NCBI RefSeq assembly: GCF_016623495.1
Contig: NZ_JAEHHL010000012.1
Location: 1-64,000 of the forward strand
DNA from: Thermohalobaculum xanthum
GTDB lineage: Bacteria; Pseudomonadota; Alphaproteobacteria; Rhodobacterales; Rhodobacteraceae
DNA length: 64,000 nt
Direction: 5' to 3'
Part shown: in pieces, positions 1 to 64,000 of the stretch
How the letters are laid out: every line of letters starts with the position of its first letter
How positions within the stretch are numbered: position 1 is the first letter of the stretch
Notes under the pieces: model-generated
What the model was told of the DNA's origin: nothing
Seen by the model: only the letters and a program-made list of their open reading frames with translations
The model's database searches: none
Made by a program: the position numbers and the translations under genes

Positions 1-132
1 TGAAATCAACTCAGATGGCCCATAGGCGCTGACGTCGGACACTCGGCTAGGTCACGCCTCAACAAACGTGAGATTAGCGCGATCTTAAAGTCGCTGCGGC
101 GGCTCGATCGCCGCACAAAGCGCAATGGTGAG

Positions 133-3100
133 GTGATCGCGACACCCGGCGAGATCGTCAAAGAGGAGCTGGATCATGAGTTCGAACGAGACTCGGCCAC
201 CGATGATACCCGCGTCAAAACCGCAGTCTCTTGGCTCGAAGAAGCCGTGCTGCTCAAGCGCGAGGAAAACCGCGTTCGGGTATTCCCGTCATCGCTGAGG
301 ATCCGCACATTAGCGGATGCGGAGACGAAAATCAGAGGCGCAAACGTTACTGAAGGATATCGCAGCAATCTTCTCTCCCTTGTGCAATGCCTCATCAACG
401 CACCGCCAGATCAAGGCATCTCGACAGACGAGCTGTGTGGAGAGACCGGGTTATCGGCCAGCCGTTTGCGGAAGGCGCTGGCTGATCTCGAAGCCCTAGG
501 AATTGCGTCGAATGACACAGCCATCACCATTTTCGTGCATCTGGGCGTGGAGGACTCTTCGGAAAAGCGCTTGGTCGATGCCTCAGCTCTCGAGACCGAC
601 CTCATCGCGAAGCTCAGAGAGTTTGCGCCGGAACTGGAGCTCGGAAACACATCGACGCTCAATCTGAAGATCGCTTCGCAGGACCTGAGGGACAGCGGGC
701 ATCCGACCGTTCGCCCCGACATCGTTGAACGCCTCATCCGCGGGATTGCGCGCGATGGGCGAGATGAAGAGGACGGCATTGGGAGCCTCCAATTACGAAA
801 GGAAAATAGCGAGCATCTTCGGCTTCGACTTCAAAGGAGTTGGGACAAGCTTGCGCGTACAGCCGAGCTACGGCGAAAGGGATCGGCGGTTCTACTAAGC
901 ACGCTCGCAAGAGCTGCACCTTCGGGCGCGCGGGGGAAGGATATCCAAGTCGAGACGACCTTGGGCGCGCTGATGGCGGCGCTTTCAAGTGACCTCGAGC
1001 TTGCGCGAGACGTGACCGATGCCTCGAAGCTGCTGGACCGAGCTCTGCTGTGGCTCCATGAGCAAGGCGTCGTCACCCTTGGCAAAGGCCTCACCATCTT
1101 TCAGCCAGCCATTACCATTCATCTCGAGCCCGATAATCGGCAGTTCACAAAGGCCGACTTCGAACCCCTACGCATGCACTACGAAGAGCAAACGCTGCAG
1201 ACCCATATTATGGCGAGCTATGCGGAGTGCGGCTTGAACTCGATGCGTGAAGCGCTGCGACTGTCAGAGGATTACTTCAAATTCGACCGGCAAAATTTTG
1301 TCGAAAAATGGCTGCCCGGCCAGGCGGCGGCTCTGCGGCGTCAGACAACACCAGAGTCCTGGCGCGCCATCGTCGAAGCCCTCGAGAACCCCAATCAATC
1401 CCGCATCGTCGCGGACGATCGCGAGCAAACGAATGTGCTTGTCCTTGCGGGCCCGGGCTCAGGCAAAACCCGTGTTCTGGTTCACCGCATCGCCTATCTC
1501 ATTCGGGTGCGACGAGAGAACCCAAGGGGCATTCTCGCGCTGGTCTATAACCGCCATGCGGCAACAGAGATCCGACAACGGCTGTTCGCTTTGCTTGGTG
1601 ACGACGCGCGCGGTGTGACCGTCTCCACCTGCCATGGCCTCGCAATGCGCATGGTGGGCGCAAGCTTTACGAGACAGTCCGATAAGCTTGAGCCAGGAGC
1701 ATTTGACGAGATCTTGCGCCAGGCAGTCGCGCTTCTGCGCGGCGATGGACTCTCGAAAGACGAAGCCGACGCCCAACGCGAGACTCTGATCGAGGGGTAT
1801 CGCTGGATACTCGTCGATGAATATCAAGATATTGGGCAGGATGAGTATGACCTGATCGCGGCAGTTGCCGGGCGTTCGATCGAAGACGAAGACAGCCGAC
1901 TGAGTCTCTTTGCCGTCGGCGATGATGACCAGAACATCTACGCCTTCGCGGGTGCGTCGGTCGAATTTATCCGGCGCTTTGAGGAAGACTACACGGCGCA
2001 GCCAGTTCATTTGATCGAGAATTATCGATCGACCGCTCATATCATCAGCGCATCAAACCGCGTGATTGCGCGCGCTGCGGGGCGGATGAAAACCGGCCAC
2101 GACATCGTGGTGAACCGCGCTCGGAAGAAAGAACCGGCGGGGGGAGAACTGGAAAAGCTCGACTCCGTCGGGCGCGGCCGGGTGCAGATCCTCAGAGAGG
2201 CCTCCACCGAGTCCGAACAAGCGGTGCTCACTGTTCGAGAACTCGAACGTCTCTCGAGGATCGCGCCGCACTGGGACTGGGCGAGAGCGGCCGTGATTGC
2301 GCGGGAATGGCGGTATTTAGAGCCCGTGCGAAGTTACTGCGAGGCGCAGGGCATTCCAGTTCAGGCCGCGAATGCCGACGCGCCAAATTTCTGGCGGCTG
2401 CGTGAGATGCAGTCCCTCATTGACTGGCTGAAAGCTCGAGAGAGTGCGGCCCTGAAAGCGAATGATCTCACCGATTGGGTCAAGCGCCAAACTATTGGGC
2501 CCTGGTGGTCGGTGCTCAGAGATGGCGTCGCCGAGTTCAGTCAAGAGCTCGGTGAACGCGAAACCGACCGAAAGGACGTGATTGAATGGTTCGCCGAATG
2601 GGGCCGTGAGGTGCGACGGCGTCAGAGCGGACTCCTGCTCCTTTCAGCCCATCGAGCGAAGGGTCTTGAGTTCGATGATGTCGTCATTCTCGATGGCGGC
2701 TGGGATCGTCAGTCGCGCGGAGAGGATACCGATGCGGCGCGTCGACTCTACTACGTCGCAATGACCCGCGCGCGGCGCAGCCTTGCGCTCATTTCAATGA
2801 CGCGGCGCCATCCGATTATTGAGGGGCTCGATGACCCCGCAGTTCTAATGCGCGCCAAGAGCCAAGACCCGATCGATATCTCCGGCTGCAACAAGCTCTA
2901 TCAGACGCTCAACCTCTCAGAGGTAGACCTCGGCTTTGCGGGCCGACTCCCAGAGGGGAGTGCGACGCTGAGGGCCCTCGAGGATTTGAGCACAGGCGAT
3001 CCCCTCCGGCTCAAGCAATCGGGGGACCGCTGGTTCATCCTCAATCAGAGTGATGTTCCGGTCGGGCGACTGGCGAAGAAATTCAAGCCTCCGCAGGAAG

Positions 3101-3231
3101 CGCGATTTTTGGAGGGTCACGTATTCGCGATCAGCACGCGGTTTCGCACAGATTCGGCTGAGGAGTTCCAAGGCAATTTGAGGCGCGATCAGTGGAGTGT
3201 CGTGCTCCCCGAGCTCGTCTACGAGACGTAA
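133..3231 (+). CDS. UvrD/Rep-type superfamily 1 DNA helicase, probably 5'-truncated (RecQ-UvrD fusion type)
   Basis: An ATP-driven DNA helicase module. It carries Walker A GPGSGKT (about residue 440), Walker B DEYQD (about 562), GDDDQNIYAF (about 597), HRAKGLEFDDVV (about 840) and YYVAMTRARR (about 873). The first ~420 residues hold no ATPase motif and look like winged-helix segments. From family knowledge, a similar linker joins RecQ and UvrD parts in large proteobacterial fusion helicases. GTG 133 is the only usual start codon in the frame, but coding-like sequence (REISAILKSLRRL) continues upstream to about base 50 before an in-frame TGA at 1-3. I infer a gene that has lost its N-terminal half. 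The helicase call is firm; the fusion origin and activity are not. Confidence 0.8.
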   Translation: MIATPGEIVKEELDHEFERDSATDDTRVKTAVSWLEEAVLLKREENRVRVFPSSLRIRTLADAETKIRGANVTEGYRSNLLSLVQCLINAPPDQGISTDELCGETGLSASRLRKALADLEALGIASNDTAITIFVHLGVEDSSEKRLVDASALETDLIAKLREFAPELELGNTSTLNLKIASQDLRDSGHPTVRPDIVERLIRGIARDGRDEEDGIGSLQLRKENSEHLRLRLQRSWDKLARTAELRRKGSAVLLSTLARAAPSGARGKDIQVETTLGALMAALSSDLELARDVTDASKLLDRALLWLHEQGVVTLGKGLTIFQPAITIHLEPDNRQFTKADFEPLRMHYEEQTLQTHIMASYAECGLNSMREALRLSEDYFKFDRQNFVEKWLPGQAAALRRQTTPESWRAIVEALENPNQSRIVADDREQTNVLVLAGPGSGKTRVLVHRIAYLIRVRRENPRGILALVYNRHAATEIRQRLFALLGDDARGVTVSTCHGLAMRMVGASFTRQSDKLEPGAFDEILRQAVALLRGDGLSKDEADAQRETLIEGYRWILVDEYQDIGQDEYDLIAAVAGRSIEDEDSRLSLFAVGDDDQNIYAFAGASVEFIRRFEEDYTAQPVHLIENYRSTAHIISASNRVIARAAGRMKTGHDIVVNRARKKEPAGGELEKLDSVGRGRVQILREASTESEQAVLTVRELERLSRIAPHWDWARAAVIAREWRYLEPVRSYCEAQGIPVQAANADAPNFWRLREMQSLIDWLKARESAALKANDLTDWVKRQTIGPWWSVLRDGVAEFSQELGERETDRKDVIEWFAEWGREVRRRQSGLLLLSAHRAKGLEFDDVVILDGGWDRQSRGEDTDAARRLYYVAMTRARRSLALISMTRRHPIIEGLDDPAVLMRAKSQDPIDISGCNKLYQTLNLSEVDLGFAGRLPEGSATLRALEDLSTGDPLRLKQSGDRWFILNQSDVPVGRLAKKFKPPQEARFLEGHVFAISTRFRTDSAEEFQGNLRRDQWSVVLPELVYET

Positions 3232-3294
3232 GCAGTCCTTCGCTTGACTTCAGATTTTGGTTCCAAATTCGGGGCCGCTTGGTAACTTTTCGCC

Positions 3295-3870
3295 ATGCCA
3301 GAGCCTGCGATCGACCCAACCGAATTCAAGAGCCTCGCCGAACTCACGGCTCGGTTACCGGACATCCTGTCGGCACCGAGGCAAAACGGTACGCTCGAAA
3401 TGATCGTGATGCGGCCGGACCGGGGTGAGCGCATTCTGCCCCACGATATCAGGGTAAATGCGGTCGACGGCGTGCCCGGCGATCACTGGAGCGAGGGCAC
3501 CGGACATGCGGCGGCAGAGGGTGTCGGCGATCCGGAGGCGCAGATCTGCATAATGATGGCGAGCTGCATCAGCGCTATCGCGGGCGACAAGGCCAATTGG
3601 CCGCCTGCTGGCGACAACTTCTTCATAGACATGGACCTCACGCCCACGAACATGCCGCCTGGCACACGTTTCGCGATCGGCAGCGCCGAATTTGTCGTGA
3701 CCGAGCTCCCACATAACGGCTGCCAGGACTTCATTGACCGCTACGGTCGAGATGCCTGCGTCTTCCTCATGACTGGAGAGGGCAAAAAGAACCGGCTTCG
3801 CGGGATCTACGCGCGCGTGATCCGCGATGGCACGGTCTCCGTGGGCGACACGGTAAGCAAGCTGGACTGA
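3295..3870 (+). CDS. MOSC domain-containing protein
   Basis: A 191-residue protein resembling stand-alone MOSC proteins, the C-terminal sulfur-carrier module of molybdenum cofactor sulfurases. The order of features fits: an N-terminal strand region with VMRPDRGERI, then DGVPGDHW, and a conserved cysteine in ELPHNGCQDFIDRYG (about residue 143) expected to carry persulfide. No signal peptide, so cytoplasmic. It follows the helicase by 63 bases and precedes a molybdate-binding-fold protein, which hints at a molybdenum or sulfur-transfer role, but this is context only. No clear ribosome binding site precedes the ATG. Substrate unknown. Confidence 0.75.
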   Translation: MPEPAIDPTEFKSLAELTARLPDILSAPRQNGTLEMIVMRPDRGERILPHDIRVNAVDGVPGDHWSEGTGHAAAEGVGDPEAQICIMMASCISAIAGDKANWPPAGDNFFIDMDLTPTNMPPGTRFAIGSAEFVVTELPHNGCQDFIDRYGRDACVFLMTGEGKKNRLRGIYARVIRDGTVSVGDTVSKLD

Positions 3871-4002
3871 CAACACCGCTTCAGTCCTGCCCTCAAACCA
3901 CGAGAACGCGTATGGCGCGTCGGCAGGCTTTAAGTGAAGTTGAGAGGAATGGCAGCCGCGCGCGTGCTGCGATACCGGACACAGTAAGGGGAGATCGTCG
4001 GA

Positions 4003-4707
4003 ATGGCCCCGCACGATGGCGAACCCCTCAGGGCCTTCATTCCCCGGGCGATCGACAGCTTCATGCCGGGGCTGATCCCGACGATGGAGCAGCGCCTTGG
4101 AACCACCATTGAGGCGACCTTTGAGCTCAACCCGATCATTCCGCAACGCGTTCTTGCGGGAGAGCCGTTCGATCTTGGGATCACGAACCCGTGGTATCTG
4201 CCGAAACTCATCGACCACGGGCTCGTCTCTCCCAGCGGCCATCGAGCCTTCGGACGGGTCGCGCTCGCGATCGCTGGCCGGGAACCGATGGTAGAAGGGC
4301 CGGAGACCTCTCCCGCAGGGATCATCGCCCTCCTCCGTCGGGCGAACTCGATCGCGTACACCGCCGAAGGAACGAGCGGAAGAACCTTCCTCGACGCCAT
4401 CGCTCGGCTCGGCGTCGGGAGAGAGATCGAGGCCAGGCTCGTCCCGATGGGGATCGGGCAGTCACCATCGCGCGCGGCGGCGGAAGGAAAAGTGGACCTC
4501 GCCATCGCACCCCTGACGACGGTTGCCGTTGCACCGAGCCTCAACGTGCTTGCACTCTTCCCCTCCGACTTGGGAGCCGACATCGATATGTCGGTCTTCC
4601 TGGCTGCTCATCGCCATGAAGGCAGCCTGGCGAGCAAAGCGTTGGACTTTCTCACCGATCCGGGCCTCGATCCCCTGCTTAGAAACTACGGCCTCGTTCG
4701 GCCCTGA
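4003..4707 (+). CDS. Substrate-binding-domain protein (ModA/type 2 periplasmic-binding fold), no signal peptide
   Basis: This 234-residue protein looks like the extracellular solute-binding fold used by ModA-like and related receptors: an early segment with PFDLGITNPWYLPKLID, a hinge-like EGTSGRTFLDAIARLG, and DLAIAPLTTVAVAP before the C-terminal helices (AKALDFLTDPG). ATG 4003 is preceded by AAGGGGAG ten bases upstream, so the start is well supported. Yet there is no signal peptide or lipobox, which is odd for a transport receptor; it may act in the cytoplasm as a sensor or be an orphan domain. No ABC permease or ATPase is nearby. Ligand unknown. Confidence 0.6.
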   Translation: MAPHDGEPLRAFIPRAIDSFMPGLIPTMEQRLGTTIEATFELNPIIPQRVLAGEPFDLGITNPWYLPKLIDHGLVSPSGHRAFGRVALAIAGREPMVEGPETSPAGIIALLRRANSIAYTAEGTSGRTFLDAIARLGVGREIEARLVPMGIGQSPSRAAAEGKVDLAIAPLTTVAVAPSLNVLALFPSDLGADIDMSVFLAAHRHEGSLASKALDFLTDPGLDPLLRNYGLVRP

Positions 4708-4948
4708 ACTGTCATGAGAAATTTGCGGCGTCGAGGATGCCTCTGTGCGGTGCGCCAGATGGATCCGGTGGCCTTACTTGATCTTCCCCCCGAGATCCGG
4801 ACCGTTAGCGCCCAAACTTGACCTGCCAGCCCCGGCTAATAGCCGCCATCAGTGCTCGACGCAGGAAGCGCCGTGCGCGTCAAAAGTTGATTCTTTTCGG
4901 CCAACAAGCTGAATCGGTTCAAGATTATTCGCCCAGCGATGTAAGAGA
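4708..4948. other. Intergenic region without recognisable gene
   Basis: About 240 bases between the binding-fold protein and the convergent lipoprotein gene. Short open frames here resemble nothing I recognise, and I see no clear terminator hairpin with a T-run. Confidence 0.4.
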
Positions 4949-5236
4949 TCATCCGATCTCACGCAGGAACGCCCGGGCCTCGCGCACCTTGATAACGCAA
5001 TTCTGGTACTCTCCAAATTGCTCTTGCACCTTGGCGGCCGCGAGAAGGCTGGCTGCCTTGCTCCATTTTACGCTCCCGCTGAGGCCGTCCGCTTCAGCCT
5101 GGTTGAGCTCGCGGTAGCCTGCCTCGAGGCCACCTGCACATGCCGGTCCTAGACCATAATCAGCGCTATCACCCGAGCATCCCAGCAAGGCCGCGCAAAA
5201 GACAACCCCGACAACATTCGCGCGGAGAGACGGCAT
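4949..5236 (-). CDS. Small lipoprotein of unknown function
   Basis: A 95-residue predicted lipoprotein: a hydrophobic N-terminus ending in the lipobox LLGC (Cys about residue 20), then a soluble helical part with AASLLAAAKVQEQF and NCVIKVREARAFL. A strong ribosome binding site (GGAGGT) precedes the ATG. It lies 87 bases downstream of the PlsC-type acyltransferase on the same strand and is probably co-transcribed with it. Short lipoproteins are common in aryl-polyene-type clusters, so a part in handling the lipid product at the envelope is plausible. No domain recognised; function inferred from context only. Confidence 0.65.
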   Translation of the reverse strand: MPSLRANVVGVVFCAALLGCSGDSADYGLGPACAGGLEAGYRELNQAEADGLSGSVKWSKAASLLAAAKVQEQFGEYQNCVIKVREARAFLREIG

Positions 5237-5323
5237 CTTGGACCTCCATCATTTTCTTGTTTCACCTGCCCGGCCACCAACGAGCCGCTGCAATCGAAGT
5301 GCACACCTTGGAAAGCAAACGGC

Positions 5324-6109
5324 CTAGTCGCATCTCCGGTCAGCGGCAACGAGGCGATCCTTCTCAACGTTCATGAAACGCTCGAGTTCCTGCATCGCCA
5401 CAGCGGGGTTCCGACCAGGTGCGATTGGCGAGCAGTACCGAAGCGTGACAACGCCCTGCTTCTTTGTTCGGAACCCGTCGAACCACAGCAGGCCAGCATT
5501 GTGGACGATGGGAACCACCGGCGCACCGGCAGAATGATAGAGGGCTTCGAGACCTCTCTGGAAGGTTCGACGGCCGCCGGGCTGCACGCGCGTACCTTCG
5601 GGGAAGATCAAGACGCTTCGCCCCTCGAGCAATGTCGCCTTTGCCTCACGAAGGACGCGGCGCAGGTTGGTCCCGCGGCGCTCGCGATGAACGAAGATCA
5701 TTGGCGCGTGCTTCAAGCCCCAGCCAAACACGGGGATCCGTTGCGCCTCGGCTTTCGAAATTACGTTGATGTCCGGGATCAGCGCCGTCAGGGCGATCGA
5801 TTCCCAGTAGGATTGGTGGTTGCACACGAATATGGCAGGAACGTTCGGGATGTTCTCGCTCCCCTCGACCACGTAACGCACTCCAACGATCCATCGCGCA
5901 GCCGCAATAAACCCACTCGACCAGAGTCGAAGAGCGCGGCGAACGACGACTGGAGGCCGCCACAGCTGAAAGACGGTGAGGATCACAAGGCCGAAGGGCA
6001 GGCTCCAGAGCAGGATTGCGACTTCGAACAATCGAGTTCGCGCCGCGCTCGTCAAGCTGCCCAAGTGACTAGCATCCTGGTCCACTGAAAGGTCCGCGAG
6101 ATTCGCCAT
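5324..6109 (-). CDS. 1-acyl-sn-glycerol-3-phosphate acyltransferase-like protein (PlsC family)
   Basis: A membrane-bound acyltransferase of the PlsC/LPLAT family, which moves an acyl chain from acyl-ACP or acyl-CoA to a hydroxyl of a lipid. Visible: N-terminal hydrophobic segments (LWSLPFGLVILTVF), the catalytic NHQSYWE (H-x4-E form), VHRERRG, and the FPEGTR phosphate-binding block. The chosen ATG at 6109 gives 261 residues, usual for the family; a longer frame back to a TTG at 6313 runs into the divergent operon and has no family-like sequence. PlsC homologues occur in xanthomonadin and aryl-polyene clusters, so it probably joins the polyene acid to its lipid. Divergent from the main operon. 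Confidence 0.85.
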   Translation of the reverse strand: MANLADLSVDQDASHLGSLTSAARTRLFEVAILLWSLPFGLVILTVFQLWRPPVVVRRALRLWSSGFIAAARWIVGVRYVVEGSENIPNVPAIFVCNHQSYWESIALTALIPDINVISKAEAQRIPVFGWGLKHAPMIFVHRERRGTNLRRVLREAKATLLEGRSVLIFPEGTRVQPGGRRTFQRGLEALYHSAGAPVVPIVHNAGLLWFDGFRTKKQGVVTLRYCSPIAPGRNPAVAMQELERFMNVEKDRLVAADRRCD

Positions 6110-6299
6110 ACCTGCTTGAGTCGCATCATATTGATCGGATCTCTCCCTTAACGTGCCGAGGTGGCCGGAGCAAAAATTGTGTGCAGCGGACTGCAATGGC
6201 TTGCACTTCTTGAAAGGCTGTGCAGACCTCGGCGCTCGAGGCGGGATCGAGCTCTGAGGCACCGAGCAAAATGCCCGATTTTCCGAAGGGGGTAGAACA
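6110..6299. promoter_or_regulatory. Divergent promoter region between acyltransferase and polyene operon
   Basis: About 190 non-coding bases separate the start of the leftward acyltransferase from that of the 15-gene rightward operon. Both promoters must lie here if the operon has its own promoter. I cannot point to convincing -35/-10 boxes. AAGGGGGT just before 6300 serves as ribosome binding site for the first operon gene. Confidence 0.45.
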
Positions 6300-7031
6300 A
6301 TGAAGAGCCACAAACCCTATGTCGTGGGTGAGTATTATTCCGGGCCTGCCGAGAAGCAGGCGTTCCTGCGCGACATATTCGATCGTACCGCACCCTATTA
6401 CGAGGGTATCGCGAAGTGGGGATGGTTTGGCTCGGGGCAAATCTACCGGCGGAACGTACTGAAGCGGGCAGGGATCAGGCACGATATGCGCGTGGTCGAC
6501 GTCGCTTCAGGAACTGGGCCAGTGGCGCGGGCTCTAATATCGCTTCTCGACAGCCCCAGCCAAGTCGTCTGCGTGGAGCCGTCGGCCGGGATGATTGCCG
6601 AGTCGCGAAAGACCGTGCCCTGTGTTCACCATCAGGCGACGGCCGAGAGCCTTCCGGTTGAGGATCAGAGTTTCGATTTTCTGACGATGGGATTTGCGCT
6701 GCGTCACGTCGATGACCTAGATGCGACGTTCCGCGAGTTTCGTAGGGTCCTAAAGGACGGCGGGAAGGCGCTGGTGCTCGACGTCACCATTCCTGACAAT
6801 CCCGTCGGGCATTTCCTTTTCAAGGCTTACTTCAAACATATCCTCCCTTCACTCACGCTCGTCTTCAGCAGAAACCGGGAAGCGCACAAGCTGATGAAGT
6901 ATTACTGGGAGACGATGGAGCAGATGACTGGGCGCGAGGAGGTTGCAGAGATCATGCGCGAAGCGGGCTTTCGCGAGGTAAGGCACCGTGTTCTTCTTGG
7001 CTGCTTCTCGGAGTACGAGGCGGTGCGCTGA
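6300..7031 (+). CDS. Class I SAM-dependent methyltransferase (UbiE-like)
   Basis: A soluble 243-residue methyltransferase with the Rossmann SAM-binding motif VVDVASGTGP (about residues 63-72), acidic post-I residue in VCVEPSAGM, FDFLTMGFALRHV (motif IV region) and the UbiE/COQ5-like FREFRRVLKDGGKALVLDV. A short N-terminal IFDRTAPYYE also resembles UbiE. It is the first gene of the operon and its stop shares one base with the next ATG. In this setting it likely methylates a hydroxyl or ring carbon of the aryl head group, as proposed for methyltransferases of aryl-polyene clusters; true UbiE (quinone pathway) is less likely given the context. Confidence 0.85.
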   Translation: MKSHKPYVVGEYYSGPAEKQAFLRDIFDRTAPYYEGIAKWGWFGSGQIYRRNVLKRAGIRHDMRVVDVASGTGPVARALISLLDSPSQVVCVEPSAGMIAESRKTVPCVHHQATAESLPVEDQSFDFLTMGFALRHVDDLDATFREFRRVLKDGGKALVLDVTIPDNPVGHFLFKAYFKHILPSLTLVFSRNREAHKLMKYYWETMEQMTGREEVAEIMREAGFREVRHRVLLGCFSEYEAVR

Positions 7032-7783
7032 TGCAAGCTGAACCGCGGGTCCGGCCGCACTGGACCGTGCTGATTCCTGCGCACAACGAGGCGAAGACCA
7101 TCCGAGGTGTGGTCGAGGGCACTTTGCAGCATCTGCACGATGTTATCGTGATCGACGACGGGTCGACTGATGCAACTGCCAAAGCCCTGGACGGTTTGCC
7201 AGTGGAGATCATCCGGCACGAGCGTAACCGCGGAAAGGGATGGAGGCTCGCGGAGGGCCTCCAACGCGCAGTTTCTCGTGGTGCGGACGGAGTCATAACG
7301 CTCGATGCCGATGGCCAACACGACCCCGACGACATCCCGGCCTTTCTTGTGGCAGCGGACTCCGCTCCCGGAGCCCTTGTTGTCGGCGACCGGTCGCTGG
7401 AACGGTCATCGATGCCCATGAACCGTCGCGCGGCGATCCGGTTCGGCGACTTCTTCATTGGCTGGGCGGCGGGGCAAACCGTCAACGATGCGCAATGCGG
7501 ATTGCGGCTATATCCGGCGGCGATAATCAGGGAGGTTCCCGTTCCAGAGAACGAACGGGAGCACTTCGTCTTCGAGACGGCGATCCTGTTGCGGGCGGCG
7601 GCCGCTGGAAAAAGGGTCGTGCGTGTGCCCATCCGCGCCCGCTACCAAGGTTTCCAGCAACGCCCTAGCCATTTCAGGCCAGTCACTGATACCCTGAGAA
7701 TCGCGCGCACTGTGACGCACCTGCTGTGGCGGATCCGCATTTCGCCAAACCGGCTCTTGATCGCGCTCCGCACTGTGCGATAG
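7031..7783 (+). CDS. Family 2 glycosyltransferase
   Basis: A GT-A fold glycosyltransferase of 250 residues. It opens with LIPAHNEAKTI, followed by DDGSTDAT, the metal-binding LDADGQHDPDD (about residues 97-107) and GAL-type acceptor region; no transmembrane helix is evident, so it resembles dolichyl-phosphate mannose synthase-like cytosolic enzymes. The ATG overlaps the stop of the methyltransferase gene by one base, showing tight coupling. Such GT2 enzymes are regular members of aryl-polyene and flexirubin-type clusters, where they are thought to add a sugar or help build the lipid anchor. Donor and acceptor unknown. Confidence 0.87.
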   Translation: MQAEPRVRPHWTVLIPAHNEAKTIRGVVEGTLQHLHDVIVIDDGSTDATAKALDGLPVEIIRHERNRGKGWRLAEGLQRAVSRGADGVITLDADGQHDPDDIPAFLVAADSAPGALVVGDRSLERSSMPMNRRAAIRFGDFFIGWAAGQTVNDAQCGLRLYPAAIIREVPVPENEREHFVFETAILLRAAAAGKRVVRVPIRARYQGFQQRPSHFRPVTDTLRIARTVTHLLWRIRISPNRLLIALRTVR

Positions 7784-7822
7784 CCTCCCACCGGGCGGAA
7801 GTATTTGAATTTGGGGGATGAA

Positions 7823-8239
7823 ATGAAATCTCTGCTGCCAGGAGCCATCCTTGCCCTGGCGCTGGCAATTGGCGGATGCCGTGCTGCGCCGATTTATAAC
7901 GCCGAAGACGTTGCCTACACCGCAGCGCCGAGTACCACTGCGCAAGGCTTCACCCTCGATGACTACCGTGCGGCGATAATTCGGGCCGGCGCAAAGAGGG
8001 GCTGGGCATTCACTGACGAGGGGCCCGGGCACCTCGTTGGGAATGTCGCCGTGCGCAACAAGCACTTCGCGACGGTCGACGTCCTTTTCGACACCGAGGA
8101 ATTCTCGATCGAGTACAAATCGTCGCGTAACCTAAACTACGATGCGAGCCGGGGCGAGATTCACCCGAACTACAACTCCTGGATCTCCAACCTCCAGAAC
8201 GACATTCAGGCTGAAATCGCCATCATGAAGGCTGGCTGA
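7823..8239 (+). CDS. Small lipoprotein of the polyene cluster, function unknown
   Basis: A 138-residue predicted lipoprotein. The signal sequence (MKSLLPGAILALALAIGGC, lipid-modified Cys 19) is clear. The mature part contains FTLDDYRAAIIRAGAKRGW and LFDTEEFSIEYKSSRNLNY, reminiscent of small lipoproteins seen in aryl-polyene clusters. ATG 7823 is preferred over a TTG 18 bases upstream because GGGGGATGA just before it is a good ribosome binding site. The gene stands 39 bases after the glycosyltransferase gene and 19 before a dehydratase gene. Probably acts at the inner face of the outer membrane in product placement; this is inference. Confidence 0.75.
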   Translation: MKSLLPGAILALALAIGGCRAAPIYNAEDVAYTAAPSTTAQGFTLDDYRAAIIRAGAKRGWAFTDEGPGHLVGNVAVRNKHFATVDVLFDTEEFSIEYKSSRNLNYDASRGEIHPNYNSWISNLQNDIQAEIAIMKAG

Positions 8240-8258
8240 AAATAGCGGCCACCAGCTT

Positions 8259-8564
8259 ATGGAAGTCCTACGGTTCACACTGGAAAACGGATTTCCAGCG
8301 GATAGCCCCTTCTTCAACGGGCACTTCGTTGGAAATCCGATTGCTCCAGGCGCAATAATTCTTGGCACACTCTCAGCACGCTTGAACGAGAGTGGGAAGC
8401 AGATCGTCCAAGTACATCGGATGAAGTTCAACCGACCCTTAAGACCCGACATGGCTTTCGAAGTGACGGTCGCTCGACGCGGTTCCAGCTATCGAGCCGA
8501 GTTTCGGGACCATGACGGTGTCTTCGCGACGGCAGGGCTCGTGATCCGGCCGGCTTATGACTAA
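8259..8564 (+). CDS. FabZ-like 3-hydroxyacyl-ACP dehydratase (hotdog fold)
   Basis: A small 101-residue single hotdog protein. The signature PFFNGHFVGNPIAPGAI (His 22) matches the FabZ/FabA active-site loop H-F-x-x-x-P-x-x-P-G. It ends with YRAEFRDHDGVFATAGLVI, a typical last strand. In E. coli aryl-polyene synthesis two small dehydratases (ApeI and ApeP) work as a pair to form the conjugated double bonds; this protein looks like the ApeI-type partner of the protein at 14184-14612. The next gene starts inside its 3' end (8 bases of overlap). It could also act as a thioesterase-like hotdog, but the active-site loop favours dehydration. Confidence 0.85.
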   Translation: MEVLRFTLENGFPADSPFFNGHFVGNPIAPGAIILGTLSARLNESGKQIVQVHRMKFNRPLRPDMAFEVTVARRGSSYRAEFRDHDGVFATAGLVIRPAYD

Positions 8565-9465
8565 CGCCGTTCCAGATTGGGTTCGCGATCGCGAGCGTGG
8601 CAGCCAGGTAGCTTTGCGCGCCATGCATGCCATCGTTCAGAACGCCCCGCCACAGGTCGTCGACCCGCTAATTTGGCTCGTCTCGCTCTACTTCACTGTG
8701 TTCCCAAGCCGCGCCGCCGCCGCCGGTTCCAAGATGTACCTTGCGGCGGCGCTCGGTCGGAGACCGAGTTTTTCCGATCGCCACCGTCAGGTGCGAAACT
8801 TTGCCCATGTTGTCGTCGACAGGGTTGGGCTGCTCTCTGATGGCGCCGCGGCATTCGATCTGCGCTCTCGCAACGAGTCTCTTGTCGCCTCGCTTCACGC
8901 GCAGCGGAGAGGGGCGGTGCTTCTAGGCGCCCACTTCGGCAGCTTCGAGGCGATGCGAGCTTTCGACCGCACGCTGCCCGGTCTCTCGATCCGCTACTTG
9001 ATGTTCGAGGATAACGCTGAGATGACCTCGCGAATGCTCCAGCGGATAAACCCGGCCTTGTCGAGGCAGGTGATCCCTCTCCGGGATGGCATCGACGCCA
9101 TGCTGACAGTTTGCGATGCTCTGGAAGAGGGCAATTTCGTCGCGTATTTGGGTGACCGGGCACACCGAAGAAACATGCGCGCAGAAGTCGAGGTGGACTT
9201 CCTGGGGCATCGTGCACGATTCCCGCGCGCCCCCTACATGAGCGCCATGCTGGCGAAGGTGCCCATTATCCTCTGCTTCGCGCCTCGGGTCGGTCGGAGA
9301 GCTTATGAGATCGAGTTCATGGAGTTGCATGATGGATCGCCCGTCCCACGCCGGGAGCGGGATGAAAAATGCCGCGAACTGGCGCAGCGCTATGCGGACG
9401 CTCTGGGCGATATGTGCCGCCGGCATCCTTACAACTGGTTCAACTTCTTCGACATATGGCGCTGA
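8557..9465 (+). CDS. Lipid A acyltransferase-like protein (LpxL/HtrB family)
   Basis: A 302-residue member of the LABLAT acyltransferase family, which transfers acyl chains from ACP to a lipid or glycolipid at the inner membrane. Visible: an N-terminal hydrophobic stretch (DPLIWLVSLYFTVFPS), the catalytic GAHFGSFEA (H-x4-E), LGDRAHRRN corresponding to the conserved DR region, and the C-terminal HPYNWFNFFDIW, which is close to the P-x-x-W-F-N-F-x-x-F-W ending of these cluster proteins. Such genes are standard in aryl-polyene clusters. It probably attaches the polyene acyl chain to its carrier lipid. The gene overlaps both neighbours. Confidence 0.87.
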   Translation: MTNAVPDWVRDRERGSQVALRAMHAIVQNAPPQVVDPLIWLVSLYFTVFPSRAAAAGSKMYLAAALGRRPSFSDRHRQVRNFAHVVVDRVGLLSDGAAAFDLRSRNESLVASLHAQRRGAVLLGAHFGSFEAMRAFDRTLPGLSIRYLMFEDNAEMTSRMLQRINPALSRQVIPLRDGIDAMLTVCDALEEGNFVAYLGDRAHRRNMRAEVEVDFLGHRARFPRAPYMSAMLAKVPIILCFAPRVGRRAYEIEFMELHDGSPVPRRERDEKCRELAQRYADALGDMCRRHPYNWFNFFDIWR

Positions 9466-9991
9466 GGGGGAGTTTGGAGGGTGCGCAGCCCCAGCGCCAG
9501 GGAGCGCCATCGCGGCAATTGAGAATCTCCGGATAGATCCGGAGGCCACGGTCTCCTATCGCGAACAGATCCACCATCCAGCGTTAACTGAGCCGGAGCG
9601 CGCAAGCGGACTGATGTGGATTGAGCCGAGCGGCCGGCTGGTCAAGAAACAAATCACTCCCAGAGAGGAGATCAGTGAGGTTGGAGAGGACTTCGTATCG
9701 GTGCGGAAGCATGTCGAGGATCAGCGGAACCTTCTCCCCATCCCGCCTGAAGCGCGGCGCATGCTCACCGCACTGCGCGACGTGATGTCAGGGGATGCCG
9801 AGGCGTTGGAAACCCGCTACTCGCCAGTAATGACGGAAGCGCAACCGCTCTGGCGCCTTCGCCTCGCCGTACATGACGATCCAGACTACTTGCCAATCTT
9901 TCTGATTGGGTGCGGTAGCCAGCTCAGAGGCATCGAGATCCGCGAACCAGGCGGAGTGCGACGACTCGTTGTATTCGACAGGCCGTTGTGA
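9392..9991 (+). CDS. LolA-like outer membrane lipoprotein carrier protein
   Basis: A periplasmic protein of about 199 residues with a cleavable signal (MRTLWAICAAGILTTGS, cut near YGA-EG). The mature part resembles LolA-type carriers: LMWIEPSGRLVKKQIT, LRDVMSGDAEALETRYSP and a terminal GVRRLVVFD. In aryl-polyene clusters a LolA-like protein and an MMPL transporter are paired, by analogy with Lol transport of lipoproteins, and are thought to carry the finished lipid to the outer membrane. ATG 9392 is chosen because it begins a proper signal peptide; this makes the gene overlap the acyltransferase gene by 74 bases. A longer frame from 9305 would bury the signal. Confidence 0.78.
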   Translation: MRTLWAICAAGILTTGSTSSTYGAEGEFGGCAAPAPGSAIAAIENLRIDPEATVSYREQIHHPALTEPERASGLMWIEPSGRLVKKQITPREEISEVGEDFVSVRKHVEDQRNLLPIPPEARRMLTALRDVMSGDAEALETRYSPVMTEAQPLWRLRLAVHDDPDYLPIFLIGCGSQLRGIEIREPGGVRRLVVFDRPL

Positions 9992-12204
9992 TGCGCCTTT
10001 TGCTCGCGTTCACTTTTGCTGTGGGCCTTATGGCCGCGGCGGTCGCGGCGATTGAGATCGATACCGACGCGCGTGCACTGGTCGGGGATAACGGGGCGAT
10101 TGCCTCTGCCCTCGATACCGTCGAAGGCCGGTCGATGCTACTTGCGATCATCGACGACGATCGAGAGTCGCGGAGCACCGTGGCGAGAGAGGTGGTCGAT
10201 GCGCTCGGTGGCGAGCCGATGGTCGCTCACGCATCGACGGGGATCATAACGCCTCCGTCCGGTCTTGCCGACTGGTTGTGGAGGGAACGGTTCACGCTGT
10301 CGCCACCGCCTTCATCGGCGTTCACGACTGACGCCATGGCAAGGGAACTGATCGCGGGCAAGTCGGAACTGACCAGTTTTGGAGGGGCTGGGCTAGCTCA
10401 CTACTATCTGCTCGACCCAACCGGCAGCTTCCGTCGACTGATCGAAGCGCTCGTTTTTGCCGCTAGCGGCGGCCTCCCCATGATTGACGGAGTGCTGCAG
10501 TCCCTCGACGACACCGCCGCGCTCGTAACGATCCAGCTTTCACCGATGCCCTTCGATGTCGATGCACAGCTGGCGCTCGACTGGTCCATTGTCGAGCAGG
10601 TCGAGATGGCGGGGGCGGAGGCGATCATCGTCGGGCCACGCTCCATTGCCGCCGCCATCAGCGCCGGTATCGAGGATAGCTCAAAGACCGTCGCCGTTCT
10701 TGGTGGAGCGCTCCTTCTGATCTGGTTGGTAGCAGTTCTCCGGTCGGCCACCTCGATTTTGCGTGTGTTCCTTCCGCTCGCGATAGGGTTTGCTGCGGCA
10801 GCAATGACGGTCCAGGCGGCATTCGGGACCGTCCACGTGATAGCCCTCGGTTTCGGGGGGGCTCTCATGGGGCTTGCAATCGATTACCCGTTGCACCTCC
10901 TCTCCCATGCGAGAACGAGTGGCGGTGTCGAGGGCGCGCGACGCCTGGTACTGCTGGGTGCATCGACGACAGCGATCGCGTTTCTTTCGCTTTTGGGCTC
11001 AGGGATCCCCGCGATCGGTCAAGTCGGGCTCTTCGTTTCAACTGGTCTTGGTGGTGCGGCGCTTGCGGCAGTCGCAATCGGCATTGAGGGTGAACAGAGG
11101 CACGCTTGGAATCGTCTAGCCGTACCCACGTTCCCGCCAGTGCGTTGGAAACTAGCGTTGCTTGCCGCAACAGGACTTGTCTCCGGCGCCGTGATCGCCG
11201 CTTCGCCGGGACCGGGCGCGCGTGGCCTTCTCGAGCTGCCGACGCCCGTCATGGCGTCTATCTATGCTCTCGATCGGATGATGGACCTTCCGTCAGGTCG
11301 TTATCGGATCGACGTCACTGCACCGACACTTGACCACCTTCTCGCGCAACAGAGACGGCTCACACAGCGTTTAGGAGAGGCCCGTGCAGAGGGAGCGCTT
11401 GGTCGTTTCGCGATGCTGGCAGACAAGCTCCCAGCCGACGCTGGCACAGTGTTCCCTAATGTCGAGGCCTTCGCTTCGCGAGCCTCCGAGGCGTTGCGCC
11501 AAGCGGGACTGCGTGAGTCCTTCCAGGGCGATATTGTCGAAGCTTACAGGCACGCCCTCGATCGTCCGGCGCTCGGCCCTGCTGAGGTGGCGCCGCTTGT
11601 CGAACCTTTGGCGCCATCGGGCGCCATCCGCATCGAGGGCGCTGCCCTCGTTGGCAGCGTCAGGCTTTGGGAGGTTGAAAACGCGGATCGCATTGAGGCG
11701 GCTGTTCAAGGGCTTGAAGGGGTCAGCTTCATCGATGAGCGCGCTGCGCTTTCGGCCCGACTGGAGCATTTGGCAGGTCGGATCACGGTCTGTTTCTTAG
11801 CCGGCATTGCGGCGTGTGCTGTCGTACTTGTGCTCGCTCTGCGGCGTGTTCGCCCGGTCGCCGAAGTGATGGCATCATGCCTCGCCGCTGCTGCTGTCAC
11901 TGCGGCGTTCGTGACTATCATCGGCGGTGGACTAGGCGTTTTTACTCTGGTCGCCCTCGCCCTTGTGGTGGGGATAGGGATCGACTATGGGATCTTCTTG
12001 ACATTGAGCGAGGGCCCCGAGGCTTCCGCAGCTGCGATGCGCTCGGTTGGCATGTGCGCGAGCACAACGCTCATTGCGTTCCTTGTCATGGCATTCTTCG
12101 GCTCCGACATGCTCAGGGATATTGGTATGACTGTATCACTTGGCGTGGCGGCAACCGCGCTTGCGTCTTTCCTTCGCCAAGAATGGGGTTTCGCGCGACA
12201 TTGA
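9991..12204 (+). CDS. MMPL/RND-family transporter, probable polyene lipid exporter
   Basis: A 737-residue integral membrane protein with the doubled RND/MMPL layout: an N-terminal helix, a periplasmic loop of about 200 residues, a block of helices from about residue 235 (LLLIWLVAVLRS, LPLAIGFAAAAM, MGLAIDYPLHLLSHAR), a second periplasmic loop, and a second block near the C-terminus (AGIAACAVVLVLAL, VVGIGIDYGIFLTL, LIAFLVMAFFG). The two GxAIDY/GIGIDY segments are typical of MMPL and SecD-like exporters. Proton-motive-force driven export of the lipid product to the LolA-like carrier is the expected role. A GTG directly before ATG 9991 is an alternative start; the ATG shares a base with the upstream stop. 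Confidence 0.88.
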   Translation: MRLLLAFTFAVGLMAAAVAAIEIDTDARALVGDNGAIASALDTVEGRSMLLAIIDDDRESRSTVAREVVDALGGEPMVAHASTGIITPPSGLADWLWRERFTLSPPPSSAFTTDAMARELIAGKSELTSFGGAGLAHYYLLDPTGSFRRLIEALVFAASGGLPMIDGVLQSLDDTAALVTIQLSPMPFDVDAQLALDWSIVEQVEMAGAEAIIVGPRSIAAAISAGIEDSSKTVAVLGGALLLIWLVAVLRSATSILRVFLPLAIGFAAAAMTVQAAFGTVHVIALGFGGALMGLAIDYPLHLLSHARTSGGVEGARRLVLLGASTTAIAFLSLLGSGIPAIGQVGLFVSTGLGGAALAAVAIGIEGEQRHAWNRLAVPTFPPVRWKLALLAATGLVSGAVIAASPGPGARGLLELPTPVMASIYALDRMMDLPSGRYRIDVTAPTLDHLLAQQRRLTQRLGEARAEGALGRFAMLADKLPADAGTVFPNVEAFASRASEALRQAGLRESFQGDIVEAYRHALDRPALGPAEVAPLVEPLAPSGAIRIEGAALVGSVRLWEVENADRIEAAVQGLEGVSFIDERAALSARLEHLAGRITVCFLAGIAACAVVLVLALRRVRPVAEVMASCLAAAAVTAAFVTIIGGGLGVFTLVALALVVGIGIDYGIFLTLSEGPEASAAAMRSVGMCASTTLIAFLVMAFFGSDMLRDIGMTVSLGVAATALASFLRQEWGFARH

Positions 12205-13403
12205 TGGCCACACTCAGCCAGATGCCCCCGCTGGAGCAACTCGCCATCACTGGGCGGGTTGCCGTAACGTGCGTAGGACGCGGGCGTGAGGCACATGTCG
12301 ACGCGATGTCTAGCGGGCGTTCTGGGCTCACTGCATGTGATTTTCCAGGGGTTGATTTTCCCTGCTGGATCGGACGGGTCGGCGGCATCGAAGATGAGTT
12401 GTTTCCTGGCCGTATGGCTGCCTATGAGAACCGAGCGACGCGCCTGGCCGTGTCGGCCCTTGAAACGGAGGGGTTCTCTTGTCGCGTCGCGGCGGCGATA
12501 TCGCGGTGGGGCAGCCGAAGGGTCGGGCTTGTGATCGGCACGTCGACTTCCGGTGTCGAGAAGCTGGAAAATGTCTACCGAAATTGGTCCGGCAATGGAC
12601 CGCTCGATCCAGCCTACTCGCTCCGGCACCACAACGACCATCATGCTGTGACGTCCTTCCTTGCCGAGTATCTTGGCATTGAGGGGATCGGCTACACGGT
12701 CTCCACGGCCTGCTCGTCCGCCGCGAAGGCGCTTATCGATGGCGCGCAACTGATCCGTCTAGGGCTCTGCGATGCTGTTCTGACGGGCGGAGTCGACAGC
12801 CTTTGTTTGACTTCGCTCTTTGGCTTTGAAGCTCTGGAGCTCGTTTCACGAGAACCCTGCCGCCCCTTTGACGCGCGCCGTGATGGTTTGTCGATCGGCG
12901 AGGGTGCGGGTTTCATCCTACTCGAAAGGGAAGGAGACGGTCCAAGGCTGCTTGGTTATGGCGAGACATCGGATGCCGTCAGCATGTCTACACCGCCGCC
13001 GGAAGGCGAGGGTGCTCAGGCGGCCATGCGCGAAGCACTCGGGCGTGCATCGCTCGATCCCGAGGAAATCGAGTTCGTTAAGCTCCATGGAACCGCGACG
13101 AAGAGCAATGATCTGGCAGAGTCGGCGGCGGTAGCGAGCATATTCCCTTTCGGGCCACCGTCGGCCTCTCTGAAGGGGATGATCGGACACACCTTGGGGG
13201 CAGCTGGTGCGGTCGAGGCCGTGCTCTGCCTCGACGCGATGGAGTCGGGTATCGTGCCTGGGACAGTCGGCTTATCGGCGCCCGATCCGGCACTCGCACT
13301 CGTTCCCCGCATTCAATCAGCCTCAGGAGAAATACGGCGCGCAGTCTGCAACGCCTTTGGGTTCGGGGGCAGCAATTCCTCCCTCGTACTTGGACTCTCA
13401 TGA
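12204..13403 (+). CDS. Beta-ketoacyl-ACP synthase (FabF-like, polyene chain extension)
   Basis: A 399-residue condensing enzyme with the complete C-H-H triad: Cys170 in VSTACSSAAK, His295 in KLHGTATKSND and His329 in GMIGHTLGAAGAVEA. A FabF-like ending NAFGFGGSNSSLVLG is present. It joins malonyl-ACP to the growing polyene. Its stop overlaps the start of the chain-length-factor-like gene, the same pairing as ApeO with ApeC in E. coli, where the two form a heterodimer. ATG 12204 overlaps the exporter stop (ATGA) and gives the normal FabF length; the frame is open further upstream inside the exporter gene but without family-like sequence. Confidence 0.92.
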   Translation: MATLSQMPPLEQLAITGRVAVTCVGRGREAHVDAMSSGRSGLTACDFPGVDFPCWIGRVGGIEDELFPGRMAAYENRATRLAVSALETEGFSCRVAAAISRWGSRRVGLVIGTSTSGVEKLENVYRNWSGNGPLDPAYSLRHHNDHHAVTSFLAEYLGIEGIGYTVSTACSSAAKALIDGAQLIRLGLCDAVLTGGVDSLCLTSLFGFEALELVSREPCRPFDARRDGLSIGEGAGFILLEREGDGPRLLGYGETSDAVSMSTPPPEGEGAQAAMREALGRASLDPEEIEFVKLHGTATKSNDLAESAAVASIFPFGPPSASLKGMIGHTLGAAGAVEAVLCLDAMESGIVPGTVGLSAPDPALALVPRIQSASGEIRRAVCNAFGFGGSNSSLVLGLS

Positions 13404-14200
13404 AGGCGACGCTCTTCGTTGACGGCGTTGGCTACGCGGCACCGGGACTGCGGACTGCCGTCGCTCTTCAGGAACACTTTGACGGGGCCCCGTTCGAAGT
13501 CGAGGAGACCTGGACAGCGATGCCTGCTTGCCTCGCGCGGCGGCAGGCACTTCGCTTGAGCGACACGACACGCCTGGCGATCATGGCCGCCGAAGCAGTT
13601 GGCCCCCTGCTTCCAAGAGATTGTAGCTGGATATTTGCAAGTTCGACCGGCGAAGGCGGAACTTTGAACGAGATCCTGCTCGCACTCCGTGCCGATCCGA
13701 TCATGATCCAGCCTCTCCGTTTTCAGAACGCGGTGCACAATGCCGCCCAGGGCAACTGGTCGATTGCCGCAGGTGCAAAGGGCGGAATGACAAGTGTCGC
13801 AGCTTACGATGCCACAGCGGGCGCTGGCCTTTTGAAGGCGACCATGCAGGCTCTGATGGATGACTGCCCGGTGGGACTTGTCGTATTCGATGCCCCCTTG
13901 CCGCCACCGCTCCATGAGAAACGCCCTCTTGAGCTCTCGATGGCGGCGGCGTTCGCCCTTTCACCGCAGAGGGGCGAGAACAGCCTCGCGGCGCTCGATC
14001 TGGATGTCGTGGCAGACGAGACGGCAACCGACCCTTCGCTTTCTGGTGCGCATCGGTCGCTGACCGACAGCGGAAACCCAGTTCGGTTCCTTCTTCCTCT
14101 CCTGCGTCAGATCTTCTGGCCCAAGGGGGAAACAGTCACTCTCGACCTCCCAGGTAAGCTGGCTTTGACTGTAACGCCATTGAGTGTCGGCGATGCTTGA
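13400..14200 (+). CDS. Beta-ketoacyl synthase-like chain length factor (no catalytic Cys)
   Basis: A 266-residue protein of the short ketosynthase-like family (Ketosyn_2 type). It follows KS folds (VDGVGYAAPGL, RRQALRLSDTTRLAIMAAE, FASSTGEGGTLNEIL) but where a ketosynthase has its nucleophile it reads VAAYDATAGAGLLKA, with no Cys. In aryl-polyene pathways such a subunit pairs with the active KS and is thought to set chain length and shape. It overlaps the KS gene by four bases, as expected for subunits made in equal amounts. ApeC-like by position and length; catalysis on its own is not expected. Confidence 0.85.
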   Translation: MKATLFVDGVGYAAPGLRTAVALQEHFDGAPFEVEETWTAMPACLARRQALRLSDTTRLAIMAAEAVGPLLPRDCSWIFASSTGEGGTLNEILLALRADPIMIQPLRFQNAVHNAAQGNWSIAAGAKGGMTSVAAYDATAGAGLLKATMQALMDDCPVGLVVFDAPLPPPLHEKRPLELSMAAAFALSPQRGENSLAALDLDVVADETATDPSLSGAHRSLTDSGNPVRFLLPLLRQIFWPKGETVTLDLPGKLALTVTPLSVGDA

Positions 14201-14612
14201 GGATGCCCTCGACCGCATGCCCCATTCAGGACCGATGCGCCTGATCGAGTCGGTACTTGCCTCAGACCTCGACAGGGTGCGGTGCATTGCGACCGATCAT
14301 CGGTCGCCTACCTATCCCCTCCGGCTCGGGGGCATGCTCTATGGTGCGACCATGATCGAGATCGGCGCGCAGGCGGCGGCGATTCACGCCTCACTCCACG
14401 CCGTCGGTGCCGCTCATACAGGTCTAATCCTCGCGCTCACTGACGTCGTCATCTCGCGCGACTTGGTCGAGAGCGAAGGACGGTTGGAGGTCGGAGCAGA
14501 ACGGATCGAGGGCGATGAAAACGGCGCGCGCTACCGCTTCGAGGTTGTAGATGGAGAGGGCGTCATCGTGTCTGGCGAGCTTCTACTCAGTATGCGGCGG
14601 AGGGACGATTGA
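14184..14612 (+). CDS. ApeP-type hotdog dehydratase
   Basis: A hotdog-fold protein of about 139-142 residues. It begins LDRMPHSGPMRLIESV, where the histidine and the P-H-x-G-P-M block match the ApeP/FabZ-related dehydratases of aryl-polyene clusters, followed by GGMLYGATMIEIGAQAAAIHA with the acidic partner residue. It is expected to team with the small dehydratase at 8259-8564. Two starts are possible: GTG 14184 and ATG 14193; the ATG is the more likely. Either overlaps the CLF-like gene. Its end overlaps the ketoreductase start. Confidence 0.85.
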   Translation: MSAMLEDALDRMPHSGPMRLIESVLASDLDRVRCIATDHRSPTYPLRLGGMLYGATMIEIGAQAAAIHASLHAVGAAHTGLILALTDVVISRDLVESEGRLEVGAERIEGDENGARYRFEVVDGEGVIVSGELLLSMRRRDD

Positions 14613-15328
14613 AACGCGCGTTCGTCACAGGTGGATCTAGTCCGATCGGCGCGGCGATCGCGCGCGAGCTTTCCCGGCAGGGACACCACGTGATCGTCCA
14701 CGCGAGCCGAAACCACACTGCAGCGGAGGAAACGGCGGACGGAATACGCCGCGATGGCGGTAGCGCTGAGACGATTGTCCTCGACCTGACAAGGGTGGAA
14801 GAGACGCAGAAGCGACTCGGCGAAGTCGTTGAGTCCGAGCCGATCCAAATCTTTGTTCATAATGCCGGCCTCCACCGAGATATGCCCTTCGCAGCGATGG
14901 AGCCAGACGACTGGCGCGCGGTGATCGACGTCAACCTCAACGGCTTCTACGCGGCATTGAAGCCATTGATGCTGCCGATGATGCGGACACGCTGGGGGCG
15001 CATCATCGCCATTTCGTCTCTCACGGCGATCACCGGCAATCGCGGGCAGACAAATTATGCTGCGGCGAAGGGAGGTCTTCTGCCGCTCGTGAAGTCTTTG
15101 ACGCGGGAGTATGGCAGTCGAGGTATTACTGCGAACGTCGTGGCGCCAGGGCTCATCGCGACGTCTGAGACCGAGGCGCTCCAAAACTTCGATCAACTCG
15201 CGAGCCTCTGCCCTGCGGGACGACCCGGCCGCCCCGAAGAGGTCGCCGCGATTGTCGGCTTCTTAGCATCCGAGGCATCAGGTTATATCTCGGGCCAGAT
15301 GATTGCAGTCGATGGAGGAACAAGCTGA
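14609..15328 (+). CDS. 3-oxoacyl-ACP reductase (FabG-like SDR)
   Basis: A classical short-chain dehydrogenase of 239 residues. It shows the NADPH-binding TGGSSPIG (residues 7-14), VHNAG, the catalytic Ser in ISSLTAITG, and Tyr150/Lys154 in NYAAAKGG, ending with SGYISGQMIAVDGG as in FabG. In the operon it reduces the beta-keto group between condensation and dehydration (ApeQ role). The start is a TTG overlapping the upstream TGA; no ATG exists near the motif, so translation is probably coupled. The downstream oxidoreductase ATG shares the last base. Confidence 0.92.
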   Translation: MKRAFVTGGSSPIGAAIARELSRQGHHVIVHASRNHTAAEETADGIRRDGGSAETIVLDLTRVEETQKRLGEVVESEPIQIFVHNAGLHRDMPFAAMEPDDWRAVIDVNLNGFYAALKPLMLPMMRTRWGRIIAISSLTAITGNRGQTNYAAAKGGLLPLVKSLTREYGSRGITANVVAPGLIATSETEALQNFDQLASLCPAGRPGRPEEVAAIVGFLASEASGYISGQMIAVDGGTS

Positions 15329-16620
15329 TGGATGGCGCAGCGCCGCTTCCCGAGGATGGCGTCGCCACGGTCCGGCGCTGCGATGTCATGGTGATCGGCG
15401 GCGGCCCCGGGGGGGCGGCTACAGCGGCCTTCCTGGCATTAAAGGGTCATCACGTTGTTCTCGTGGAGAAGGATCGTCATCCACGCTTTCATATCGGGGA
15501 GTCGTTGCTGCCGCGCAGCCTGCCGCTCCTCGAAGAACTCGGCATGCTTGACCAAGTGCGCCGGATCGGCGTCTTCAAGCCAGGAGCCGAGTTCATCAGC
15601 GAGGATGGCAGCCGAGAAGCGGTGTTCGATTTTCGAAACGCCCTTCTCGACGGGCCAACACATGCCTATCAAGTCCGTCGGTCCGAGTTTGATCAGATCA
15701 TTTTCGAGCGCGCGATTGCTCTCGGGGTTGAGGCGCGGCAGCAGACCATGGCCCACATTGTCTCGATGGAGGACGACAGCGCAAAGGTCAGAACCGAGGG
15801 AGCCGATGGCGAGATCATCGACTGGGAGGCGAGCTTTCTTGTTGATGCCTCCGGGCGCTCAACTCTGATTTCAAAAATGCTGTCGGAGAAGCGTCCGGAC
15901 CCGCGCAACACTTCGGCTGCAATCTTCGGACATTTCCGCGGCGTCCCGCGTAGTGAGGGCGAGCGCGGCGGCAATATTCGGATCTACCTTACCCGTCCGG
16001 GATGGATGTGGCAGATTCCCTTGCGTGATGACGTTACCTCGATCGGTTTCGTCGCGTCGGGCGAGCATCTCCAGAAGCGCGACTCTGGCGTCGAGGCCTT
16101 CTTCAAAGCGCATTGCGCTCGCCATCCGCACATCGCGTCGATCCTTGGATCGGCCGAACGCATCGGACCCATGCATGCCACTGGCAACTTCTCGTACCGC
16201 GCCACGACCGCCGCAGGTTCGCGCCACATCAAGGTTGGCGACGCGTACGGGTTCATTGATCCGATCTTCTCGACGGGAGTTCATCTGGCATTGACGAGCG
16301 CCAGAGAGGCGGCCTCCGCCATAACCGACATACTCGCAGACCCCTCGACGAGAACTCGTCGTCTTGCGCAATATCATCAGGAAATCGAACGACGTCTGAC
16401 TTTCGTCTCGTGGTTCATTTATCAGATTCACGATCCGAGTTTTCGAGAGATGATGGTCAACCCGAGGAACATTCTAGGTGTTGAGAGCGCAATGATTTCG
16501 CTTCTTTCAGGTGATTTTCGACCCGACATTCGGATCCGATCGCGCATTGCACTGTTCAGGCTGTTTCGCTACATCGTCGCCGCGACCGGTTCGCGGGAGA
16601 GGAGGAACCTGGATGGATGA
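15328..16620 (+). CDS. FAD-dependent oxidoreductase of the flavin-dependent halogenase family
   Basis: A 430-residue flavoprotein with the dinucleotide-binding VIGGGPGGAATA (about residues 22-33), the halogenase signature WMWQIP (226-231, pattern W-x-W-x-I-P), FIDPIFSTG (309-317) matching the F-x-x-P-x-x-S-T-G block of halogenases, and a lysine (Lys84) in GVFKPGAEF near where such enzymes carry the lysine that forms the haloamine. No partner flavin reductase lies in the operon; one is at 37769. In xanthomonadin clusters a related enzyme is linked to ring bromination. A polyene-ring halogenase is the best guess, a hydroxylase the main alternative. Its stop lies 8 bases inside the ACP gene. Confidence 0.82.
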   Translation: MDGAAPLPEDGVATVRRCDVMVIGGGPGGAATAAFLALKGHHVVLVEKDRHPRFHIGESLLPRSLPLLEELGMLDQVRRIGVFKPGAEFISEDGSREAVFDFRNALLDGPTHAYQVRRSEFDQIIFERAIALGVEARQQTMAHIVSMEDDSAKVRTEGADGEIIDWEASFLVDASGRSTLISKMLSEKRPDPRNTSAAIFGHFRGVPRSEGERGGNIRIYLTRPGWMWQIPLRDDVTSIGFVASGEHLQKRDSGVEAFFKAHCARHPHIASILGSAERIGPMHATGNFSYRATTAAGSRHIKVGDAYGFIDPIFSTGVHLALTSAREAASAITDILADPSTRTRRLAQYHQEIERRLTFVSWFIYQIHDPSFREMMVNPRNILGVESAMISLLSGDFRPDIRIRSRIALFRLFRYIVAATGSRERRNLDG

Positions 16621-16900
16621 CACAAGTGCCATCGGTGGCTTCGAAGCGTTTCGCAGGGAGGTGGCGTCGATGATCATCGAAGAGCTTGTCCTCGATGACA
16701 CTGCACCCGAGGATATCGACCCTGCCGCACCGCTCTTCATTGACGGGCTTGGGCTCGACTCGATTGATGCGCTTGAACTCTCGTTCGCGATCTCGAAGCG
16801 CTACGGCGTCAAGCTCCGGTCGGGCGACGAGCGGAATCGGGAGATATTTTCTTCGCTCGATGAGCTCAGCCGGTACATCCGGGAGCACAGGACAACGTGA
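16613..16900 (+). CDS. Acyl carrier protein
   Basis: A 95-residue acidic carrier protein. GLGLDSIDALEL holds the phosphopantetheine attachment site (Ser50, DSID in place of the common DSLD). It follows ACP layout, with a first helix (FRREVASMIIEELVL) and a last one (SLDELSRYIREH). ATG 16613 is preceded by AGGAGGAA, a clear ribosome binding site inside the halogenase 3' end. It is the only ACP in the operon, while many aryl-polyene clusters have two. It carries the polyene chain during synthesis and is probably loaded by the ligase at the end of the operon. Confidence 0.9.
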   Translation: MDDTSAIGGFEAFRREVASMIIEELVLDDTAPEDIDPAAPLFIDGLGLDSIDALELSFAISKRYGVKLRSGDERNREIFSSLDELSRYIREHRTT

Positions 16901-17541
16901 GTTTGAACCGGTCATCGATCGGCTATCTCATTGTCGGGGTACTGATCGCCGCATTGGCGGGAAGAACGGCTGGGTGGGTGTCGGACAAGGCGTTAGATAT
17001 TGTCTTTCTTTTTTCCTTCGCTTGGTTTGCCTACAGCGCCCTGTTGATGCGCATTGGCACGGCGTCGGCGATCATGGTCTCGCTGTCGCTCTTTGTCAGC
17101 CTGCTCGTATTGCGACACAGTTTCCCGTCATTGCGCTACATGCCGTATCTCATGATCGCACCCGTCAATTTCGCTTTGTCGGTGCTGTTTGCGCGTGGGC
17201 TGATGCCAGGGCGCCGGCCCGTACTGCTCACGCTAATCGATATTATCGGCATGGCTCCGGTCGTGGACACCAAGTTTCAGCGCTTCGTCGCACGGCAGTG
17301 CCTTCTGTGGAGCGTGATGGCATTCGGGACAGCGCTGCTAGCCCTCGCCGGGATCTTCTTTGAGACCGTGAGGCCCGCCATCTCGTTGGCGCTGGAGGTA
17401 CTGATTGGGGCGCAAGTTATCTGGTTCGCGCTTTCACACTACTACGCCTCGCGTCGTTACCACCGCCCGGAGACATGGTGGACGACCCTGAAAACGATGG
17501 TACGGCCCGATGTATGGTCCCGTTTAGGGAAGATGTCATGA
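16897..17541 (+). CDS. COG4648-type polytopic membrane protein of polyene clusters
   Basis: A 214-residue membrane protein with about six hydrophobic helices: IGYLIVGVLIAALAG, LDIVFLFSFAWFAY, ASAIMVSLSLFVSLLVL, YLMIAPVNFALSVLFA, LLWSVMAFGTALLALAG and ISLALEVLIGAQVIWFAL. Between helices it has MRPGRRP-like and QRFVARQCLLW blocks typical of the COG4648 proteins that accompany aryl-polyene ketosynthases. The molecular role of this family is not settled; a part in anchoring the synthase or in handling the lipid at the inner membrane is assumed. GTG 16897 overlaps the ACP stop, and its own end overlaps the ligase start (ATGA). Confidence 0.78.
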   Translation: MSLNRSSIGYLIVGVLIAALAGRTAGWVSDKALDIVFLFSFAWFAYSALLMRIGTASAIMVSLSLFVSLLVLRHSFPSLRYMPYLMIAPVNFALSVLFARGLMPGRRPVLLTLIDIIGMAPVVDTKFQRFVARQCLLWSVMAFGTALLALAGIFFETVRPAISLALEVLIGAQVIWFALSHYYASRRYHRPETWWTTLKTMVRPDVWSRLGKMS

Positions 17542-18908
17542 TCCCAACGAGCTCTCCGTCCGGACTAGCGGAGCCGTTTTGCGTAACAGCAGGCGGAGCC
17601 ATTAGCGCCGCGGACTTTCTCGTGGACGTCGCAGCGGCCCGCCATTGCCTCGCCGGCCACGATGCGATTTGCAACATGGCAGAGGCTCGCTACGACTTCT
17701 CGGTTCTGCTATCGGCCGCGATGGCAAACGGACAAACAACGGTCCTGCCACCGTCACGCGCCACCGCTGCCGTCGCCGCTGCACTCGATGGTTGGCGCTC
17801 CCCCCTCACGGTCAAAGCCCTGTCAGATATCGGTCTCGAGCGGCTAAACTCCGAAGCACATGCAGAAAATCAAGCGTTGCCAAAATTGACCGGCCAGGTC
17901 CACGTCTTCACGTCGGGATCGACTGGAAAGCCGGTTCGGCATCTGAAGAACTGGCGTTCGCTCGCTGATGGAGCTCGGCTCACGGCCGAAATTGTCGCGA
18001 GTGCTGGGCTTGAACAAGTCGATACGGTGATGCTGGGAACAACTCCGCACCAGCATATGTATGGGCTGGAGGCAGCGATCTTTGCTGGCATTGCCCATGG
18101 GTACTGCCTGCACGATGCGACGGTCTTCTTTCCTGCCGACCTCGAACGCGCAGTCGACGAGGCGACAGGCCAAGGCATGTCCGATGTCGTCTTGGTGACA
18201 AGCCCGGCGCATCTACGTTTCCTTGAGGAAACGATTGTCACGCTGCCGCAGATTCGCTGCATCATCTCGGCCACCGCACCTCTGCATCGCGACGTTGCAC
18301 GACGCCTCGAAGCGTCGGGGACACGAAAGGTTTTCGAGATATATGGGAGCACTGAAACAGGCTCCCTTGCCCGGCGACGGAGCGCTGAGACGGACCTCTG
18401 GACGCCACTGGACGGCTTTCGGATCGTTGGCCGCGGCGATCGCTGGTTTGCCTCGGCGCCGCATCTGCACGCTACAATCGCCCTAGCGGACGATATCGAT
18501 CTTGAATCCGACGGTCGCTTTCGCCTCCTCGGCCGGCGAGGCGATATGGTGCGGGTCGCGGGAAAGCGGCAGAGCCTCGGCGGGCTGAACGCTGTGCTCT
18601 CGCTGATGCCGGGGCTGCGAGATGGCGTCATATTGAGCGAACCTGGTGCCGACGGCGATCAACTTTCTCTGTTCGTCGTGACCAACGGGGAGAAGCCAGC
18701 GGACCTGCATGCTCTGCGAAAGGCAGTCCGAGCTCACATGCTTGGTTATGTGGATCCAGTTTTCGTGCCGCGGCACGTCCACATCGTCGACCGGATCCCG
18801 AGAGGTGATACAGGTAAGATCTCGGCGGCAGACCAGGTGGTGATGATGAGCGCCGCGCGACGAGGTGCTGATCAGGCTGCGCCAAAGGTTGCCGGAAAGC
18901 GCGAGTAA
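17538..18908 (+). CDS. AMP-dependent synthetase/ligase (aryl acid:ACP ligase candidate)
   Basis: A 456-residue adenylate-forming enzyme. The ATP-binding loop VFTSGSTGKPVRHLKNW (about residues 122-138), EIYGSTETG (A5 motif), the A8-like RLLGRRGDMVRVAGKRQSL and the C-terminal lysine region IPRGDTGKISAAD are all present, so both domains are intact. In aryl-polyene systems such a ligase (ApeH) activates 4-hydroxycinnamic or a related acid and loads it on the ACP. ATG 17538 overlaps the preceding stop and gives the usual start; it is the last gene of the operon and ends 7 bases from a convergent gene. Acid substrate not deducible. Confidence 0.87.
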   Translation: MIPTSSPSGLAEPFCVTAGGAISAADFLVDVAAARHCLAGHDAICNMAEARYDFSVLLSAAMANGQTTVLPPSRATAAVAAALDGWRSPLTVKALSDIGLERLNSEAHAENQALPKLTGQVHVFTSGSTGKPVRHLKNWRSLADGARLTAEIVASAGLEQVDTVMLGTTPHQHMYGLEAAIFAGIAHGYCLHDATVFFPADLERAVDEATGQGMSDVVLVTSPAHLRFLEETIVTLPQIRCIISATAPLHRDVARRLEASGTRKVFEIYGSTETGSLARRRSAETDLWTPLDGFRIVGRGDRWFASAPHLHATIALADDIDLESDGRFRLLGRRGDMVRVAGKRQSLGGLNAVLSLMPGLRDGVILSEPGADGDQLSLFVVTNGEKPADLHALRKAVRAHMLGYVDPVFVPRHVHIVDRIPRGDTGKISAADQVVMMSAARRGADQAAPKVAGKRE

Positions 18909-18915
18909 CCGGCCC

Positions 18916-19551
18916 TCACTGACGATCAATCGGCTGCAGACCATCGAGCTCCGATATCACCGCATCTACATCTCCCCGGTGCTTTTCGAACATGCTGCCG
19001 ATTACCTCTCGCTGCGTGACTGCCAAGGATATCCCTTCGACAACAAGATCCGAGATTGCGACTTTGCCGGAGCGCTCGGACACGATCCAGTTCACGGAGA
19101 TGGCGATCTCGTTGAGCGGCCGAATCTCGCTAGTCACCATGATGCCCTTGGAGCCGATGTCGCGTGCGTCGCCAAGATGAACATAGGTGCGCAGATCCTC
19201 GACAGTTCCTTCAAACGCACGGAAGTAACCGGCGTAGATCCGCGCGATGTAGCGCGAAAAGGCATCGACGAACTGGATGTGCTGCGCATCCGTCATTTCT
19301 CGCCATTTGCGCCCGGCAGAAAATCGCGCAAGCTGCGGCAGCGCGGCCTTTTCCATCAAGATGCGGTTTAGCTGCGCGGCTGTCTCGTGTCTCGGCGCAT
19401 TAGCGACGATAAGCGCCAAGACTTCGTCAATCGTCGCGCTGACGTGGGCGCGCGCGACGTCTGTCGCGACCGTCTGAGCCTGCACCGTACGGGCCGGGAC
19501 CGTCGCTGCGATCCCTAAAACGACAAATGATCTTCTCGTGAGAACTGTCAT
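18916..19551 (-). CDS. MlaC/Ttg2D-like phospholipid-binding exported protein
   Basis: A 211-residue exported protein of the MlaC (toluene tolerance Ttg2) family. It begins with a twin-arginine-like signal (LTRRSFVVLGIAATVPART), followed by a helical domain with MTDAQHIQFVDAFSRYIARIYAGYF, the hallmark segment of this family, and later strands with IMVTSEIRP. MlaC proteins carry phospholipids through the periplasm. No Mla ABC genes are nearby, so it may serve transport of the polyene lipid instead. ATG 19551 is chosen as it starts the signal peptide; ATG 19575 is possible. It faces the polyene operon (7-base gap) and lies downstream of the cysteine-rich and radical SAM genes. Confidence 0.8.
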   Translation of the reverse strand: MTVLTRRSFVVLGIAATVPARTVQAQTVATDVARAHVSATIDEVLALIVANAPRHETAAQLNRILMEKAALPQLARFSAGRKWREMTDAQHIQFVDAFSRYIARIYAGYFRAFEGTVEDLRTYVHLGDARDIGSKGIMVTSEIRPLNEIAISVNWIVSERSGKVAISDLVVEGISLAVTQREVIGSMFEKHRGDVDAVISELDGLQPIDRQ

Positions 19552-19619
19552 TTCCAAGCCATTCAGGCAGAGCATGCGCCGGTTGAAAGGTGACTGGAGT
19601 TCCGCTGCACCTGATCCGC

Positions 19620-19931
19620 TCAGGGGGAGATACGCTGAACGAGCGGCGCGAGTTTATCTTCCGTTGGTTCGAGCACTCTGAGATTGCCGCTGCACGACCG
19701 CGCGTCATACTCGACGCTCCCAATCACGGCATCTCCCAAAACCTCCTCGATCATCGCATACAGCAGGTACATGGCCATGCCCCAGCGCCAGTTCACCCTG
19801 TAGCTAGCGATATTCTTACACTCTGGAAGTATCGGTACTGGACAATCTTGTTTCGACGCCTCGCAGCGAACGCACCAGGCCGCTTCGGTTGGCGTGCAGA
19901 TCGACGCATCACGTCTATAGGGCGCCAACAT
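19620..19931 (-). CDS. Small cysteine-rich protein of unknown function, overlapping a radical SAM gene
   Basis: A candidate 103-residue protein not recognised as any family. It has five cysteines in its first 40 residues (Cys12, 20, 23, 30, 38; the middle pair as CVRC), a hydrophobic MAMYLLYAMIEEVLG, and EYDARSCSGNLRVLE near the end. Its ATG lies 17 bases inside the 3' end of the radical SAM gene, a form of translational coupling, and it is followed after 68 bases by the MlaC-like gene. The cysteines could bind a metal or Fe-S cluster, or be substrate for modification. Reality of the gene rests on the coupling and the cysteine pattern, so confidence is moderate. Confidence 0.5.
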   Translation of the reverse strand: MLAPYRRDASICTPTEAAWCVRCEASKQDCPVPILPECKNIASYRVNWRWGMAMYLLYAMIEEVLGDAVIGSVEYDARSCSGNLRVLEPTEDKLAPLVQRISP

Positions 19932-20964
19932 TAAGGTTGGCGGGCCGGTGCCAGAATGCGAACGCCTCCCTCCCGAAAAGCGGCTCGATGCCTGCCTTTT
20001 CCAACGTTGCCAGCGCATGTTCGCGACGAACCACGAAACGATCGGCGCCGTAGATCGCGTACTTGCTCCGGTCTCTTTCGGGAGTGAAATTGATCGTGAT
20101 TACGTTGGCACCGGCCTTGAAGCCAAGCGCCTGCCCACCAGACTGGGGCTTTTCCAATGCGCTAACCGCGGGAATCAACGCTCGTGGATTAAGTAACCGC
20201 ATGACGGCCATGAGGTTGAGCGTCAGGTTCAAGTCTCCCATGGGGGAACCCGCGAGAGGTGAATTTGCGGCCGGGATGAATGGTGAGGCACTCATCATCT
20301 GTGCGCCGAGTTCGCCGGGCAAGATTGCGTCCCGCACGAGCGACGCCCGGCTTTGACCGGGGAGCCCTACAATTGCTCCCACCCCGGTCCTAAAGCCAAG
20401 GTCAATGAGGTCTTTTGCACAGGCGACGCGAGTGTCCAGATCTTCTCCACACATTTCGAGGTGAAGCTCTGGGTCTGAAGTCTCCTGTTTGAGAATGTAG
20501 CTGTCGGCGCCGGCCTGTTTCAGCTCCTTCAACTCGACTCGGTCTTTGTTTCCTAGGCAGAGCAACACTTCGACATTCCCAGCGAACACTTCCCGAATCT
20601 TCGGTATCAGCCGTAATGAAAGGCGCGTCGAAGCGGGGGTTTCGCCGCCTTGGAGAGCCACTACCCCGACGCCCGCCTGATAAACCGATTCCGCGGCTTC
20701 CAAGACATCGCCGGCGTTCTGAGAGTACCGCTTGTAGCGGTTCTCTACTCGCATTGGACAATACAGACACGACTTCACGCAAACGTCCGTGATCTCGATG
20801 ACGCCCCGAACGACTGCGCTTCGGCCAAAATAGGTATCTCTCACCTCGCGGGCTTCGTCGAAAAGTCTCGTCTGTGCCGCGCCACTCGCGTCCAACATTT
20901 CAGCAATTGCCATTGGCGTTTGCCGATGGGGAGCCAAGTGGCTATTTTGCATTTTTCTGTTCAT
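19915..20964 (-). CDS. Radical SAM enzyme resembling BioB/HydE/PylB
   Basis: A 349-residue radical SAM protein. CVKSCLYC (Cys62, 66, 69 from the chosen start) is the C-x3-C-x2-C site for the 4Fe-4S cluster, followed by the GGE motif in LQGGETP and the biotin-synthase-like layout through VGAIVGLPGQS and ANVITINFTPERDR. Biotin synthase, HydE (hydrogenase maturation) and PylB (methylornithine synthase) share this architecture; no biotin, hydrogenase or pyrrolysine genes are near. ATG 20964 is preferred; a TTG at 21048 extends the frame without support. It heads a leftward set with the cysteine-rich and MlaC-like genes. Reaction unknown. Confidence 0.8.
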   Translation of the reverse strand: MNRKMQNSHLAPHRQTPMAIAEMLDASGAAQTRLFDEAREVRDTYFGRSAVVRGVIEITDVCVKSCLYCPMRVENRYKRYSQNAGDVLEAAESVYQAGVGVVALQGGETPASTRLSLRLIPKIREVFAGNVEVLLCLGNKDRVELKELKQAGADSYILKQETSDPELHLEMCGEDLDTRVACAKDLIDLGFRTGVGAIVGLPGQSRASLVRDAILPGELGAQMMSASPFIPAANSPLAGSPMGDLNLTLNLMAVMRLLNPRALIPAVSALEKPQSGGQALGFKAGANVITINFTPERDRSKYAIYGADRFVVRREHALATLEKAGIEPLFGREAFAFWHRPANLNVGAL

Positions 20965-21738
20965 TATTGGCTGCCTTGCTCGATCATTCTTCTCGTCAGC
21001 GTGATAAAAGATGGTCGCTTCAAGATCCAACCTTATGGGGTTGGGCAACTTCTCATGCGATCGGATCCCCTCTTTGCAAGCTTACCGGATCGGCTACTAC
21101 CATTTGACCTGATGCCGTTCAAAGCTCTCTGGCGCAAGGTCTGCCGTCATCACAAATGCCCGGAACGATGCGTTCGTGAAATCCATATGACGCGGGCTTC
21201 TTTCTTTCGATCTTCTGACCTCAGCCACGATAGGTGCTTGACCTGATAGGACAGTCCGTCAGCGAGAAGAATCCCCCACGATCACCCCCGACGGAGGCGG
21301 CAGCGTTCTACGCTGGCTACGGCCTTTCAGAGTAGGCGAGTTCGGCCGCTTGAAGATCCGCAAGGTCGACGAAGCCGGTCGTTGTTCTTCGCGCAGAACC
21401 TGAATCACGGCGCCAATGTCACGGCCCCCATGGCCGCACCGTCCGCTGAGTGGCAACTCTGTTGTGTTGCAGCAGCGGGTCTTCCCGGAGCTTCGATACG
21501 CGGCTATCTGGTGCACGATTTTGGGGAGCATTCCCTTGTGCTCCGAAACCGGATCGATCGTTCGAGGCGGGATTCGAACTCACCCCAACTGAACCAATTT
21601 TTTGGTGCAAATTTGGTGCAATCAGAGGTGATAAACCATGAAACGTGCTGTGCCCAGATGACAGAGAAATTCTCTTAATGTCCTGATTTTATTTACATAT
21701 ATTTTCACTGTTTATCATTGTTGATCAGCCAATTTGGG
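20965..21738. other. Gene-poor stretch at the island's right end
   Basis: About 770 bases hold the upstream region of the radical SAM gene and no gene I can support. Short open frames on both strands show no family resemblance. From about 21600 the DNA turns AT-rich, contains a repeated decamer (21601-21621) and runs into the tRNA-Lys fragment, which fits the end of an integrated element. Confidence 0.5.
21601..21621. repeat. Two direct copies of TTTGGTGCAA one base apart
   Basis: TTTGGTGCAA occurs at 21601-21610 and 21612-21621. The pair lies about 120 bases from the tRNA-Lys fragment, on the element side. Short direct repeats near an att core often are arm-type binding sites for a tyrosine recombinase or excisionase, so this is a candidate for that; no direct evidence. 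Confidence 0.45.
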
Positions 21739-21784
21739 ACTTTTAATCAGCTGGTCGTGGGTTCGATCCCCACCCCGCTCACCA
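21739..21784 (+). other. tRNA-Lys 3' half, probable att site
   Basis: The 46 bases fold as the 3' half of tRNA-Lys: anticodon loop CTTTTAA (anticodon TTT at 21742-21744), T stem GTGGG/CCCAC around TTCGATC (21757-21773), acceptor strand CCCGCTC (21774-21780), discriminator A and encoded CCA. Upstream of the anticodon loop the sequence is AT-rich and gives no D arm or 5' acceptor GAGCGGG, so no full tRNA exists here. This is the classic attachment-site remnant of an element integrated in a tRNA gene; the crossover would lie in the anticodon loop. Confidence 0.8.
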
Positions 21785-21994
21785 AAAAGATTATCTACAC
21801 CATATACTTATGATTAGAACTGGAGTTAAGAGCACCCGCGACTTAGAAATGGAAGCATATTGGAAGCAGCGTCACCGGGAAATCTGCTCTGCGCGATCGC
21901 GGCATCACGATCCGATGCCGACGGAGAATTGGGTGTGCCTCAGCAATCCGGAGGCTTCTGTGAGCAGCCTGATCCGACTGGCCCGGTTTGAGTG

Positions 21995-22174
21995 TTAGTG
22001 CATTGTCGGCCTGTTTTCCATGTGGACGATGACCTCTGGTGCGGGTGGCCGGTATGCCAGGGCGCTGTGTGGCCGCTTCGTGTTGTAGTGTTTCCGCCAG
22101 CCCTCGATGGTGATCTGGGCTTCTCTGAGGGAGGAGAAGATCTCCCGGTTGAGCATCTCGTCCCGGAACCGGTC
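21995..22174 (-). pseudogene. C-terminal remnant of an IS3-family transposase (OrfB)
   Basis: Read leftward, the frame gives FRDEMLNREIFSSL, ITIEGWRKHYNTKRPHSAL and a tail HMENRPTMH before a TAA stop. This is the end of the DDE integrase core of IS3-family OrfB, where the last acidic residue and the W-R-x-x-Y-N-x-x-R-P-H block are conserved. Only about 60 residues remain; the rest of the transposase is absent, and the frame stops at about 22174 against a different gene fragment. Dead insertion sequence. Confidence 0.85.
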
Positions 22175-22176
22175 GG

Positions 22177-22326
22177 ATGAGCCTGATCGTCTCCGACAGC
22201 AACACCGGCGCGCGCCGGCTTTATGAGCGGAAGGGCTACAGGACCGTCGCGCGGCGCCCGATCGTCTCGATCCCGGGCTGGGATAGCCCGGGGACCGAGT
22301 GGATGCTGATGGTCAAGGACGTCTGA
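22177..22326 (+). pseudogene. C-terminal remnant of a GNAT N-acetyltransferase
   Basis: The frame reads SLIVSDSNTGARRLYERKGY, then RRPIVSIPGWDSPGTEW and a stop. N-x-x-A-x-x-L-Y-E-x-x-G-Y is the acetyl-CoA-binding C-terminal motif B of GNAT enzymes. The N-terminal two thirds with motif A are missing, cut at the junction with the IS3 remnant at about 22175. The preserved reading frame suggests the break is fairly recent. No activity expected. Confidence 0.75.
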
Positions 22327-22461
22327 TAAGCGAAGCCTGCGGCGATTGGCGGAGAGAGGGTGCGGACGGAGGCTGGCAGCAGCGGTCGGACGATCGGCAT
22401 GCATCCGAAAAAACGCACCCGACCGGCACAGCCGGGACACCCGCGGATGTTTCGGCAACCC

Positions 22462-24129
22462 TCAGGGTCGTGCAGGCAGCACGGCGGTTTCGGCGATCGT
22501 CGCGCTTCCGTCGAAGAACTGCCGCGCGCGATCGAGAGCCATCTCGCCAATCGCCCGCCCCATCTCCAGACCCCGCAGATTGGCGTCCTGGATATGGATG
22601 CCGCCATAAAGGCGCGATGCGCCAGCCTCGCGCGCCGCGTCGAACAGGCTGGGCCATTCCAGCACCATCGGCGGTCCATCATACCGCTCGAAGCTCAGAT
22701 CCTTGTCCACGAAGCGGCCCAGCGTGTCGGGGCCTGGCTCGTCGTCGAGATCGAGAACGATCGAGGTCGGATGCAGGGGGTCGTGAAAGACGTCGCTGCC
22801 GACGAAGCGGGCGATCGTCGTGGCGGCAGCCATGCTGAAGGTGCTGTGGCCCGAAACGTATTCCGGGAATGGGGGCGTCACGAAGGTCGCTTCCTGATAG
22901 GGAAGCCACGCGCTGCCAGGGATTGCCGCCACCCCCTTGCCGGGGCCGGCCCACGACACCACGGTCGAGTTGGCCCAGTGATGGCGGATCGCGGTCACGG
23001 GCCGGCCCGAGTCGTAGCCGAGCTTGGCGTCCCAGGCGGCGATCGCTGCGTCATGCAGTGCGCCGGTGAGCGCGAAGTAGAGCTTGGCGGCCTCGCCGAG
23101 CCCGTATCCCTCGCGCAGGACGATGCCCTGGGCGATCTGGTTCCAGTGCCCCGGCGGCGTGTCCGACCGCGGTCCGTCCGCCCAGAACTCGGCAACGCAT
23201 CGCCGCTGCGCGCCGATGGCCGAGTCGTCGAGGGTGCCGTGCAGGGCGAGGACTTCGCCATATTGCTCAAGCCATGCCTCGTGGTTCGTGGTCGTGCGTC
23301 CGCGGGCATCCACATAGGGACGCGGATCGCCGAAGATGGGCGGTCCTGGCGGCCTCAGCGCGTCGCCGGAAGGTAGCGCGAAGGGCCGGACCTCGCCCCA
23401 GTGCGGCGTAAGAAATTTCTGCACCGAATAGGACGCGGGGTCCGCGGTGATGGCGGGCTGACCGGACGGATCGCGCGCCTTCCCGGTCGGGACAGTGAGC
23501 GGCTGCCATCGGTTCGGGTCGTACCCGGCCGCACCCGGGGCTGCCCCCGGCGGGTTGGCGGGCTGGTAGCCGGTCGGGTCGCGAAAATCTTCTTGCCAGT
23601 TCGAGCCATCCGTCGCCCAGAAGCCAAGCACCGCGTCCGCGGCAAGGTTCCCGACCCCCGCCGGGCTCGCCGCGTCTTGATCCTCCCAGTCGATGCTGAA
23701 ACCCAGCGCGCGATGCAATGCATCGAAGAGCGCGCGTTGGCCCGGATAGAGCGCCGACGCGACACGGTGCGCGGCGTGGCTCATCGCCATCGACTTGCTG
23801 GCTTCGCTCCGCTCGACCGCGGGCCGTCGTAGCGCCCGGCCAAACCTTGATCCGATGGCGACCTCATCATAGGCGGCCCAGGCGTCGTAGATCGCACTGT
23901 GCACGAGGTGGAGGTTCCGCGCCGTCACGGTCGGTCGCGGCGGGTTTTGCCGCACGGCGGCGAGAACCGCCTCGTTCCAGTTGAGGACGAGATTGTCGTA
24001 TTGCAGCGGCCGGTAGGCGCGCGTCGCGTCCGAAGCCGCGGCCTGCGTGACGGCACCGGCAATCGCTGGCGCGCCGATCGGCGCGAGCGCGAGGCCGCTG
24101 ACAAGGAGCAAGAAGATCCGCGTCCTCAT
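22462..24129 (-). CDS. Vanadium-dependent haloperoxidase (PAP2 superfamily)
   Basis: A 555-residue exported enzyme. A signal peptide (IFLLLVSGLALAPIGA) follows ATG 24129, which has GGAGG six bases upstream and is preferred over a frame open to 24267. All vanadate ligands of chloroperoxidase have counterparts: Lys369 and Arg376 in KLGYDSGR, Ser426-Gly427-His428 in EYVSGHS, and Arg506/His512 in RLYGGIH, with the same K-x6-R and R-x5-H spacing. It would use peroxide to oxidise halides in the periplasm or outside; phosphatase activity is the alternative within the superfamily. It is monocistronic by appearance. Not linked to the polyene operon except by distance. Confidence 0.88.
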   Translation of the reverse strand: MRTRIFLLLVSGLALAPIGAPAIAGAVTQAAASDATRAYRPLQYDNLVLNWNEAVLAAVRQNPPRPTVTARNLHLVHSAIYDAWAAYDEVAIGSRFGRALRRPAVERSEASKSMAMSHAAHRVASALYPGQRALFDALHRALGFSIDWEDQDAASPAGVGNLAADAVLGFWATDGSNWQEDFRDPTGYQPANPPGAAPGAAGYDPNRWQPLTVPTGKARDPSGQPAITADPASYSVQKFLTPHWGEVRPFALPSGDALRPPGPPIFGDPRPYVDARGRTTTNHEAWLEQYGEVLALHGTLDDSAIGAQRRCVAEFWADGPRSDTPPGHWNQIAQGIVLREGYGLGEAAKLYFALTGALHDAAIAAWDAKLGYDSGRPVTAIRHHWANSTVVSWAGPGKGVAAIPGSAWLPYQEATFVTPPFPEYVSGHSTFSMAAATTIARFVGSDVFHDPLHPTSIVLDLDDEPGPDTLGRFVDKDLSFERYDGPPMVLEWPSLFDAAREAGASRLYGGIHIQDANLRGLEMGRAIGEMALDRARQFFDGSATIAETAVLPARP

Positions 24130-24342
24130 GACGACCTCCGGAAATTGCGCGACCGGCGCCTCGGCATGTCGACCGATGGAACCGGCGAAATCTCGACGCC
24201 CGCGAATTTGCCGACGATACCGCGGATGCCGCCCTCCCGCCAGCGACGTGACTTTGCCTCGGCGCAAACAAACGCATCAGTCGCGGCCGCGAAAACTAAA
24301 CAACTCCGGAGGGGATGCGATCAGCGCATCGTCCGGAGGATG

Positions 24343-26118
24343 CTACAGCGGCCACACGATGAGGAGCGCGGGCACCGAGACGGCAATCACGAGCAGCTCC
24401 AGAGGCAGGCCGATCCGCCAGTAGTCGCCGAACCGGTAGCCGCCGGGGCCGAGGATGATCGTGTTGTTCTTGTGTCCGATCGGGGTCAGGAATGCACACG
24501 ACGCCGCGACCGCCACGCCCATGAGGTATGTGTCGGCGTTGGTGCCGGTCGCCGCGGCGATCGAAACGGCGATCGGGGCGGCGATCAGCGTCGTGGCCAC
24601 ATTGTTCAGGAAATCGGACAAAGTCATCGTCACGACCATCAGCGCGGCGAGCGTCACCCAGGCCGGATATCCGCTGGTCCATGTCGCGATCTGTCCTGCC
24701 AATAGCTCCGCTCCGCCGGTGCGCTCGAACGCCTCCGCCAGGGGAATGAGGCTGGCGAGAAGAACGATCACCTTCCACTCGATCGAGTCATAGACATCCC
24801 GCCCGCTCACGAGGCCCAGCAGCACGTAGCCGATCACGCTGCCGGCCAGTGCCACAGCCAGCGGCAGCACACCGGCAACCGCCAGCCCGACGGCCAGGAT
24901 GAAAAGACCAATCGACATTCCTGCCTTTCGGCGCTGGATCACCTCGGTCCTGCGTCCCTCGATAGGCAACACGCCCAACCAGTCCATTGCCGCCGACACG
25001 CGCTCAGGCGTTCCCAGCAGCAACAGCACGTCTCCGGCTCGGATCGTCAAAAGCCGGACACGATCCAGAAACCCCCGGCCCTCGCGGGCAACGCCAAGGA
25101 GGGTGACCGACTGGCGGTGCAGCAGGTTGAGGCTGCGCGCGGTGCGGTTCTCGATCCGCGCGCCTTCGGGGACGATCGCCTCGGCCAGCGTCAGACCCGG
25201 GGCGGTGACGCCGCCCTCGTGCTTTTCCGACCCGGCGAAGTCGAGGCCCGCCTTCCCCATGAAGGTTTCGATGGATTTCGGATCCCCCTCGACGACAAGG
25301 AAGTCACCCGGGCGCAGTGTTTCGCGGCCTCCGAGGCCGGGCCGCCGCTTGCCGCCACGAACGAGGCCCAGAATGTGGACGTCGGCGTCGTCCGCTCTGG
25401 GATACAGGTCCTGCACGATCATCTTGCCATCGCCGCGCTGCGCGCCAACGCGCAGCTCGGCCACGTACCTCCCGCGCCGAACCTCTTGCTCGTACTCCGC
25501 GATCGAGGTTCGCGCGGGCAGGAGCCGCCATCCGATCACCGATACATAAATGATCCCCGCGACGGCTACCGCGAGCCCCACCGGCGCGAAATCGAACATC
25601 GAGAACGGATCGCCCAGCGCATACTGGCGATACTCCGAAATCACGATGTTCGGCGGCGTTCCGATCAGGGTGATCATGCCGCCAAGAATGGTTGCGAAGG
25701 AGAGCGGCATCAGGCTCTGCCCGGGGCTTCGCTTCGCATTATTCGCTGTCTCGATGTCGAGTGGCATCAGGAGGGCGAGCGCCGCCACATTGTTGATGAC
25801 CGCCGACAAGCCGGCGCCCACAGCCGCGATGATCGCGATGTGCAGCGGCAAGGGCCGTTCCGGGTCGATCAGCCGTGCGGCGACGAGTTCGATGGCCCCC
25901 GACGACGAAAGGCCGCGGCTGACGATCAGTACCAGGGCGATGATGGCGACGGCAGAATGCCCGAAGCCCGAGAAGACGCCATCGGCAGGGACGAGACCCA
26001 GGGCCGCGGCCGTGATCAGCGCGCCGAAAGCCACGAGATCATAGCGGAACCGCCCCCAGACCAGGAGCACGAAAATCGCGCCAAAGAGCACGAAGACAAG
26101 AGTCTGATCGCTCGGCAT
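24343..26118 (-). CDS. SLC13/DASS-type permease with two TrkA-C domains
   Basis: A 591-residue inner-membrane transporter of the SLC13-like group. N-terminal helices include NNVAALALLMP and TLIGTPPNIVIS, the conserved hairpin motif of this family; the middle holds two soluble TrkA-C (RCK_C) domains (GGRETLRPGDFLVVEGD and LLTIRAGDVLLLLGT); the C-terminal helices repeat the hairpin as FLNNVATTLIAAP and LTPIGHKNNTI. Substrate may be sulfate, dicarboxylate or another anion. ATG 26118 begins MPSDQTLVFVLF and gives the usual length; the frame is open to 26178 without family-like sequence. Intergenic distance to the haloperoxidase is 213 bases. Confidence 0.88.
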   Translation of the reverse strand: MPSDQTLVFVLFGAIFVLLVWGRFRYDLVAFGALITAAALGLVPADGVFSGFGHSAVAIIALVLIVSRGLSSSGAIELVAARLIDPERPLPLHIAIIAAVGAGLSAVINNVAALALLMPLDIETANNAKRSPGQSLMPLSFATILGGMITLIGTPPNIVISEYRQYALGDPFSMFDFAPVGLAVAVAGIIYVSVIGWRLLPARTSIAEYEQEVRRGRYVAELRVGAQRGDGKMIVQDLYPRADDADVHILGLVRGGKRRPGLGGRETLRPGDFLVVEGDPKSIETFMGKAGLDFAGSEKHEGGVTAPGLTLAEAIVPEGARIENRTARSLNLLHRQSVTLLGVAREGRGFLDRVRLLTIRAGDVLLLLGTPERVSAAMDWLGVLPIEGRRTEVIQRRKAGMSIGLFILAVGLAVAGVLPLAVALAGSVIGYVLLGLVSGRDVYDSIEWKVIVLLASLIPLAEAFERTGGAELLAGQIATWTSGYPAWVTLAALMVVTMTLSDFLNNVATTLIAAPIAVSIAAATGTNADTYLMGVAVAASCAFLTPIGHKNNTIILGPGGYRFGDYWRIGLPLELLVIAVSVPALLIVWPL

Positions 26119-26384
26119 CCCATGGCACTTAGCACAACAGACGCAGGCTATTGCACCAGTTTCAGGGCGGTGATCCATCGACCTGAAGCGAACACGCCCA
26201 CAACGCAGTCGGCTTTGCGCCGAGGGGCGCCTCCGAGGGCATCACGGGCTTAAGCGGCCCAAAGAGTGTCTGCGCTCGGGGAACATCGAGCCAGGTCACA
26301 AACCCGTGTCACGTAACGCCCGATGCTGGCGCAGCGGCGCGAGCGTCGCATTTACTTGATGATCCGCGATATCAGACGGAGACC
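26119..26384. other. Divergent intergenic region
   Basis: About 265 bases between the leftward permease and the rightward YHS gene. It must hold both promoters; I could not identify convincing elements. Confidence 0.35.
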
Positions 26385-26840
26385 ATGATGCGCAGTTTGC
26401 TGACAGCCCTGCTGGCCGCCCTGACCCTGCTGATCGCCTCCGCGACGCCTTCGGTGGCGAAGGACCCGGTCTACCAGTCATTCCTTGGCGGCACGGCGAT
26501 CAACGGATATGACCCGGTCGCCTATTTCGACGAGGGCCGACCGGTCGAGGGCTCCTCCGCCTTCACGCATGACTGGAACGGAGCGACCTGGCGCTTCTCG
26601 AGCGCCGAGAACCGCGACCGCTTCGCCGCCACCCCGGAAGCCTTTGCCCCCCAGTATGGCGGCTATTGCGCCTGGGCGGTGTCGCAAGGCTATACGGCGT
26701 CGACCGATCCCGAAGCCTGGAAGATCGTGGATGGCAAGCTCTACCTGAACTACTCCAAGAGCGTTCAGGCACAGTGGGAAGGGGACATTCCGAGCAACAT
26801 CGCCAAGGGCGACACGAATTGGCCGCGCGTGCTCGACTGA
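26385..26840 (+). CDS. Exported YHS domain-containing protein
   Basis: A 151-residue exported protein. The signal peptide (LLTALLAALTLLIASATPSVA-KD) is clear. The mature part holds INGYDPVAYFDEGRPVEGS and FAPQYGGYCAWAVSQGY, the pattern of YHS-domain proteins, a small fold often tied to metal handling; the single Cys in GGYCAWA is conserved in the family. It ends with a short NIAKGDTNWPRVL typical of these exported YHS proteins. The start has two consecutive ATGs. No operon partner; role unknown, perhaps copper or redox related. Confidence 0.83.
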   Translation: MMRSLLTALLAALTLLIASATPSVAKDPVYQSFLGGTAINGYDPVAYFDEGRPVEGSSAFTHDWNGATWRFSSAENRDRFAATPEAFAPQYGGYCAWAVSQGYTASTDPEAWKIVDGKLYLNYSKSVQAQWEGDIPSNIAKGDTNWPRVLD

Positions 26841-27099
26841 GGGCGTGACGCTGCAAGGCGCGAAGGCGCAGAAACCCCGTCTCAGATCGGACCCTGCCTC
26901 CCGTCTCGTTGGCCACATCTGCCTAATCGGGCGCTGCGGCGCCGCTTTGGTTGTTGCAGAGCGCCGGTGAATTGAGGGAGCGACGTTTGCCCGGCACGCA
27001 GCCACTGGCATTCGCGAAGCGTTTCACGTTTATGCTCTGGTCAATTCCGGCTCTTGGCGTGCGCTCGCGAGGACCCGCAGTTTCAACGAGGCATGCGCC
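26841..27099. other. Intergenic region
   Basis: About 260 bases between the YHS gene and a small membrane protein gene. I see no gene, tRNA or clear terminator here. Confidence 0.35.
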
Positions 27100-27399
27100 A
27101 TGAAAAAGCTGCGCTCTCTGTGGTCGGGTGAATTGTCCCTCGGCGAGGCATTCTGGACTTGGGCGATCGGCATCGGGCTCGTGGTGAACCTGACGACGAG
27201 CGTGCTGTTCCTGTCCCTGATGACAATCGACCGAACATGGTCGGCATTGTTCGTGGGCTATGGCCTGTCTGCGCCGTACAACCTGGTCGCGGTGGTCGGT
27301 GTCTGGCGCTCGGCCGCTCGCTACACGGGCCCCGCCAGCCACGCGGATCTTGCTCGCATCGTCTCGGCGATTGTGATGCTGCTGTTGACACTGACCTGA
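27100..27399 (+). CDS. Small membrane protein of unknown function
   Basis: A 99-residue protein with three likely membrane helices: FWTWAIGIGLVVNLTTSVLF, LFVGYGLSAPYNLVAVVGVW and ARIVSAIVMLLLTL. The N-terminus is amphipathic with SLGEAFWTW, as in small conserved membrane proteins of proteobacteria; I do not recognise a named family. The frame is short but its hydrophobic pattern and basic N-terminus (MKKLRSLW) support a real gene. Isolated. Confidence 0.6.
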   Translation: MKKLRSLWSGELSLGEAFWTWAIGIGLVVNLTTSVLFLSLMTIDRTWSALFVGYGLSAPYNLVAVVGVWRSAARYTGPASHADLARIVSAIVMLLLTLT

Positions 27400-27641
27400 G
27401 GCAAAGCCGGTCGCGATCACGGGCCTGTCGCGCTCGGCAGACGGCATCGATGTAATGGACCAGAGTTCGGTCGATCGCGTGATGAACGCGATCGACGGGC
27501 AATTTGGCTTGGTCAGCGTCGCAACCGGCATCCTTTCTCCGCCCGGGGCGACGCCCAAGAAATCCCTGGCAGCGATCGAGGCGCGAGCAATGGCCGAGGC
27601 CATTTGCGTCAATGCCATCGGTCCGGCGCTGGCCCTAGCGT
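27395..27641 (+). pseudogene. Internal fragment of a short-chain dehydrogenase (C-factor-like)
   Basis: The frame encodes ADGIDVMDQSSVDRVMNAID, then LVSVATGILSPP and MAEAICVNAIGPALALA, which follows the middle of C-signal-like SDR proteins. The N-terminal glycine-rich NAD-binding motif and everything from the catalytic Tyr on are missing, and the sequence after about 27641 no longer fits. I take it as a decayed gene, not a new small protein. Confidence 0.6.
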
Positions 27642-27828
27642 GCCGAACAGCCCCGCGTCGTTCCTCATGCGTGAAGAGCCGCGGCGCACCGGGCGCGTCG
27701 CCATCCGCAAACGCGCCCAAGCCGGACGGCCGGCACGCGGATAGGAAGCGATCACCCGGCGTCGTCACTGACCCGGGGGAATGCCTGGCCGAAGGCGCCC
27801 CCGGGCCCGTCGTGCCTCCCTCGCAGCC

Positions 27829-28293
27829 TTACTTCAGCTCGAACTCCTGGAGCCCGACCGATGCGCCCGCACCGACGATGCCCGCGACACTGACGGGCTG
27901 AAGGCTGAAGGAGTTCTCGCCACCACCGACGAGGACCTTCGCTCCGACGCCGCCGCCCAGGGCGACGTCAGCGCCCGTGCCAACATACGTCCCGCGAAGC
28001 GAACCGGGCTCGTAGGCGACCTCGGTTGGTGCCAGCACTGCCCAGACCAGCTCGAAATTCTTGTCGATCGAAAGATCGATGCCGACCTGCTTGATCTGGC
28101 CGACATAGGATTCCTCTTTGCCCTTCGCCGGCTTGAACTCGCAGGCGAAGGTCTCCTTCGTGTAGACGACGATGTTGTCGACATCCGTGAGTTTGCAGGT
28201 CAGGACGCCAATATCGGCGCCGGATTGAGCCTGGGCGGCGCCTGCAACAAAGGCGGCGAGCAGGGCTGGGAGTGCAAGGGCGAGGTGTTTCAT
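27829..28293 (-). CDS. DUF992 domain exported protein
   Basis: A 154-residue exported protein with signal peptide (LALALPALLAAFVAGAAQA-QS). The mature domain has VLTCKLTD and FACEFKPAKGKEE, a two-cysteine pattern, then GQIKQVGIDLSI and a glycine-rich GADVALGGGVGAKVLVGG, matching the DUF992 family common in alphaproteobacteria. The two cysteines probably form a disulfide in the periplasm. Function of the family is unknown. Monocistronic, with about 240 bases upstream free of genes. Confidence 0.85.
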   Translation of the reverse strand: MKHLALALPALLAAFVAGAAQAQSGADIGVLTCKLTDVDNIVVYTKETFACEFKPAKGKEESYVGQIKQVGIDLSIDKNFELVWAVLAPTEVAYEPGSLRGTYVGTGADVALGGGVGAKVLVGGGENSFSLQPVSVAGIVGAGASVGLQEFELK

Positions 28294-28537
28294 CGAATTT
28301 TCTCCATTCAGATGTCAGATCGAGGAGCAATGTTTTTCAGTGCGTGCCGAGGCTCGGCGCGATTCTCCTGATTTCGCGCTTCCGCTTAATTAAATGCTTT
28401 CTGTCGTCGCCGCTACGAGTCGCACATACCGCCTCGGCCCGCCGAACGAGGCGCGATCTGGCACATGCGTCGTTCGGGCCCCGAACGACTGCGAACCGAC
28501 AGCCAGACGCGGGGGAGTGCCGCCGCCCCCCGCTCAC

Positions 28538-28921
28538 TCAGTTGCCGAGCGCCTCGTGGTAGGCGTGGAAGGCGCTGAGTCGGCAGGCCTCCATTTCGCC
28601 GCCCTTCAGGCCCTGGTCACCGCAGTTATCGAGCGCATCGCCAAGCGCCTTCTTGGCTGAAGCAACTTCCGGCGAGTCATTCGTGTCGTCGAAATCGAGG
28701 TGGAGCGTCCATTCCCCGTGCTTCTGAGCGGCGTCAACCGAGCTTTGCATCGCCAGCACATGCATCTCGCACATGCTTCGTTGTGCCTGGCTCGAATAAT
28801 CGTCGCTGTTGCGACACGCATCGAGCGCGGCGTTCACCGCCGCGTCCGCTGCTTGGGCAGTCCCTGCCCCGATAACTCCTGCCACGAGGGTACCGATCAC
28901 GATCATCATCTTGTGCGACAT
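28538..28921 (-). CDS. Small exported protein with four cysteines, unknown function
   Basis: A 127-residue exported protein. ATG 28921 follows a GGAGA site and starts a signal peptide (MMIVIGTLVAGVIGAGTAQA-AD). The mature part is rich in helices with ALDACRNSDD, RSMCEMHVLAMQ, LDNCGDQG and MEACRLSAFHAYHEALG; four cysteines suggest two disulfides or a metal site. I know no named family. The frame is open up to 29074, but the extension has no coding look and would bury the signal. Confidence 0.65.
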   Translation of the reverse strand: MSHKMMIVIGTLVAGVIGAGTAQAADAAVNAALDACRNSDDYSSQAQRSMCEMHVLAMQSSVDAAQKHGEWTLHLDFDDTNDSPEVASAKKALGDALDNCGDQGLKGGEMEACRLSAFHAYHEALGN

Positions 28922-29064
28922 GGTTGTCTCCGAGAAAGCATGATTGCCATCATATCCCATCGGCTGTCGCGCCCATCGACGCCCGCGCCACGTCTCCGCC
29001 CCGCGAAGGCGAATGCGTAGATTTGCCCGGGAGCCCGACGACGACATTCCTTTTTCAATCCGAT

Positions 29065-29088
29065 CGGGCGGCACGCGAGCGCCGCCCG
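29065..29088 (-). terminator. GC hairpin after the arylsulfatase gene
   Basis: CGGGCGGC (29065-29072) can pair with GCCGCCCG (29081-29088) around an 8-base loop, 16 bases beyond the arylsulfatase stop. There is no T-run on the leftward strand, so intrinsic termination is uncertain. Confidence 0.35.
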
Positions 29089-29104
29089 TTTGGTGAGTGT
29101 CAGG

Positions 29105-31627
29105 TTACTGACGCGCCGCGGCGGCCTTGTTCATCTCCGCCTCGAGCTTCTTGATATCGGCCTCAGACAGCTGCGGCCGGTCGACCCTGACCGTGAGCTT
29201 CCCGAGTTTCGCCGTCAGCGCGAAGGGCGGCAGATAATCGGCATCGTTCACGCCGGTCAGCGTGTCCGAGCCGACATCGAAGCTCTCGTCCCATTGCAGG
29301 ATGACGGGAAGCGTGTGCTCCATCTTCTTGGTGTCGACTGCCTTGCCGTCCACCTTCAGGGTGCCGGTGCCACTGCGTCCCAGCCCGCTCATGCTGTTGT
29401 AGCGCAACGTGCCGACGCCGAGGCCGTCATACGCGAAATCGAACTCCACCACGTGCTTGCCGGGGCCGAGCGCCTCGGGCGACTGCCACTTGATCCGCTC
29501 TAGATCGACAAGGTTCCACAGGAAGGTCGGCTTGCCTTCGAGCAGGTAGAAACCGTATCCCGCAAAACGGCCGCCCGAGGTCAGGATCATGCCCTCGGCC
29601 CCACCCTCCGGCACCTCGATCTCGGCCGTGATCGTGTAGGAGGTATTCAGCAGAAGCGGCGAGTCGCCCTGGGGCAGACCGACCATCGGCCGCGTGTAGA
29701 CGAACTCGGACCTGCCGGCCGTGATGTTCGGACGCGGGGCGATGACACGCGCCGCCACCGAGGCGTCCATCGGGAAGACCTGGTATTTCGCGGCCTCGCG
29801 GATGAACAGGTCCCTCAGTTGCTGGACCTTGTCGGGGTGCTTGTCCGCGAGGTTCGCGGTCTGGCTGAAGTCCGAGTTCAGGTCATAGAGTTCGAGCACC
29901 TGGTTGTTCAGCGGATCGGGGTTGGCGGCGCCAAACGCCTCCCAGGGTGCGCGGTTGACCTTGGTGCTGAGGAACCAGCCCTCGTGGTAGAGCGCCCACT
30001 GGCCCATCATCTCGAAATACTGGGTCTTGTGGCGCGAGGGCACGTCGGCGTTCGCCGCATCGAAGGTATAGGCAAAGCTCGTGCCCTCGATGGGCGCCTG
30101 CGGAATGCCGTCTACGATCTGCGGCGCCGCGATGCCGCTGACCTCCAGCACGGTCGGCAGCACGTCGATCACATGCACGAACTGGTCGCGGATGCCGCCC
30201 TTGTCCTTGATCCCCTTGGGCCACGACACGACCATGTTCTGGTTGATGCCGCCGAGCTTCGATGCGTTCTGCTTGAACCACGAGAACGGCGTGTCGAAGG
30301 CCCATGACCAGCCGGCCGACATGTGGTTGTAGGTCGCCTCGGTTCCCCAGACGTCATACCATTTCATCTGGGTCTCGACCGGCATCATGTTGATACCGTT
30401 GAAGAAGGCGACCTCGTTGGGCGTACCCAGCGGACCGCCCTCGGCGCTCGTGCCATTGTCGCCATTGATGTAGATGATCAGCGTGTTGTCCTTCTCGCCG
30501 ATATCCTCGACGGCCTGGATCACGCGGCCGATCTCGTGGTCGCTATAGGCGGCATAGGCGGCAAAGACCTCGACCTGCCGGATGAAGAGCTTCTTCTCCT
30601 CGTCTGTCAGGTCGTCCCATTCCTTGAGCACGTCCTTCGGCCAGGGCGAGAGGACCGCATCCTGGGGAATGACGCCCAGCTTCTTCTGGTTCGCGAAGAT
30701 CGTCTCGCGCAGCTTGTTCCACCCCTCGTCGAACAGCTTCATGCTGCTGATCTTCTCGACCCATTCCTTGGTCGGATGATGCGGCGCATGCGTGGCGCCG
30801 GGCGCATACTTGATGAAGAACGGCTTGCCCGGGTTGGTCTGGTGCATCCGCGTCATCCAGTCGATGGCATCGTCGGCCATCGCGGTCACCAGGTTCCAGG
30901 TTCCCGGCTCGGCGCCGTCGAAGGGGTAGATCTGGGTCGTGTTGCGGAACAGGTTCGGCTGCCACTGGTTCGCGTCACCCCCGACGAAACCGTAGAAATA
31001 CTCGAACCCAAGCCCCGTCGGCCACTGGTCGAAGGGGCCCGACTGGCTCGCCTCGAAGGCCGGCGTGTTGTGGTCCTTGCCGAACCACGAGGTGTTGTAG
31101 CCGTTGTCGAGCAGGATCCGGCCGATGGTCGCCTTGTCCGGCTCGATGATGCTGTCATAGCCGGGGAAGCCGGTCGCCTGTTCGGAGATCACGCCGAAGC
31201 CGGCCGAGTGGTGATTGCGCCCGGTGATCAGGGCCGCGCGCGTCGGCGAGCAGAGCGCGGTCGAGAACATCCGGGTGTAGCGCAATCCCTCACCTGCAAG
31301 CTTGTCCATGGCAGGGGTCGGGATGACGCCACCGAAGGTGCTGGGGACGGCGAAGCCCGCGTCATCGGTGATGATGAGCAGCACGTTCGGCGCGCCCTCG
31401 GGCGGGACCACCCTCGGCGGCCACCATGGCGTGGACTGCAATGCGTCGTTCTCGATCACGCCGCCGAACTCGGGCACCGGCGGCGGCAACTGCTTTCCGT
31501 CGAGCGTGACGGTCGCGTTCGGCGCGCCCGGAGCGGTCGCGCCCTGCTGCGCCTGCGCGGGCCCGGCCAGCGCGGCGACGGCGGCAAATCCGGAGGTAAT
31601 GCAGGCAATCAAGGTCGTTCGGTTCAT
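29105..31627 (-). CDS. Exported arylsulfatase (formylglycine type I sulfatase)
   Basis: An 840-residue sulfatase. ATG 31627 (AGGGAGA upstream) starts a signal peptide (LIACITSGFAAVAALAG). The metal-binding LLIITDDAGFA and the modification site C-S-P-T-R (Cys126 to Arg130, in ALCSPTRAALITGR) define a formylglycine sulfatase; Cys form needs conversion by a formylglycine-generating enzyme. HNTPAFE and GDNGTSAEGG complete the site. The last ~200 residues form a beta-rich domain (MILTSGGRFAGYGFYLLEGK) as in large AtsA-like enzymes. It hydrolyses sulfate esters in the periplasm. A Tat-exported protein gene lies 165 bases upstream on the same strand. Substrate unknown. Confidence 0.92.
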   Translation of the reverse strand: MNRTTLIACITSGFAAVAALAGPAQAQQGATAPGAPNATVTLDGKQLPPPVPEFGGVIENDALQSTPWWPPRVVPPEGAPNVLLIITDDAGFAVPSTFGGVIPTPAMDKLAGEGLRYTRMFSTALCSPTRAALITGRNHHSAGFGVISEQATGFPGYDSIIEPDKATIGRILLDNGYNTSWFGKDHNTPAFEASQSGPFDQWPTGLGFEYFYGFVGGDANQWQPNLFRNTTQIYPFDGAEPGTWNLVTAMADDAIDWMTRMHQTNPGKPFFIKYAPGATHAPHHPTKEWVEKISSMKLFDEGWNKLRETIFANQKKLGVIPQDAVLSPWPKDVLKEWDDLTDEEKKLFIRQVEVFAAYAAYSDHEIGRVIQAVEDIGEKDNTLIIYINGDNGTSAEGGPLGTPNEVAFFNGINMMPVETQMKWYDVWGTEATYNHMSAGWSWAFDTPFSWFKQNASKLGGINQNMVVSWPKGIKDKGGIRDQFVHVIDVLPTVLEVSGIAAPQIVDGIPQAPIEGTSFAYTFDAANADVPSRHKTQYFEMMGQWALYHEGWFLSTKVNRAPWEAFGAANPDPLNNQVLELYDLNSDFSQTANLADKHPDKVQQLRDLFIREAAKYQVFPMDASVAARVIAPRPNITAGRSEFVYTRPMVGLPQGDSPLLLNTSYTITAEIEVPEGGAEGMILTSGGRFAGYGFYLLEGKPTFLWNLVDLERIKWQSPEALGPGKHVVEFDFAYDGLGVGTLRYNSMSGLGRSGTGTLKVDGKAVDTKKMEHTLPVILQWDESFDVGSDTLTGVNDADYLPPFALTAKLGKLTVRVDRPQLSEADIKKLEAEMNKAAAARQ

Positions 31628-31792
31628 CGTGATTGGTCTCCCTAAAAATCGTCGAGGCCCGCGACGCCTCGGCGGAGAATTTTGCCGTATCGATCGTCTA
31701 TCGGTGGCGTTGCGCTCCTCGATCCGTGGTCTGGCGCCGCGCCAAGCGGTGCGGTCCCCAAGATCGCACACCCCGGCTCCCGGCGCGGATGA

Positions 31793-32338
31793 TCACCGGT
31801 AGTACACTGCACGCCGCCAAGCCCTCCGCCGCGCTCCGGCGAAGGAGAGAGGGGTCATCGGCATCCCGATGATGTCGATGAACACCGATGCATTCTGACC
31901 GGCCGCGGGCATCTCGCCCTCCAGCACCTCGACCGTGTAGGAAAGCTCGTCGCCGCTGATCGCGGGGTCACGCAGCACCACGACGGCCTCGATCAGCTTT
32001 TCTCCTTCGAGGATCGAGATGTCGGCATTCGGCGGATCCGTCAGGAAGCTGTCGGTGCCCTCGCTCCAGAACGGCACGAAATCGGCCGTCCTCATGTTGC
32101 CCGCGATACGGTCGGGACGGTCCGTGAACATCACCGTGACGGGACTTACTCCCTTGAGCGTCAGGCGACCGGTTGCGGCGTCGTAGCTCATCGCGGCCGC
32201 GCTCTGCACGAACAGGAAGTCGGCCTTGCCGTCCTCGGCGCGGCCGGGGGACGTGGCCCCCATGCCAACGGCGACCGCACCCGCGCCCGCGGCAAGCAGG
32301 CGGCGTCGGGTCAGGCCGAAGGTTTCGATTTCGGACAT
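31793..32338 (-). CDS. Tat-exported protein of unknown function beside the arylsulfatase
   Basis: A 181-residue protein with a twin-arginine signal (LTRRRLLAAGAGAVAVG), cut near GRA-ED. The mature domain contains FVQSAAAMSYDAATGRLTL, VTVMFTDRPDRIAGNM and FVPFWSEGTDSF; the mix of short strands suggests a small beta domain, which I do not assign to a named family. It precedes the sulfatase gene on the same strand and could be co-transcribed. Two adjacent ATGs follow GGAGAGA; 32338 has the better spacing. Divergent from the AraC gene, with repeats in between. Confidence 0.7.
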   Translation of the reverse strand: MSEIETFGLTRRRLLAAGAGAVAVGMGATSPGRAEDGKADFLFVQSAAAMSYDAATGRLTLKGVSPVTVMFTDRPDRIAGNMRTADFVPFWSEGTDSFLTDPPNADISILEGEKLIEAVVVLRDPAISGDELSYTVEVLEGEMPAAGQNASVFIDIIGMPMTPLSFAGARRRAWRRAVYYR

Positions 32339-32420
32339 CATTCTCTCCGGAAGTAGATCCGCTCCCGCGCATGGCGGGGCGCGTCTGCGGGGGTCTTGGG
32401 TTGTCGGTACGAGTCGTAGT

Positions 32421-32466
32421 GAACCATCTGAATGAATCATCTAAATGAACCATCCGGACGAACCGT
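32421..32466. promoter_or_regulatory. Three 13-bp tandem repeats between divergent genes, candidate AraC operator
   Basis: GAACCATCTGAAT, GAATCATCTAAAT and GAACCATCCGGAC follow each other directly at 32421-32459, with a partial fourth copy GAACC to 32464. They lie 83 bases upstream of the Tat-protein start and about 80 upstream of the AraC start. Direct repeats with helical-turn-like spacing are usual AraC-type binding sites, so the divergent AraC-family protein is the likely binder. Inferred. Confidence 0.6.
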
Positions 32467-32546
32467 ATGTCGCTCGGCTGGCATTGGTTTTGCTTTACGC
32501 GCCACGAATGGCTACCGTTGCCGCCATAGTTTGATTGGTGGCAACC

Positions 32547-33641
32547 ATGTCCCGCAGAATTCCGCTCGTCAGGGCCGCCGGACTGAGACCATTCCTGAAA
32601 TGCATTGCCGCGCATGGAATTTCCGTCGAGCGCGCGATGACCGATGCGCACGTCGACGGCTATCCGTGGGAACAGCCGGAAGCCCCGGTGCCGCTCGCTC
32701 CCTTGTTCACGTTCCTGGGCAAAGTGGCCGAGCGCGAGGGACTGATCGATCTGGGCTGCCGCAGCCTCGTGGCCGAGACCCTCAGGGATTTCGGTGTGAC
32801 CGGAAATCTCGTGATCGGCTCGCGCACACCACGCGAGGCGCTGCTGCGGATTGCGCGGGCGATGCCGTGGTTCTGCACGCACGAGCGCATTGCGATCGGC
32901 GCTGAACGGGGTTGCCCGGTGGTGTACACGTCCTTCACCGGACCGTTCGACCCGGGCGGCGTGCATATCGCGCAGCAGATGACCGCCTCGCTGATGGCGG
33001 CGCTGGTTCCGCCGATGGCACCGGGCGAGCCCGCGCTTTTGCGTGTCGAGATCGCGCCCTGGGCGCCGGCCTCGCTCGATCAACTGCGAGCGCATCTGTG
33101 CGACGAGGTCGTGGAGGCGCGATCGAATGTTCTTGCGCTCCATTTCCGCAAGGGGTCGCTCGACCGTCCCTATCCGGCGCCGCTCGACCTGAAGGGGCCT
33201 GCGCCCCGGATGCCGCTCAGATGGCTCAGGCTCGGTGAGGAGGCGTCGCTGGTCGAGGCGGTCGGCGTGTACCTCGACGAGATGCTGGTCGAGGGGACGC
33301 CAACCATCGACGACGCGGCCCGGGCGATCATGCTCAGCCGCCGCACGCTGCAACGCGTGCTCGCGGAGAACGGGACCTCGTTCCGCGAGTTGCTGGACGA
33401 TGTCCGCCGACGGCGTGCGATCGCCGAGATCGAGGCGAGCAGCGAACAGATCGGCATGATCTCGGCCCGGCTGGGCTATTCCAGCCAGGCCTGCCTGAGC
33501 CGTGCGGTTCGGCGCTGGACGGACCAGACGGCACGCGATCTGCGCGGCGCGACCGGGGATTCGCGGGAAGGCGCCGGCGCCCGGACGCGGCCCGCGGACG
33601 CACAAGCCGACGCGGCGACCTGGGCTGCTGATGCAAGCTGA
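32547..33641 (+). CDS. AraC-family transcriptional regulator
   Basis: A 364-residue regulator. The C-terminal double helix-turn-helix reads TIDDAARAIMLSRRTLQRVLAE and IGMISARLGYSSQACLSRAVRRWT, with LGYSSQACLSRAVRRW the second recognition region. The N-terminal ~200 residues resemble the arabinose-binding-type sensor domain of OruR/MmsR-like regulators. Start uncertain: ATG 32547 or GTG 32535, neither with a clear ribosome binding site. It is divergent from the Tat-protein and sulfatase genes and separated from them by 13-bp repeats, so it probably controls them, in answer to an unknown sulfated compound. Confidence 0.88.
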   Translation: MSRRIPLVRAAGLRPFLKCIAAHGISVERAMTDAHVDGYPWEQPEAPVPLAPLFTFLGKVAEREGLIDLGCRSLVAETLRDFGVTGNLVIGSRTPREALLRIARAMPWFCTHERIAIGAERGCPVVYTSFTGPFDPGGVHIAQQMTASLMAALVPPMAPGEPALLRVEIAPWAPASLDQLRAHLCDEVVEARSNVLALHFRKGSLDRPYPAPLDLKGPAPRMPLRWLRLGEEASLVEAVGVYLDEMLVEGTPTIDDAARAIMLSRRTLQRVLAENGTSFRELLDDVRRRRAIAEIEASSEQIGMISARLGYSSQACLSRAVRRWTDQTARDLRGATGDSREGAGARTRPADAQADAATWAADAS

Positions 33642-33844
33642 TCGCAGGGCAGCAGGCTCGCTCTTCGCGGTTTCCCCACCCCCGACATGCGGATCGGAGC
33701 CGGCTGGGTCGACGCATTCCGGCCCTTCGATCGAGGTGGCTGACGAAGACGGTGGATTCGGTGGCGCTGACATGCTTGCGTGATCCCGGCTCGGACATGC
33801 GGGATCCCGTCCCCGGGCGACGCCGCAGTGAGAGAGGGCTTGCG

Positions 33845-35806
33845 ATGAGAATCTCCCCCGTCGGCCGCGCGCGGCTCGCCGCGATCGGGCTCGCGCTGCT
33901 GGCAGGGATACCGGCGCGGGCCGAGCCGCCCGCCTATGTCGGAACGGAAAGCTGCGCGGGCTGCCATGCGGCCGAGACCGAGGCCTGGCGCGGCTCGCAT
34001 CACGATCTCGCCTGGACGCTGCCGGGCGAGCCTCACCTGCTGGGCGCCTTCGACGACGCCGTCTTCGTCCATCGCGGCCAGCGCACCCGCTTCACGCGCG
34101 AGAACGGCGCCCCGGCGATCGAGACCCAAGGCGCCGACGGCGCGCTGCGCCGCTTCCCGGTGGCCGGTGTCGCGGGGATCGCCCCGCTGCAGCAATACCT
34201 GCTCGAGACCGAGCCCGGGCGTCTTCAGTCCTTTGACGTTACCTGGGATGCCGAGCGCGGCCGCTGGTATCACCTCTATCCCGACCTGGACCTGCCGCCG
34301 GGCGACGGGCTGCACTGGACCGGGCCCTACAAGAACTGGAACGCGCGTTGCGCCGAGTGCCATGCCACGGGCTACGAAAAGGCCTACGACCCCGCCACCC
34401 GCCGCTACGCGAGCCACGAGGCCGAGATCGGCGTCGGCTGCGAGGCCTGCCACGGCCCCGGCGAGGCGCACCTCGCCTGGTCTGCCAACCCGCCGGGCCA
34501 CGATCCGTCGCGCTGGCCCGGCACGGATGCCCGCGGCTTCACCGCCCCCTTCCCGCGGGCCGATGCCGAGGCCGAGATCCAGCAATGCGCGGGCTGCCAT
34601 TCGCGCCGCGAGCCGCTGTCGGATGCCAGCCCCCTGCCGGGTACGCCCTTTCACGACGCCTACCGCCTCGCGCTGCTGACCGAGGGGCTCTACCACGCCG
34701 ACGGCACGATCCAGGACGAGGTGTATGTCTATGGCTCGTTCCTCCAGTCGAAGATGTACGGCAAGGGCGTGCGCTGTTCGGACTGCCACGACCCGCACCG
34801 CGCGGCGCTGCGCGTCGACGGCAACGCCACCTGCACGCAGTGCCACTCACCCGCGGGCAACGACCGCTTTTCCAGCCTGCGAAAGGCGCTCTACGACGAC
34901 CCCGCGCACCATTTCCACGAGGCGGGCACCCCCGGCGCACTCTGCGTCTCGTGCCACATGGTCGAGCGGGTCTACATGGGGATCGACGGGCGGCGCGATC
35001 ACAGCTTCCGTGTGCCGCGGCCCGATCTTGGCGCCGGGACCGGCGCGCCCGACGCCTGCACCGACTGCCACGAAGGCCGAGGCCAGGACTGGGCTGCGGC
35101 CGAGATCGCCCGGCGATTCCCGCAGAGCGACCATCGCGGGCGTCATTTCTCGGAGGCTTTCGCCGCGGCGCGAGCCGACGCGGCCTCGGCCGCGGAGCTG
35201 CTCCTCGATATCGCGACCAGTGAAACGATGCCCGGCATCGTCCGCGCAACCGCGCTCGATCTGCTTGCCCGAGCGACGGACGAGCGCATCGCGGCCGATG
35301 CCAGCCCCGTTCTGGCGGACCCCGATCCGCTGGTGCGCACCGCTGCAATTGCCGTGCAGCGCGGCGCGGCGCCGGGGCCTCGGGCCGAGAGGCTCGCTCC
35401 GCTCCTCTCGGATCCCGCCCGCGTCGTGCGGATCACCGCCGCGCGCGACATGCTCAGCCTCCCAGCGGACAGTCTGCCGCTGGCCGCGACCGGCGCGTTG
35501 AGCGGCGCCATGGAGGAATGGCGCGTCTCGCTCTTCGGCAGGGCCGATTTCCCCGAGACCCAGATGGTTCTTGGCGGGGTGGGTCTTACCACGCAGAACT
35601 GGCGCGGGGCCGAGGCCGCCTTCCGCGAGGCGGTCGAACTCGACCCGCAACTGGTCGACGCCTGGGTGATGATCGCCCGCATCCGCGCGGGGCTGGGCGA
35701 CCCCGGCGAAGCCCGGCGCGTGATCGACCGCGCGCTCGCTGCCAACCCCGACGACCCGATGCTTGCCGAGGCGAGGCGGGCCCTCGCCGCGCCGCCGGCG
35801 CAGTGA
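33845..35806 (+). CDS. Octahaem cytochrome c with C-terminal HEAT/TPR-like repeats
   Basis: A 653-residue exported protein (signal LAAIGLALLAGIPARA). Eight CxxCH haem sites begin at residues 37, 169, 199, 248, 311, 330, 367 and 405 (CAGCH, CAECH, CEACH, CAGCH, CSDCH, CTQCH, CVSCH, CTDCH), arranged like paired-CXXCH/cytochrome c554 proteins. From about residue 420 it turns into helical repeats (LDIATSETMPGIVRATALDL, then a TPR-like AFREAVELDPQLVDAWVM). ATG 33845 follows GAGAGGG. It should move electrons in the periplasm, with the repeats binding a partner. No nrf or hao genes are nearby; partner and substrate unknown. Confidence 0.88.
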   Translation: MRISPVGRARLAAIGLALLAGIPARAEPPAYVGTESCAGCHAAETEAWRGSHHDLAWTLPGEPHLLGAFDDAVFVHRGQRTRFTRENGAPAIETQGADGALRRFPVAGVAGIAPLQQYLLETEPGRLQSFDVTWDAERGRWYHLYPDLDLPPGDGLHWTGPYKNWNARCAECHATGYEKAYDPATRRYASHEAEIGVGCEACHGPGEAHLAWSANPPGHDPSRWPGTDARGFTAPFPRADAEAEIQQCAGCHSRREPLSDASPLPGTPFHDAYRLALLTEGLYHADGTIQDEVYVYGSFLQSKMYGKGVRCSDCHDPHRAALRVDGNATCTQCHSPAGNDRFSSLRKALYDDPAHHFHEAGTPGALCVSCHMVERVYMGIDGRRDHSFRVPRPDLGAGTGAPDACTDCHEGRGQDWAAAEIARRFPQSDHRGRHFSEAFAAARADAASAAELLLDIATSETMPGIVRATALDLLARATDERIAADASPVLADPDPLVRTAAIAVQRGAAPGPRAERLAPLLSDPARVVRITAARDMLSLPADSLPLAATGALSGAMEEWRVSLFGRADFPETQMVLGGVGLTTQNWRGAEAAFREAVELDPQLVDAWVMIARIRAGLGDPGEARRVIDRALAANPDDPMLAEARRALAAPPAQ

Positions 35807-35922
35807 GCCTCGCCGCGGCCGGACGGGCCATCCTGTCGTTCAGGGCAAACGCGATCAGAACGCGCCCGTCGGGAGGGGCCATCTTTCCCTGAGTCCGGAG
35901 CGCCTTCCGGGCCGGATGGCGC

Positions 35923-36893
35923 TCAGGCGGCGCGCGGCACGTCGCCCTCCAGGGCTGTGCGGAACCACGCCCTGTCGATGTTTCCACCCGAGAGGATGAC
36001 CCCGACCTTCTTGCCGCGCATCCTGTCGCGCTCCTGCACGAGGGCCGCGAGCGGCGCCGCGCCCGCGCCTTCGGCGATGTTGTGCGTATCGGCAAAGTAG
36101 GTCGCGATTGCGGCGGCTACCTCGGCGTCGCTCACGCGCACGACGCGCGCAGCGCCGCCGCGGATGATCTCGAGCGGCTCGGGCCACGGCACGCGGCAGG
36201 CCATGCCGTCGGCAAAGGTGATGGCGTTCGCGGTCTCGACGATCCGGCCTCCCTCGAAACTCCGCGCATATGCGTCCGCAGCATCCGAAACGACGCCGAT
36301 GATCTCGGTCTTCAGCCCGAGCAGGTCGCGCGCCGTGATCAGGCCGCAGATGCCCGAGCCCATGCCGATGGGAACGTAGACCGCTTCGAGCCCGGAGACC
36401 GCGCGGAACAGCTCCAGCCCATAGGTCGCCACGCCGCGGACGAGCAGCGGGTGGAAAGGCGGCACAAGGTGCAGCCCCTCGGTCTCGGCGACGCGGACGG
36501 CCTCGATGCGCGCCTCCTCGAAATCGCGCCCGTGCACCAGCAGCTCGGCACCCCAGCCTTCCATGGCGCGATTTTTCTCGGTCGAATTGCCGTGCGGCAC
36601 ATAGACCCGCACCGGGATGCCATGCGCGCGCGCGGCATAGGGGATCGACTGGCCGTGATTGCCGCGTGTCGCCGTCACGATGCCGTGGCATCCGCCGCTG
36701 CGCGCGAGATCGTCGAGATAGACGAGGCCGCCGCGAACCTTGAAGGCGCCGGTGGGCGTGTGGTTCTCGTGCTTGACCCAGACCTCGGCGCCAACCCGCC
36801 GGGCGAGCAGCGGCCAGGCGTATTGCGGCGTCGGCGGCATGTGGCGGTGGACCAGCGCCGCCGCCGACTCGAGCTCGGCCAGGGTGAAGAGGC

Positions 36894-36897
<4 letters not shown>
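35923..36897 (-). CDS. Threonine/serine dehydratase-like PLP enzyme
   Basis: A 324-residue fold type II PLP enzyme. Lys53 in TGAFKVRGG is the Schiff-base lysine; MGSGICG is the glycine loop binding the cofactor phosphate, and VTATRGNHGQSIPYAAR is the asparagine loop. It is closest to catabolic threonine dehydratases lacking a regulatory ACT domain; related racemases are possible. GTG 36897 overlaps the stop of the upstream phosphorylase gene in the form GTGA, showing coupling. The C-terminus (KKVGVILSGGN) is typical. Confidence 0.88.
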
Positions 36898-37760
<863 letters not shown>

Positions 37761-37768
37761 CTGCCCCC

Positions 37769-38386
37769 TCAGCCCGGCCGCCGCAGCGTGAACTTGTCGG
37801 TGACGGCCGTGTAATCCATGTAGCCCATGCGCGCGACCGGGTTGTAGGCCAGAACGTCAAGCAGCCCGTTCTTCAGATAGCGCTCGTCGATATGGATACC
37901 GACCACCTCGCCGATCACGACGATGTTCTGCCAGCCCGGCTGCCAGGCCGGGAGGTCGTCGATGATCCGGACCGTCCGGCATTCGAGCACGGCCGGCGCG
38001 TTCGCGACACGCGGCGCACCGATCACCTCGCAATCCGCCTTCGCGAGCCCCGCGATCTCGAACTCGTCGGCGCCGGCGGGATAATGCCCGGACGAGGCAT
38101 TCATGGCATCGGTCAGCGCACTTCCCACGACGTTGCAGGCAAACTCGCCCGTCGCCCGGATGTTCGCGACCGAATCCTTGACCGGCTCGCCCGGCGCCTT
38201 GGCCCCGGTCTGGGCGAACATCACCATGGGCGGGCGATCGCCGCAGCCATTGAAGAAGCTGTAGGGGGCAAGGTTCGGCCGCCCGTCGGCATCCAGCGTC
38301 GAGATCCAGCCGATGGGACGGGGCACGACGATCGCCTTGAACGGGTCATGCGGAAGGCCGTGTCCATCGGCCGGGCGGTAGAACAT
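37769..38386 (-). CDS. Flavin reductase family protein (FMN-binding split barrel)
   Basis: A 205-residue flavin-reductase-like protein. VVPRPIGWISTLDADGRPNLAPYSFFNGCG is split in two parts here: PRPIGWIST and NLAPYSFFNG, the FMN-binding signature; FACNVVGSALTDAMNASSG and the late YTAVTDKFTLRRPG are also typical. Such proteins reduce flavin with NAD(P)H or act as small flavoenzymes. ATG 38386 follows AGGGAGCG. First gene of the operon with mtnP and the dehydratase. It might supply reduced flavin to other enzymes, but nothing links it to the halogenase at 15328. Confidence 0.87.
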   Translation of the reverse strand: MFYRPADGHGLPHDPFKAIVVPRPIGWISTLDADGRPNLAPYSFFNGCGDRPPMVMFAQTGAKAPGEPVKDSVANIRATGEFACNVVGSALTDAMNASSGHYPAGADEFEIAGLAKADCEVIGAPRVANAPAVLECRTVRIIDDLPAWQPGWQNIVVIGEVVGIHIDERYLKNGLLDVLAYNPVARMGYMDYTAVTDKFTLRRPG

Positions 38387-38484
38387 GATCAGCGCTCCCT
38401 CTGGCAAGTGCGGGTGATGCGTGGTAGCGAGCCCAGAGCCCGCCCGCAACCCGCCACTCCGACCCGACGCCGCAGATCCGCCGC

Positions 38485-38985
38485 ATGTTCCGCCTGCTGA
38501 GAGAACGCGAAAGCGACGCCTGGGAGGTCGAGGCCCTCTACGATCTGTGCTTCGCGCCCGGGCGCGGCGCGCTGTCGTCCTACCAGCTGCGCGAAGGTGT
38601 GGCACCGGTCGCCGACCTGTGCACTATCGCGCGCGACGAATACGACGCCGTGGTGGGCGCGATCAGGTACTGGCCCGTCCGCGTCGGCGAGCGGCACTTC
38701 CCGGCCCTCCTCCTAGGCCCTGTGGCGGTCCACCCGACACTGCAGGGCGAAGGGCTCGGCGCTCTCCTGATCAGCGAAACGCTCGATCTCGCGCGCAAGT
38801 CGGGATGGACGCGTGTTATACTTGTCGGCGACGAGCCCTATTACCGGCGCTTCGGATTTCGGCGCGACCTGGCGTTGCGCCTCGACTATCCGAAGCCCGT
38901 GAACTTCAACCGTCTACTTGCGCGCGAACTCGTGCCGGGCAGCATGCAAGACGTCGAGGGCATGGTCCATCGCTGGATTGATTGA
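38485..38985 (+). CDS. GNAT family N-acetyltransferase
   Basis: A 166-residue acetyltransferase. LLLGPVAVHPTLQGEGLGALL is close to the family motif A; the acetyl-CoA loop is the QGEGLGALL portion, and VGDEPYYRRFGFRR is the C-terminal motif B. It resembles the YhbS-like group of predicted acetyltransferases with broad or unknown targets. It is divergent from the flavin reductase operon (about 98 bases between starts). Substrate unknown. Confidence 0.87.
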   Translation: MFRLLRERESDAWEVEALYDLCFAPGRGALSSYQLREGVAPVADLCTIARDEYDAVVGAIRYWPVRVGERHFPALLLGPVAVHPTLQGEGLGALLISETLDLARKSGWTRVILVGDEPYYRRFGFRRDLALRLDYPKPVNFNRLLARELVPGSMQDVEGMVHRWID

Positions 38986-39189
38986 CTTACGCGTGCAGTC
39001 GCCCGCCCGGCGCCTGGAAATATTGCGTAAAAAGACTCTCAAATTAATTTGCATTCGTCCCAGCAAACCTATACTTGACCCAAAGGATAGGAAGAACAGA
39101 CTGTTGATCGTTCGCCTTTGGGCCGCCCGTCGAACGGAGTAGCCGAAGCGAATTGATCTTTCGCCGAAGAAGCGCAAGGGAATGCCAGG
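38986..39189. promoter_or_regulatory. Leader/promoter region of the MucR-type regulator
   Basis: About 200 bases, locally AT-richer than the surroundings (39025-39080). MucR/Ros proteins often bind AT-rich DNA in their own promoters, so autoregulation here is likely; no precise site is claimed. Confidence 0.4.
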
Positions 39190-39600
39190 ATGACGGACGA
39201 CAACGTGACTCACAGCGACCTGATGAGCCTGACGGCGGAAATCGTGTCAGCGCATGTTTCGAATAACGCTGTGCCAAGCGCGGAATTGCCCGGCCTGATC
39301 GAAACCGTCTATTCGACCCTCAACGGTCTCGGCGAGCCCGAGAAGGAACCGGAGGTCGAACTCAAGCCGGCGGTTCCGATCAAGAGATCGGTGACCGACG
39401 ACTACATCATCTGCCTCGAGGACGGCCGCAAGCTCAAGATGCTCAAGCGCCACCTCAAGACCGCGTACAACATGACGCCCGAGGAATACCGCGCGAAGTG
39501 GGGCCTCTCGCCCGACTATCCGATGGTGGCGCCGAACTACGCGGCCAAGCGCCAGCAGCTCGCCAAGAAGATCGGCCTGGGCCGCAAGCGCAAGGCCTGA
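39190..39600 (+). CDS. MucR/Ros-family transcriptional regulator
   Basis: A 136-residue regulator of the alphaproteobacterial MucR/Ros family. The C-terminal domain reads DDYIICLEDGRKLKMLKRHL, then YNMTPEEYRAKWGL and YPMVAPNYAAKRQQLAKKIGLG, strongly typical. In the zinc-finger region the second cysteine of Ros is replaced by Asp (CLED), and the usual late His before YNMT is Ala (KTAYNMT), so zinc binding may be lost or altered, as in some family members. Such proteins control exopolysaccharide, motility and cell-cycle genes. Followed by a strong terminator. Confidence 0.92.
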   Translation: MTDDNVTHSDLMSLTAEIVSAHVSNNAVPSAELPGLIETVYSTLNGLGEPEKEPEVELKPAVPIKRSVTDDYIICLEDGRKLKMLKRHLKTAYNMTPEEYRAKWGLSPDYPMVAPNYAAKRQQLAKKIGLGRKRKA

Positions 39601-39641
39601 GCCGCCCCGCCATTGCGGCGGATCCATCGCTTGGGATAAGG

Positions 39642-39677
39642 ACGGCGCGGGGACATCCCCGCGCCGTAGCCTTTTGT
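39642..39677 (+). terminator. Rho-independent terminator after the MucR-type gene
   Basis: ACGGCGCGGGG (39642-39652) pairs with CCCCGCGCCGT (39657-39667) around a four-base loop, and AGCCTTTTGT follows. It separates the regulator from miaB, whose ribosome binding region starts about 25 bases later. Confidence 0.85.
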
Positions 39678-39702
39678 GACGGGCCGTTCGAGGAACGAGA
39701 AG

Positions 39703-41046
39703 ATGAGCGCGCCGAAGAAGCTCTGGATCAAGACCTATGGCTGTCAGATGAACGTCTATGACAGCGAGCGCATGGCCTCGGCGCTGGCAGCCGCGGGATA
39801 CGAGCAGGGCGACACTCCGGACGACGCCGACCTGGTGATCCTCAACACCTGTCACATTCGCGAGAAGGCGGCGGAGAAGGTCTACTCCGACCTTGGCCGG
39901 CTCAAGCCCTTGCGCGCGGCCAAGGCCGCGGCGGGCGGGCGCATGCAAATCGCCGTCGCGGGCTGCGTGGCTCAGGCCGAGGGCGACGAGATCATGCGCC
40001 GCCAGCCCGTGGTCGACATGGTCGTCGGCCCTCAGGCCTATCACCGGCTTCCCGCGATGGCCGAGCGCGTGGCACGCGGCGACGGGCCGCAGATCGACAC
40101 CGAGTTCCCGCAGGAGGACAAGTTCGACCACCTGCCCGAGGCTCCAAGGGCCCGCCGGGCCCCGGCCGCCTTCCTCACCGTCCAGGAAGGCTGCGACAAG
40201 TTCTGCGCCTTCTGCGTGGTGCCCTACACCCGCGGCGCCGAGGTCTCGCGCCCCGCGGCCCGCATCCTGTCGGAGGCGCGCGGTCTGGTCGGGCGCGGCG
40301 TGGTCGAGATCACGCTGCTGGGCCAGAACGTCAACGCATGGCATGGCGAAGGTCCCGATGGCGGCGGCTGGGGGCTCGGCGAGCTGGTCCGCGCTCTCGC
40401 CACGATCGAGGGGCTCGAACGCATCCGCTACACCACCTCGCATCCCAACGACATGGACGAAGGGCTTATCGCGGCACATGCCGAGGTCGGCAAGCTGATG
40501 CCCTATCTCCATCTGCCGGTGCAGTCGGGCTCGGACCGTATCCTCAAGGCGATGAACCGCCGCCATACGGCCGAGGATTACTGCCGCCTCGTCGAGCGCA
40601 TCCGCGCAGCCCGCCCCGACATTGCGCTGTCGGGCGACTTCATCGTCGGCTTTCCCGGCGAGACCGACCAGGACTTCGAGGACACCATGACGCTGGTCCG
40701 GTCGGTCGGCTATGCCAGCGCCTATTCCTTCAAGTATTCCGCGCGCCCCGGCACGCCGGCGGCGGAGGAGAGCGACCAGGTCCCCGAGGCCGTGAAGGCC
40801 GAGCGCCTGGCCCGGCTTCAGGCGCTCCTTGCCGAGCAGCAGACCGCCTTTCAGGCATCATGCGTCGGACGCGAGATGCCGGTCCTGATCGAGAAGCCCG
40901 GGCGTCATGCCGGGCAGATGGTCGGCCGCTCGCCCTGGCTTCAGGCGGTGCATCTCGCCGCCGATGCGAGCCTGCTCGGCCGCATCGTGCCCGTCGCGAT
41001 CGAGACCACGGGGCCGAACTCGCTGGCGGGACGCCTCGTCGGCTGA
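39703..41046 (+). CDS. miaB: tRNA-2-methylthio-N6-dimethylallyladenosine synthase
   Basis: A 447-residue radical SAM methylthiotransferase that adds a methylthio group to i6A37 of tRNAs reading UNN codons. The N-terminal domain has [22 protein letters not shown] and AGCVAQ, with the three cysteines of the auxiliary 4Fe-4S cluster; [16 protein letters not shown] is the radical SAM site; the C-terminal TRAM domain ends the protein. ATG 39703 begins [13 protein letters not shown], the usual start. Core gene, probably followed at a distance by nhaA. Confidence 0.95.
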
Positions 41047-41180
41047 CGCTCCCACGTCACATCGCGCCGCTCCGCCGGGAGACGACCGGCCCCGCCCGCG
41101 TCTGGCTCGCGGCCCAAGCTTGACGCGAGGGAACCCTGCCTTATCTGACGGATCTGATGAGATTAATCCGCGGAGGGAAG

Positions 41181-42380
41181 ATGGTTTCGCGCCTGGCCAC
41201 CATGTCGAACGAGACACGCGCGGGGTTGCTGCTCGCGCTTGCCGCGCTCGCTGGCGTGCTTTCCGAGAACATTGCGTTTCTCAAGCCCAGCTATGACGCG
41301 ATCCTGACGACCTACATCACGCTCAGCGTGGGGGATGCGGCAATCTCGAAGCCGATCCTGCTCTGGATCAACGACGCGCTGATGGCGGTGTTCTTCTTCC
41401 TCGTCGCGCTCGAGATCAAGAAGGAGATCGTCGAGGGCTCGCTCTCCGAATGGCGCAAGGCGGCGCTGCCCGTCTACGGCGCGGTCGGCGGCATGGTCGT
41501 GCCCGCGATCGTCTTCGTCGGCATCGTCGGCATCGACTCGGCCGAGGCCGTGGGCTGGGCGATTCCCGCCGCGACCGACATCGCCTTCGCCCTTGGCGTG
41601 CTCTCGCTTTTCGGCAACCGGGTCCCGCCAGCGCTGAAGGCTTTCCTTCTGGCGCTCGCGGTCGTCGACGACCTCGCGGCCATCGCGATCATCGCGGTCT
41701 TCTACACGTCGAACCTGTCGCTCGCGGCGCTGGCGCTTGGCGCGATCGGGCTTGCGGCATTGCTCGGGCTCAACCTCTCGGGGTTCAAGCGCAAGGCACC
41801 CTATGTCCTGATCGGCATCTTCCTCTGGGTCTGCGTCCTGAAATCCGGCGTTCACGCAACGCTTGCCGGTGTGGCGCTCGGTTTCGCGATTCCCATCGGA
41901 AAGGATCGCGAGGGGCGCTCGCCGCTCAAGACGATGGAGCACGGCCTGCACCCCTACGTCGCCTATTTCGTGATGCCGATCTTCGCCTTCGCGAATGCGG
42001 GCGTGCCGCTGGGCGGGTTGACCATCGCGGACTTGACCGCACCGCTCACCCTGGCGATCGCGCTCGGCCTCTTCCTCGGCAAGCAGATCGGCGTGTTCGG
42101 CTTCGCCTGGAGCGCCATCCGGCTGGGGCTTGCCGACGCGCCGAAGGGCGCCACGTTGCTCCAGCTTTACGGCATCGCGCTGCTGGCGGGCATCGGGTTC
42201 ACCATGAGCCTTTTCATCGGCACCCTGGCCTTCGCCGAGCCCGAGTACCAGAACGCCGTCAGGCTTGGCGTGCTGGGCGGCTCGATCATGTCGGGGGTCG
42301 TGGGTGCGCTCGTGCTCGCGCACGCCTCCCGCGTTCCGGTGGCACGCCACGGCGCCGCGAACCGCGTGCCGGCGGTGTGA
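41181..42380 (+). CDS. nhaA: Na+/H+ antiporter NhaA
   Basis: A 399-residue inner-membrane antiporter exchanging Na+ for H+. The family landmarks are present: IPAATDIAFALGVLS, the ion-binding aspartate pair in LAVVDDLAAIAII, and FALANAGV-like FAFANAGVPLG late in the protein, with about 12 helices. ATG 41181 has GGAGG just upstream; ATG 41157 lies in front of that site and lacks its own. It sits between miaB and an isochorismatase-like gene. Gives salt and alkali tolerance, fitting a marine or saline habitat. Confidence 0.94.
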   Translation: MVSRLATMSNETRAGLLLALAALAGVLSENIAFLKPSYDAILTTYITLSVGDAAISKPILLWINDALMAVFFFLVALEIKKEIVEGSLSEWRKAALPVYGAVGGMVVPAIVFVGIVGIDSAEAVGWAIPAATDIAFALGVLSLFGNRVPPALKAFLLALAVVDDLAAIAIIAVFYTSNLSLAALALGAIGLAALLGLNLSGFKRKAPYVLIGIFLWVCVLKSGVHATLAGVALGFAIPIGKDREGRSPLKTMEHGLHPYVAYFVMPIFAFANAGVPLGGLTIADLTAPLTLAIALGLFLGKQIGVFGFAWSAIRLGLADAPKGATLLQLYGIALLAGIGFTMSLFIGTLAFAEPEYQNAVRLGVLGGSIMSGVVGALVLAHASRVPVARHGAANRVPAV

Positions 42381-42481
42381 GCGGGTCGGCGAGGCGGGGG
42401 CCTCCGGCACGCCCTTGACAGGGCCCCCAACTCCCGCGACCTTGGTATACCAAGTGCCAAACGCCCCCGGGAGACATGGGA

Positions 42482-43030
42482 ATGCTGATCCGCTCCGCCG
42501 AGTCCTGCCTCGTCGTCATCGACATGCAGGAACGCCTGGTGCCCGCGATGCAGGCGCCTGCGCGCACGATCCGCAACGCCCGGACCCTGATCACCGCGGC
42601 GCACGAGCTGGGCGTTCCGGTCATTCTCACCGAGCAGTACCCGACGGGCCTCGGGACGACGGTGCCCGAACTCGCGAAGGTTGCCGCCGCGGCCGAGGCG
42701 CAGATCCTGCCCAAGATGCATTTCTCATGCATGGAGGATCGGGGGTTCGCCACCGCCTTTCGCGCAACCGGCCGCCGGCAAGCCGTGATCGCGGGCATGG
42801 AGGCCCATATCTGCGTCATGCAGACGGCGGCCGAGATGATGGAGCAGGGCTTCGAGGTCTTCGTCGTCACCGACGCCACTTCGTCGCGCACGCTCGAGTC
42901 CGAAAAGGCCTGCCTCGACCGGCTGCAGGCATGCGGCGCCGGCATCGTCACAACCGAGATGGTCGTGTTCGAATGGCTCGGCTGCGCCGGCACCGATGCC
43001 TTCAGGGCACTGCTCCCCCTGATCAAGTAG
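42482..43030 (+). CDS. Isochorismatase-like cysteine hydrolase
   Basis: A 182-residue cysteine hydrolase of the isochorismatase/nicotinamidase superfamily. The catalytic triad is visible: Asp14 (VVIDMQE), Lys78 (LPKMHFSC) and Cys111 (EAHICVMQTA), with the cis-peptide-like GMEAH before the Cys. It is nearest to YcaC-like hydrolases whose substrates are poorly known. ATG 42482 is preferred over 42476 because GGGAGA then has good spacing. Monocistronic. Confidence 0.88.
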   Translation: MLIRSAESCLVVIDMQERLVPAMQAPARTIRNARTLITAAHELGVPVILTEQYPTGLGTTVPELAKVAAAAEAQILPKMHFSCMEDRGFATAFRATGRRQAVIAGMEAHICVMQTAAEMMEQGFEVFVVTDATSSRTLESEKACLDRLQACGAGIVTTEMVVFEWLGCAGTDAFRALLPLIK

Positions 43031-43121
43031 TTCGGTGCGCCGCGGCCCGTATTTCTCCTTGCAGACCGACCGCGCCTGATCCACGATTTGGGTGCAGAAG
43101 ACGCAACGGAGACATCATCTC

Positions 43122-44159
43122 GTGGTCAGCTCGCCCCTCAGGGACACCCGCACGGCCGAGATCCTTCACGACGAGACGATCCTTGAATTTCCCGACAACC
43201 GGTTACTGATCGACCTGTGCGGCCCGTTCGACCGCAATCTCGCGGCGTTCGAGCAGGGCTTCGACGTGGTCATCATGCGGCGCGGCAACCGGCTGGTGCT
43301 GCATGGCACGGAAAGCGCGCGCGGCGAGGCTGGTGCCGCGCTCGAGGCGCTCTATGACCGGCTCGAACAGGGCCGCCCGGCCGAAAAGGGCGATGTCGAT
43401 GCGCTGATCCGCATGGGCGCGCAGGCCGCGCCTTCGGCCGGCACGGCCGACGAGGCGCCAACCGCCAGACAGCTCGACATGTTCCCCGGCGGGCGGATCG
43501 AGATCCGGACCCGGCGCAAGGTCATCGAGCCGCGCTCGGCGGTGCAGCGCGGCTATGTCGCCGAACTGTTCAAGCGCGAACTGGTCTTCGGGATCGGCCC
43601 TGCCGGCACGGGCAAGACCTATCTTGCGGTTGCGGCGGCGGTCTCGATGTTCATCGAGGGCCAGGTCGAGAAGATCATCCTCTCGCGCCCCGCCGTCGAG
43701 GCGGGCGAGCGGCTCGGCTTCCTTCCCGGCACCGAGAAGGAGAAGATGGACCCCTACATGCGCCCGCTCTACGACGCGCTGGGCGACATGCTGCCGTCCA
43801 AGCAGCTGCCGAAGCTGATCGAGGAGGGCAAGGTCGAGATCGCGCCCCTCGCCTTCATGCGCGGCCGGACGCTCTCGAACGCCTTCGTGGTGCTCGACGA
43901 GGCACAGAACACCACGACCATGCAGATGAAGATGTTCCTCACCCGCATGGGCGAGGGCAGCCGGATGGCGATCACGGGCGACCCGACCCAGATCGACCTG
44001 CCGCGCGGCGTGCCCTCGGGGCTGGTCGAGTCGCTGCGCGTGCTGGACGGCGTGGACGGCATCGGCTTCGTGCGGTTCAGCTCCGCCGATGTGATCCGCC
44101 ACCCGATGGTCGCGAAGGTGGTGGACGCCTATGACAGGGCGGGCCTGGGCGGCGTATGA
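43122..44159 (+). CDS. phoH: PhoH family ATPase
   Basis: A 345-residue cytosolic PhoH-like ATPase. GPAGTGKT (Walker A, residues 159-166), VVLDEAQNTT (Walker B) and ITGDPTQIDLP are diagnostic. An N-terminal ~120-residue segment precedes the P-loop domain as usual in this group. GTG 43122 with GGAGA nine bases upstream is chosen; a GTG at 43092 is less likely. Its TGA overlaps the ybeY ATG. The phoH-ybeY-corC order is conserved in many bacteria and ties it to RNA or ribosome quality control. Confidence 0.92.
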   Translation: MVSSPLRDTRTAEILHDETILEFPDNRLLIDLCGPFDRNLAAFEQGFDVVIMRRGNRLVLHGTESARGEAGAALEALYDRLEQGRPAEKGDVDALIRMGAQAAPSAGTADEAPTARQLDMFPGGRIEIRTRRKVIEPRSAVQRGYVAELFKRELVFGIGPAGTGKTYLAVAAAVSMFIEGQVEKIILSRPAVEAGERLGFLPGTEKEKMDPYMRPLYDALGDMLPSKQLPKLIEEGKVEIAPLAFMRGRTLSNAFVVLDEAQNTTTMQMKMFLTRMGEGSRMAITGDPTQIDLPRGVPSGLVESLRVLDGVDGIGFVRFSSADVIRHPMVAKVVDAYDRAGLGGV

Positions 44160-44719
44160 GCGCGGGCGACGGCGCGCCGCGACGGCTGGTCGATCTCGTC
44201 ATCGAGGAAGAGGGCTGGCTCGATGCCGTGCCAGACATCGAGGCGCTTGCCGAGCGGGCGGCGCGCATGGCGCTCGACGGCGCAGGCATCGCGGCCGATT
44301 GCTACGAGATCGCGCTTCTGGCCTGCAACGATGATCGCATCGCGGCGCTGAATGCCGACTTCCGGGGCAAGCCCAAGCCCACCAACGTGCTGTCCTGGCC
44401 CGCTTTCGACCTGGCGCCCGGGACGGCCGGCGCGACGCCCGCAGCGCCGCCGGCAGGCCGTCCCGACGCTCCCGTCGCGCTCGGTGATGTGGCGATCGCG
44501 CTGCAAACCATGCGGCGCGAGGCGGAAGATGCGTCAATCCCCTTGAAAGATCACGCGATCCACCTGATCTTGCATGGGTGTCTGCACCTCTTGGGATTCG
44601 ATCACGAATCCGAGCAGGATGCGGCTTTGATGGAGGGGATCGAGCGCCGGCAACTTGTCGCCGCCGGTATTGCGGACCCCTATAGTGAAGGAGACGCGGC
44701 GCAGCCGCCTGTCAGCTGA
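44156..44719 (+). CDS. ybeY: Endoribonuclease YbeY (16S rRNA maturation factor)
   Basis: A 187-residue metalloendoribonuclease for 16S rRNA 3' processing and ribosome quality control. The zinc site is HGCLHLLGFDH (His140, His144, His150), and NVLSWPAFD matches the conserved TNVLSFP segment. An insert of about 20 residues rich in Ala and Pro follows (TAGATPAAPPAGRP), longer than in E. coli. ATG overlaps the phoH stop; corC starts 3 bases after its stop. Confidence 0.93.
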   Translation: MSAGDGAPRRLVDLVIEEEGWLDAVPDIEALAERAARMALDGAGIAADCYEIALLACNDDRIAALNADFRGKPKPTNVLSWPAFDLAPGTAGATPAAPPAGRPDAPVALGDVAIALQTMRREAEDASIPLKDHAIHLILHGCLHLLGFDHESEQDAALMEGIERRQLVAAGIADPYSEGDAAQPPVS

Positions 44720-44722
44720 GCG

Positions 44723-45694
44723 ATGGACGAAGGCTCGAGTCCCGGGCCCTCGCAAGAGGGCCGATTGCCGGACGAAACAGACCCTTACCAATCCAGGCCC
44801 GAGAACGGGTCCGAACCTTTTGTAAGCCGCCTCCTGCGGCGGGCAGCCGACGCGTTTTCGCCCGTCAGCTACGAGGACGGCGAGATCGTCACGGCCGCCG
44901 GCATCGGTGCGGCCATGGCCGGGCTCTCGGACGCCGAGCGCGCGATGATCGCGAACATCCTGCGGCTGCGCGACCTGCGCGTCGTGGACGTGATGACGCC
45001 GCGCGCCGATATCGTGGCGGTCGGCGTGGACAGCACACTCGACACCGTGGACGAGGCGTTCAAGGAAGGCTCGCTCTCGCGCCTGCCGGTGTTCCGCGAA
45101 ACGCTCGATGATCCGCTCGGCTTCGTCCACCTCAAGGATCTCGCGATCGCCTACGGCCTCGGCCGGACCGCGACCGACGCCGATTTCGACCTGCGCAAGC
45201 ACATCCGCACCGCGCTGTTCGTGCCGCCCTCGATGCGGATCGCGGCGCTCCTGCAGAAGATGCAGGGCTCGCGCGTCCACATGGCGCTGGTGATCGACGA
45301 GTTCGGCGGCGTCGATGGCCTGGTGACCATCGAGGACCTGGTCGAGCAGATCGTCGGCGACATCGAGGACGAACACGACGAGGAGGAGATCGCCCACTGG
45401 CGCGAGGAGAGCCCGGGCGTCTACCTGATCGACGCGCGCGCCGACATCGCCGAGTTCGAGGAGGCCGAGGGCGTCTCGCTCCGCCTGCCCGACTGGGAGG
45501 AGGATGTCGACACGCTGGGCGGCCTCGTCTTCATGCTGACGGGACGCGTGCCCGCCCGGGCCGAGGTCATCTCGCATCCGGCGGGGCACGAGTTCCAAGT
45601 CGTCGACGCCGACCCGCGCCGGATCAAGCGGCTGCGGCTGATCCTTCACGGCGCGACCCAGGCGGCGGGCGCGATGCGCAAGGCGGCCGAATGA
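44723..45694 (+). CDS. CBS-domain CorC/TlyC-type protein
   Basis: A 323-residue cytosolic protein of the CorC/hemolysin-C group. Two CBS domains span about residues 85-215 (VVDVMTPRADIVAVG, then SRVHMALVIDEFGGVDGLVTIEDLVEQIVGDIEDE in pieces such as ALVIDEFGGVDGLV and EDLVEQIVGDIE), followed by the CorC_HlyC FAD-binding-like C-terminal domain (YLIDARADIAEFEEA). No DUF21 membrane part. By analogy it may affect Mg2+/Co2+ transport. Fourth step in the phoH-ybeY-corC-lnt order. Confidence 0.9.
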   Translation: MDEGSSPGPSQEGRLPDETDPYQSRPENGSEPFVSRLLRRAADAFSPVSYEDGEIVTAAGIGAAMAGLSDAERAMIANILRLRDLRVVDVMTPRADIVAVGVDSTLDTVDEAFKEGSLSRLPVFRETLDDPLGFVHLKDLAIAYGLGRTATDADFDLRKHIRTALFVPPSMRIAALLQKMQGSRVHMALVIDEFGGVDGLVTIEDLVEQIVGDIEDEHDEEEIAHWREESPGVYLIDARADIAEFEEAEGVSLRLPDWEEDVDTLGGLVFMLTGRVPARAEVISHPAGHEFQVVDADPRRIKRLRLILHGATQAAGAMRKAAE

Positions 45695-45807
45695 CCCCGG
45701 TGCCCGCCGCGCTGCGGGCCCGCGCCGCCTTTCACGCGTGAAAACCAAGTCAACTTGCTGACTTGAAACGATAAAAACGACCCATCGAAATCCGGGACGC
45801 TGACCAG

Positions 45808-47394
45808 ATGCGCGACTCCACGCCCGACGCCGCAACGCCGCCGCTGGTCGGGCGGATCGCCGCCGCCGTCGCGCGGCTGCGCGGCTGGCAGCGGATGCTT
45901 GCCGCCTTCGTCGCCGGCATGGCGCTGACCGGAGGCCAGGCGCCGGTGTCGGCGCCGGGCCTGTGGTTCCTGGCGATGCCCGTTCTGGTCTGGCTGGTCG
46001 ACGGCACCGCGCGCCCGCGGCAGGCCGCGGCGGTCGGCTGGGCGGCGGGCTTCGGCATGTTCGTGACGGGGTTGTTCTGGATCGGACATGCCTTCCTGGT
46101 GGATGCCGAGCAGTTCGCCTGGATGCTGCCCTTTGCCGTGACCCTGCTGCCGGCGGGGCTGGGGTTGTTCTGGGCCGCGGCCTTCTGGTTCGCGCGCCGC
46201 GGCTGGATCGAGGGCAGCCTGTGGCGCGTCGCCCTGCTTGCCGCCGCGATCAGCCTGGCCGAGTTCGCCCGCAGCACGCTTCTGACCGGCCTGCCCTGGG
46301 GGCTTGCGGCCTTCATCTGGACCGAGACGCCGGTGGCACAGGCTGCCAGCGTGATCGGGCCGCATGGCCTGTCGCTGCTGACCTATGCCGCCACGGCGCT
46401 GCCGCTGGTGGCCATTGCCGGCGTGCGCCGTGGCCCCGGCCCGGTGGTCACGGTGCTGGTGCTGGGCATCATCCCCGCCCTCTGGGCCTGGGGCGCCGCG
46501 CGGGTGCCGGACGCGACCTCCTATGCCCCGGACGCACCAGTGTTGCGGGTGGTGCAGCCCAACGCCACCCAGCGGCTGAAATGGAACCCCGACTACGCGG
46601 CGCTGTTCTACCGGCGGCTGCTCGACGCCACGGCGGCTCCAGCGGACCCGGCACTGGGCCCGCCCGACGCGGTGATCTGGCCCGAGACGGCGGTGACCTT
46701 CCTGCCGGCCGAGCGGCCCGAGGAGCGCGCGCGCATCGCTGCCGCGGCCGGCGGCGCGCCGGTCATCCTGGGCGCGCTGAACCGCCAGCAGCGCGGCGAG
46801 CGGACCGACTGGACGAACTCGCTGATGACCATCACGCCTGACGCCGCGATCGGCGGGCGCTACGACAAGGCGCACCTGGTGCCCTTCGGCGAGTATGTGC
46901 CGCTGCAGCCGATCCTGCGCCATGTCGGCATCCGCCAGCTTGCCGACCGCGGCGGCTTCCTGCCCGGCCCAGGCGCGCGCAACGTCGAGGTCGCGCCCCT
47001 GCCGCCATTCCGGCCGCTGATCTGCTACGAGGCAATCTTCCCGCACGAGATCCTGCCCGAGGGCGCGCGCCCGGGCTGGCTGCTGCAGGTCACCAATGAC
47101 GGCTGGTTCGGCAATTTCGGCGGGCCTCAGCAGCACCTGGCGCAGGCACGGTTCCGCGCCATCGAGCAGGGCCTGCCCTTCGTCCGCGCGGCCAACACCG
47201 GCATCTCGGCCGTGATCGACCCTCACGGCAGGGTCCTGGTGTCGCTGGCGCTGGGCGACGAGGGCGCCTTCGACCACCGCCTGCCCGCCCCGCTGGCGCC
47301 GACGGTCTATGCCGTGACCGGCGATGCGACCGCCCTGGCCGCGGTGCTTTTCCTGATCTTCGCCGCCCGGCTGCGGCGCCGGCGCGGCGCGTGA
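45808..47394 (+). CDS. lnt: Apolipoprotein N-acyltransferase
   Basis: A 528-residue inner-membrane enzyme that adds the third acyl chain to lipoproteins. N-terminal half: several helices (FLAMPVLVWLVDG, LPFAVTLLPAGLGLF, ALLAAAISLAEFA). C-terminal half: nitrilase-like domain with catalytic Glu293 (VIWPETA), Lys354 (YDKAHLVPFGE) and Cys406 (LICYEAIFP). A last helix (ALAAVLFLIFAARL) ends the protein. The ribosome binding site is weak. The lnt-metK-trmB order that follows is typical of Rhodobacterales. Confidence 0.94.
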   Translation: MRDSTPDAATPPLVGRIAAAVARLRGWQRMLAAFVAGMALTGGQAPVSAPGLWFLAMPVLVWLVDGTARPRQAAAVGWAAGFGMFVTGLFWIGHAFLVDAEQFAWMLPFAVTLLPAGLGLFWAAAFWFARRGWIEGSLWRVALLAAAISLAEFARSTLLTGLPWGLAAFIWTETPVAQAASVIGPHGLSLLTYAATALPLVAIAGVRRGPGPVVTVLVLGIIPALWAWGAARVPDATSYAPDAPVLRVVQPNATQRLKWNPDYAALFYRRLLDATAAPADPALGPPDAVIWPETAVTFLPAERPEERARIAAAAGGAPVILGALNRQQRGERTDWTNSLMTITPDAAIGGRYDKAHLVPFGEYVPLQPILRHVGIRQLADRGGFLPGPGARNVEVAPLPPFRPLICYEAIFPHEILPEGARPGWLLQVTNDGWFGNFGGPQQHLAQARFRAIEQGLPFVRAANTGISAVIDPHGRVLVSLALGDEGAFDHRLPAPLAPTVYAVTGDATALAAVLFLIFAARLRRRRGA

Positions 47395-47517
47395 GCGCGG
47401 CAGGCCGGCGCCGGGCCCCGCGGACCCCGTTCAAGGTTGACCCGGAAGCGGCGGCGTGCAATGGCGTCAGGCCGGATCGGCCGGGACCGGCCGTCAGGGA
47501 CTGAGGCGGAGCAGGAA
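47395..47517 (+). promoter_or_regulatory. metK leader with inverted repeats
   Basis: The 123 bases before metK hold GGCCGGATCGGCC and an overlapping GGCCGGGACCGGCC near 47470-47493, then GCGGAGCAGGAA before the ATG. In many Rhodobacterales a SAM-SAH riboswitch sits here with GGAGCA in a pseudoknot; the matching GCTTCC partner is not visible, so I record only a structured leader. Confidence 0.35.
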
Positions 47518-48708
47518 ATGGCGCGCAACGAATATCTTTTCACCTCGGAATCGGTTTCCGAGGGGCACCCCGACAAGGTCTGCGACCAGATCTCGGACGG
47601 GATCGTCGACATGATCCTGGCACGCGAGCCCGAGGCGCGGATCGCCGTCGAGACCGCGGCAACCACCAACAAGGTGGTGCTGATGGGCGAGATCAAGGTG
47701 AGCCCCGACAACGCCGTCTCGGAGTCCGAGATGATCGAGTCGGCGCGCGACACGATCCGCAAGATCGGCTACATGCAGAAGGGCTTCCACTTCAAGACGG
47801 CCTCGATCGACTGCTATGTGCACGAGCAGTCGGCCGACATCGCCCAGGGCGTCGACGCCTCGGACAACAAGGATGAGGGCGCGGGCGACCAGGGCATCAT
47901 GTTCGGCTTCGCCACAGACGAGACGCCCGAACTGATGCCGGCGCCGATCCTCTACTCGCACCGCATCCTGCGGCTGATGGCCGAGGCGCGCCATTCCGAC
48001 CAGGCCTCGCTGTTCGGCCCCGACGCCAAGAGCCAGGTCACCATCGAATACCGCGACGGCAAGCCGGCGCGCGCCCACACCATCGTGGTGTCGAGCCAGC
48101 ATCTCGAGCGCGACGCGGCCGGGCGCGAGATCACCTCGGGCTACATGCGCGAGCTGGTCGAGCCCTTCGTGCGCGAGGCCCTGCCCGAGGGCTTCATCGA
48201 CGCCAAGACCGTGTGGCACGTGAACCCGACCGGGCGCTTCGTGATCGGCGGGCCCGACGGCGACGCGGGCCTGACCGGGCGCAAGATCATCGTCGACACC
48301 TATGGCGGCGCCGCGCCGCATGGCGGCGGCGCGTTCTCGGGCAAGGACCCGACCAAGGTCGATCGCTCGGCCGCCTATGCCGCGCGCTACATCGCGAAGA
48401 ACGTGGTCGCGGCGGGGCTCGCGTCGAAATGCACCATCCAGCTTGCCTACGCGATCGGCGTGGCCGAACCGCTGGCGCTCTATGTCGACGGCCACGGGAC
48501 CGAGACCGAGGATCCCGCGAAGATCGAGGCGGCGATCCGCGAGGTGATGAGCCTCACGCCCCGCGGCATCCGCACGCGGCTGGGCCTCAACCGGCCGATC
48601 TACCAGCGCACGGCGTCCTACGGCCATTTCGGCCGCGAGCCCGAGGGGGATGGCGGCTTCTCGTGGGAGAAGCTGGACCTCGCCGCGGCGCTCAAGGGCG
48701 CGCTCTGA
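47518..48708 (+). CDS. metK: S-adenosylmethionine synthase
   Basis: A 396-residue enzyme making SAM from methionine and ATP. All landmark segments are present: [19 protein letters not shown] at the N-terminus, [12 protein letters not shown], the loop [24 protein letters not shown] and the late [11 protein letters not shown] 47518 ([13 protein letters not shown]) is the standard start, with GGAGCAGGA just upstream. Followed by a terminator and trmB. Confidence 0.96.
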
Positions 48709-48735
48709 CCGGGCAGCCGGCGGGCAATTGAGTTC

Positions 48736-48770
48736 CGGCGCCCGGGGACCTCTCCGGGCGCCGTTCGTTT
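48736..48770 (+). terminator. Rho-independent terminator between metK and trmB
   Basis: CGGCGCCCGG (48736-48745) pairs with CCGGGCGCCG (48754-48763) around an eight-base loop and is followed by TTCGTTTTC. It ends about 12 bases before the trmB ATG, so trmB needs readthrough or its own promoter. Confidence 0.8.
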
Positions 48771-48781
48771 TCGGGAACGTG

Positions 48782-49507
48782 ATGAGCGACGACTCCGACA
48801 TCCCCCTCCGCGACGACGGCGCGCCCTGGCGCAACTTCTATGGCCGGCGCCACGGCAAGACGCTGCGCAAGGGCCAGCGCGCGCTGATCGACACGCGGCT
48901 CGAGGAGCTCGCGCCCCCCGGCGTCGGCTGGGAAGAGAACCCGGCGCGCGCGCCCATCGACCTAGCCGCGCTGTTCCCCGGCGCGCGCGACGTCTGGCTC
49001 GAGATCGGCTTCGGCGGCGGAGAGCACATGATCGCTCAGGCCGCCGCGAACCCCGATGTGGGCATCATCGGCTGCGAGCCCTTCATCAACGGCGTCGCCA
49101 TGCTGCTCGCCGCCATCGAGCGGGCGGGCGTCACCAACCTGCGGGTGCTGGCGGGCGATGCGCGCGACCTGATGGACGTGCTGCCGGCGGGCTCGGTCGG
49201 CCGTGCCTTCCTGCTCTACCCCGACCCCTGGCCGAAGAAGCGTCACTGGAAGCGCCGCTTCGTCAACCCGCCCCAGCTTGACCAGCTCGCGCGCGTGCTG
49301 CGGCCGGGCGCCGAGTTCCGCGTGGCAACCGACATCGAGGACTATGTGCGCCATACGCTCGAGGCCATTGCTGCCGACGGCCGCTTCGAGCGAGTGCGCG
49401 CCGGCGAGATCCACGAGCCCTGGTCCGACTGGCCTGGCACCCGCTACGAGGCCAAGGCGCTGCGCGAAGGGCGCCGGCCGCATTACCTCACCTTCCTGCG
49501 CCGCTGA
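48782..49507 (+). CDS. trmB: tRNA (guanine-N7-)-methyltransferase
   Basis: A 241-residue SAM-dependent methyltransferase forming m7G46 in tRNA. WLEIGFGGGEHMIAQA is motif I, GCEPFINGVAMLL follows, and YPDPWPKKRHWKRRFV is the diagnostic TrmB motif, with RHPFGRRHGKTL-like FYGRRHGKTLRKGQ near the N-terminus. ATG 48782 gives the usual length; the frame is open upstream into metK without coding look. Confidence 0.95.
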   Translation: MSDDSDIPLRDDGAPWRNFYGRRHGKTLRKGQRALIDTRLEELAPPGVGWEENPARAPIDLAALFPGARDVWLEIGFGGGEHMIAQAAANPDVGIIGCEPFINGVAMLLAAIERAGVTNLRVLAGDARDLMDVLPAGSVGRAFLLYPDPWPKKRHWKRRFVNPPQLDQLARVLRPGAEFRVATDIEDYVRHTLEAIAADGRFERVRAGEIHEPWSDWPGTRYEAKALREGRRPHYLTFLRR

Positions 49508-49638
49508 GGCGCGCACGCGAACGTGACCGCCAGGGCGCGGCCGGGAACGCCGCCGGGGATGGACGCGCGCGCCGGGCCGCCTAGGATTGCCGCGGCGCGC
49601 TTGCGCCGGGCGATCGCGCGCATGCGGGAGGGATGGGG

Positions 49639-50262
49639 ATGAGCTTTGAGGTATGGTCGGTCTATGTCGCGACGGTGCTGCTGCTAATGAGCACGCCGGG
49701 CCCCAGCCACCTGCTGATGATCTCGACGGCCATGGCGAACGGCTTTCGCCGCTCGACCGCCACGGCGGCGGGGGATCTTTCGGCCAACATCCTGCAGATG
49801 CTTGCCGCGGGCCTTGGCCTCGCGGCGGTGCTGGCGGCGTCCGAGCAGGGCTTCGCGGCGGTCAAGTGGGCAGGCGTGGCCTATCTGGCCTGGCTGGGCC
49901 TGCGCCAGATCCGCCGCTCGTTCCGGGGCGTGGCAGCCGGGCGCGAGCGACCGGCGGGCTTGCGACAGCTATGGTGGCGTGGGTTCGTGACCTCGGCCGC
50001 GAACCCCAAGGCGGTGGTCTTCTTCGCCGCGCTGTTCCCGCAGTTCATCGCACCCGGGGACGGGTTCTGGCTGCAGATGCTGGTGCTTGGCGGCACCTAT
50101 GTTGCCATCGACGCGAGCTTCCTCGCGGCCTACGGGCTGGGCGCGGGATGGCTCTCGGCGCGGCTGGGCGGACCGATGCGGGCCTGGCTCGACCGGGCCG
50201 CGGGCGCCTGCCTGATCGGCGCCGCGGTGCTGCTGGGGCTCAAGACCGCCGGCCGCAACTGA
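49639..50262 (+). CDS. LysE/RhtB-family exporter
   Basis: A 207-residue membrane protein with six helices typical of the LysE/RhtB amino-acid exporters: STPGPSHLLMISTAM near the N-terminus (the conserved PGP motif), ILQMLAAGLGLAAVLA, KWAGVAYLAWLGLRQIR, SAANPKAVVFFAALFPQF and a final GAAVLLGLKTA. ATG 49639 is favoured over 49633 because GGGAGGG is then well spaced. Substrate unknown, probably amino acids or homoserine-like compounds. Converges with a lipoprotein gene. Confidence 0.9.
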   Translation: MSFEVWSVYVATVLLLMSTPGPSHLLMISTAMANGFRRSTATAAGDLSANILQMLAAGLGLAAVLAASEQGFAAVKWAGVAYLAWLGLRQIRRSFRGVAAGRERPAGLRQLWWRGFVTSAANPKAVVFFAALFPQFIAPGDGFWLQMLVLGGTYVAIDASFLAAYGLGAGWLSARLGGPMRAWLDRAAGACLIGAAVLLGLKTAGRN

Positions 50263-50287
50263 TCCCGCACCGCCGCGGCGATGCAGG

Positions 50288-50311
50288 GCGCGTCCCGTCG
50301 GAGGGACGCGC
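50288..50311. terminator. Hairpin between convergent genes
   Basis: GCGCGTCCC (50288-50296) pairs with GGGACGCGC (50303-50311) around a six-base loop, between the ends of the LysE-type gene and the leftward lipoprotein gene. No T-run on either strand, so it may act only weakly. Confidence 0.45.
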
Positions 50312-50319
50312 GCCGGAAT

Positions 50320-50904
50320 TCACTGGAGTGCTGAGACCTTGGAGGCGCTCTGGCCGGTCGTCGAAGAGGCCAGCGAGCTGGTGGGGCGAACCGGCGGCAG
50401 CGGTGTCGCGCTCTGCTGCACGACCGCCGCGCCCTCCTGCGCCAGCACCGCGACGAGGTTGCCGAGCACGCCCGAGCGCTGCGCGTGCAGTTGCCCGTTC
50501 TCGATCCGGTAGCGCACCGACTCGGTGCCGTAGCGCAGCGTCAGGATCCCGTCCTTGTCGATCCGCCCGGTGCGCTTGAACGCCGAGGCCGGCTGGCCCC
50601 AGGGCTCGTAGGGGGCGTGCATCTCGACCAAGTGCACCTGGCCGTCGGGCGTCACCTCGGTGATCCGCAGGTCATGGCACCACTCGCCGTTCCATGCCCC
50701 GCGATTCCACTGGCCGAGGAAGCGCGCGTGTTCCAGCGGGACGCCTGCGACCGGCGGCACGATCGGGTGCTTGTCGAACAGCACCACGGTGTAGCAATCC
50801 GGCCTCGTGGTAATCTCGGGTTCTTTCTGGACGACCTCCTTCGGCTTCTCGGCACAGCCGAGAACCAAGAGGCCTGTCGCCAGCATCAATGCTTGCCGAA
50901 GCAT
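50320..50904 (-). CDS. Lipoprotein of unknown function
   Basis: A 194-residue predicted lipoprotein: signal MLRQALMLATGLLVLGC with the lipid-modified Cys, then a domain with CYTVVLFDKHPIVPPVAG, EWCHDLRITEVTPDGQVHL and RTGRIDKDGILTLRYGTE, and a Ser/Ala-rich tail. Two further cysteines could form a disulfide. No named family recognised. ATG 50904 is chosen as the first residue of the signal. It lies downstream of glmS's end on the opposite flank (both leftward, lipoprotein after glmS). Confidence 0.72.
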   Translation of the reverse strand: MLRQALMLATGLLVLGCAEKPKEVVQKEPEITTRPDCYTVVLFDKHPIVPPVAGVPLEHARFLGQWNRGAWNGEWCHDLRITEVTPDGQVHLVEMHAPYEPWGQPASAFKRTGRIDKDGILTLRYGTESVRYRIENGQLHAQRSGVLGNLVAVLAQEGAAVVQQSATPLPPVRPTSSLASSTTGQSASKVSALQ

Positions 50905-50963
50905 AGGTCCGCCCTCGCTCTTCCCCAATCGGGTCGATCTCTTCTTTATGATTTTGCCGTAGT

Positions 50964-52787
50964 CTACTCTACCGTAACCGATTTGGCGAGATTTCTCGGC
51001 TGATCCACGTCAGTCCCCTTGGCTAGGGCGGCGTGGTAGGCCAGAAGCTGCGCGGGCACCGCGTATAGCACCGGCGCCAGCCAGGGGGCGCAGTCGGGCA
51101 TGCGGATTGTGCGCCACACCCCGTCGCCCGCGGCCTCGATGCCGGCAGCGTCGCTGACCAGCACGACGCGCCCGCCGCGGGCCATCACCTCCTGCATGTT
51201 GGAGACGGTCTTCTCGAACAGCGCGTCGCGCGGCGCCATGACGATCACCGGCACGCTTTCGTCCACCAACGCGATCGGCCCGTGCTTGAGCTCGCCCGAG
51301 GCGTAGCCCTCTGCATGGATATAGCTGATCTCCTTGAGCTTGAGCGCTCCCTCAAGGGCGATCGGGAACATCGGGCCTCGGCCAAGATAGAGCACGTCCT
51401 GCGCCGCCGCGATGTCCTGCGCAATACCGGCGACGCGCGCCTCGTCCTCGAGCGCGAGCGTCAGCAGGCGTGGCAGCTCGATGTATTCGGCGACCATGCG
51501 CGCCTCGGCCGCCTTGTCGAGCCGTCCGCGCATCCGCGCCGCGAGGATCGCGGCGGCGGCCAGCGTCGCGAGCTGGCAGGTGAAGGCCTTGGTCGAGGCG
51601 ACGCCGATCTCGGGCCCCGCTAGGATCGGCAGCACGATCCCGGCTTCGCGCGCGATCGAGCTCTCGACCACGTTGACCACCGCGGCGGTGGCCTGCACAC
51701 GCCCCGTCACATGCCTGAGCGCGGCCAGCGTATCGGCGGTCTCGCCCGACTGGCTGATGAAGACCGCGGCTTCGTCGCCCAACAGCGGGTGGTCGCGGTA
51801 GCGGAACTCCGAGGCGATATCGAGCTCGACGGGAATGCCCGCGAGCCCCTCGAACCAGTACTTTGCGATATGCCCGGCATAGGAGGCCGTGCCGCAGGCG
51901 ATCAGCATCAGGCGCGAGATGCGGTCCCAGGGCAGCGCGTCCGCGGGCGAGGCGATGCGCGAGCGGTCGGCCGACACGTTGCGCGCGACCACCAGCCCGA
52001 CGGCGCCGGGCTGCTCGTGGATCTCCTTGGCCATGAAATGCTTGTGGCCCGCCTTCTCGACCATCGACTGCTCGACGGCGACGAAGCGGCGGGCGCGTTT
52101 GACGGGCTTTCCCTCGGCATCGAAGATCTGCGCGCCCGAGCGGTGGAGGATCGCCCGGTCGCCTTCCTCGAGATAGGTGATCTCGGAGGTCATCGGCGAG
52201 AGCGCGATGGCGTCCGAGCCCACGAACATCTCGTCCTCGCCCCAGCCGATCGCCAGTGGCGAGCCATGGCGCGCGGCGATGAGGAGGTCGGGTTGGTCCT
52301 TGAACAGGAAGGCCAGCGCGAAGGCCCCGCTGACCCGGTCGAGGGTGCGGCTCACCGCCTCGAAGGGCTCGGCGCCCCCGGCCATCAGATGCGCCACCAT
52401 CTGGGCCACGACCTCCGTGTCGGTCTCGGTCTCGAACTGGCAGCCGGCCTCGGTCAGCTCCTCCCTCAGCTCGCGGAAGTTCTCGATGATGCCGTTATGG
52501 ACGACGTGGACCGGGCCCGCGGCATGGGGATGGGCATTGACCACCGTTGGCGCGCCATGGGTGGCCCAGCGGGTATGTCCGATCCCCGTGCTGCCGGGCG
52601 CGGGGTCGGCCGCGACCAGCTGGCGCAGCGCCGAGAGCTTGCCGACCGCGCGGCGGCGGATCGGCTTGCCGTTGAGCAGCGTGGTCAGCCCGGCGCTGTC
52701 GTAGCCGCGGTATTCCAGACGCTTGAGTGCGTCGAGGATGCGGGGCGCCGCTTCTAGCTGCCCCAGGATGCCGATGATGCCGCACAT
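50964..52787 (-). CDS. glmS: Glutamine-fructose-6-phosphate aminotransferase (isomerizing)
   Basis: A 607-residue enzyme making glucosamine-6-phosphate, the first step to UDP-GlcNAc. The N-terminal nucleophile Cys2 (MCGIIG), GHTRWATHG and DTEVVAQMV belong to the glutaminase domain; two SIS domains follow with GTASYAGHIAKYW and SQSGETADTLAAL; the C-terminus ends PRNLAKSVTVE as expected. It lies 14 bases after glmU's stop, an operon for cell-wall and LPS precursor supply. No glmS ribozyme is expected in this group. Confidence 0.96.
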   Translation of the reverse strand: MCGIIGILGQLEAAPRILDALKRLEYRGYDSAGLTTLLNGKPIRRRAVGKLSALRQLVAADPAPGSTGIGHTRWATHGAPTVVNAHPHAAGPVHVVHNGIIENFRELREELTEAGCQFETETDTEVVAQMVAHLMAGGAEPFEAVSRTLDRVSGAFALAFLFKDQPDLLIAARHGSPLAIGWGEDEMFVGSDAIALSPMTSEITYLEEGDRAILHRSGAQIFDAEGKPVKRARRFVAVEQSMVEKAGHKHFMAKEIHEQPGAVGLVVARNVSADRSRIASPADALPWDRISRLMLIACGTASYAGHIAKYWFEGLAGIPVELDIASEFRYRDHPLLGDEAAVFISQSGETADTLAALRHVTGRVQATAAVVNVVESSIAREAGIVLPILAGPEIGVASTKAFTCQLATLAAAAILAARMRGRLDKAAEARMVAEYIELPRLLTLALEDEARVAGIAQDIAAAQDVLYLGRGPMFPIALEGALKLKEISYIHAEGYASGELKHGPIALVDESVPVIVMAPRDALFEKTVSNMQEVMARGGRVVLVSDAAGIEAAGDGVWRTIRMPDCAPWLAPVLYAVPAQLLAYHAALAKGTDVDQPRNLAKSVTVE

Positions 52788-52801
52788 GCTTGACCGTCCC
52801 C

Positions 52802-54211
52802 TTACGCCTTACCGTCGCCGGCATTTTTCCTGTTGCGCGCGTCCTTGCGGGCCTTCAGCGTCTGGCGCAGCCGGCGGCCGCTGCCCTCGCGATTTTCCTG
52901 CGGCACGCGGGCGATGGCCAGCGCCTCGTCCGGCACGTCGCGCGTGATCACGGTGCCGGTCGCGACGTAGGCATTGGCGCCGACGCTGACCGGCGCGATC
53001 AGCGCCGTGTTCACGCCGATGAAGGCGCCCTCGCCGATCTCGGTCCGGTGCTTGTCGAAGCCGTCGTAATTGCAGGTGATGGTGCCCGCGCCCAGGTTCG
53101 CGCCGGCGCCGACCAAGGCGTCGCCCACATAGGTGAGATGGTTCGCCTTTGCCCCCGCCCCGAGGCTTGCATTCTTGATCTCGACGAAGTTGCCGACATG
53201 GGCGCCGGCTCCGATGCGCGCGCCGGGCCTGAGCCGCGCGAAGGGGCCGACGATCGCACCCTCGCCCACCACGGCGCCCTCGAGATGGCAGAAGGCGCGG
53301 ATCTCGGCCCCGTCGGCGACGCTGACGCCGGGCGCGAAGACCACGTTGGGGCCGATCGTGACATCGCGGCCCAGCACGGTGTCCCAGGCCAGGAACACGG
53401 TTTCGGGGGCGGTCATGGTGACGCCACCCAGCATCGCTTCGCGCCGCGCCCGGGCCTGCCACAGCGCCTCGGCCCGGGCCAGCTCGGCGCGGTCGTTGAT
53501 GCCCATGGTCTCGGCCTCGTCGCACAGCACGGCGCAGCAGGCGCGGCCCTCGCCGCGCGCGAGGCCGATCACGTCGGTGAGGTAGAACTCGCCCTGCGCG
53601 TTGTCGCATCCGACCCGGTCGAGCAGGCGCAGCAGCGTCGCCGCGTCGGCCGCCAGCACCCCCGAGTTGCACAGCCGGATCGCGAGCTCGGCCTCGGTCG
53701 CGTCCTTTGCCTCGACGATCCGGTCGAGCATGCCGTCGGCGTCCATCACCAGCCGGCCGTAGCGGCCGGGCTCCTCGGCCTCGAAGCCGAGGACCGCGAT
53801 GTCGGCATCGGCGCGCGCGGCGACGAGGCGCGCGAGCGTGGCGGCCGAGATGAAGGGCGTGTCGCCGTAAAGGATCAGCGCGTCGCCGGCGAAACCCTCG
53901 AGCGCCGCGCGCGCGGCCAGGACGGCATGCGCGGTTCCCTTCTGCTCGGACTGCAGGAAGATGCGGGCCTCGGGCAGCACGGCGCCGGCGGCGGCGCCCA
54001 CGGCCTCGGCGCCATGCCCGACCACGACCGCAACGCGGCGGGGCCCGAGCGTCGCGGCGGCGGCAAGCGCGTGGCCCAGCATCGGCCGTCCGGCGATCGG
54101 GTGAAGCACCTTCGGCAGCGCCGAGCGCATCCGCGTGCCCTTGCCCGCGGCAAGCACGATGACGGCGACGGGCCGCGGGTCGGAACGGGGGGCGGGACTG
54201 GACGCTGACAT
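52802..54211 (-). CDS. glmU: Bifunctional GlcNAc-1-P uridyltransferase/GlcN-1-P acetyltransferase
   Basis: A 469-residue bifunctional enzyme giving UDP-GlcNAc. The N-terminal uridyltransferase has VLAAGKGTRMRSALPKVLH and GDTPFI; the C-terminal acetyltransferase is a left-handed beta-helix with hexapeptide repeats (RPGARIGAGAHVGNFVEIKN region) and NYDGFDKHRTEIG, where the catalytic His is expected. ATG 54211 gives the standard length; the open frame beyond it is antisense-like. First gene of the glmU-glmS pair, divergent from gph. Confidence 0.95.
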   Translation of the reverse strand: MSASSPAPRSDPRPVAVIVLAAGKGTRMRSALPKVLHPIAGRPMLGHALAAAATLGPRRVAVVVGHGAEAVGAAAGAVLPEARIFLQSEQKGTAHAVLAARAALEGFAGDALILYGDTPFISAATLARLVAARADADIAVLGFEAEEPGRYGRLVMDADGMLDRIVEAKDATEAELAIRLCNSGVLAADAATLLRLLDRVGCDNAQGEFYLTDVIGLARGEGRACCAVLCDEAETMGINDRAELARAEALWQARARREAMLGGVTMTAPETVFLAWDTVLGRDVTIGPNVVFAPGVSVADGAEIRAFCHLEGAVVGEGAIVGPFARLRPGARIGAGAHVGNFVEIKNASLGAGAKANHLTYVGDALVGAGANLGAGTITCNYDGFDKHRTEIGEGAFIGVNTALIAPVSVGANAYVATGTVITRDVPDEALAIARVPQENREGSGRRLRQTLKARKDARNRKNAGDGKA

Positions 54212-54327
54212 GCCGGTTCTATATCCCGACCACAGGTGGCCCGCAAAGTGGGGGCGGATCAGAAACTGTTTCGGATCGTTGCTGCCGGCGACGGCGTGGC
54301 ACCCGGGACGCGATGCAGGATGGGCCG

Positions 54328-55020
54328 ATGCGAGGCGCGATCTTCGACCTGGACGGAACCCTGGCCGACACGGCCGAGGATCTTCTGAACGCGGCCAACG
54401 TGGCACTGGCCCCGCGCGGCCTGCCGCTTCTGACGTTGGCCCAGGACCGCGTGTTCGCGGGCCGGGGCGCGCGCTCGATGATCCGCCGCTCGCTGGCACG
54501 CGACGGGCGCGACCCCGACGCGCCCGAGGCGGTCGCCCTCACGGACGCGATCTACCCAGACCTGCTCGACGCCTATTCCGCCGCGCTGGCCGAGCATACC
54601 CGCCTCTATGACGGCGCCGAGGCCTGTCTCGACCGGCTCGAGCACGCGGGCTGGCGCCTTGGCGTGTGCACCAACAAGCCCGAGCGCCTGGCAGTGGTGC
54701 TGCTGGGGCGGCTGGGAGTGCTTGAGCGGTTCAAGGCGGTGCTGGGCGCCGACAGCCTGGCCGTGCGCAAGCCCGACCCGGAGCATTTCCGCGAGACCGC
54801 ACGGCGCATCGGCGCGCTGCCCAAGCGTTCGGTGATGCTGGGCGACACCTCGACCGATCGCGACACCGCCCGCGCCGCCGGCGTACCCTGCGTGCTGGTG
54901 AGCTTCGGCTTCGCGGCCGAGCCGCTGCACGAGCTGGCGCCCGAGGCGGTGGTTGGGCATTTCGACGAGATCGCCGACCTGCTGGAGCGCCTGCAGCCCG
55001 CGCGAGCCGAATCCGCTTGA
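54328..55020 (+). CDS. gph: Phosphoglycolate phosphatase (HAD family)
   Basis: A 230-residue HAD hydrolase that removes phosphate from phosphoglycolate. It begins MRGAIFDLDGTLADTAEDLL (nucleophile Asp in DLDGT), continues with VCTNKPERL (motif II Thr), and has LGDTSTDRDTARAAG (motif IV acid pair). ATG 54328 matches the usual N-terminus; 54313 would add five residues. Divergent from glmU, ends 36 bases before tRNA-Val. Confidence 0.88.
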   Translation: MRGAIFDLDGTLADTAEDLLNAANVALAPRGLPLLTLAQDRVFAGRGARSMIRRSLARDGRDPDAPEAVALTDAIYPDLLDAYSAALAEHTRLYDGAEACLDRLEHAGWRLGVCTNKPERLAVVLLGRLGVLERFKAVLGADSLAVRKPDPEHFRETARRIGALPKRSVMLGDTSTDRDTARAAGVPCVLVSFGFAAEPLHELAPEAVVGHFDEIADLLERLQPARAESA

Positions 55021-55056
55021 CGAAGGCGACCCTGCACGCCTATGTGTCCGCCCCAC

Positions 55057-55132
55057 GGGCGGTTAGCTCAGTTGGTAGAGCACAGTGTTCACATCGCTGG
55101 GGTCACTGGTTCGAGCCCAGTACCGCCCACCA
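55057..55132 (+). tRNA. tRNA-Val (anticodon CAC)
   Basis: A complete 76-base cloverleaf. Acceptor GGGCGGT (55057-55063) pairs with ACCGCCC (55122-55128); D stem GCTC/GAGC; anticodon stem CAGTG/CGCTG around a loop with CAC at 55090-55092; T stem ACTGG/CCAGT around TTCGAGC; discriminator A and encoded CCA. CAC reads the valine codon GUG. Confidence 0.93.
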
Positions 55133-55198
55133 CTTTCCCCTCGCGCCAGCTCCCGCGTGAACCCGGTCGGGCCGCATCGCGGCGATCCCGTGACCCAG

Positions 55199-55229
55199 CC
55201 GGCCGCGCGGGTGTTGACGCCGCGGCCGG
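55199..55229 (-). terminator. GC hairpin after the FemAB-like gene
   Basis: CCGGCCGCG (55199-55207) pairs with CGCGGCCGG (55221-55229) around a 13-base loop right after the leftward stop codon. No T-run follows, so intrinsic termination is uncertain. Confidence 0.35.
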
Positions 55230-56402
55230 CTAGCGTCGCAGCGCCTTGATCCGGCGCGAGAGTTTCCGCCCCAGTTCCGCCCCCAGAACGGAACGGGCCA
55301 GGCGGTCCGCCGCGCCGGTCGCCGCGCGCTTGGCACGCATGGCCTGCCCCCTGAGCGAGGGGGAGAAGAGGTACATCGAGACAAGCCCGATACGCTCGTT
55401 CGAAAACTGGCGCTTGTAGTCGGCGTCCATGGCGCCGTAATCGACCCTCTCCGAGACGAATGACGCGCACGCCTCCTCGATCATGTTGGCGAGCAGCGCG
55501 GTCCCCGGCCTGCAGTTCGCGTAATCGGTGTCGAAACCGGTGTCGCGCAGGTGCAGCGTGCCGCGGTATCTCAGCATATGCGAGAATGCGACGGGGCGCG
55601 CCCCGTCATAGAGGACGTGGACATGCAGCCAGCCCCGGCGCAGGGCCCATTCGACGAAGTCGCGGGTCTGCGGGTCGTCGTGGAACCCCACGCCGATCTC
55701 GCGCTGATAGGTTCCGGCGGCGATGGCCTCGCAATCGGCCATGACGCGGTCCAGACCGTCGACGCTGTCGTAGCGCACGTAGATGGGCTCGGCCAGATGT
55801 CGGCTGGTGAGGTTTCGCGCGCGGTTGATGGCCTTGCGCGTGTTGGCCGAGCGCGACCGGAAGAATTCCTCGTAGGTGCCAGGCAGGTCGATCGTGTAGC
55901 TGGGCGCCGTCCGCGGGCACGGATCACGCGAGAGACCCGGAGCCGCGCGCGCGGCGGCAGCGAGGGCCGACGCCTCGTTGAGCTCGTGCAGGTAGACGAG
56001 GTCGGCATCGCCCTGTGACAGTGCCGCGAGGAGAGCGGCGACCGCGGCCTCGGCGCTCGCCTGCGAGGTCAGGCCGATCAGCCCGCCATTGGCGACACGC
56101 AGAACCCGCGCCCGGCTCGACATCGCCCGCCGGCCGCCGACGCGCCAGGGCACCCTCTCCTCGACGATCCGTGCCGGCAACAGCCCGCGAGCATCGCCCT
56201 CGCGCAGCATCAGGACATGCGGGCGGACGAAACCGGGCTGGCGGGCCAGGCGCTCGATGAAATAGCCGTGATCGCTCCAGGGGTGCGGCGTGGGCCCCGA
56301 CGACGAGGACGAGATCGCCTCCCACTCCTCCCGTGCCTGCTCCACCTCACCGGTAGTCCGCAGGACATTGACTTCGACGCTTCCGACATACTCGCTGGAC
56401 AT
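55230..56402 (-). CDS. FemAB/BioF2-like GNAT-fold protein
   Basis: A 390-residue protein of the FemAB-like double GNAT group (acetyltransferase domain seen in CelD/BcsL-type proteins). Typical features: FFRSRSANTRKAINRARN (the FxSxxRxxxRR-like segment), EIGVGFHDDPQTRDFVEWAL, VAFSHMLRYRGTLHLRDTGFD and DYGAMDADYKRQFSNE. Members act in exopolysaccharide or peptidoglycan-linked acyl or aminoacyl transfer; substrate unknown. ATG 56402 (MSSEYVGSVEV) is chosen; GTG 56426 is possible. It follows the TRAP operon on the same strand. Confidence 0.8.
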   Translation of the reverse strand: MSSEYVGSVEVNVLRTTGEVEQAREEWEAISSSSSGPTPHPWSDHGYFIERLARQPGFVRPHVLMLREGDARGLLPARIVEERVPWRVGGRRAMSSRARVLRVANGGLIGLTSQASAEAAVAALLAALSQGDADLVYLHELNEASALAAAARAAPGLSRDPCPRTAPSYTIDLPGTYEEFFRSRSANTRKAINRARNLTSRHLAEPIYVRYDSVDGLDRVMADCEAIAAGTYQREIGVGFHDDPQTRDFVEWALRRGWLHVHVLYDGARPVAFSHMLRYRGTLHLRDTGFDTDYANCRPGTALLANMIEEACASFVSERVDYGAMDADYKRQFSNERIGLVSMYLFSPSLRGQAMRAKRAATGAADRLARSVLGAELGRKLSRRIKALRR

Positions 56403-56573
56403 CGACTCTTGCCGATTGGTTACTGACACGGCGCCCGGAAACCGATTCCGGACAGGGTAACACGTGCGCGCCACGATACGCGCTGCTGTCTTGGTGCAGA
56501 ACGCGCCCCTGCGGCACTCTTGCGCATCGCGGGGCCGCGCGCCCGCGATACGCCGGCACACCTGCGACGGCGC

Positions 56574-58118
56574 TCAGTAGAGCAGCGCCTGGAGCCAGGT
56601 CGCGATACCGGGGAAGACCCAGATGATCGCGACGCCCGCTGCCTGCAGGCCGATGAAGGGCACGACGCCCGCATAGATCTGGCCGGTCGAGATCTCCTTG
56701 GGCGCCGCGCCGCGCAGGTAGAACAGCGAGAAGCCGAAGGGCGGCGTCAGGAACGAGGTCTGGAGGTTGATCGCGAACAGCACCGCAAGCCAGATCGGGT
56801 CGTGCCCCATGGTGATCAACACCGGCGCGATCAGCGGCAGGACGATCACCGAGATCTCGACGAAGTCGAGGAAGAAGCCCAGCACGAAGACGATCGCCAT
56901 GCTGAACACCAGCGCGCCCAGCGGACCGCCCGGCATCGCGCCCAGGATCGCGGCGATGGTCTCGTCGCCCCCGAGGCCGATGAAGACCAGCGAGAAGATG
57001 CTGGCGGTGAGGATGGTGGCGAAGATCATCGCCGTCACCGTCATGGTCGAGGTCAGCGCGGCCCCCAGCATCCCGTCGCTCAGGCCGCGGCGCAGGCTCG
57101 CGCCGATGGCGCAGAACCCCGCGAGCGCGAGCGCGGCGTAGACCGCGCCGAGCGCCCAGTCGAGGCCGCCCGCGTCGAGCCGCTGGAGGCGCACCGGCAC
57201 GATCCCGGCGGCGAGCGCAAGCAGGAAGAGCGCGCCCGACGCGCCCAGGATCAGCGGCCGCGCGACGCCGAGCCTGAGCCCCGCCATCAGGATCGCGCCG
57301 ACGGCGCCGACCGAGGCCGCCTCGGTCGGCGTGGCGATGCCGCCGAGGATCGAGCCCAGCACTGCCACGATCAGCAGAAGCGGGGGCGCGAGCGTCCCCA
57401 GAACCGCGACCCGCCCGGGGCGCTCTTCGAGCGCGGCCACCGGCGGCGCGTCCTGCGGGCGCAGCCACGCCCGCCCGAGGATGTAGAGGATATAGAGCGC
57501 CACCAGCAGCAGGCCCGGCATCAGCGCGGCGGCGAAGATCTGGCCGACCGAGATCGTCTCGATGGTGAACTTGCCCTGCGCGAACTGTGCCTGCTGGTAG
57601 GCATTCGAGATCACGTCCGAGAGGATGATCAGCAGCGTCGAGGGCGGAATGATCTGCCCCAGCGTCCCCGCCGTGCACACCAGCCCCGAGGCCAGCCGCG
57701 GGTCATAGCCGCTGCGCAGCATGGTGGGCAGCGCGATCATCCCCATGGCGATGACGGTGGCGCCGACGATGCCGGTCGAGGCCGCGAGCAGCGCCCCGAC
57801 CAGCACCACCGACACGCCGAGCCCGCCGCGCAGCCGCCCGAACAGCCGGCCCATGGTCTCGAGCAGGTCCTCGGCGATGCGGCTCTTCTCGAGCACCACG
57901 CCCATGAAGACGAACAGCGGGATCGCGATCAGGACCTCGTTGGTCAGAAGCCCGAACACCCGCTGGCCGAGCGCGCCCAGCAGCGAGAAATCGAAGGCGC
58001 CGAGCGCCCAGCCCAGGACGGCAAAGCCGGTGGCGATGCCCGCGATGGTGAACGAGACCGGGTAGCCCAGCAGGATCCCGCAGATCAGCGCCGCGATCAT
58101 CAGGAGGTCGAGATGCAT
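56574..58118 (-). CDS. dctM: TRAP transporter large permease (DctM type)
   Basis: A 514-residue membrane subunit with about 12-14 helices of the DctM/SLC-like TRAP family. It carries VFMGVVLEKSRIAEDLLETM, GATVIAMGMIALPTML, TAGTLGQIIPPS (the conserved GxxIPPS) and LGFFLDFVEISVIVLPL. It moves the substrate using a Na+ or H+ gradient together with the DctQ and DctP subunits encoded upstream. The ATG starts two bases after the DctQ stop. Ends the hutU-dctPQM string. Confidence 0.93.
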   Translation of the reverse strand: MHLDLLMIAALICGILLGYPVSFTIAGIATGFAVLGWALGAFDFSLLGALGQRVFGLLTNEVLIAIPLFVFMGVVLEKSRIAEDLLETMGRLFGRLRGGLGVSVVLVGALLAASTGIVGATVIAMGMIALPTMLRSGYDPRLASGLVCTAGTLGQIIPPSTLLIILSDVISNAYQQAQFAQGKFTIETISVGQIFAAALMPGLLLVALYILYILGRAWLRPQDAPPVAALEERPGRVAVLGTLAPPLLLIVAVLGSILGGIATPTEAASVGAVGAILMAGLRLGVARPLILGASGALFLLALAAGIVPVRLQRLDAGGLDWALGAVYAALALAGFCAIGASLRRGLSDGMLGAALTSTMTVTAMIFATILTASIFSLVFIGLGGDETIAAILGAMPGGPLGALVFSMAIVFVLGFFLDFVEISVIVLPLIAPVLITMGHDPIWLAVLFAINLQTSFLTPPFGFSLFYLRGAAPKEISTGQIYAGVVPFIGLQAAGVAIIWVFPGIATWLQALLY

Positions 58119-58119
58119 C

Positions 58120-58623
58120 TCAGCCCTCCCTCCCGGCGAGGCGCGCGAGATCGCGCCCGAGGCAGGCCAGCGCCTGGATCATCACCAGCAGGCAGAAGGC
58201 CGGGATGAGCGACTTGAGCAGGAACGAGGCGGGAATGCCGCCGACCGAGATCGGCCCCTCGAGGATCGACCAGGAACTGCGGACCGAGGGCCAGGACCAG
58301 ACCAGCAGAACCACCATGGCGGGGAACAGCAGCAGCACATGACCCAGCGCGTCGACCAGGGCCTGCCGCCGGGGCGCGAGCTTCGAGTAGAAGATGTCGA
58401 CGCGCACATGCCCGTCGACCAGCAGCGTGTATCCCGCCCCCAGCATGAACAGCGCGCCATGCATGTAGAGCACCGATTCGTTGAGCGCGACGAAGCTCAC
58501 GCCGAAGACGTAGCGCAGCAGCACGATGGCGAACTGCACCAGCACCATCATGAGCGCGAGCCAGCGCACCACGGCGCCAACGGCGCGGTTGACGGCGTCG
58601 AGCCGACGGGCCAGCCGGATCAT
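58120..58623 (-). CDS. dctQ: TRAP transporter small permease (DctQ type)
   Basis: A 167-residue membrane protein with four helices: ALMMVLVQFAIVLLRYVFG, ALFMLGAGYTLLVDGHVRVDIFY, ALGHVLLLFPAMVVLLV and ASFLLKSLIPAFCLLVMIQ. The RVDIFY segment and the pattern fit TRAP DctQ. Directly upstream of dctM (one-base gap) and downstream of dctP. Confidence 0.9.
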   Translation of the reverse strand: MIRLARRLDAVNRAVGAVVRWLALMMVLVQFAIVLLRYVFGVSFVALNESVLYMHGALFMLGAGYTLLVDGHVRVDIFYSKLAPRRQALVDALGHVLLLFPAMVVLLVWSWPSVRSSWSILEGPISVGGIPASFLLKSLIPAFCLLVMIQALACLGRDLARLAGREG

Positions 58624-58684
58624 GCCTCGCCTCCGGAACGGGAAGGGTGCCGGCGCCGGTCGAGCGGCGCCGGCTTCAAGCGGG

Positions 58685-59773
58685 TCAGTACTTGTAGTCC
58701 AGCACGCGGGCGTTCATTTGCCCGTTATCGGCATAGGGCATGTAGCTGACGATCGCGGCGCGGTAGGCGAGGAAGCTCTCGGTGATCCGGCGCACCAGCT
58801 CGTCGCTGTCCTCGCGCAGCTCGGTGATGACCTCGCCGGCGGCGTTGCCAAGGGCCACGATCACCTCGTCGGGCAGCTTCTTCACCTGCACGCCCTCGCT
58901 TGCCACCAGTTGCGACAGCGCCTGGGCGTGCTTGGTCGTGTACTCGGTCCAGACAGGGTTGTAGAGGCTCTCGCAGGCCAGCGACACGGCGGCCTTCAGG
59001 TCGTCGGGCAACTCCTCATAGACCTTGGCGTTGACCGCGCATTCCTCGGCCGACGAGGGCTCGCCCACGCCGGGCCAGTAGTAATTCTTGACGATCTGGT
59101 GGTAGCCCAGCGCGCTGTCCGACCACGGGCCGATGAACTCGCCCGCGTCCAGCGCGCCCGACTGCAGGGCCTGGAACATGTCGCGCCCGCCCATCGCCTG
59201 GACCGCCATGCCCAGCTTCGCCGCCATCTCGGACGCGAGCCCCGTGGTGCGGTAGCGCAGGCCGCGCAGGTCGTCGGCCGAGTTGATCTCGCCGCGGAAC
59301 CAGCCGAACCACTGCGGCCCGGAATTGCCGCACAGGAAGGGCTTGAGGCCGAAGCGGCCATACATCTCGTCATAGAGTGCCTGGCCGCCGCCATGGGCAA
59401 GCCAGCCGACCTGCTCGTCGGCCCTCAGGCCGAAGGGCTGCGAGCCGAACAGCAGGATGCCCTTGGACTTCGAGCCCCAGTAGGCAGGGACGGCGTGATA
59501 GAGTTCGGCCGTGCCCTCGGCCACCGCGTCGAAGACGCCGTTGCCAGGGACGATCTCGCCCGCGGCGTAAAGCTTGACCTCGATCCGGCCGCCCGACAGC
59601 GCCGTGATCCGGTCGGCCAGGTTCTGGGCGGCCACGCCCGGCCCGGGCAGGTTCTTGGGCCACGCGGTGACCATCTTCCACTGCCGCTTGTCCTGCGCGA
59701 TCGCCGGCGCCGCCAGCGCCGCCGCCGCAGCACCCCCGGCCGCGGCCGTCTTCAGGAAGTCACGCCTTTTCAT
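58685..59773 (-). CDS. dctP: TRAP transporter substrate-binding protein (DctP type)
   Basis: A 362-residue periplasmic receptor with a Tat signal (MKRRDFLKTAAAGG...PAIA-QD). LYAAGEIVPGNGVFDAVAEGTAE and GLRYRTTGLASEMAAKLG (substrate arginine region) are typical, and the sequence resembles TakP-like receptors that bind keto acids or related carboxylates. ATG 59773 has GAGGGAC upstream. It lies 64 bases after hutU and 62 before dctQ, making hutU-dctP-dctQ-dctM one likely unit, so urocanate or a related acid is a candidate ligand. Confidence 0.92.
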   Translation of the reverse strand: MKRRDFLKTAAAGGAAAAALAAPAIAQDKRQWKMVTAWPKNLPGPGVAAQNLADRITALSGGRIEVKLYAAGEIVPGNGVFDAVAEGTAELYHAVPAYWGSKSKGILLFGSQPFGLRADEQVGWLAHGGGQALYDEMYGRFGLKPFLCGNSGPQWFGWFRGEINSADDLRGLRYRTTGLASEMAAKLGMAVQAMGGRDMFQALQSGALDAGEFIGPWSDSALGYHQIVKNYYWPGVGEPSSAEECAVNAKVYEELPDDLKAAVSLACESLYNPVWTEYTTKHAQALSQLVASEGVQVKKLPDEVIVALGNAAGEVITELREDSDELVRRITESFLAYRAAIVSYMPYADNGQMNARVLDYKY

Positions 59774-59836
59774 CGTCAGTCCCTCCATGCCAGTCGTGAT
59801 GATCCGCCCCGCGATCCGTCGCCGGAGCTTCGGGCC

Positions 59837-61534
59837 TCAGTTTCCGAGGATCGCGGGCAAGCGCAGCCCATGCTCACGTGCGCAGTCAAGCGCCATCTCG
59901 TAGCCCGCATCGGCGTGGCGCCAGACGCCGCTTGCCGGGTCGTTCCACAGCACCCGCTCGAGCCGCCGGGCCGCGGCCTCGGTGCCGTCGGCCACGATCA
60001 CCATGCCGGCGTGCTGGCTGAAGCCCATGCCGACGCCGCCGCCGTGATGCAGGCTGACCCAGGTCGCGCCCGAAGCGGTGTTGACCAGCGCGTTCAGCAG
60101 CGGCCAGTCTGAGACCGCGTCCGAGCCGTCCTTCATCGCCTCGGTCTCGCGGTTGGGGCTGGCGACCGAGCCGCTGTCGAGATGGTCGCGGCCGATCACG
60201 ATCGGCGCCTTCAGCTCGCCCTTGGCCACCATCTCGTTGAACATCAGCCCCGCGCGGTGCCGCTCGCCCAGGCCGATCCAGCAGATCCGCGCGGGCAGGC
60301 CCTGGAAGGCGATGCGGTCGCGCGCCATGTCGAGCCAGCGGTGGAGATGCTCGTTCTCGGGGAACAGCCGCTTCATCGCCTCATCGGTGCGGTAGATGTC
60401 CTCGGGGTCGCCCGAAAGCGCGCACCAGCGGAACGGCCCCACGCCGCGGCAGAACAGCGGGCGGATATAGGCGGGCACGAAACCGGGGAAGGCGAAGGCG
60501 TTCTCGAGCCCCTCCTCCTTGGCGACCTGGCGGATGTTGTTGCCGTAGTCGAGGGTGGGGACGCCGGCATTCCAGAAATCGACCATCGCGGCGACATGCA
60601 CGCGCATGCTGGCGCGCGCCGCGCGCTCGACCGCCTTCGGGTCGCTCTCCTGCCGCTCGCGCCACTCGGCCACGCTCCAGTCCTGGGGCAGGTAGCCATG
60701 GACCGGGTCGTGGGCCGAGGTCTGGTCGGTCACGATGTCGGGCCGGCCGTTCGGCATCGGCAGGCCCGCCTTCATCCGGCGCACGATCTCGGGGAAGACG
60801 TCGGCGGCGTTGCCGATCAGCGCGACCGACTTGGCCTCGCCCGCCTTGGTCCAGCGCTCGATCATCGCCAGCGCCTCGTCAAGGCTGCGGGTCTTCTCGT
60901 CGACATAGCGCGTGCGGATGCGGAAATCGGCGCGGGTCTCGTCGCATTCGACCGCGAGGCAGCAGGCCCCTGCCATCACCGCCGCGAGCGGCTGGGCACC
61001 GCCCATGCCGCCGAGCCCCGCGGTCAGGATCCACTTGCCCCTCAGATCGCCGCCGTAATGCTGGCGCCCGGCCTCGGCGAAGGTCTCGTAGGTGCCCTGA
61101 ACGATGCCCTGGCTGCCGATGTAGATCCAGGACCCGGCCGTCATCTGGCCGTACATCATCAGGCCCTTGCGATCGAGATCGTTGAAGTGCTCCCAGTTCG
61201 CCCAGTGCGGCACGATGTTGGAATTGGCGATCAGAACGCGCGGCGCGTCGGCGTGGGTCTTGACCACGGCGACCGGGCGGCCCGACTGCACGACCAGCGT
61301 CTCGTCGGCCTCGAGCGCCTTCAGCGCGCCGACGATGCGGTCGAAATCGTCCCAGGTGCGCGCCGCACGGCCGATGCCGCCATAGACCACCAGCTCGTGC
61401 GGGTTCTCGGCCACGTCGGGGTGCAGGTTGTTCATCAACATCCGCATCGGCGCCTCGGTCAGCCAGGACTTGGCGCTGATCTCGGGGCCGGTGGGCGGAA
61501 AGACATCGCGCCGGTTGAGGCGGGGATTGGTCAT
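59837..61534 (-). CDS. hutU: Urocanate hydratase
   Basis: A 565-residue enzyme turning urocanate into imidazolonepropionate in histidine breakdown, with tightly bound NAD+. [17 protein letters not shown] is the NAD-binding glycine segment, [21 protein letters not shown] and [16 protein letters not shown] hold active-site residues, and [18 protein letters not shown] is a family signature. Length and order match HutU. AGGAG precedes ATG 61534. No hutH, hutI or hutG lies next to it; a TRAP transporter follows instead. Confidence 0.96.
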
Positions 61535-61697
61535 GGCGCTCTCCTCTGGGTCGTCGGGACGCTGCGGATGCCGCCGCGCGGCGCGGCCCGCTGAATCGGG
61601 GCGCATAGCGGCGTCACGTTATGTAGCCAGATTCGCTTCTTTTGTCCATACATAAAAAATCCATCACTTCCCCCCGCCCGGACGCGCCCGCCCCTCG

Positions 61698-62306
61698 TCA
61701 GGGGCGGGTCTGTGCCACCGCGTCGATCTGCATCGCGCGCCCGGCCAGGGCCGCGAGACGTGGAAACCCGGGGTCGAGCAGCCAGGGATTGGTCGCCTCG
61801 ACGAACTGGTAGGCGCAGACGGTCGCGATGTCCGAGCCGTCTGGCGCAGCGCCGCCGAAGAAGCCGTCGGCCGGGGCGATTGCCTCGAGCGCGCCGAGCG
61901 CGCCGCGCACCTGCCCCGCCACGCGCGCCTGCCAGTCGGCCCAGTGAAGCGCCTCGGGGCGGCGGTTCTTCTCGTAGACCATGGCCACCGCCTTCTCGGC
62001 CGTGGCGGTCGCCAGCCCGATGCGCCGCAGGCATTCGCGCCGCGCCAGCCCCGAGGCCGGCACCAGCCGCCGGTCGCCCGCCTCCTCGTCCAGCCAGTCG
62101 CAGATCGCCCAGCTGTCGACCAGCACGGTGCCATCGTCAAGCACCAGCGCCGGCACCCGCGTGCCGGGATGGACCTTGGCGATCTCCTTCGATTCCTCGG
62201 GGTCGGTCGCGGCCAGCGGGCGGCGCTCGATCTCGCGGCCTTGCAGCGCGCACCAGATCGCGACGCGGCGGACATAGGGCGACAGGTCGCGGCCGTACAG
62301 AATCAT
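61698..62306 (-). CDS. Glutathione S-transferase family protein
   Basis: A 202-residue GST. The thioredoxin-fold N-terminus reads [18 protein letters not shown], with [24 protein letters not shown] containing the cis-Pro and the glutathione-binding Ser/Asp; the rest is the helical C-terminal domain. No conserved catalytic Cys at the N-terminus, so a Ser/Tyr-type GST. Role unknown, probably detoxification or dehalogenation. Divergent from moaA. Confidence 0.9.
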
Positions 62307-62501
62307 CGATACCTCCGGGAGGGTGTGGCCAAAAGCGGAAGCGCCGAGCTAAGCGGCGCGGTGCGCGGCTGTCAAAGGGAAGCACGAATTTCCGCCAGAC
62401 GGAAACCCGCATCCCGCGGTGAAAGCGCGAGCATTGCGCTCGGGAATTGCGGAAGCGGCGGCGCGGGCTTAAGTTCCGGACAGATAAGCCCGGGAGGAGA
62501 C

Positions 62502-63515
62502 ATGGACGCCGTCGCGACACCGCCGCTGATCGACCCGTTCCAGCGGGCGATTACCTATCTGCGGGTGTCGGTCACGGACCGCTGCGATTTCCGCTGCGTC
62601 TATTGCATGGCCGAGCACATGACCTTCCTGCCCAAGCGCGACCTGCTCACGCTGGAGGAACTGGACCGGTTGTGCTCAACCTTCGTGCGGCTGGGCGTGC
62701 GCAAGCTGAGGATCACCGGCGGCGAGCCGCTGGTGCGCAAGAACATCATGTGGTTCTTCGAACGCATGGGCCGGCACCTGGGCGCCGGGCTCGACGAGCT
62801 CACGCTCACCACCAACGGCTCGCAGCTGGCGCGCCATGCCGGCGCATTGCGTGACTGCGGCGTGCGGCGGGTCAATGTCTCGCTCGACACGCTCGACGAG
62901 GCGAAGTTCCGCGCCATCACCCGGTGGGGGCGGCTTTCGGACGTGCTGCAGGGCATCGACGCGGCGCAGGAGGCCGGGCTCGCGGTCAAGATCAACGCCG
63001 TGGCGCTACGCGGCACCAATGACGACGAGATCCACCAGATGGTCGAGTGGTGCGGCGAGCGCGGCATGGATCTCACCTTCATCGAGGTGATGCCGATGGG
63101 CGAGCTCGACGGCGAGGACCGGCTGGACCAGTTCTACTCGCTCGACGACGTGCGCCGCGACCTCGAGGCGCGCTGGACGCTGACCGATACCGATTACCGC
63201 ACCGGCGGGCCGGCGCGCTATGCGCGGGTTACCGAGACCGGGCAGCGCATCGGCTTCATCACGCCGCTGAGCCACAACTTCTGCGAATCGTGCAACCGCG
63301 TGCGGCTGACCTGCACCGGCCAGCTCTACATGTGCCTGGGCCAGGATGACGATGCCGACCTGCGCGCGGTGCTGCGCGCCTCGGGCGACGACGCGGTGCT
63401 GGAGGCGGCGATCCGCGAGGCGATCACGCGAAAGCCGAAGGGCCATGATTTCGACTATTCGCGCCAGGAGGTGCACGGCCAGGTCGGCCGCCACATGAGC
63501 GTCACGGGCGGCTGA
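62502..63515 (+). CDS. moaA: GTP 3',8-cyclase (molybdenum cofactor synthesis)
   Basis: A 337-residue radical SAM enzyme for the first step of molybdenum cofactor synthesis. CDFRCVYC (Cys28, 32, 35) is the SAM cluster site and [12 protein letters not shown]...C the C-terminal cluster site with C-x2-C-x13-C spacing; [10 protein letters not shown] and [10 protein letters not shown] fit. GGGAGGAGAC precedes ATG 62502. No other moa gene is adjacent, so the rest of the pathway lies elsewhere. Confidence 0.95.
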
Positions 63516-63534
63516 GATACCGGCCAATGCAAAA

Positions 63535-63559
63535 AAGCCCCGGCCAATGGCCGGGGCTT
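63535..63559 (-). terminator. Rho-independent terminator for the leftward oxidoreductase gene
   Basis: AAGCCCCGGCC (63535-63545) pairs with GGCCGGGGCTT (63549-63559) around a three-base loop. Read leftward the stem is followed by TTTTTT, a full intrinsic terminator; read rightward it also sits after moaA, so it may serve both. Confidence 0.85.
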
Positions 63560-63577
63560 GGTCGTTATGGCTGACGC

Positions 63578-64000
63578 TCAGGCGGCCTGCTGATCGAGCG
63601 TCGGGTAGTCGGTGTACCCCTTCGCGCCCCCGCCGTAGAACGTCGCCTTGTCGGGCTGGTTGAGGGCAGCCCCACGCTGGAAGCGTTCGGGCAGGTCCGG
63701 GTTCGCAATGAACGGGCGGCCAAAGCTGACGGCGTCGGCACGTCCCCGGCCGATCCAGTCAGCCGCCCGCGCCGCATCGAACTTGCCATTCGCGACGTAG
63801 ACGCCAGACCAGAGCGGGCGCAGTCTCTCGAGCGCCTGCGCCTCAGCCTCGGTCTGGGGCGAGCCCTCGCCGTCCTCGACCACGTGGAGATATGCGAGCG
63901 AGAGCCGGTCGAGCGCGGGATAGAGCGCCGCAAAGGTTTCCTCCGCCCCCTCGGTCGGGATATCGTTGAAGTTGCTGAAGGGCGAGACGCGCACACCGAC
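63578..64000 (-). CDS. Old Yellow Enzyme-type alkene reductase, C-terminal part (cut by window end)
   Basis: The visible C-terminal 140 residues match NADH:flavin oxidoreductases of the OYE family: VGVRVSPFSNFNDI at the edge, LAYLHVVED, then ADWIGRGRADAVSFGRPFIANPDLPER, where GRPFIANPDLP is the FMN-phosphate-binding signature, and a tail FYGGGAKGYTDYP typical of NemA/OYE enzymes. The N-terminal two thirds lie beyond base 64000. Reduces activated double bonds with NAD(P)H. Confidence 0.93.
   Translation of the reverse strand, partial: VGVRVSPFSNFNDIPTEGAEETFAALYPALDRLSLAYLHVVEDGEGSPQTEAEAQALERLRPLWSGVYVANGKFDAARAADWIGRGRADAVSFGRPFIANPDLPERFQRGAALNQPDKATFYGGGAKGYTDYPTLDQQAA

What the first reader, a model, noticed from the sequence alone, without database searches (positions are those of the whole stretch)
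6300..18908. Aryl-polyene-like operon carried on a probable genomic island
Fifteen coupled genes give a complete chain-building and export set (KS, CLF-like partner, ketoreductase, two dehydratases, ACP, ligase, acyl-, glycosyl- and methyltransferase, LolA-like carrier, MMPL exporter). Their place on an element that ends in a tRNA-Lys fragment suggests that the pigment/lipid trait moves between strains.
Basis: partly seen in the sequence, partly recalled or inferred. Interest (0 to 1): 0.7.

Follow-up and report, generated by a model that had tools for sequence, protein, structure and literature searches.

The report
Aryl-polyene pigment genes on tRNA island
A marine alphaproteobacterium carries what looks like a full gene set for a membrane-bound polyene pigment, with an added halogenase-like enzyme, on what is very probably a foreign DNA element inserted at a lysine tRNA gene; the kind of gene set is already known.

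Summary
Window 6300-18908 carries 15 tightly coupled genes. KS, CLF, KR, two dehydratases, ACP, ligase, MMPL and GT2/LpxL-type transferases each match an E. coli ape gene; the KS falls with ApeO, away from FabF, FabB and ApeR.

The island is supported. The intact tRNA-Lys(TTT) lies on contig C28 beside a tyrosine integrase. A 23-nt repeat occurs only twice in the genome, just inside the intact tRNA and just inside the fragment. GC is 0.56-0.60 inside, 0.68-0.70 outside. The KS orthologue is in 2 of 295 family genomes and 3 of 5 genus genomes, own included.

Limits: the left end is cut by a contig break; no clean empty site was found; in Limibaculum sediminis the operon lies beside, not inside, its tRNA-Lys element; that species carries the operon yet is listed as cream-coloured (PMC11426391); the aryl starter source is unknown. 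A new member of a known kind.

The parts
5324..6313 (-). PlsC-type acylglycerol-phosphate acyltransferase, divergent, ApeD-like (whole frame; true start uncertain)
   Evidence: Pfam Acyltransferase; 27% to E. coli ApeD, E 2e-12; same place in G002, G008, G004
6300..7031 (+). UbiE/COQ5-family methyltransferase
   Evidence: PF01209 E 4e-32; 89% in G002, 73% in G008, not found in the G004 locus
7031..7783 (+). GT2 glycosyltransferase, equal to the N-terminal part of ApeJ
   Evidence: PF00535; 32% to ApeJ residues 8-232, E 1e-26
7823..8239 (+). ApeA-like lipoprotein
   Evidence: 35% to E. coli ApeA, E 4e-22; lipobox-like GGC seen by eye
8259..8564 (+). FabZ-like dehydratase half carrying the His (ApeI-like)
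   Evidence: PF07977; E 2e-6 to ApeI; GHF motif kept, FabZ Glu absent
8557..9465 (+). LpxL-type acyltransferase, equal to the C-terminal part of ApeJ
   Evidence: PF03279; 25% to ApeJ residues 243-550, E 2e-24
9392..9991 (+). putative periplasmic carrier in ApeL (LolA-like) position
   Evidence: No Pfam hit, best PDB match E 0.056 and unrelated, no significant match to ApeL; conserved in G002, G008, G004; weak match in Aquitalea L084, E 1e-5
9991..12204 (+). MMPL/RND-family exporter, ApeM-like
   Evidence: PF03176; 23% to ApeM, E 4e-11
12201..13403 (+). ketosynthase, ApeO-like
   Evidence: NCBIfam PRK09185 422.7 bits over cut-off 407; best PDB chains 6qsp_A and 7f28_B; 39% to ApeO
13400..14200 (+). 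short chain-length-factor partner, ApeC-like
   Evidence: PF13723; only PDB match at E 0.01 is 7f28_A; 26% to ApeC, E 2e-4
14184..14612 (+). dehydratase half carrying the Glu (ApeP-like)
   Evidence: E 2e-5 to ApeP; IEIGAQ motif, FabZ His absent
14609..15328 (+). 3-ketoacyl-ACP reductase, ApeQ/FabG-like
   Evidence: NCBIfam FabG over cut-off; 39.5% to ApeQ
15328..16620 (+). flavin-dependent halogenase-like protein
   Evidence: PF04820, PF01494; best PDB matches are mostly halogenases, incl. CmlS 3i3l; WMWQIP, GESLLP and FKPGA in the sequence
16613..16900 (+). acyl carrier protein, ApeE-like
   Evidence: NCBIfam PRK09184 over cut-off; 48% to ApeE; GLDSI serine
16897..17541 (+). membrane protein in ApeG position
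   Evidence: No Pfam hit; no significant match to ApeG; lies between ACP and ligase
17538..18908 (+). AMP-forming acyl/aryl ligase, ApeH-like
   Evidence: PF00501; 27% to ApeH, E 2e-27
18916..19575 (-). MlaC-family periplasmic lipid carrier, neighbour of the operon
   Evidence: PF05494; also beside the operon in G002 and G004, on the other side
19915..21048 (-). HydE-like radical SAM protein, co-travelling (whole frame; true start uncertain)
   Evidence: TIGR03956 212.9 bits, under cut-off 254.6; beside the operon in G002, not found in the G004 and G008 loci
21599..21621 (+). right copy of the 23-nt repeat, likely integrase arm site
   Evidence: Two exact copies in the whole genome, no other with up to 3 mismatches
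21738..21784 (+). tRNA-Lys(TTT) 3' fragment, right attachment site
   Evidence: intact tRNA at C28:6937-7011

Best explanation
It is an aryl-polyene-type lipid pathway, acquired horizontally and carried on an integrative element that uses tRNA-Lys(TTT). Inferred pathway: the ligase loads an aromatic acid on the ACP; KS-CLF adds malonyl units; KR and the two-part dehydratase turn each into a double bond; the flavoprotein probably halogenates (or oxidises) the head or chain and the methyltransferase methylates it; GT2 and the acyltransferases attach the chain to a lipid; the MMPL protein, the putative periplasmic carrier and the ApeG-position protein take it to the outer membrane. Element: a tyrosine integrase beside the intact tRNA recombines the tRNA 3' half, leaving the fragment at 21738-21784. 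Shown: gene content, conserved motifs, tRNA fragment, end repeats, GC step, patchy distribution. Inferred: chemistry, pigment, the C28-C4 join, mobility today.
For: Gene-by-gene ape matches; KS with ApeO in the tree; PDB best chains; His and Glu of the dehydratase split between two proteins as in ApeI/ApeP; same order of 16 genes in G002 and G008 and of 15 (no methyltransferase) in G004. Island. Rarity: 2 of 295 family genomes at E <= 1e-70, own included. The KS of G008 (other genus) is nearer to own and G002 than that of G004 (same genus) is, support 99/97. G002 has the upstream flank of C28 and a match to own C4:103913-105226 on one contig, which puts C28 and C4 in one neighbourhood.
Against: L. 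sediminis FT325, which has the whole operon, is listed as cream-coloured (PMC11426391, passages). UbiC not found in the genome; an XanB2-like query was empty, but that answer itself warns that it shows nothing. No second ACP, and no own counterpart of ApeR, ApeK, ApeN or ApeB in the operon. The residue that is Gln in the FxQG stretch of ApeC and of four Lysobacteraceae CLF rows is Ala here and Ile in L. sediminis. The left end lies off the contig; C28 and C4 share no end overlap. In G002 the operon lies outside the tRNA-bounded stretch.
Confidence: 0.8

Rival explanations
1. The operon makes a related type II product that is not an aryl polyene (for instance a non-aromatic polyene acid or an unusual lipid), because no aromatic-acid source is seen.
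For: UbiC family without match in the own genome; no chorismatase or ammonia lyase among the operon's Pfam hits; ligase only 27% to ApeH; cream colonies listed for L. sediminis.
Against: KS, CLF, ACP, KR and the split dehydratases match ape proteins; relatives make ubiquinone-10 (PMC11426391 passages), whose ring comes from 4-hydroxybenzoate (general knowledge).
Confidence: 0.15
2. The operon is an older resident of this chromosomal zone, and a tRNA-Lys element only inserted next to it, as the G002 layout suggests.
For: G002 layout: intact tRNA at C21:346.8k, fragment at 331.5k, then HydE-MlaC-operon; KS orthologue in 3 of 5 genus genomes; a diverged, GC-rich version in G004.
Against: Own genome: the operon lies on the inner side of the fragment and of the repeat that is found only at the two ends; 2 of 295 in the family; gene tree against genus assignment.
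Confidence: 0.2
3. The flavoprotein is a hydroxylase, epoxidase or dehydrogenase, not a halogenase.
For: NCBIfam also lists flavin monooxygenase QhpG (158 bits, under cut-off) and PDB the flavoprotein/dehydrogenase 3nix; its CmlS match is far under that model's cut-off (193 of 900 bits).
Against: W.W.IP and a K.GA stretch in the own protein and in G002, G008, G004, L070 and L086; of 7 PDB sequences at E <= 1e-38 four are named halogenase, two are CmlS and ChlB4 (halogenases by recall) and one is 3nix. W.W.IP alone also stands in 24 of 25 distant copies and so does not decide.
Confidence: 0.35

Closest known systems
APE_Ec, the ape cluster of E. coli CFT073 (apeA-R)
   Same: KS-CLF, ACP, KR, two dehydratases, ligase, GT/acyltransferase, PlsC acyltransferase, MMPL exporter, ApeA lipoprotein; similar runs I-J(C-terminal part)-L-M-O-P-Q and E-G-H
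   Different: ApeJ split in two genes; CLF next to KS; no second ACP and no own counterpart of ApeK, ApeN, ApeR or ApeB; other methyltransferase; extra flavoprotein
Xanthomonadin-type clusters (Lysobacter enzymogenes OH11, PMC3691225, abstract and passages; L070, L086 here)
   Same: KS next to short CLF, GT2, LpxL-type, MMPL, DH and KR; flavoprotein copies of 46-47% beside the clusters of Pseudoxanthomonas L070 and Lysobacter soli L086
   Different: Other gene order and strands; OH11 has the XanB2 homologue ORF5 (paper) and Rhodanobacter L024 a chorismatase-like gene, to which the own genome gave no match in an uncontrolled query
Aquitalea pelogenes cluster (L084)
   Same: Same order DH-LpxL-LolA-MMPL-KS-CLF-DH-KR
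   Different: No flavoprotein, methyltransferase or ApeA-like match at E 1e-4 in the locus held; KS 45%
Acetobacteraceae aryl polyene clusters (PMC8776678, passages)
   Same: Alphaproteobacterial clusters with an adenylate-forming protein and a 'probable halogenase'
   Different: Sequences not compared here

Membership tests
Aryl polyene biosynthetic cluster | KS of ApeO type with adjacent short CLF (ApeC type) | tested here: met
Aryl polyene biosynthetic cluster | Two dehydratase subunits with complementary active-site residues | tested here: met
   His in 8259-8564, Glu in 14184-14612, as in the alignment with FabZ and E. coli ApeI/ApeP; that ApeI and ApeP form a heterodimer is recalled
Aryl polyene biosynthetic cluster | Dedicated ACP, KR and AMP-forming ligase | tested here: met
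Aryl polyene biosynthetic cluster | Outer-membrane export set (ApeM, ApeL, ApeG, ApeN) | tested here: inconclusive
   ApeM met; ApeL and ApeG by place only; ApeN not found
Aryl polyene biosynthetic cluster | Second ACP (ApeF) and second KS (ApeR), as in E. coli | tested here: not met
   One ACP and one KS in the operon. Not strictly required: E. coli apeF and apeR mutants keep APE metabolites (PMC8253772 passages); ApeO-ApeC alone made fully elongated polyene in vitro (PMC8358021 abstract)
Aryl polyene biosynthetic cluster | Aromatic starter acid | not testable with these tools
   UbiC without match, XanB2-like query empty but uncontrolled
Flavin-dependent halogenase | GxGxxG, W.W.IP and catalytic Lys region | tested here: met
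   GGGPGG, WMWQIP, FKPGA; the role of these motifs is recalled
Flavin-dependent halogenase | Halogenating activity | not testable with these tools
   needs an assay
tRNA-targeted integrative element | Intact tRNA beside a tyrosine integrase, and displaced 3' fragment at the far end | tested here: met
   the two ends lie on different contigs, so the join is inferred
tRNA-targeted integrative element | Empty site in a relative | tested here: inconclusive
   Upstream flank found in G001, G003 and G004 without a tRNA beside it in the stretches fetched
tRNA-targeted integrative element | Excision or transfer | not testable with these tools
   needs PCR or reads

The most novel reading that the evidence does not exclude
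An integrative element at tRNA-Lys spreads a halogenated, single-ACP aryl polyene lipid pathway among Limibaculum-like marine bacteria, bringing also an MlaC carrier and a HydE-like radical SAM enzyme that may move or tailor the lipid; a halogenated aryl polyene from this family would be a new product.
Probability: 0.25. Interest if true: 0.55.

Novelty: new member of a known kind. Interest (0 to 1): 0.38.

Why it matters
It gives a concrete vehicle for an aryl polyene operon: both ends of the element are marked by tRNA copies and by a repeat found nowhere else in the genome. It also adds an alphaproteobacterial branch, rare in its family, with a halogenase-like enzyme, which makes a chemical prediction that can be tested in a named environmental strain with the same operon (L. 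sediminis FT325).

Tried and rejected
A plain inversion or circular permutation as the whole difference between own and G002: rejected, because MlaC also changes side and strand. The tRNA-Val at 55057 as boundary: rejected, far outside the GC step. Direct contig overlap C28-C4: none. Structure prediction of the ApeL-position protein: three attempts, machine busy, so its name rests on place. Starter gene: UbiC none, XanB2-like none but uncontrolled; other starter routes (ammonia lyase) not searched in the genome. Papers with xanthomonadin gene names: none found. The ORF picks include antisense frames and served only for order. KS tree: 27 of the 80 KS loci plus G004, chosen by me for spread; itself kept the best 80 of 375 and its loci were found with this KS as query; the E. 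coli rows are long branches and the tool warns of them. Some protein starts used (PlsC-type and HydE-like frames, ACP) were arbitrary in-frame cuts, not start codons; identities do not hang on them.
Full report
What is there. The window is contig C4:1-64000 of a 4.05 Mb genome in 33 contigs. Its nearest named relative among the loci found is Limibaculum sediminis FT325: contig NZ_JAMFKN010000002.1 has the length of G002:C21 and the KS lies at the same place. From 6300 to 18908 fifteen genes run on the + strand with overlapping or nearly touching ends. Domain searches give methyltransferase, GT2, FabZ-like, LpxL-type acyltransferase, MMPL, KS, CLF-like, FabG-type KR, flavin halogenase-like, ACP and AMP-forming ligase; four genes have no Pfam hit. 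A divergent PlsC-type acyltransferase (frame 5324-6313, -) keeps its place in G002, G008 and G004 and belongs to the set.

Is it an aryl polyene cluster? Against the 18 ape proteins of E. coli CFT073 window proteins find ApeA, ApeD, ApeJ (as two separate genes, N- and C-terminal parts), ApeI, ApeM, ApeO, ApeC, ApeP, ApeQ, ApeE and ApeH, with E-values from 4e-70 (KS) to 2e-4 (CLF). The genes in ApeL and ApeG position have no significant match and are named by place. ApeF and ApeR are hit only by the same ACP and KS, more weakly; ApeK, ApeN and ApeB have no counterpart. The KS scores 422.7 bits with PRK09185 (cut-off 407) against 219.9 with FabF (cut-off 493.75). Its best solved relatives are 6qsp_A and 7f28_B; the paper on the Acinetobacter ApeO-ApeC structure holds the code 7F28 (PMC8358021, passages), and that 6qsp is ApeO of Xenorhabdus is recalled. 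In a 35-row tree the KS lies with ApeO and with Lysobacteraceae, Rhodanobacteraceae, Comamonadaceae and Aquitalea KS, apart from FabF, FabB and ApeR, with the tool's warning about long branches. The two dehydratases divide the FabZ active site: the first keeps His and lacks Glu, the second the reverse, as E. coli ApeI and ApeP do. KS Cys-His-His, ACP Ser and ligase motifs are present. One residue runs against a simple match: the Gln of the FxQG stretch in ApeC and in four Lysobacteraceae rows is Ala here and in G008, Ile in L. sediminis, and Ala in the Variovorax, Luteibacter, Dyella and Aquitalea rows; whether it is the Q166 needed for pigment in Lysobacter (PMC3691225, abstract) I could not settle.

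The extra enzyme. 15328-16620 finds mostly flavin-dependent halogenases among solved chains: of 7 sequences at E <= 1e-38 four are named halogenase, two are CmlS and ChlB4, one is the flavoprotein/dehydrogenase 3nix. It carries WMWQIP, GESLLP and FKPGA. Of 81 loci searched (the 80 and G004) 30 have a hit: five at 46-83% identity with all three stretches (G002, G008, G004, Pseudoxanthomonas L070, Lysobacter soli L086), and 25 at 22-28%, of which 24 keep W.W.IP; W.W.IP alone therefore does not decide. A halogenase gene is reported in Xanthomonas xanthomonadin clusters (PMC3691225, passages) and a 'probable halogenase' in Acetobacteraceae aryl polyene clusters (PMC8776678, passages), so the addition is not new in kind.

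Is it on an island? ARAGORN finds no tRNA-Lys in the window, but the 3' part of tRNA-Lys(TTT), from within the anticodon arm to CCA, stands at 21738-21784. In the whole genome a 34-nt piece of it occurs only there and in the intact gene at C28:6937-7011. Directly downstream of the intact gene lies a tyrosine integrase; further on come a weak Rep_trans match, a GNAT and a MarR-type gene, up to the end of contig C28. A 23-nt sequence occurs twice in the genome, with no other copy up to three mismatches: 43 nt inside the intact tRNA and 116 nt inside the fragment, in the same orientation to the tRNA. These look like integrase arm sites and tie the two contig ends into one element of at least 28.7 kb if directly joined; the join itself is not shown. 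GC is 0.5985 for window 1-21786 and 0.558 for C28:1-6936, against 0.684 and 0.700 outside.

Distribution. At E <= 1e-70 the KS occurs in 2 of 295 genomes drawn evenly from the family, own included. In the genus all 5 genomes have some KS match at E <= 1e-40, but at 60% identity or more only 3 of 5 (own, G002, G004); G001 and G003 have FabF-level matches of 33-35%, G003 being 85% complete. G008, of another genus, has all 16 genes in the same order, as has G002; G004 has 15 of 16, without the methyltransferase. G008 is nearer to own and G002 than G004, a congener, is: 99/97 in the KS tree, and of 15 proteins found in both, 11 are closer to G008, two tie, two (on partial alignments) favour G004. 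This is what transfer between genera would give; it leans on the genus labels of the collection.

The counter-example. In L. sediminis (G002) the operon also lies in the tRNA-Lys neighbourhood, with HydE-like and MlaC genes beside it, but outside the 15.3-kb stretch between intact tRNA and fragment, and with the fragment on the other side of the operon. That stretch has its own tyrosine integrase, next to the fragment, and no DNA similarity to the C28 end beyond the tRNA copies. The upstream flank of the tRNA is conserved between the two genomes (83-85%), and G002:C21:300006-301319 matches own C4:103913-105226 at 86%, which supports that C28 and C4 are neighbours in the own genome. The zone between is variable and rich in repeats. 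So the zone is shared, but the element is not the same. In G001, G003 and G004 the orthologous upstream flank has no tRNA beside it in the stretches fetched (only 0.9 kb was available in G003), so the empty-site test could not be made.

Function. In E. coli most core genes are needed for pigment, while apeF and apeR mutants keep APE products (PMC8253772, passages), and ApeO-ApeC alone made fully elongated polyenes in vitro (PMC8358021, abstract). The present set could therefore suffice. The aryl source is open: no UbiC match (the control rings in E. coli), and no match to a chorismatase-like XanB2 candidate from Rhodanobacter, an uncontrolled query. L. sediminis, with the full operon, is listed as cream-coloured, while Paralimibaculum aggregatum, with an antiSMASH aryl polyene cluster, is pale orange (PMC11426391, passages). 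Pigment may be weak, regulated or absent.

Known or new. Aryl polyene clusters that vary between strains, discussed with genomic islands, are in print for Dickeya zeae (PMC8864124, passages). I saw no paper on this operon in Limibaculum; searches: 'Limibaculum' (26 papers, 20 listed; passages of one read), 'Limibaculum sediminis' (3), aryl polyene with island terms (12 of 1,250 listed). The library is open-access only. I file it as a new member of a known kind, with a well-marked vehicle.

Noticed in passing
window 22462-24267 (-): Vanadium-chloroperoxidase-like protein (DUF6851, VCPO_2nd, PAP2) just outside the island; a 75% DNA match lies elsewhere in G002 (C21:75537-77064).
   Followed up: no
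window 22169-22331: 93% copy of the end of a GNAT acetyltransferase gene that lies inside the element at C28:2011-2173, now outside the right tRNA fragment; hints at an earlier insertion or recombination at the same site.
   Followed up: partly
window 21960-22167: Sequence repeated at many places of the genus genomes, next to the attachment site; perhaps part of an insertion sequence, not identified.
   Followed up: no
window 19915-21048 (-): HydE/PylB-like radical SAM protein under the HydE cut-off, beside the operon in own and G002, not in the G004 and G008 loci; role unknown.
   Followed up: partly
window 133-3231: UvrD-like helicase protein near the cut left end of the contig; may be incomplete at its start.
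   Followed up: no
L019: Record titled Oceanobacillus sp. HTM 045 (a Bacillota name) has the contig length of G008, which the genome tool places in this family, and its KS groups here; the title is probably wrong.
   Followed up: no
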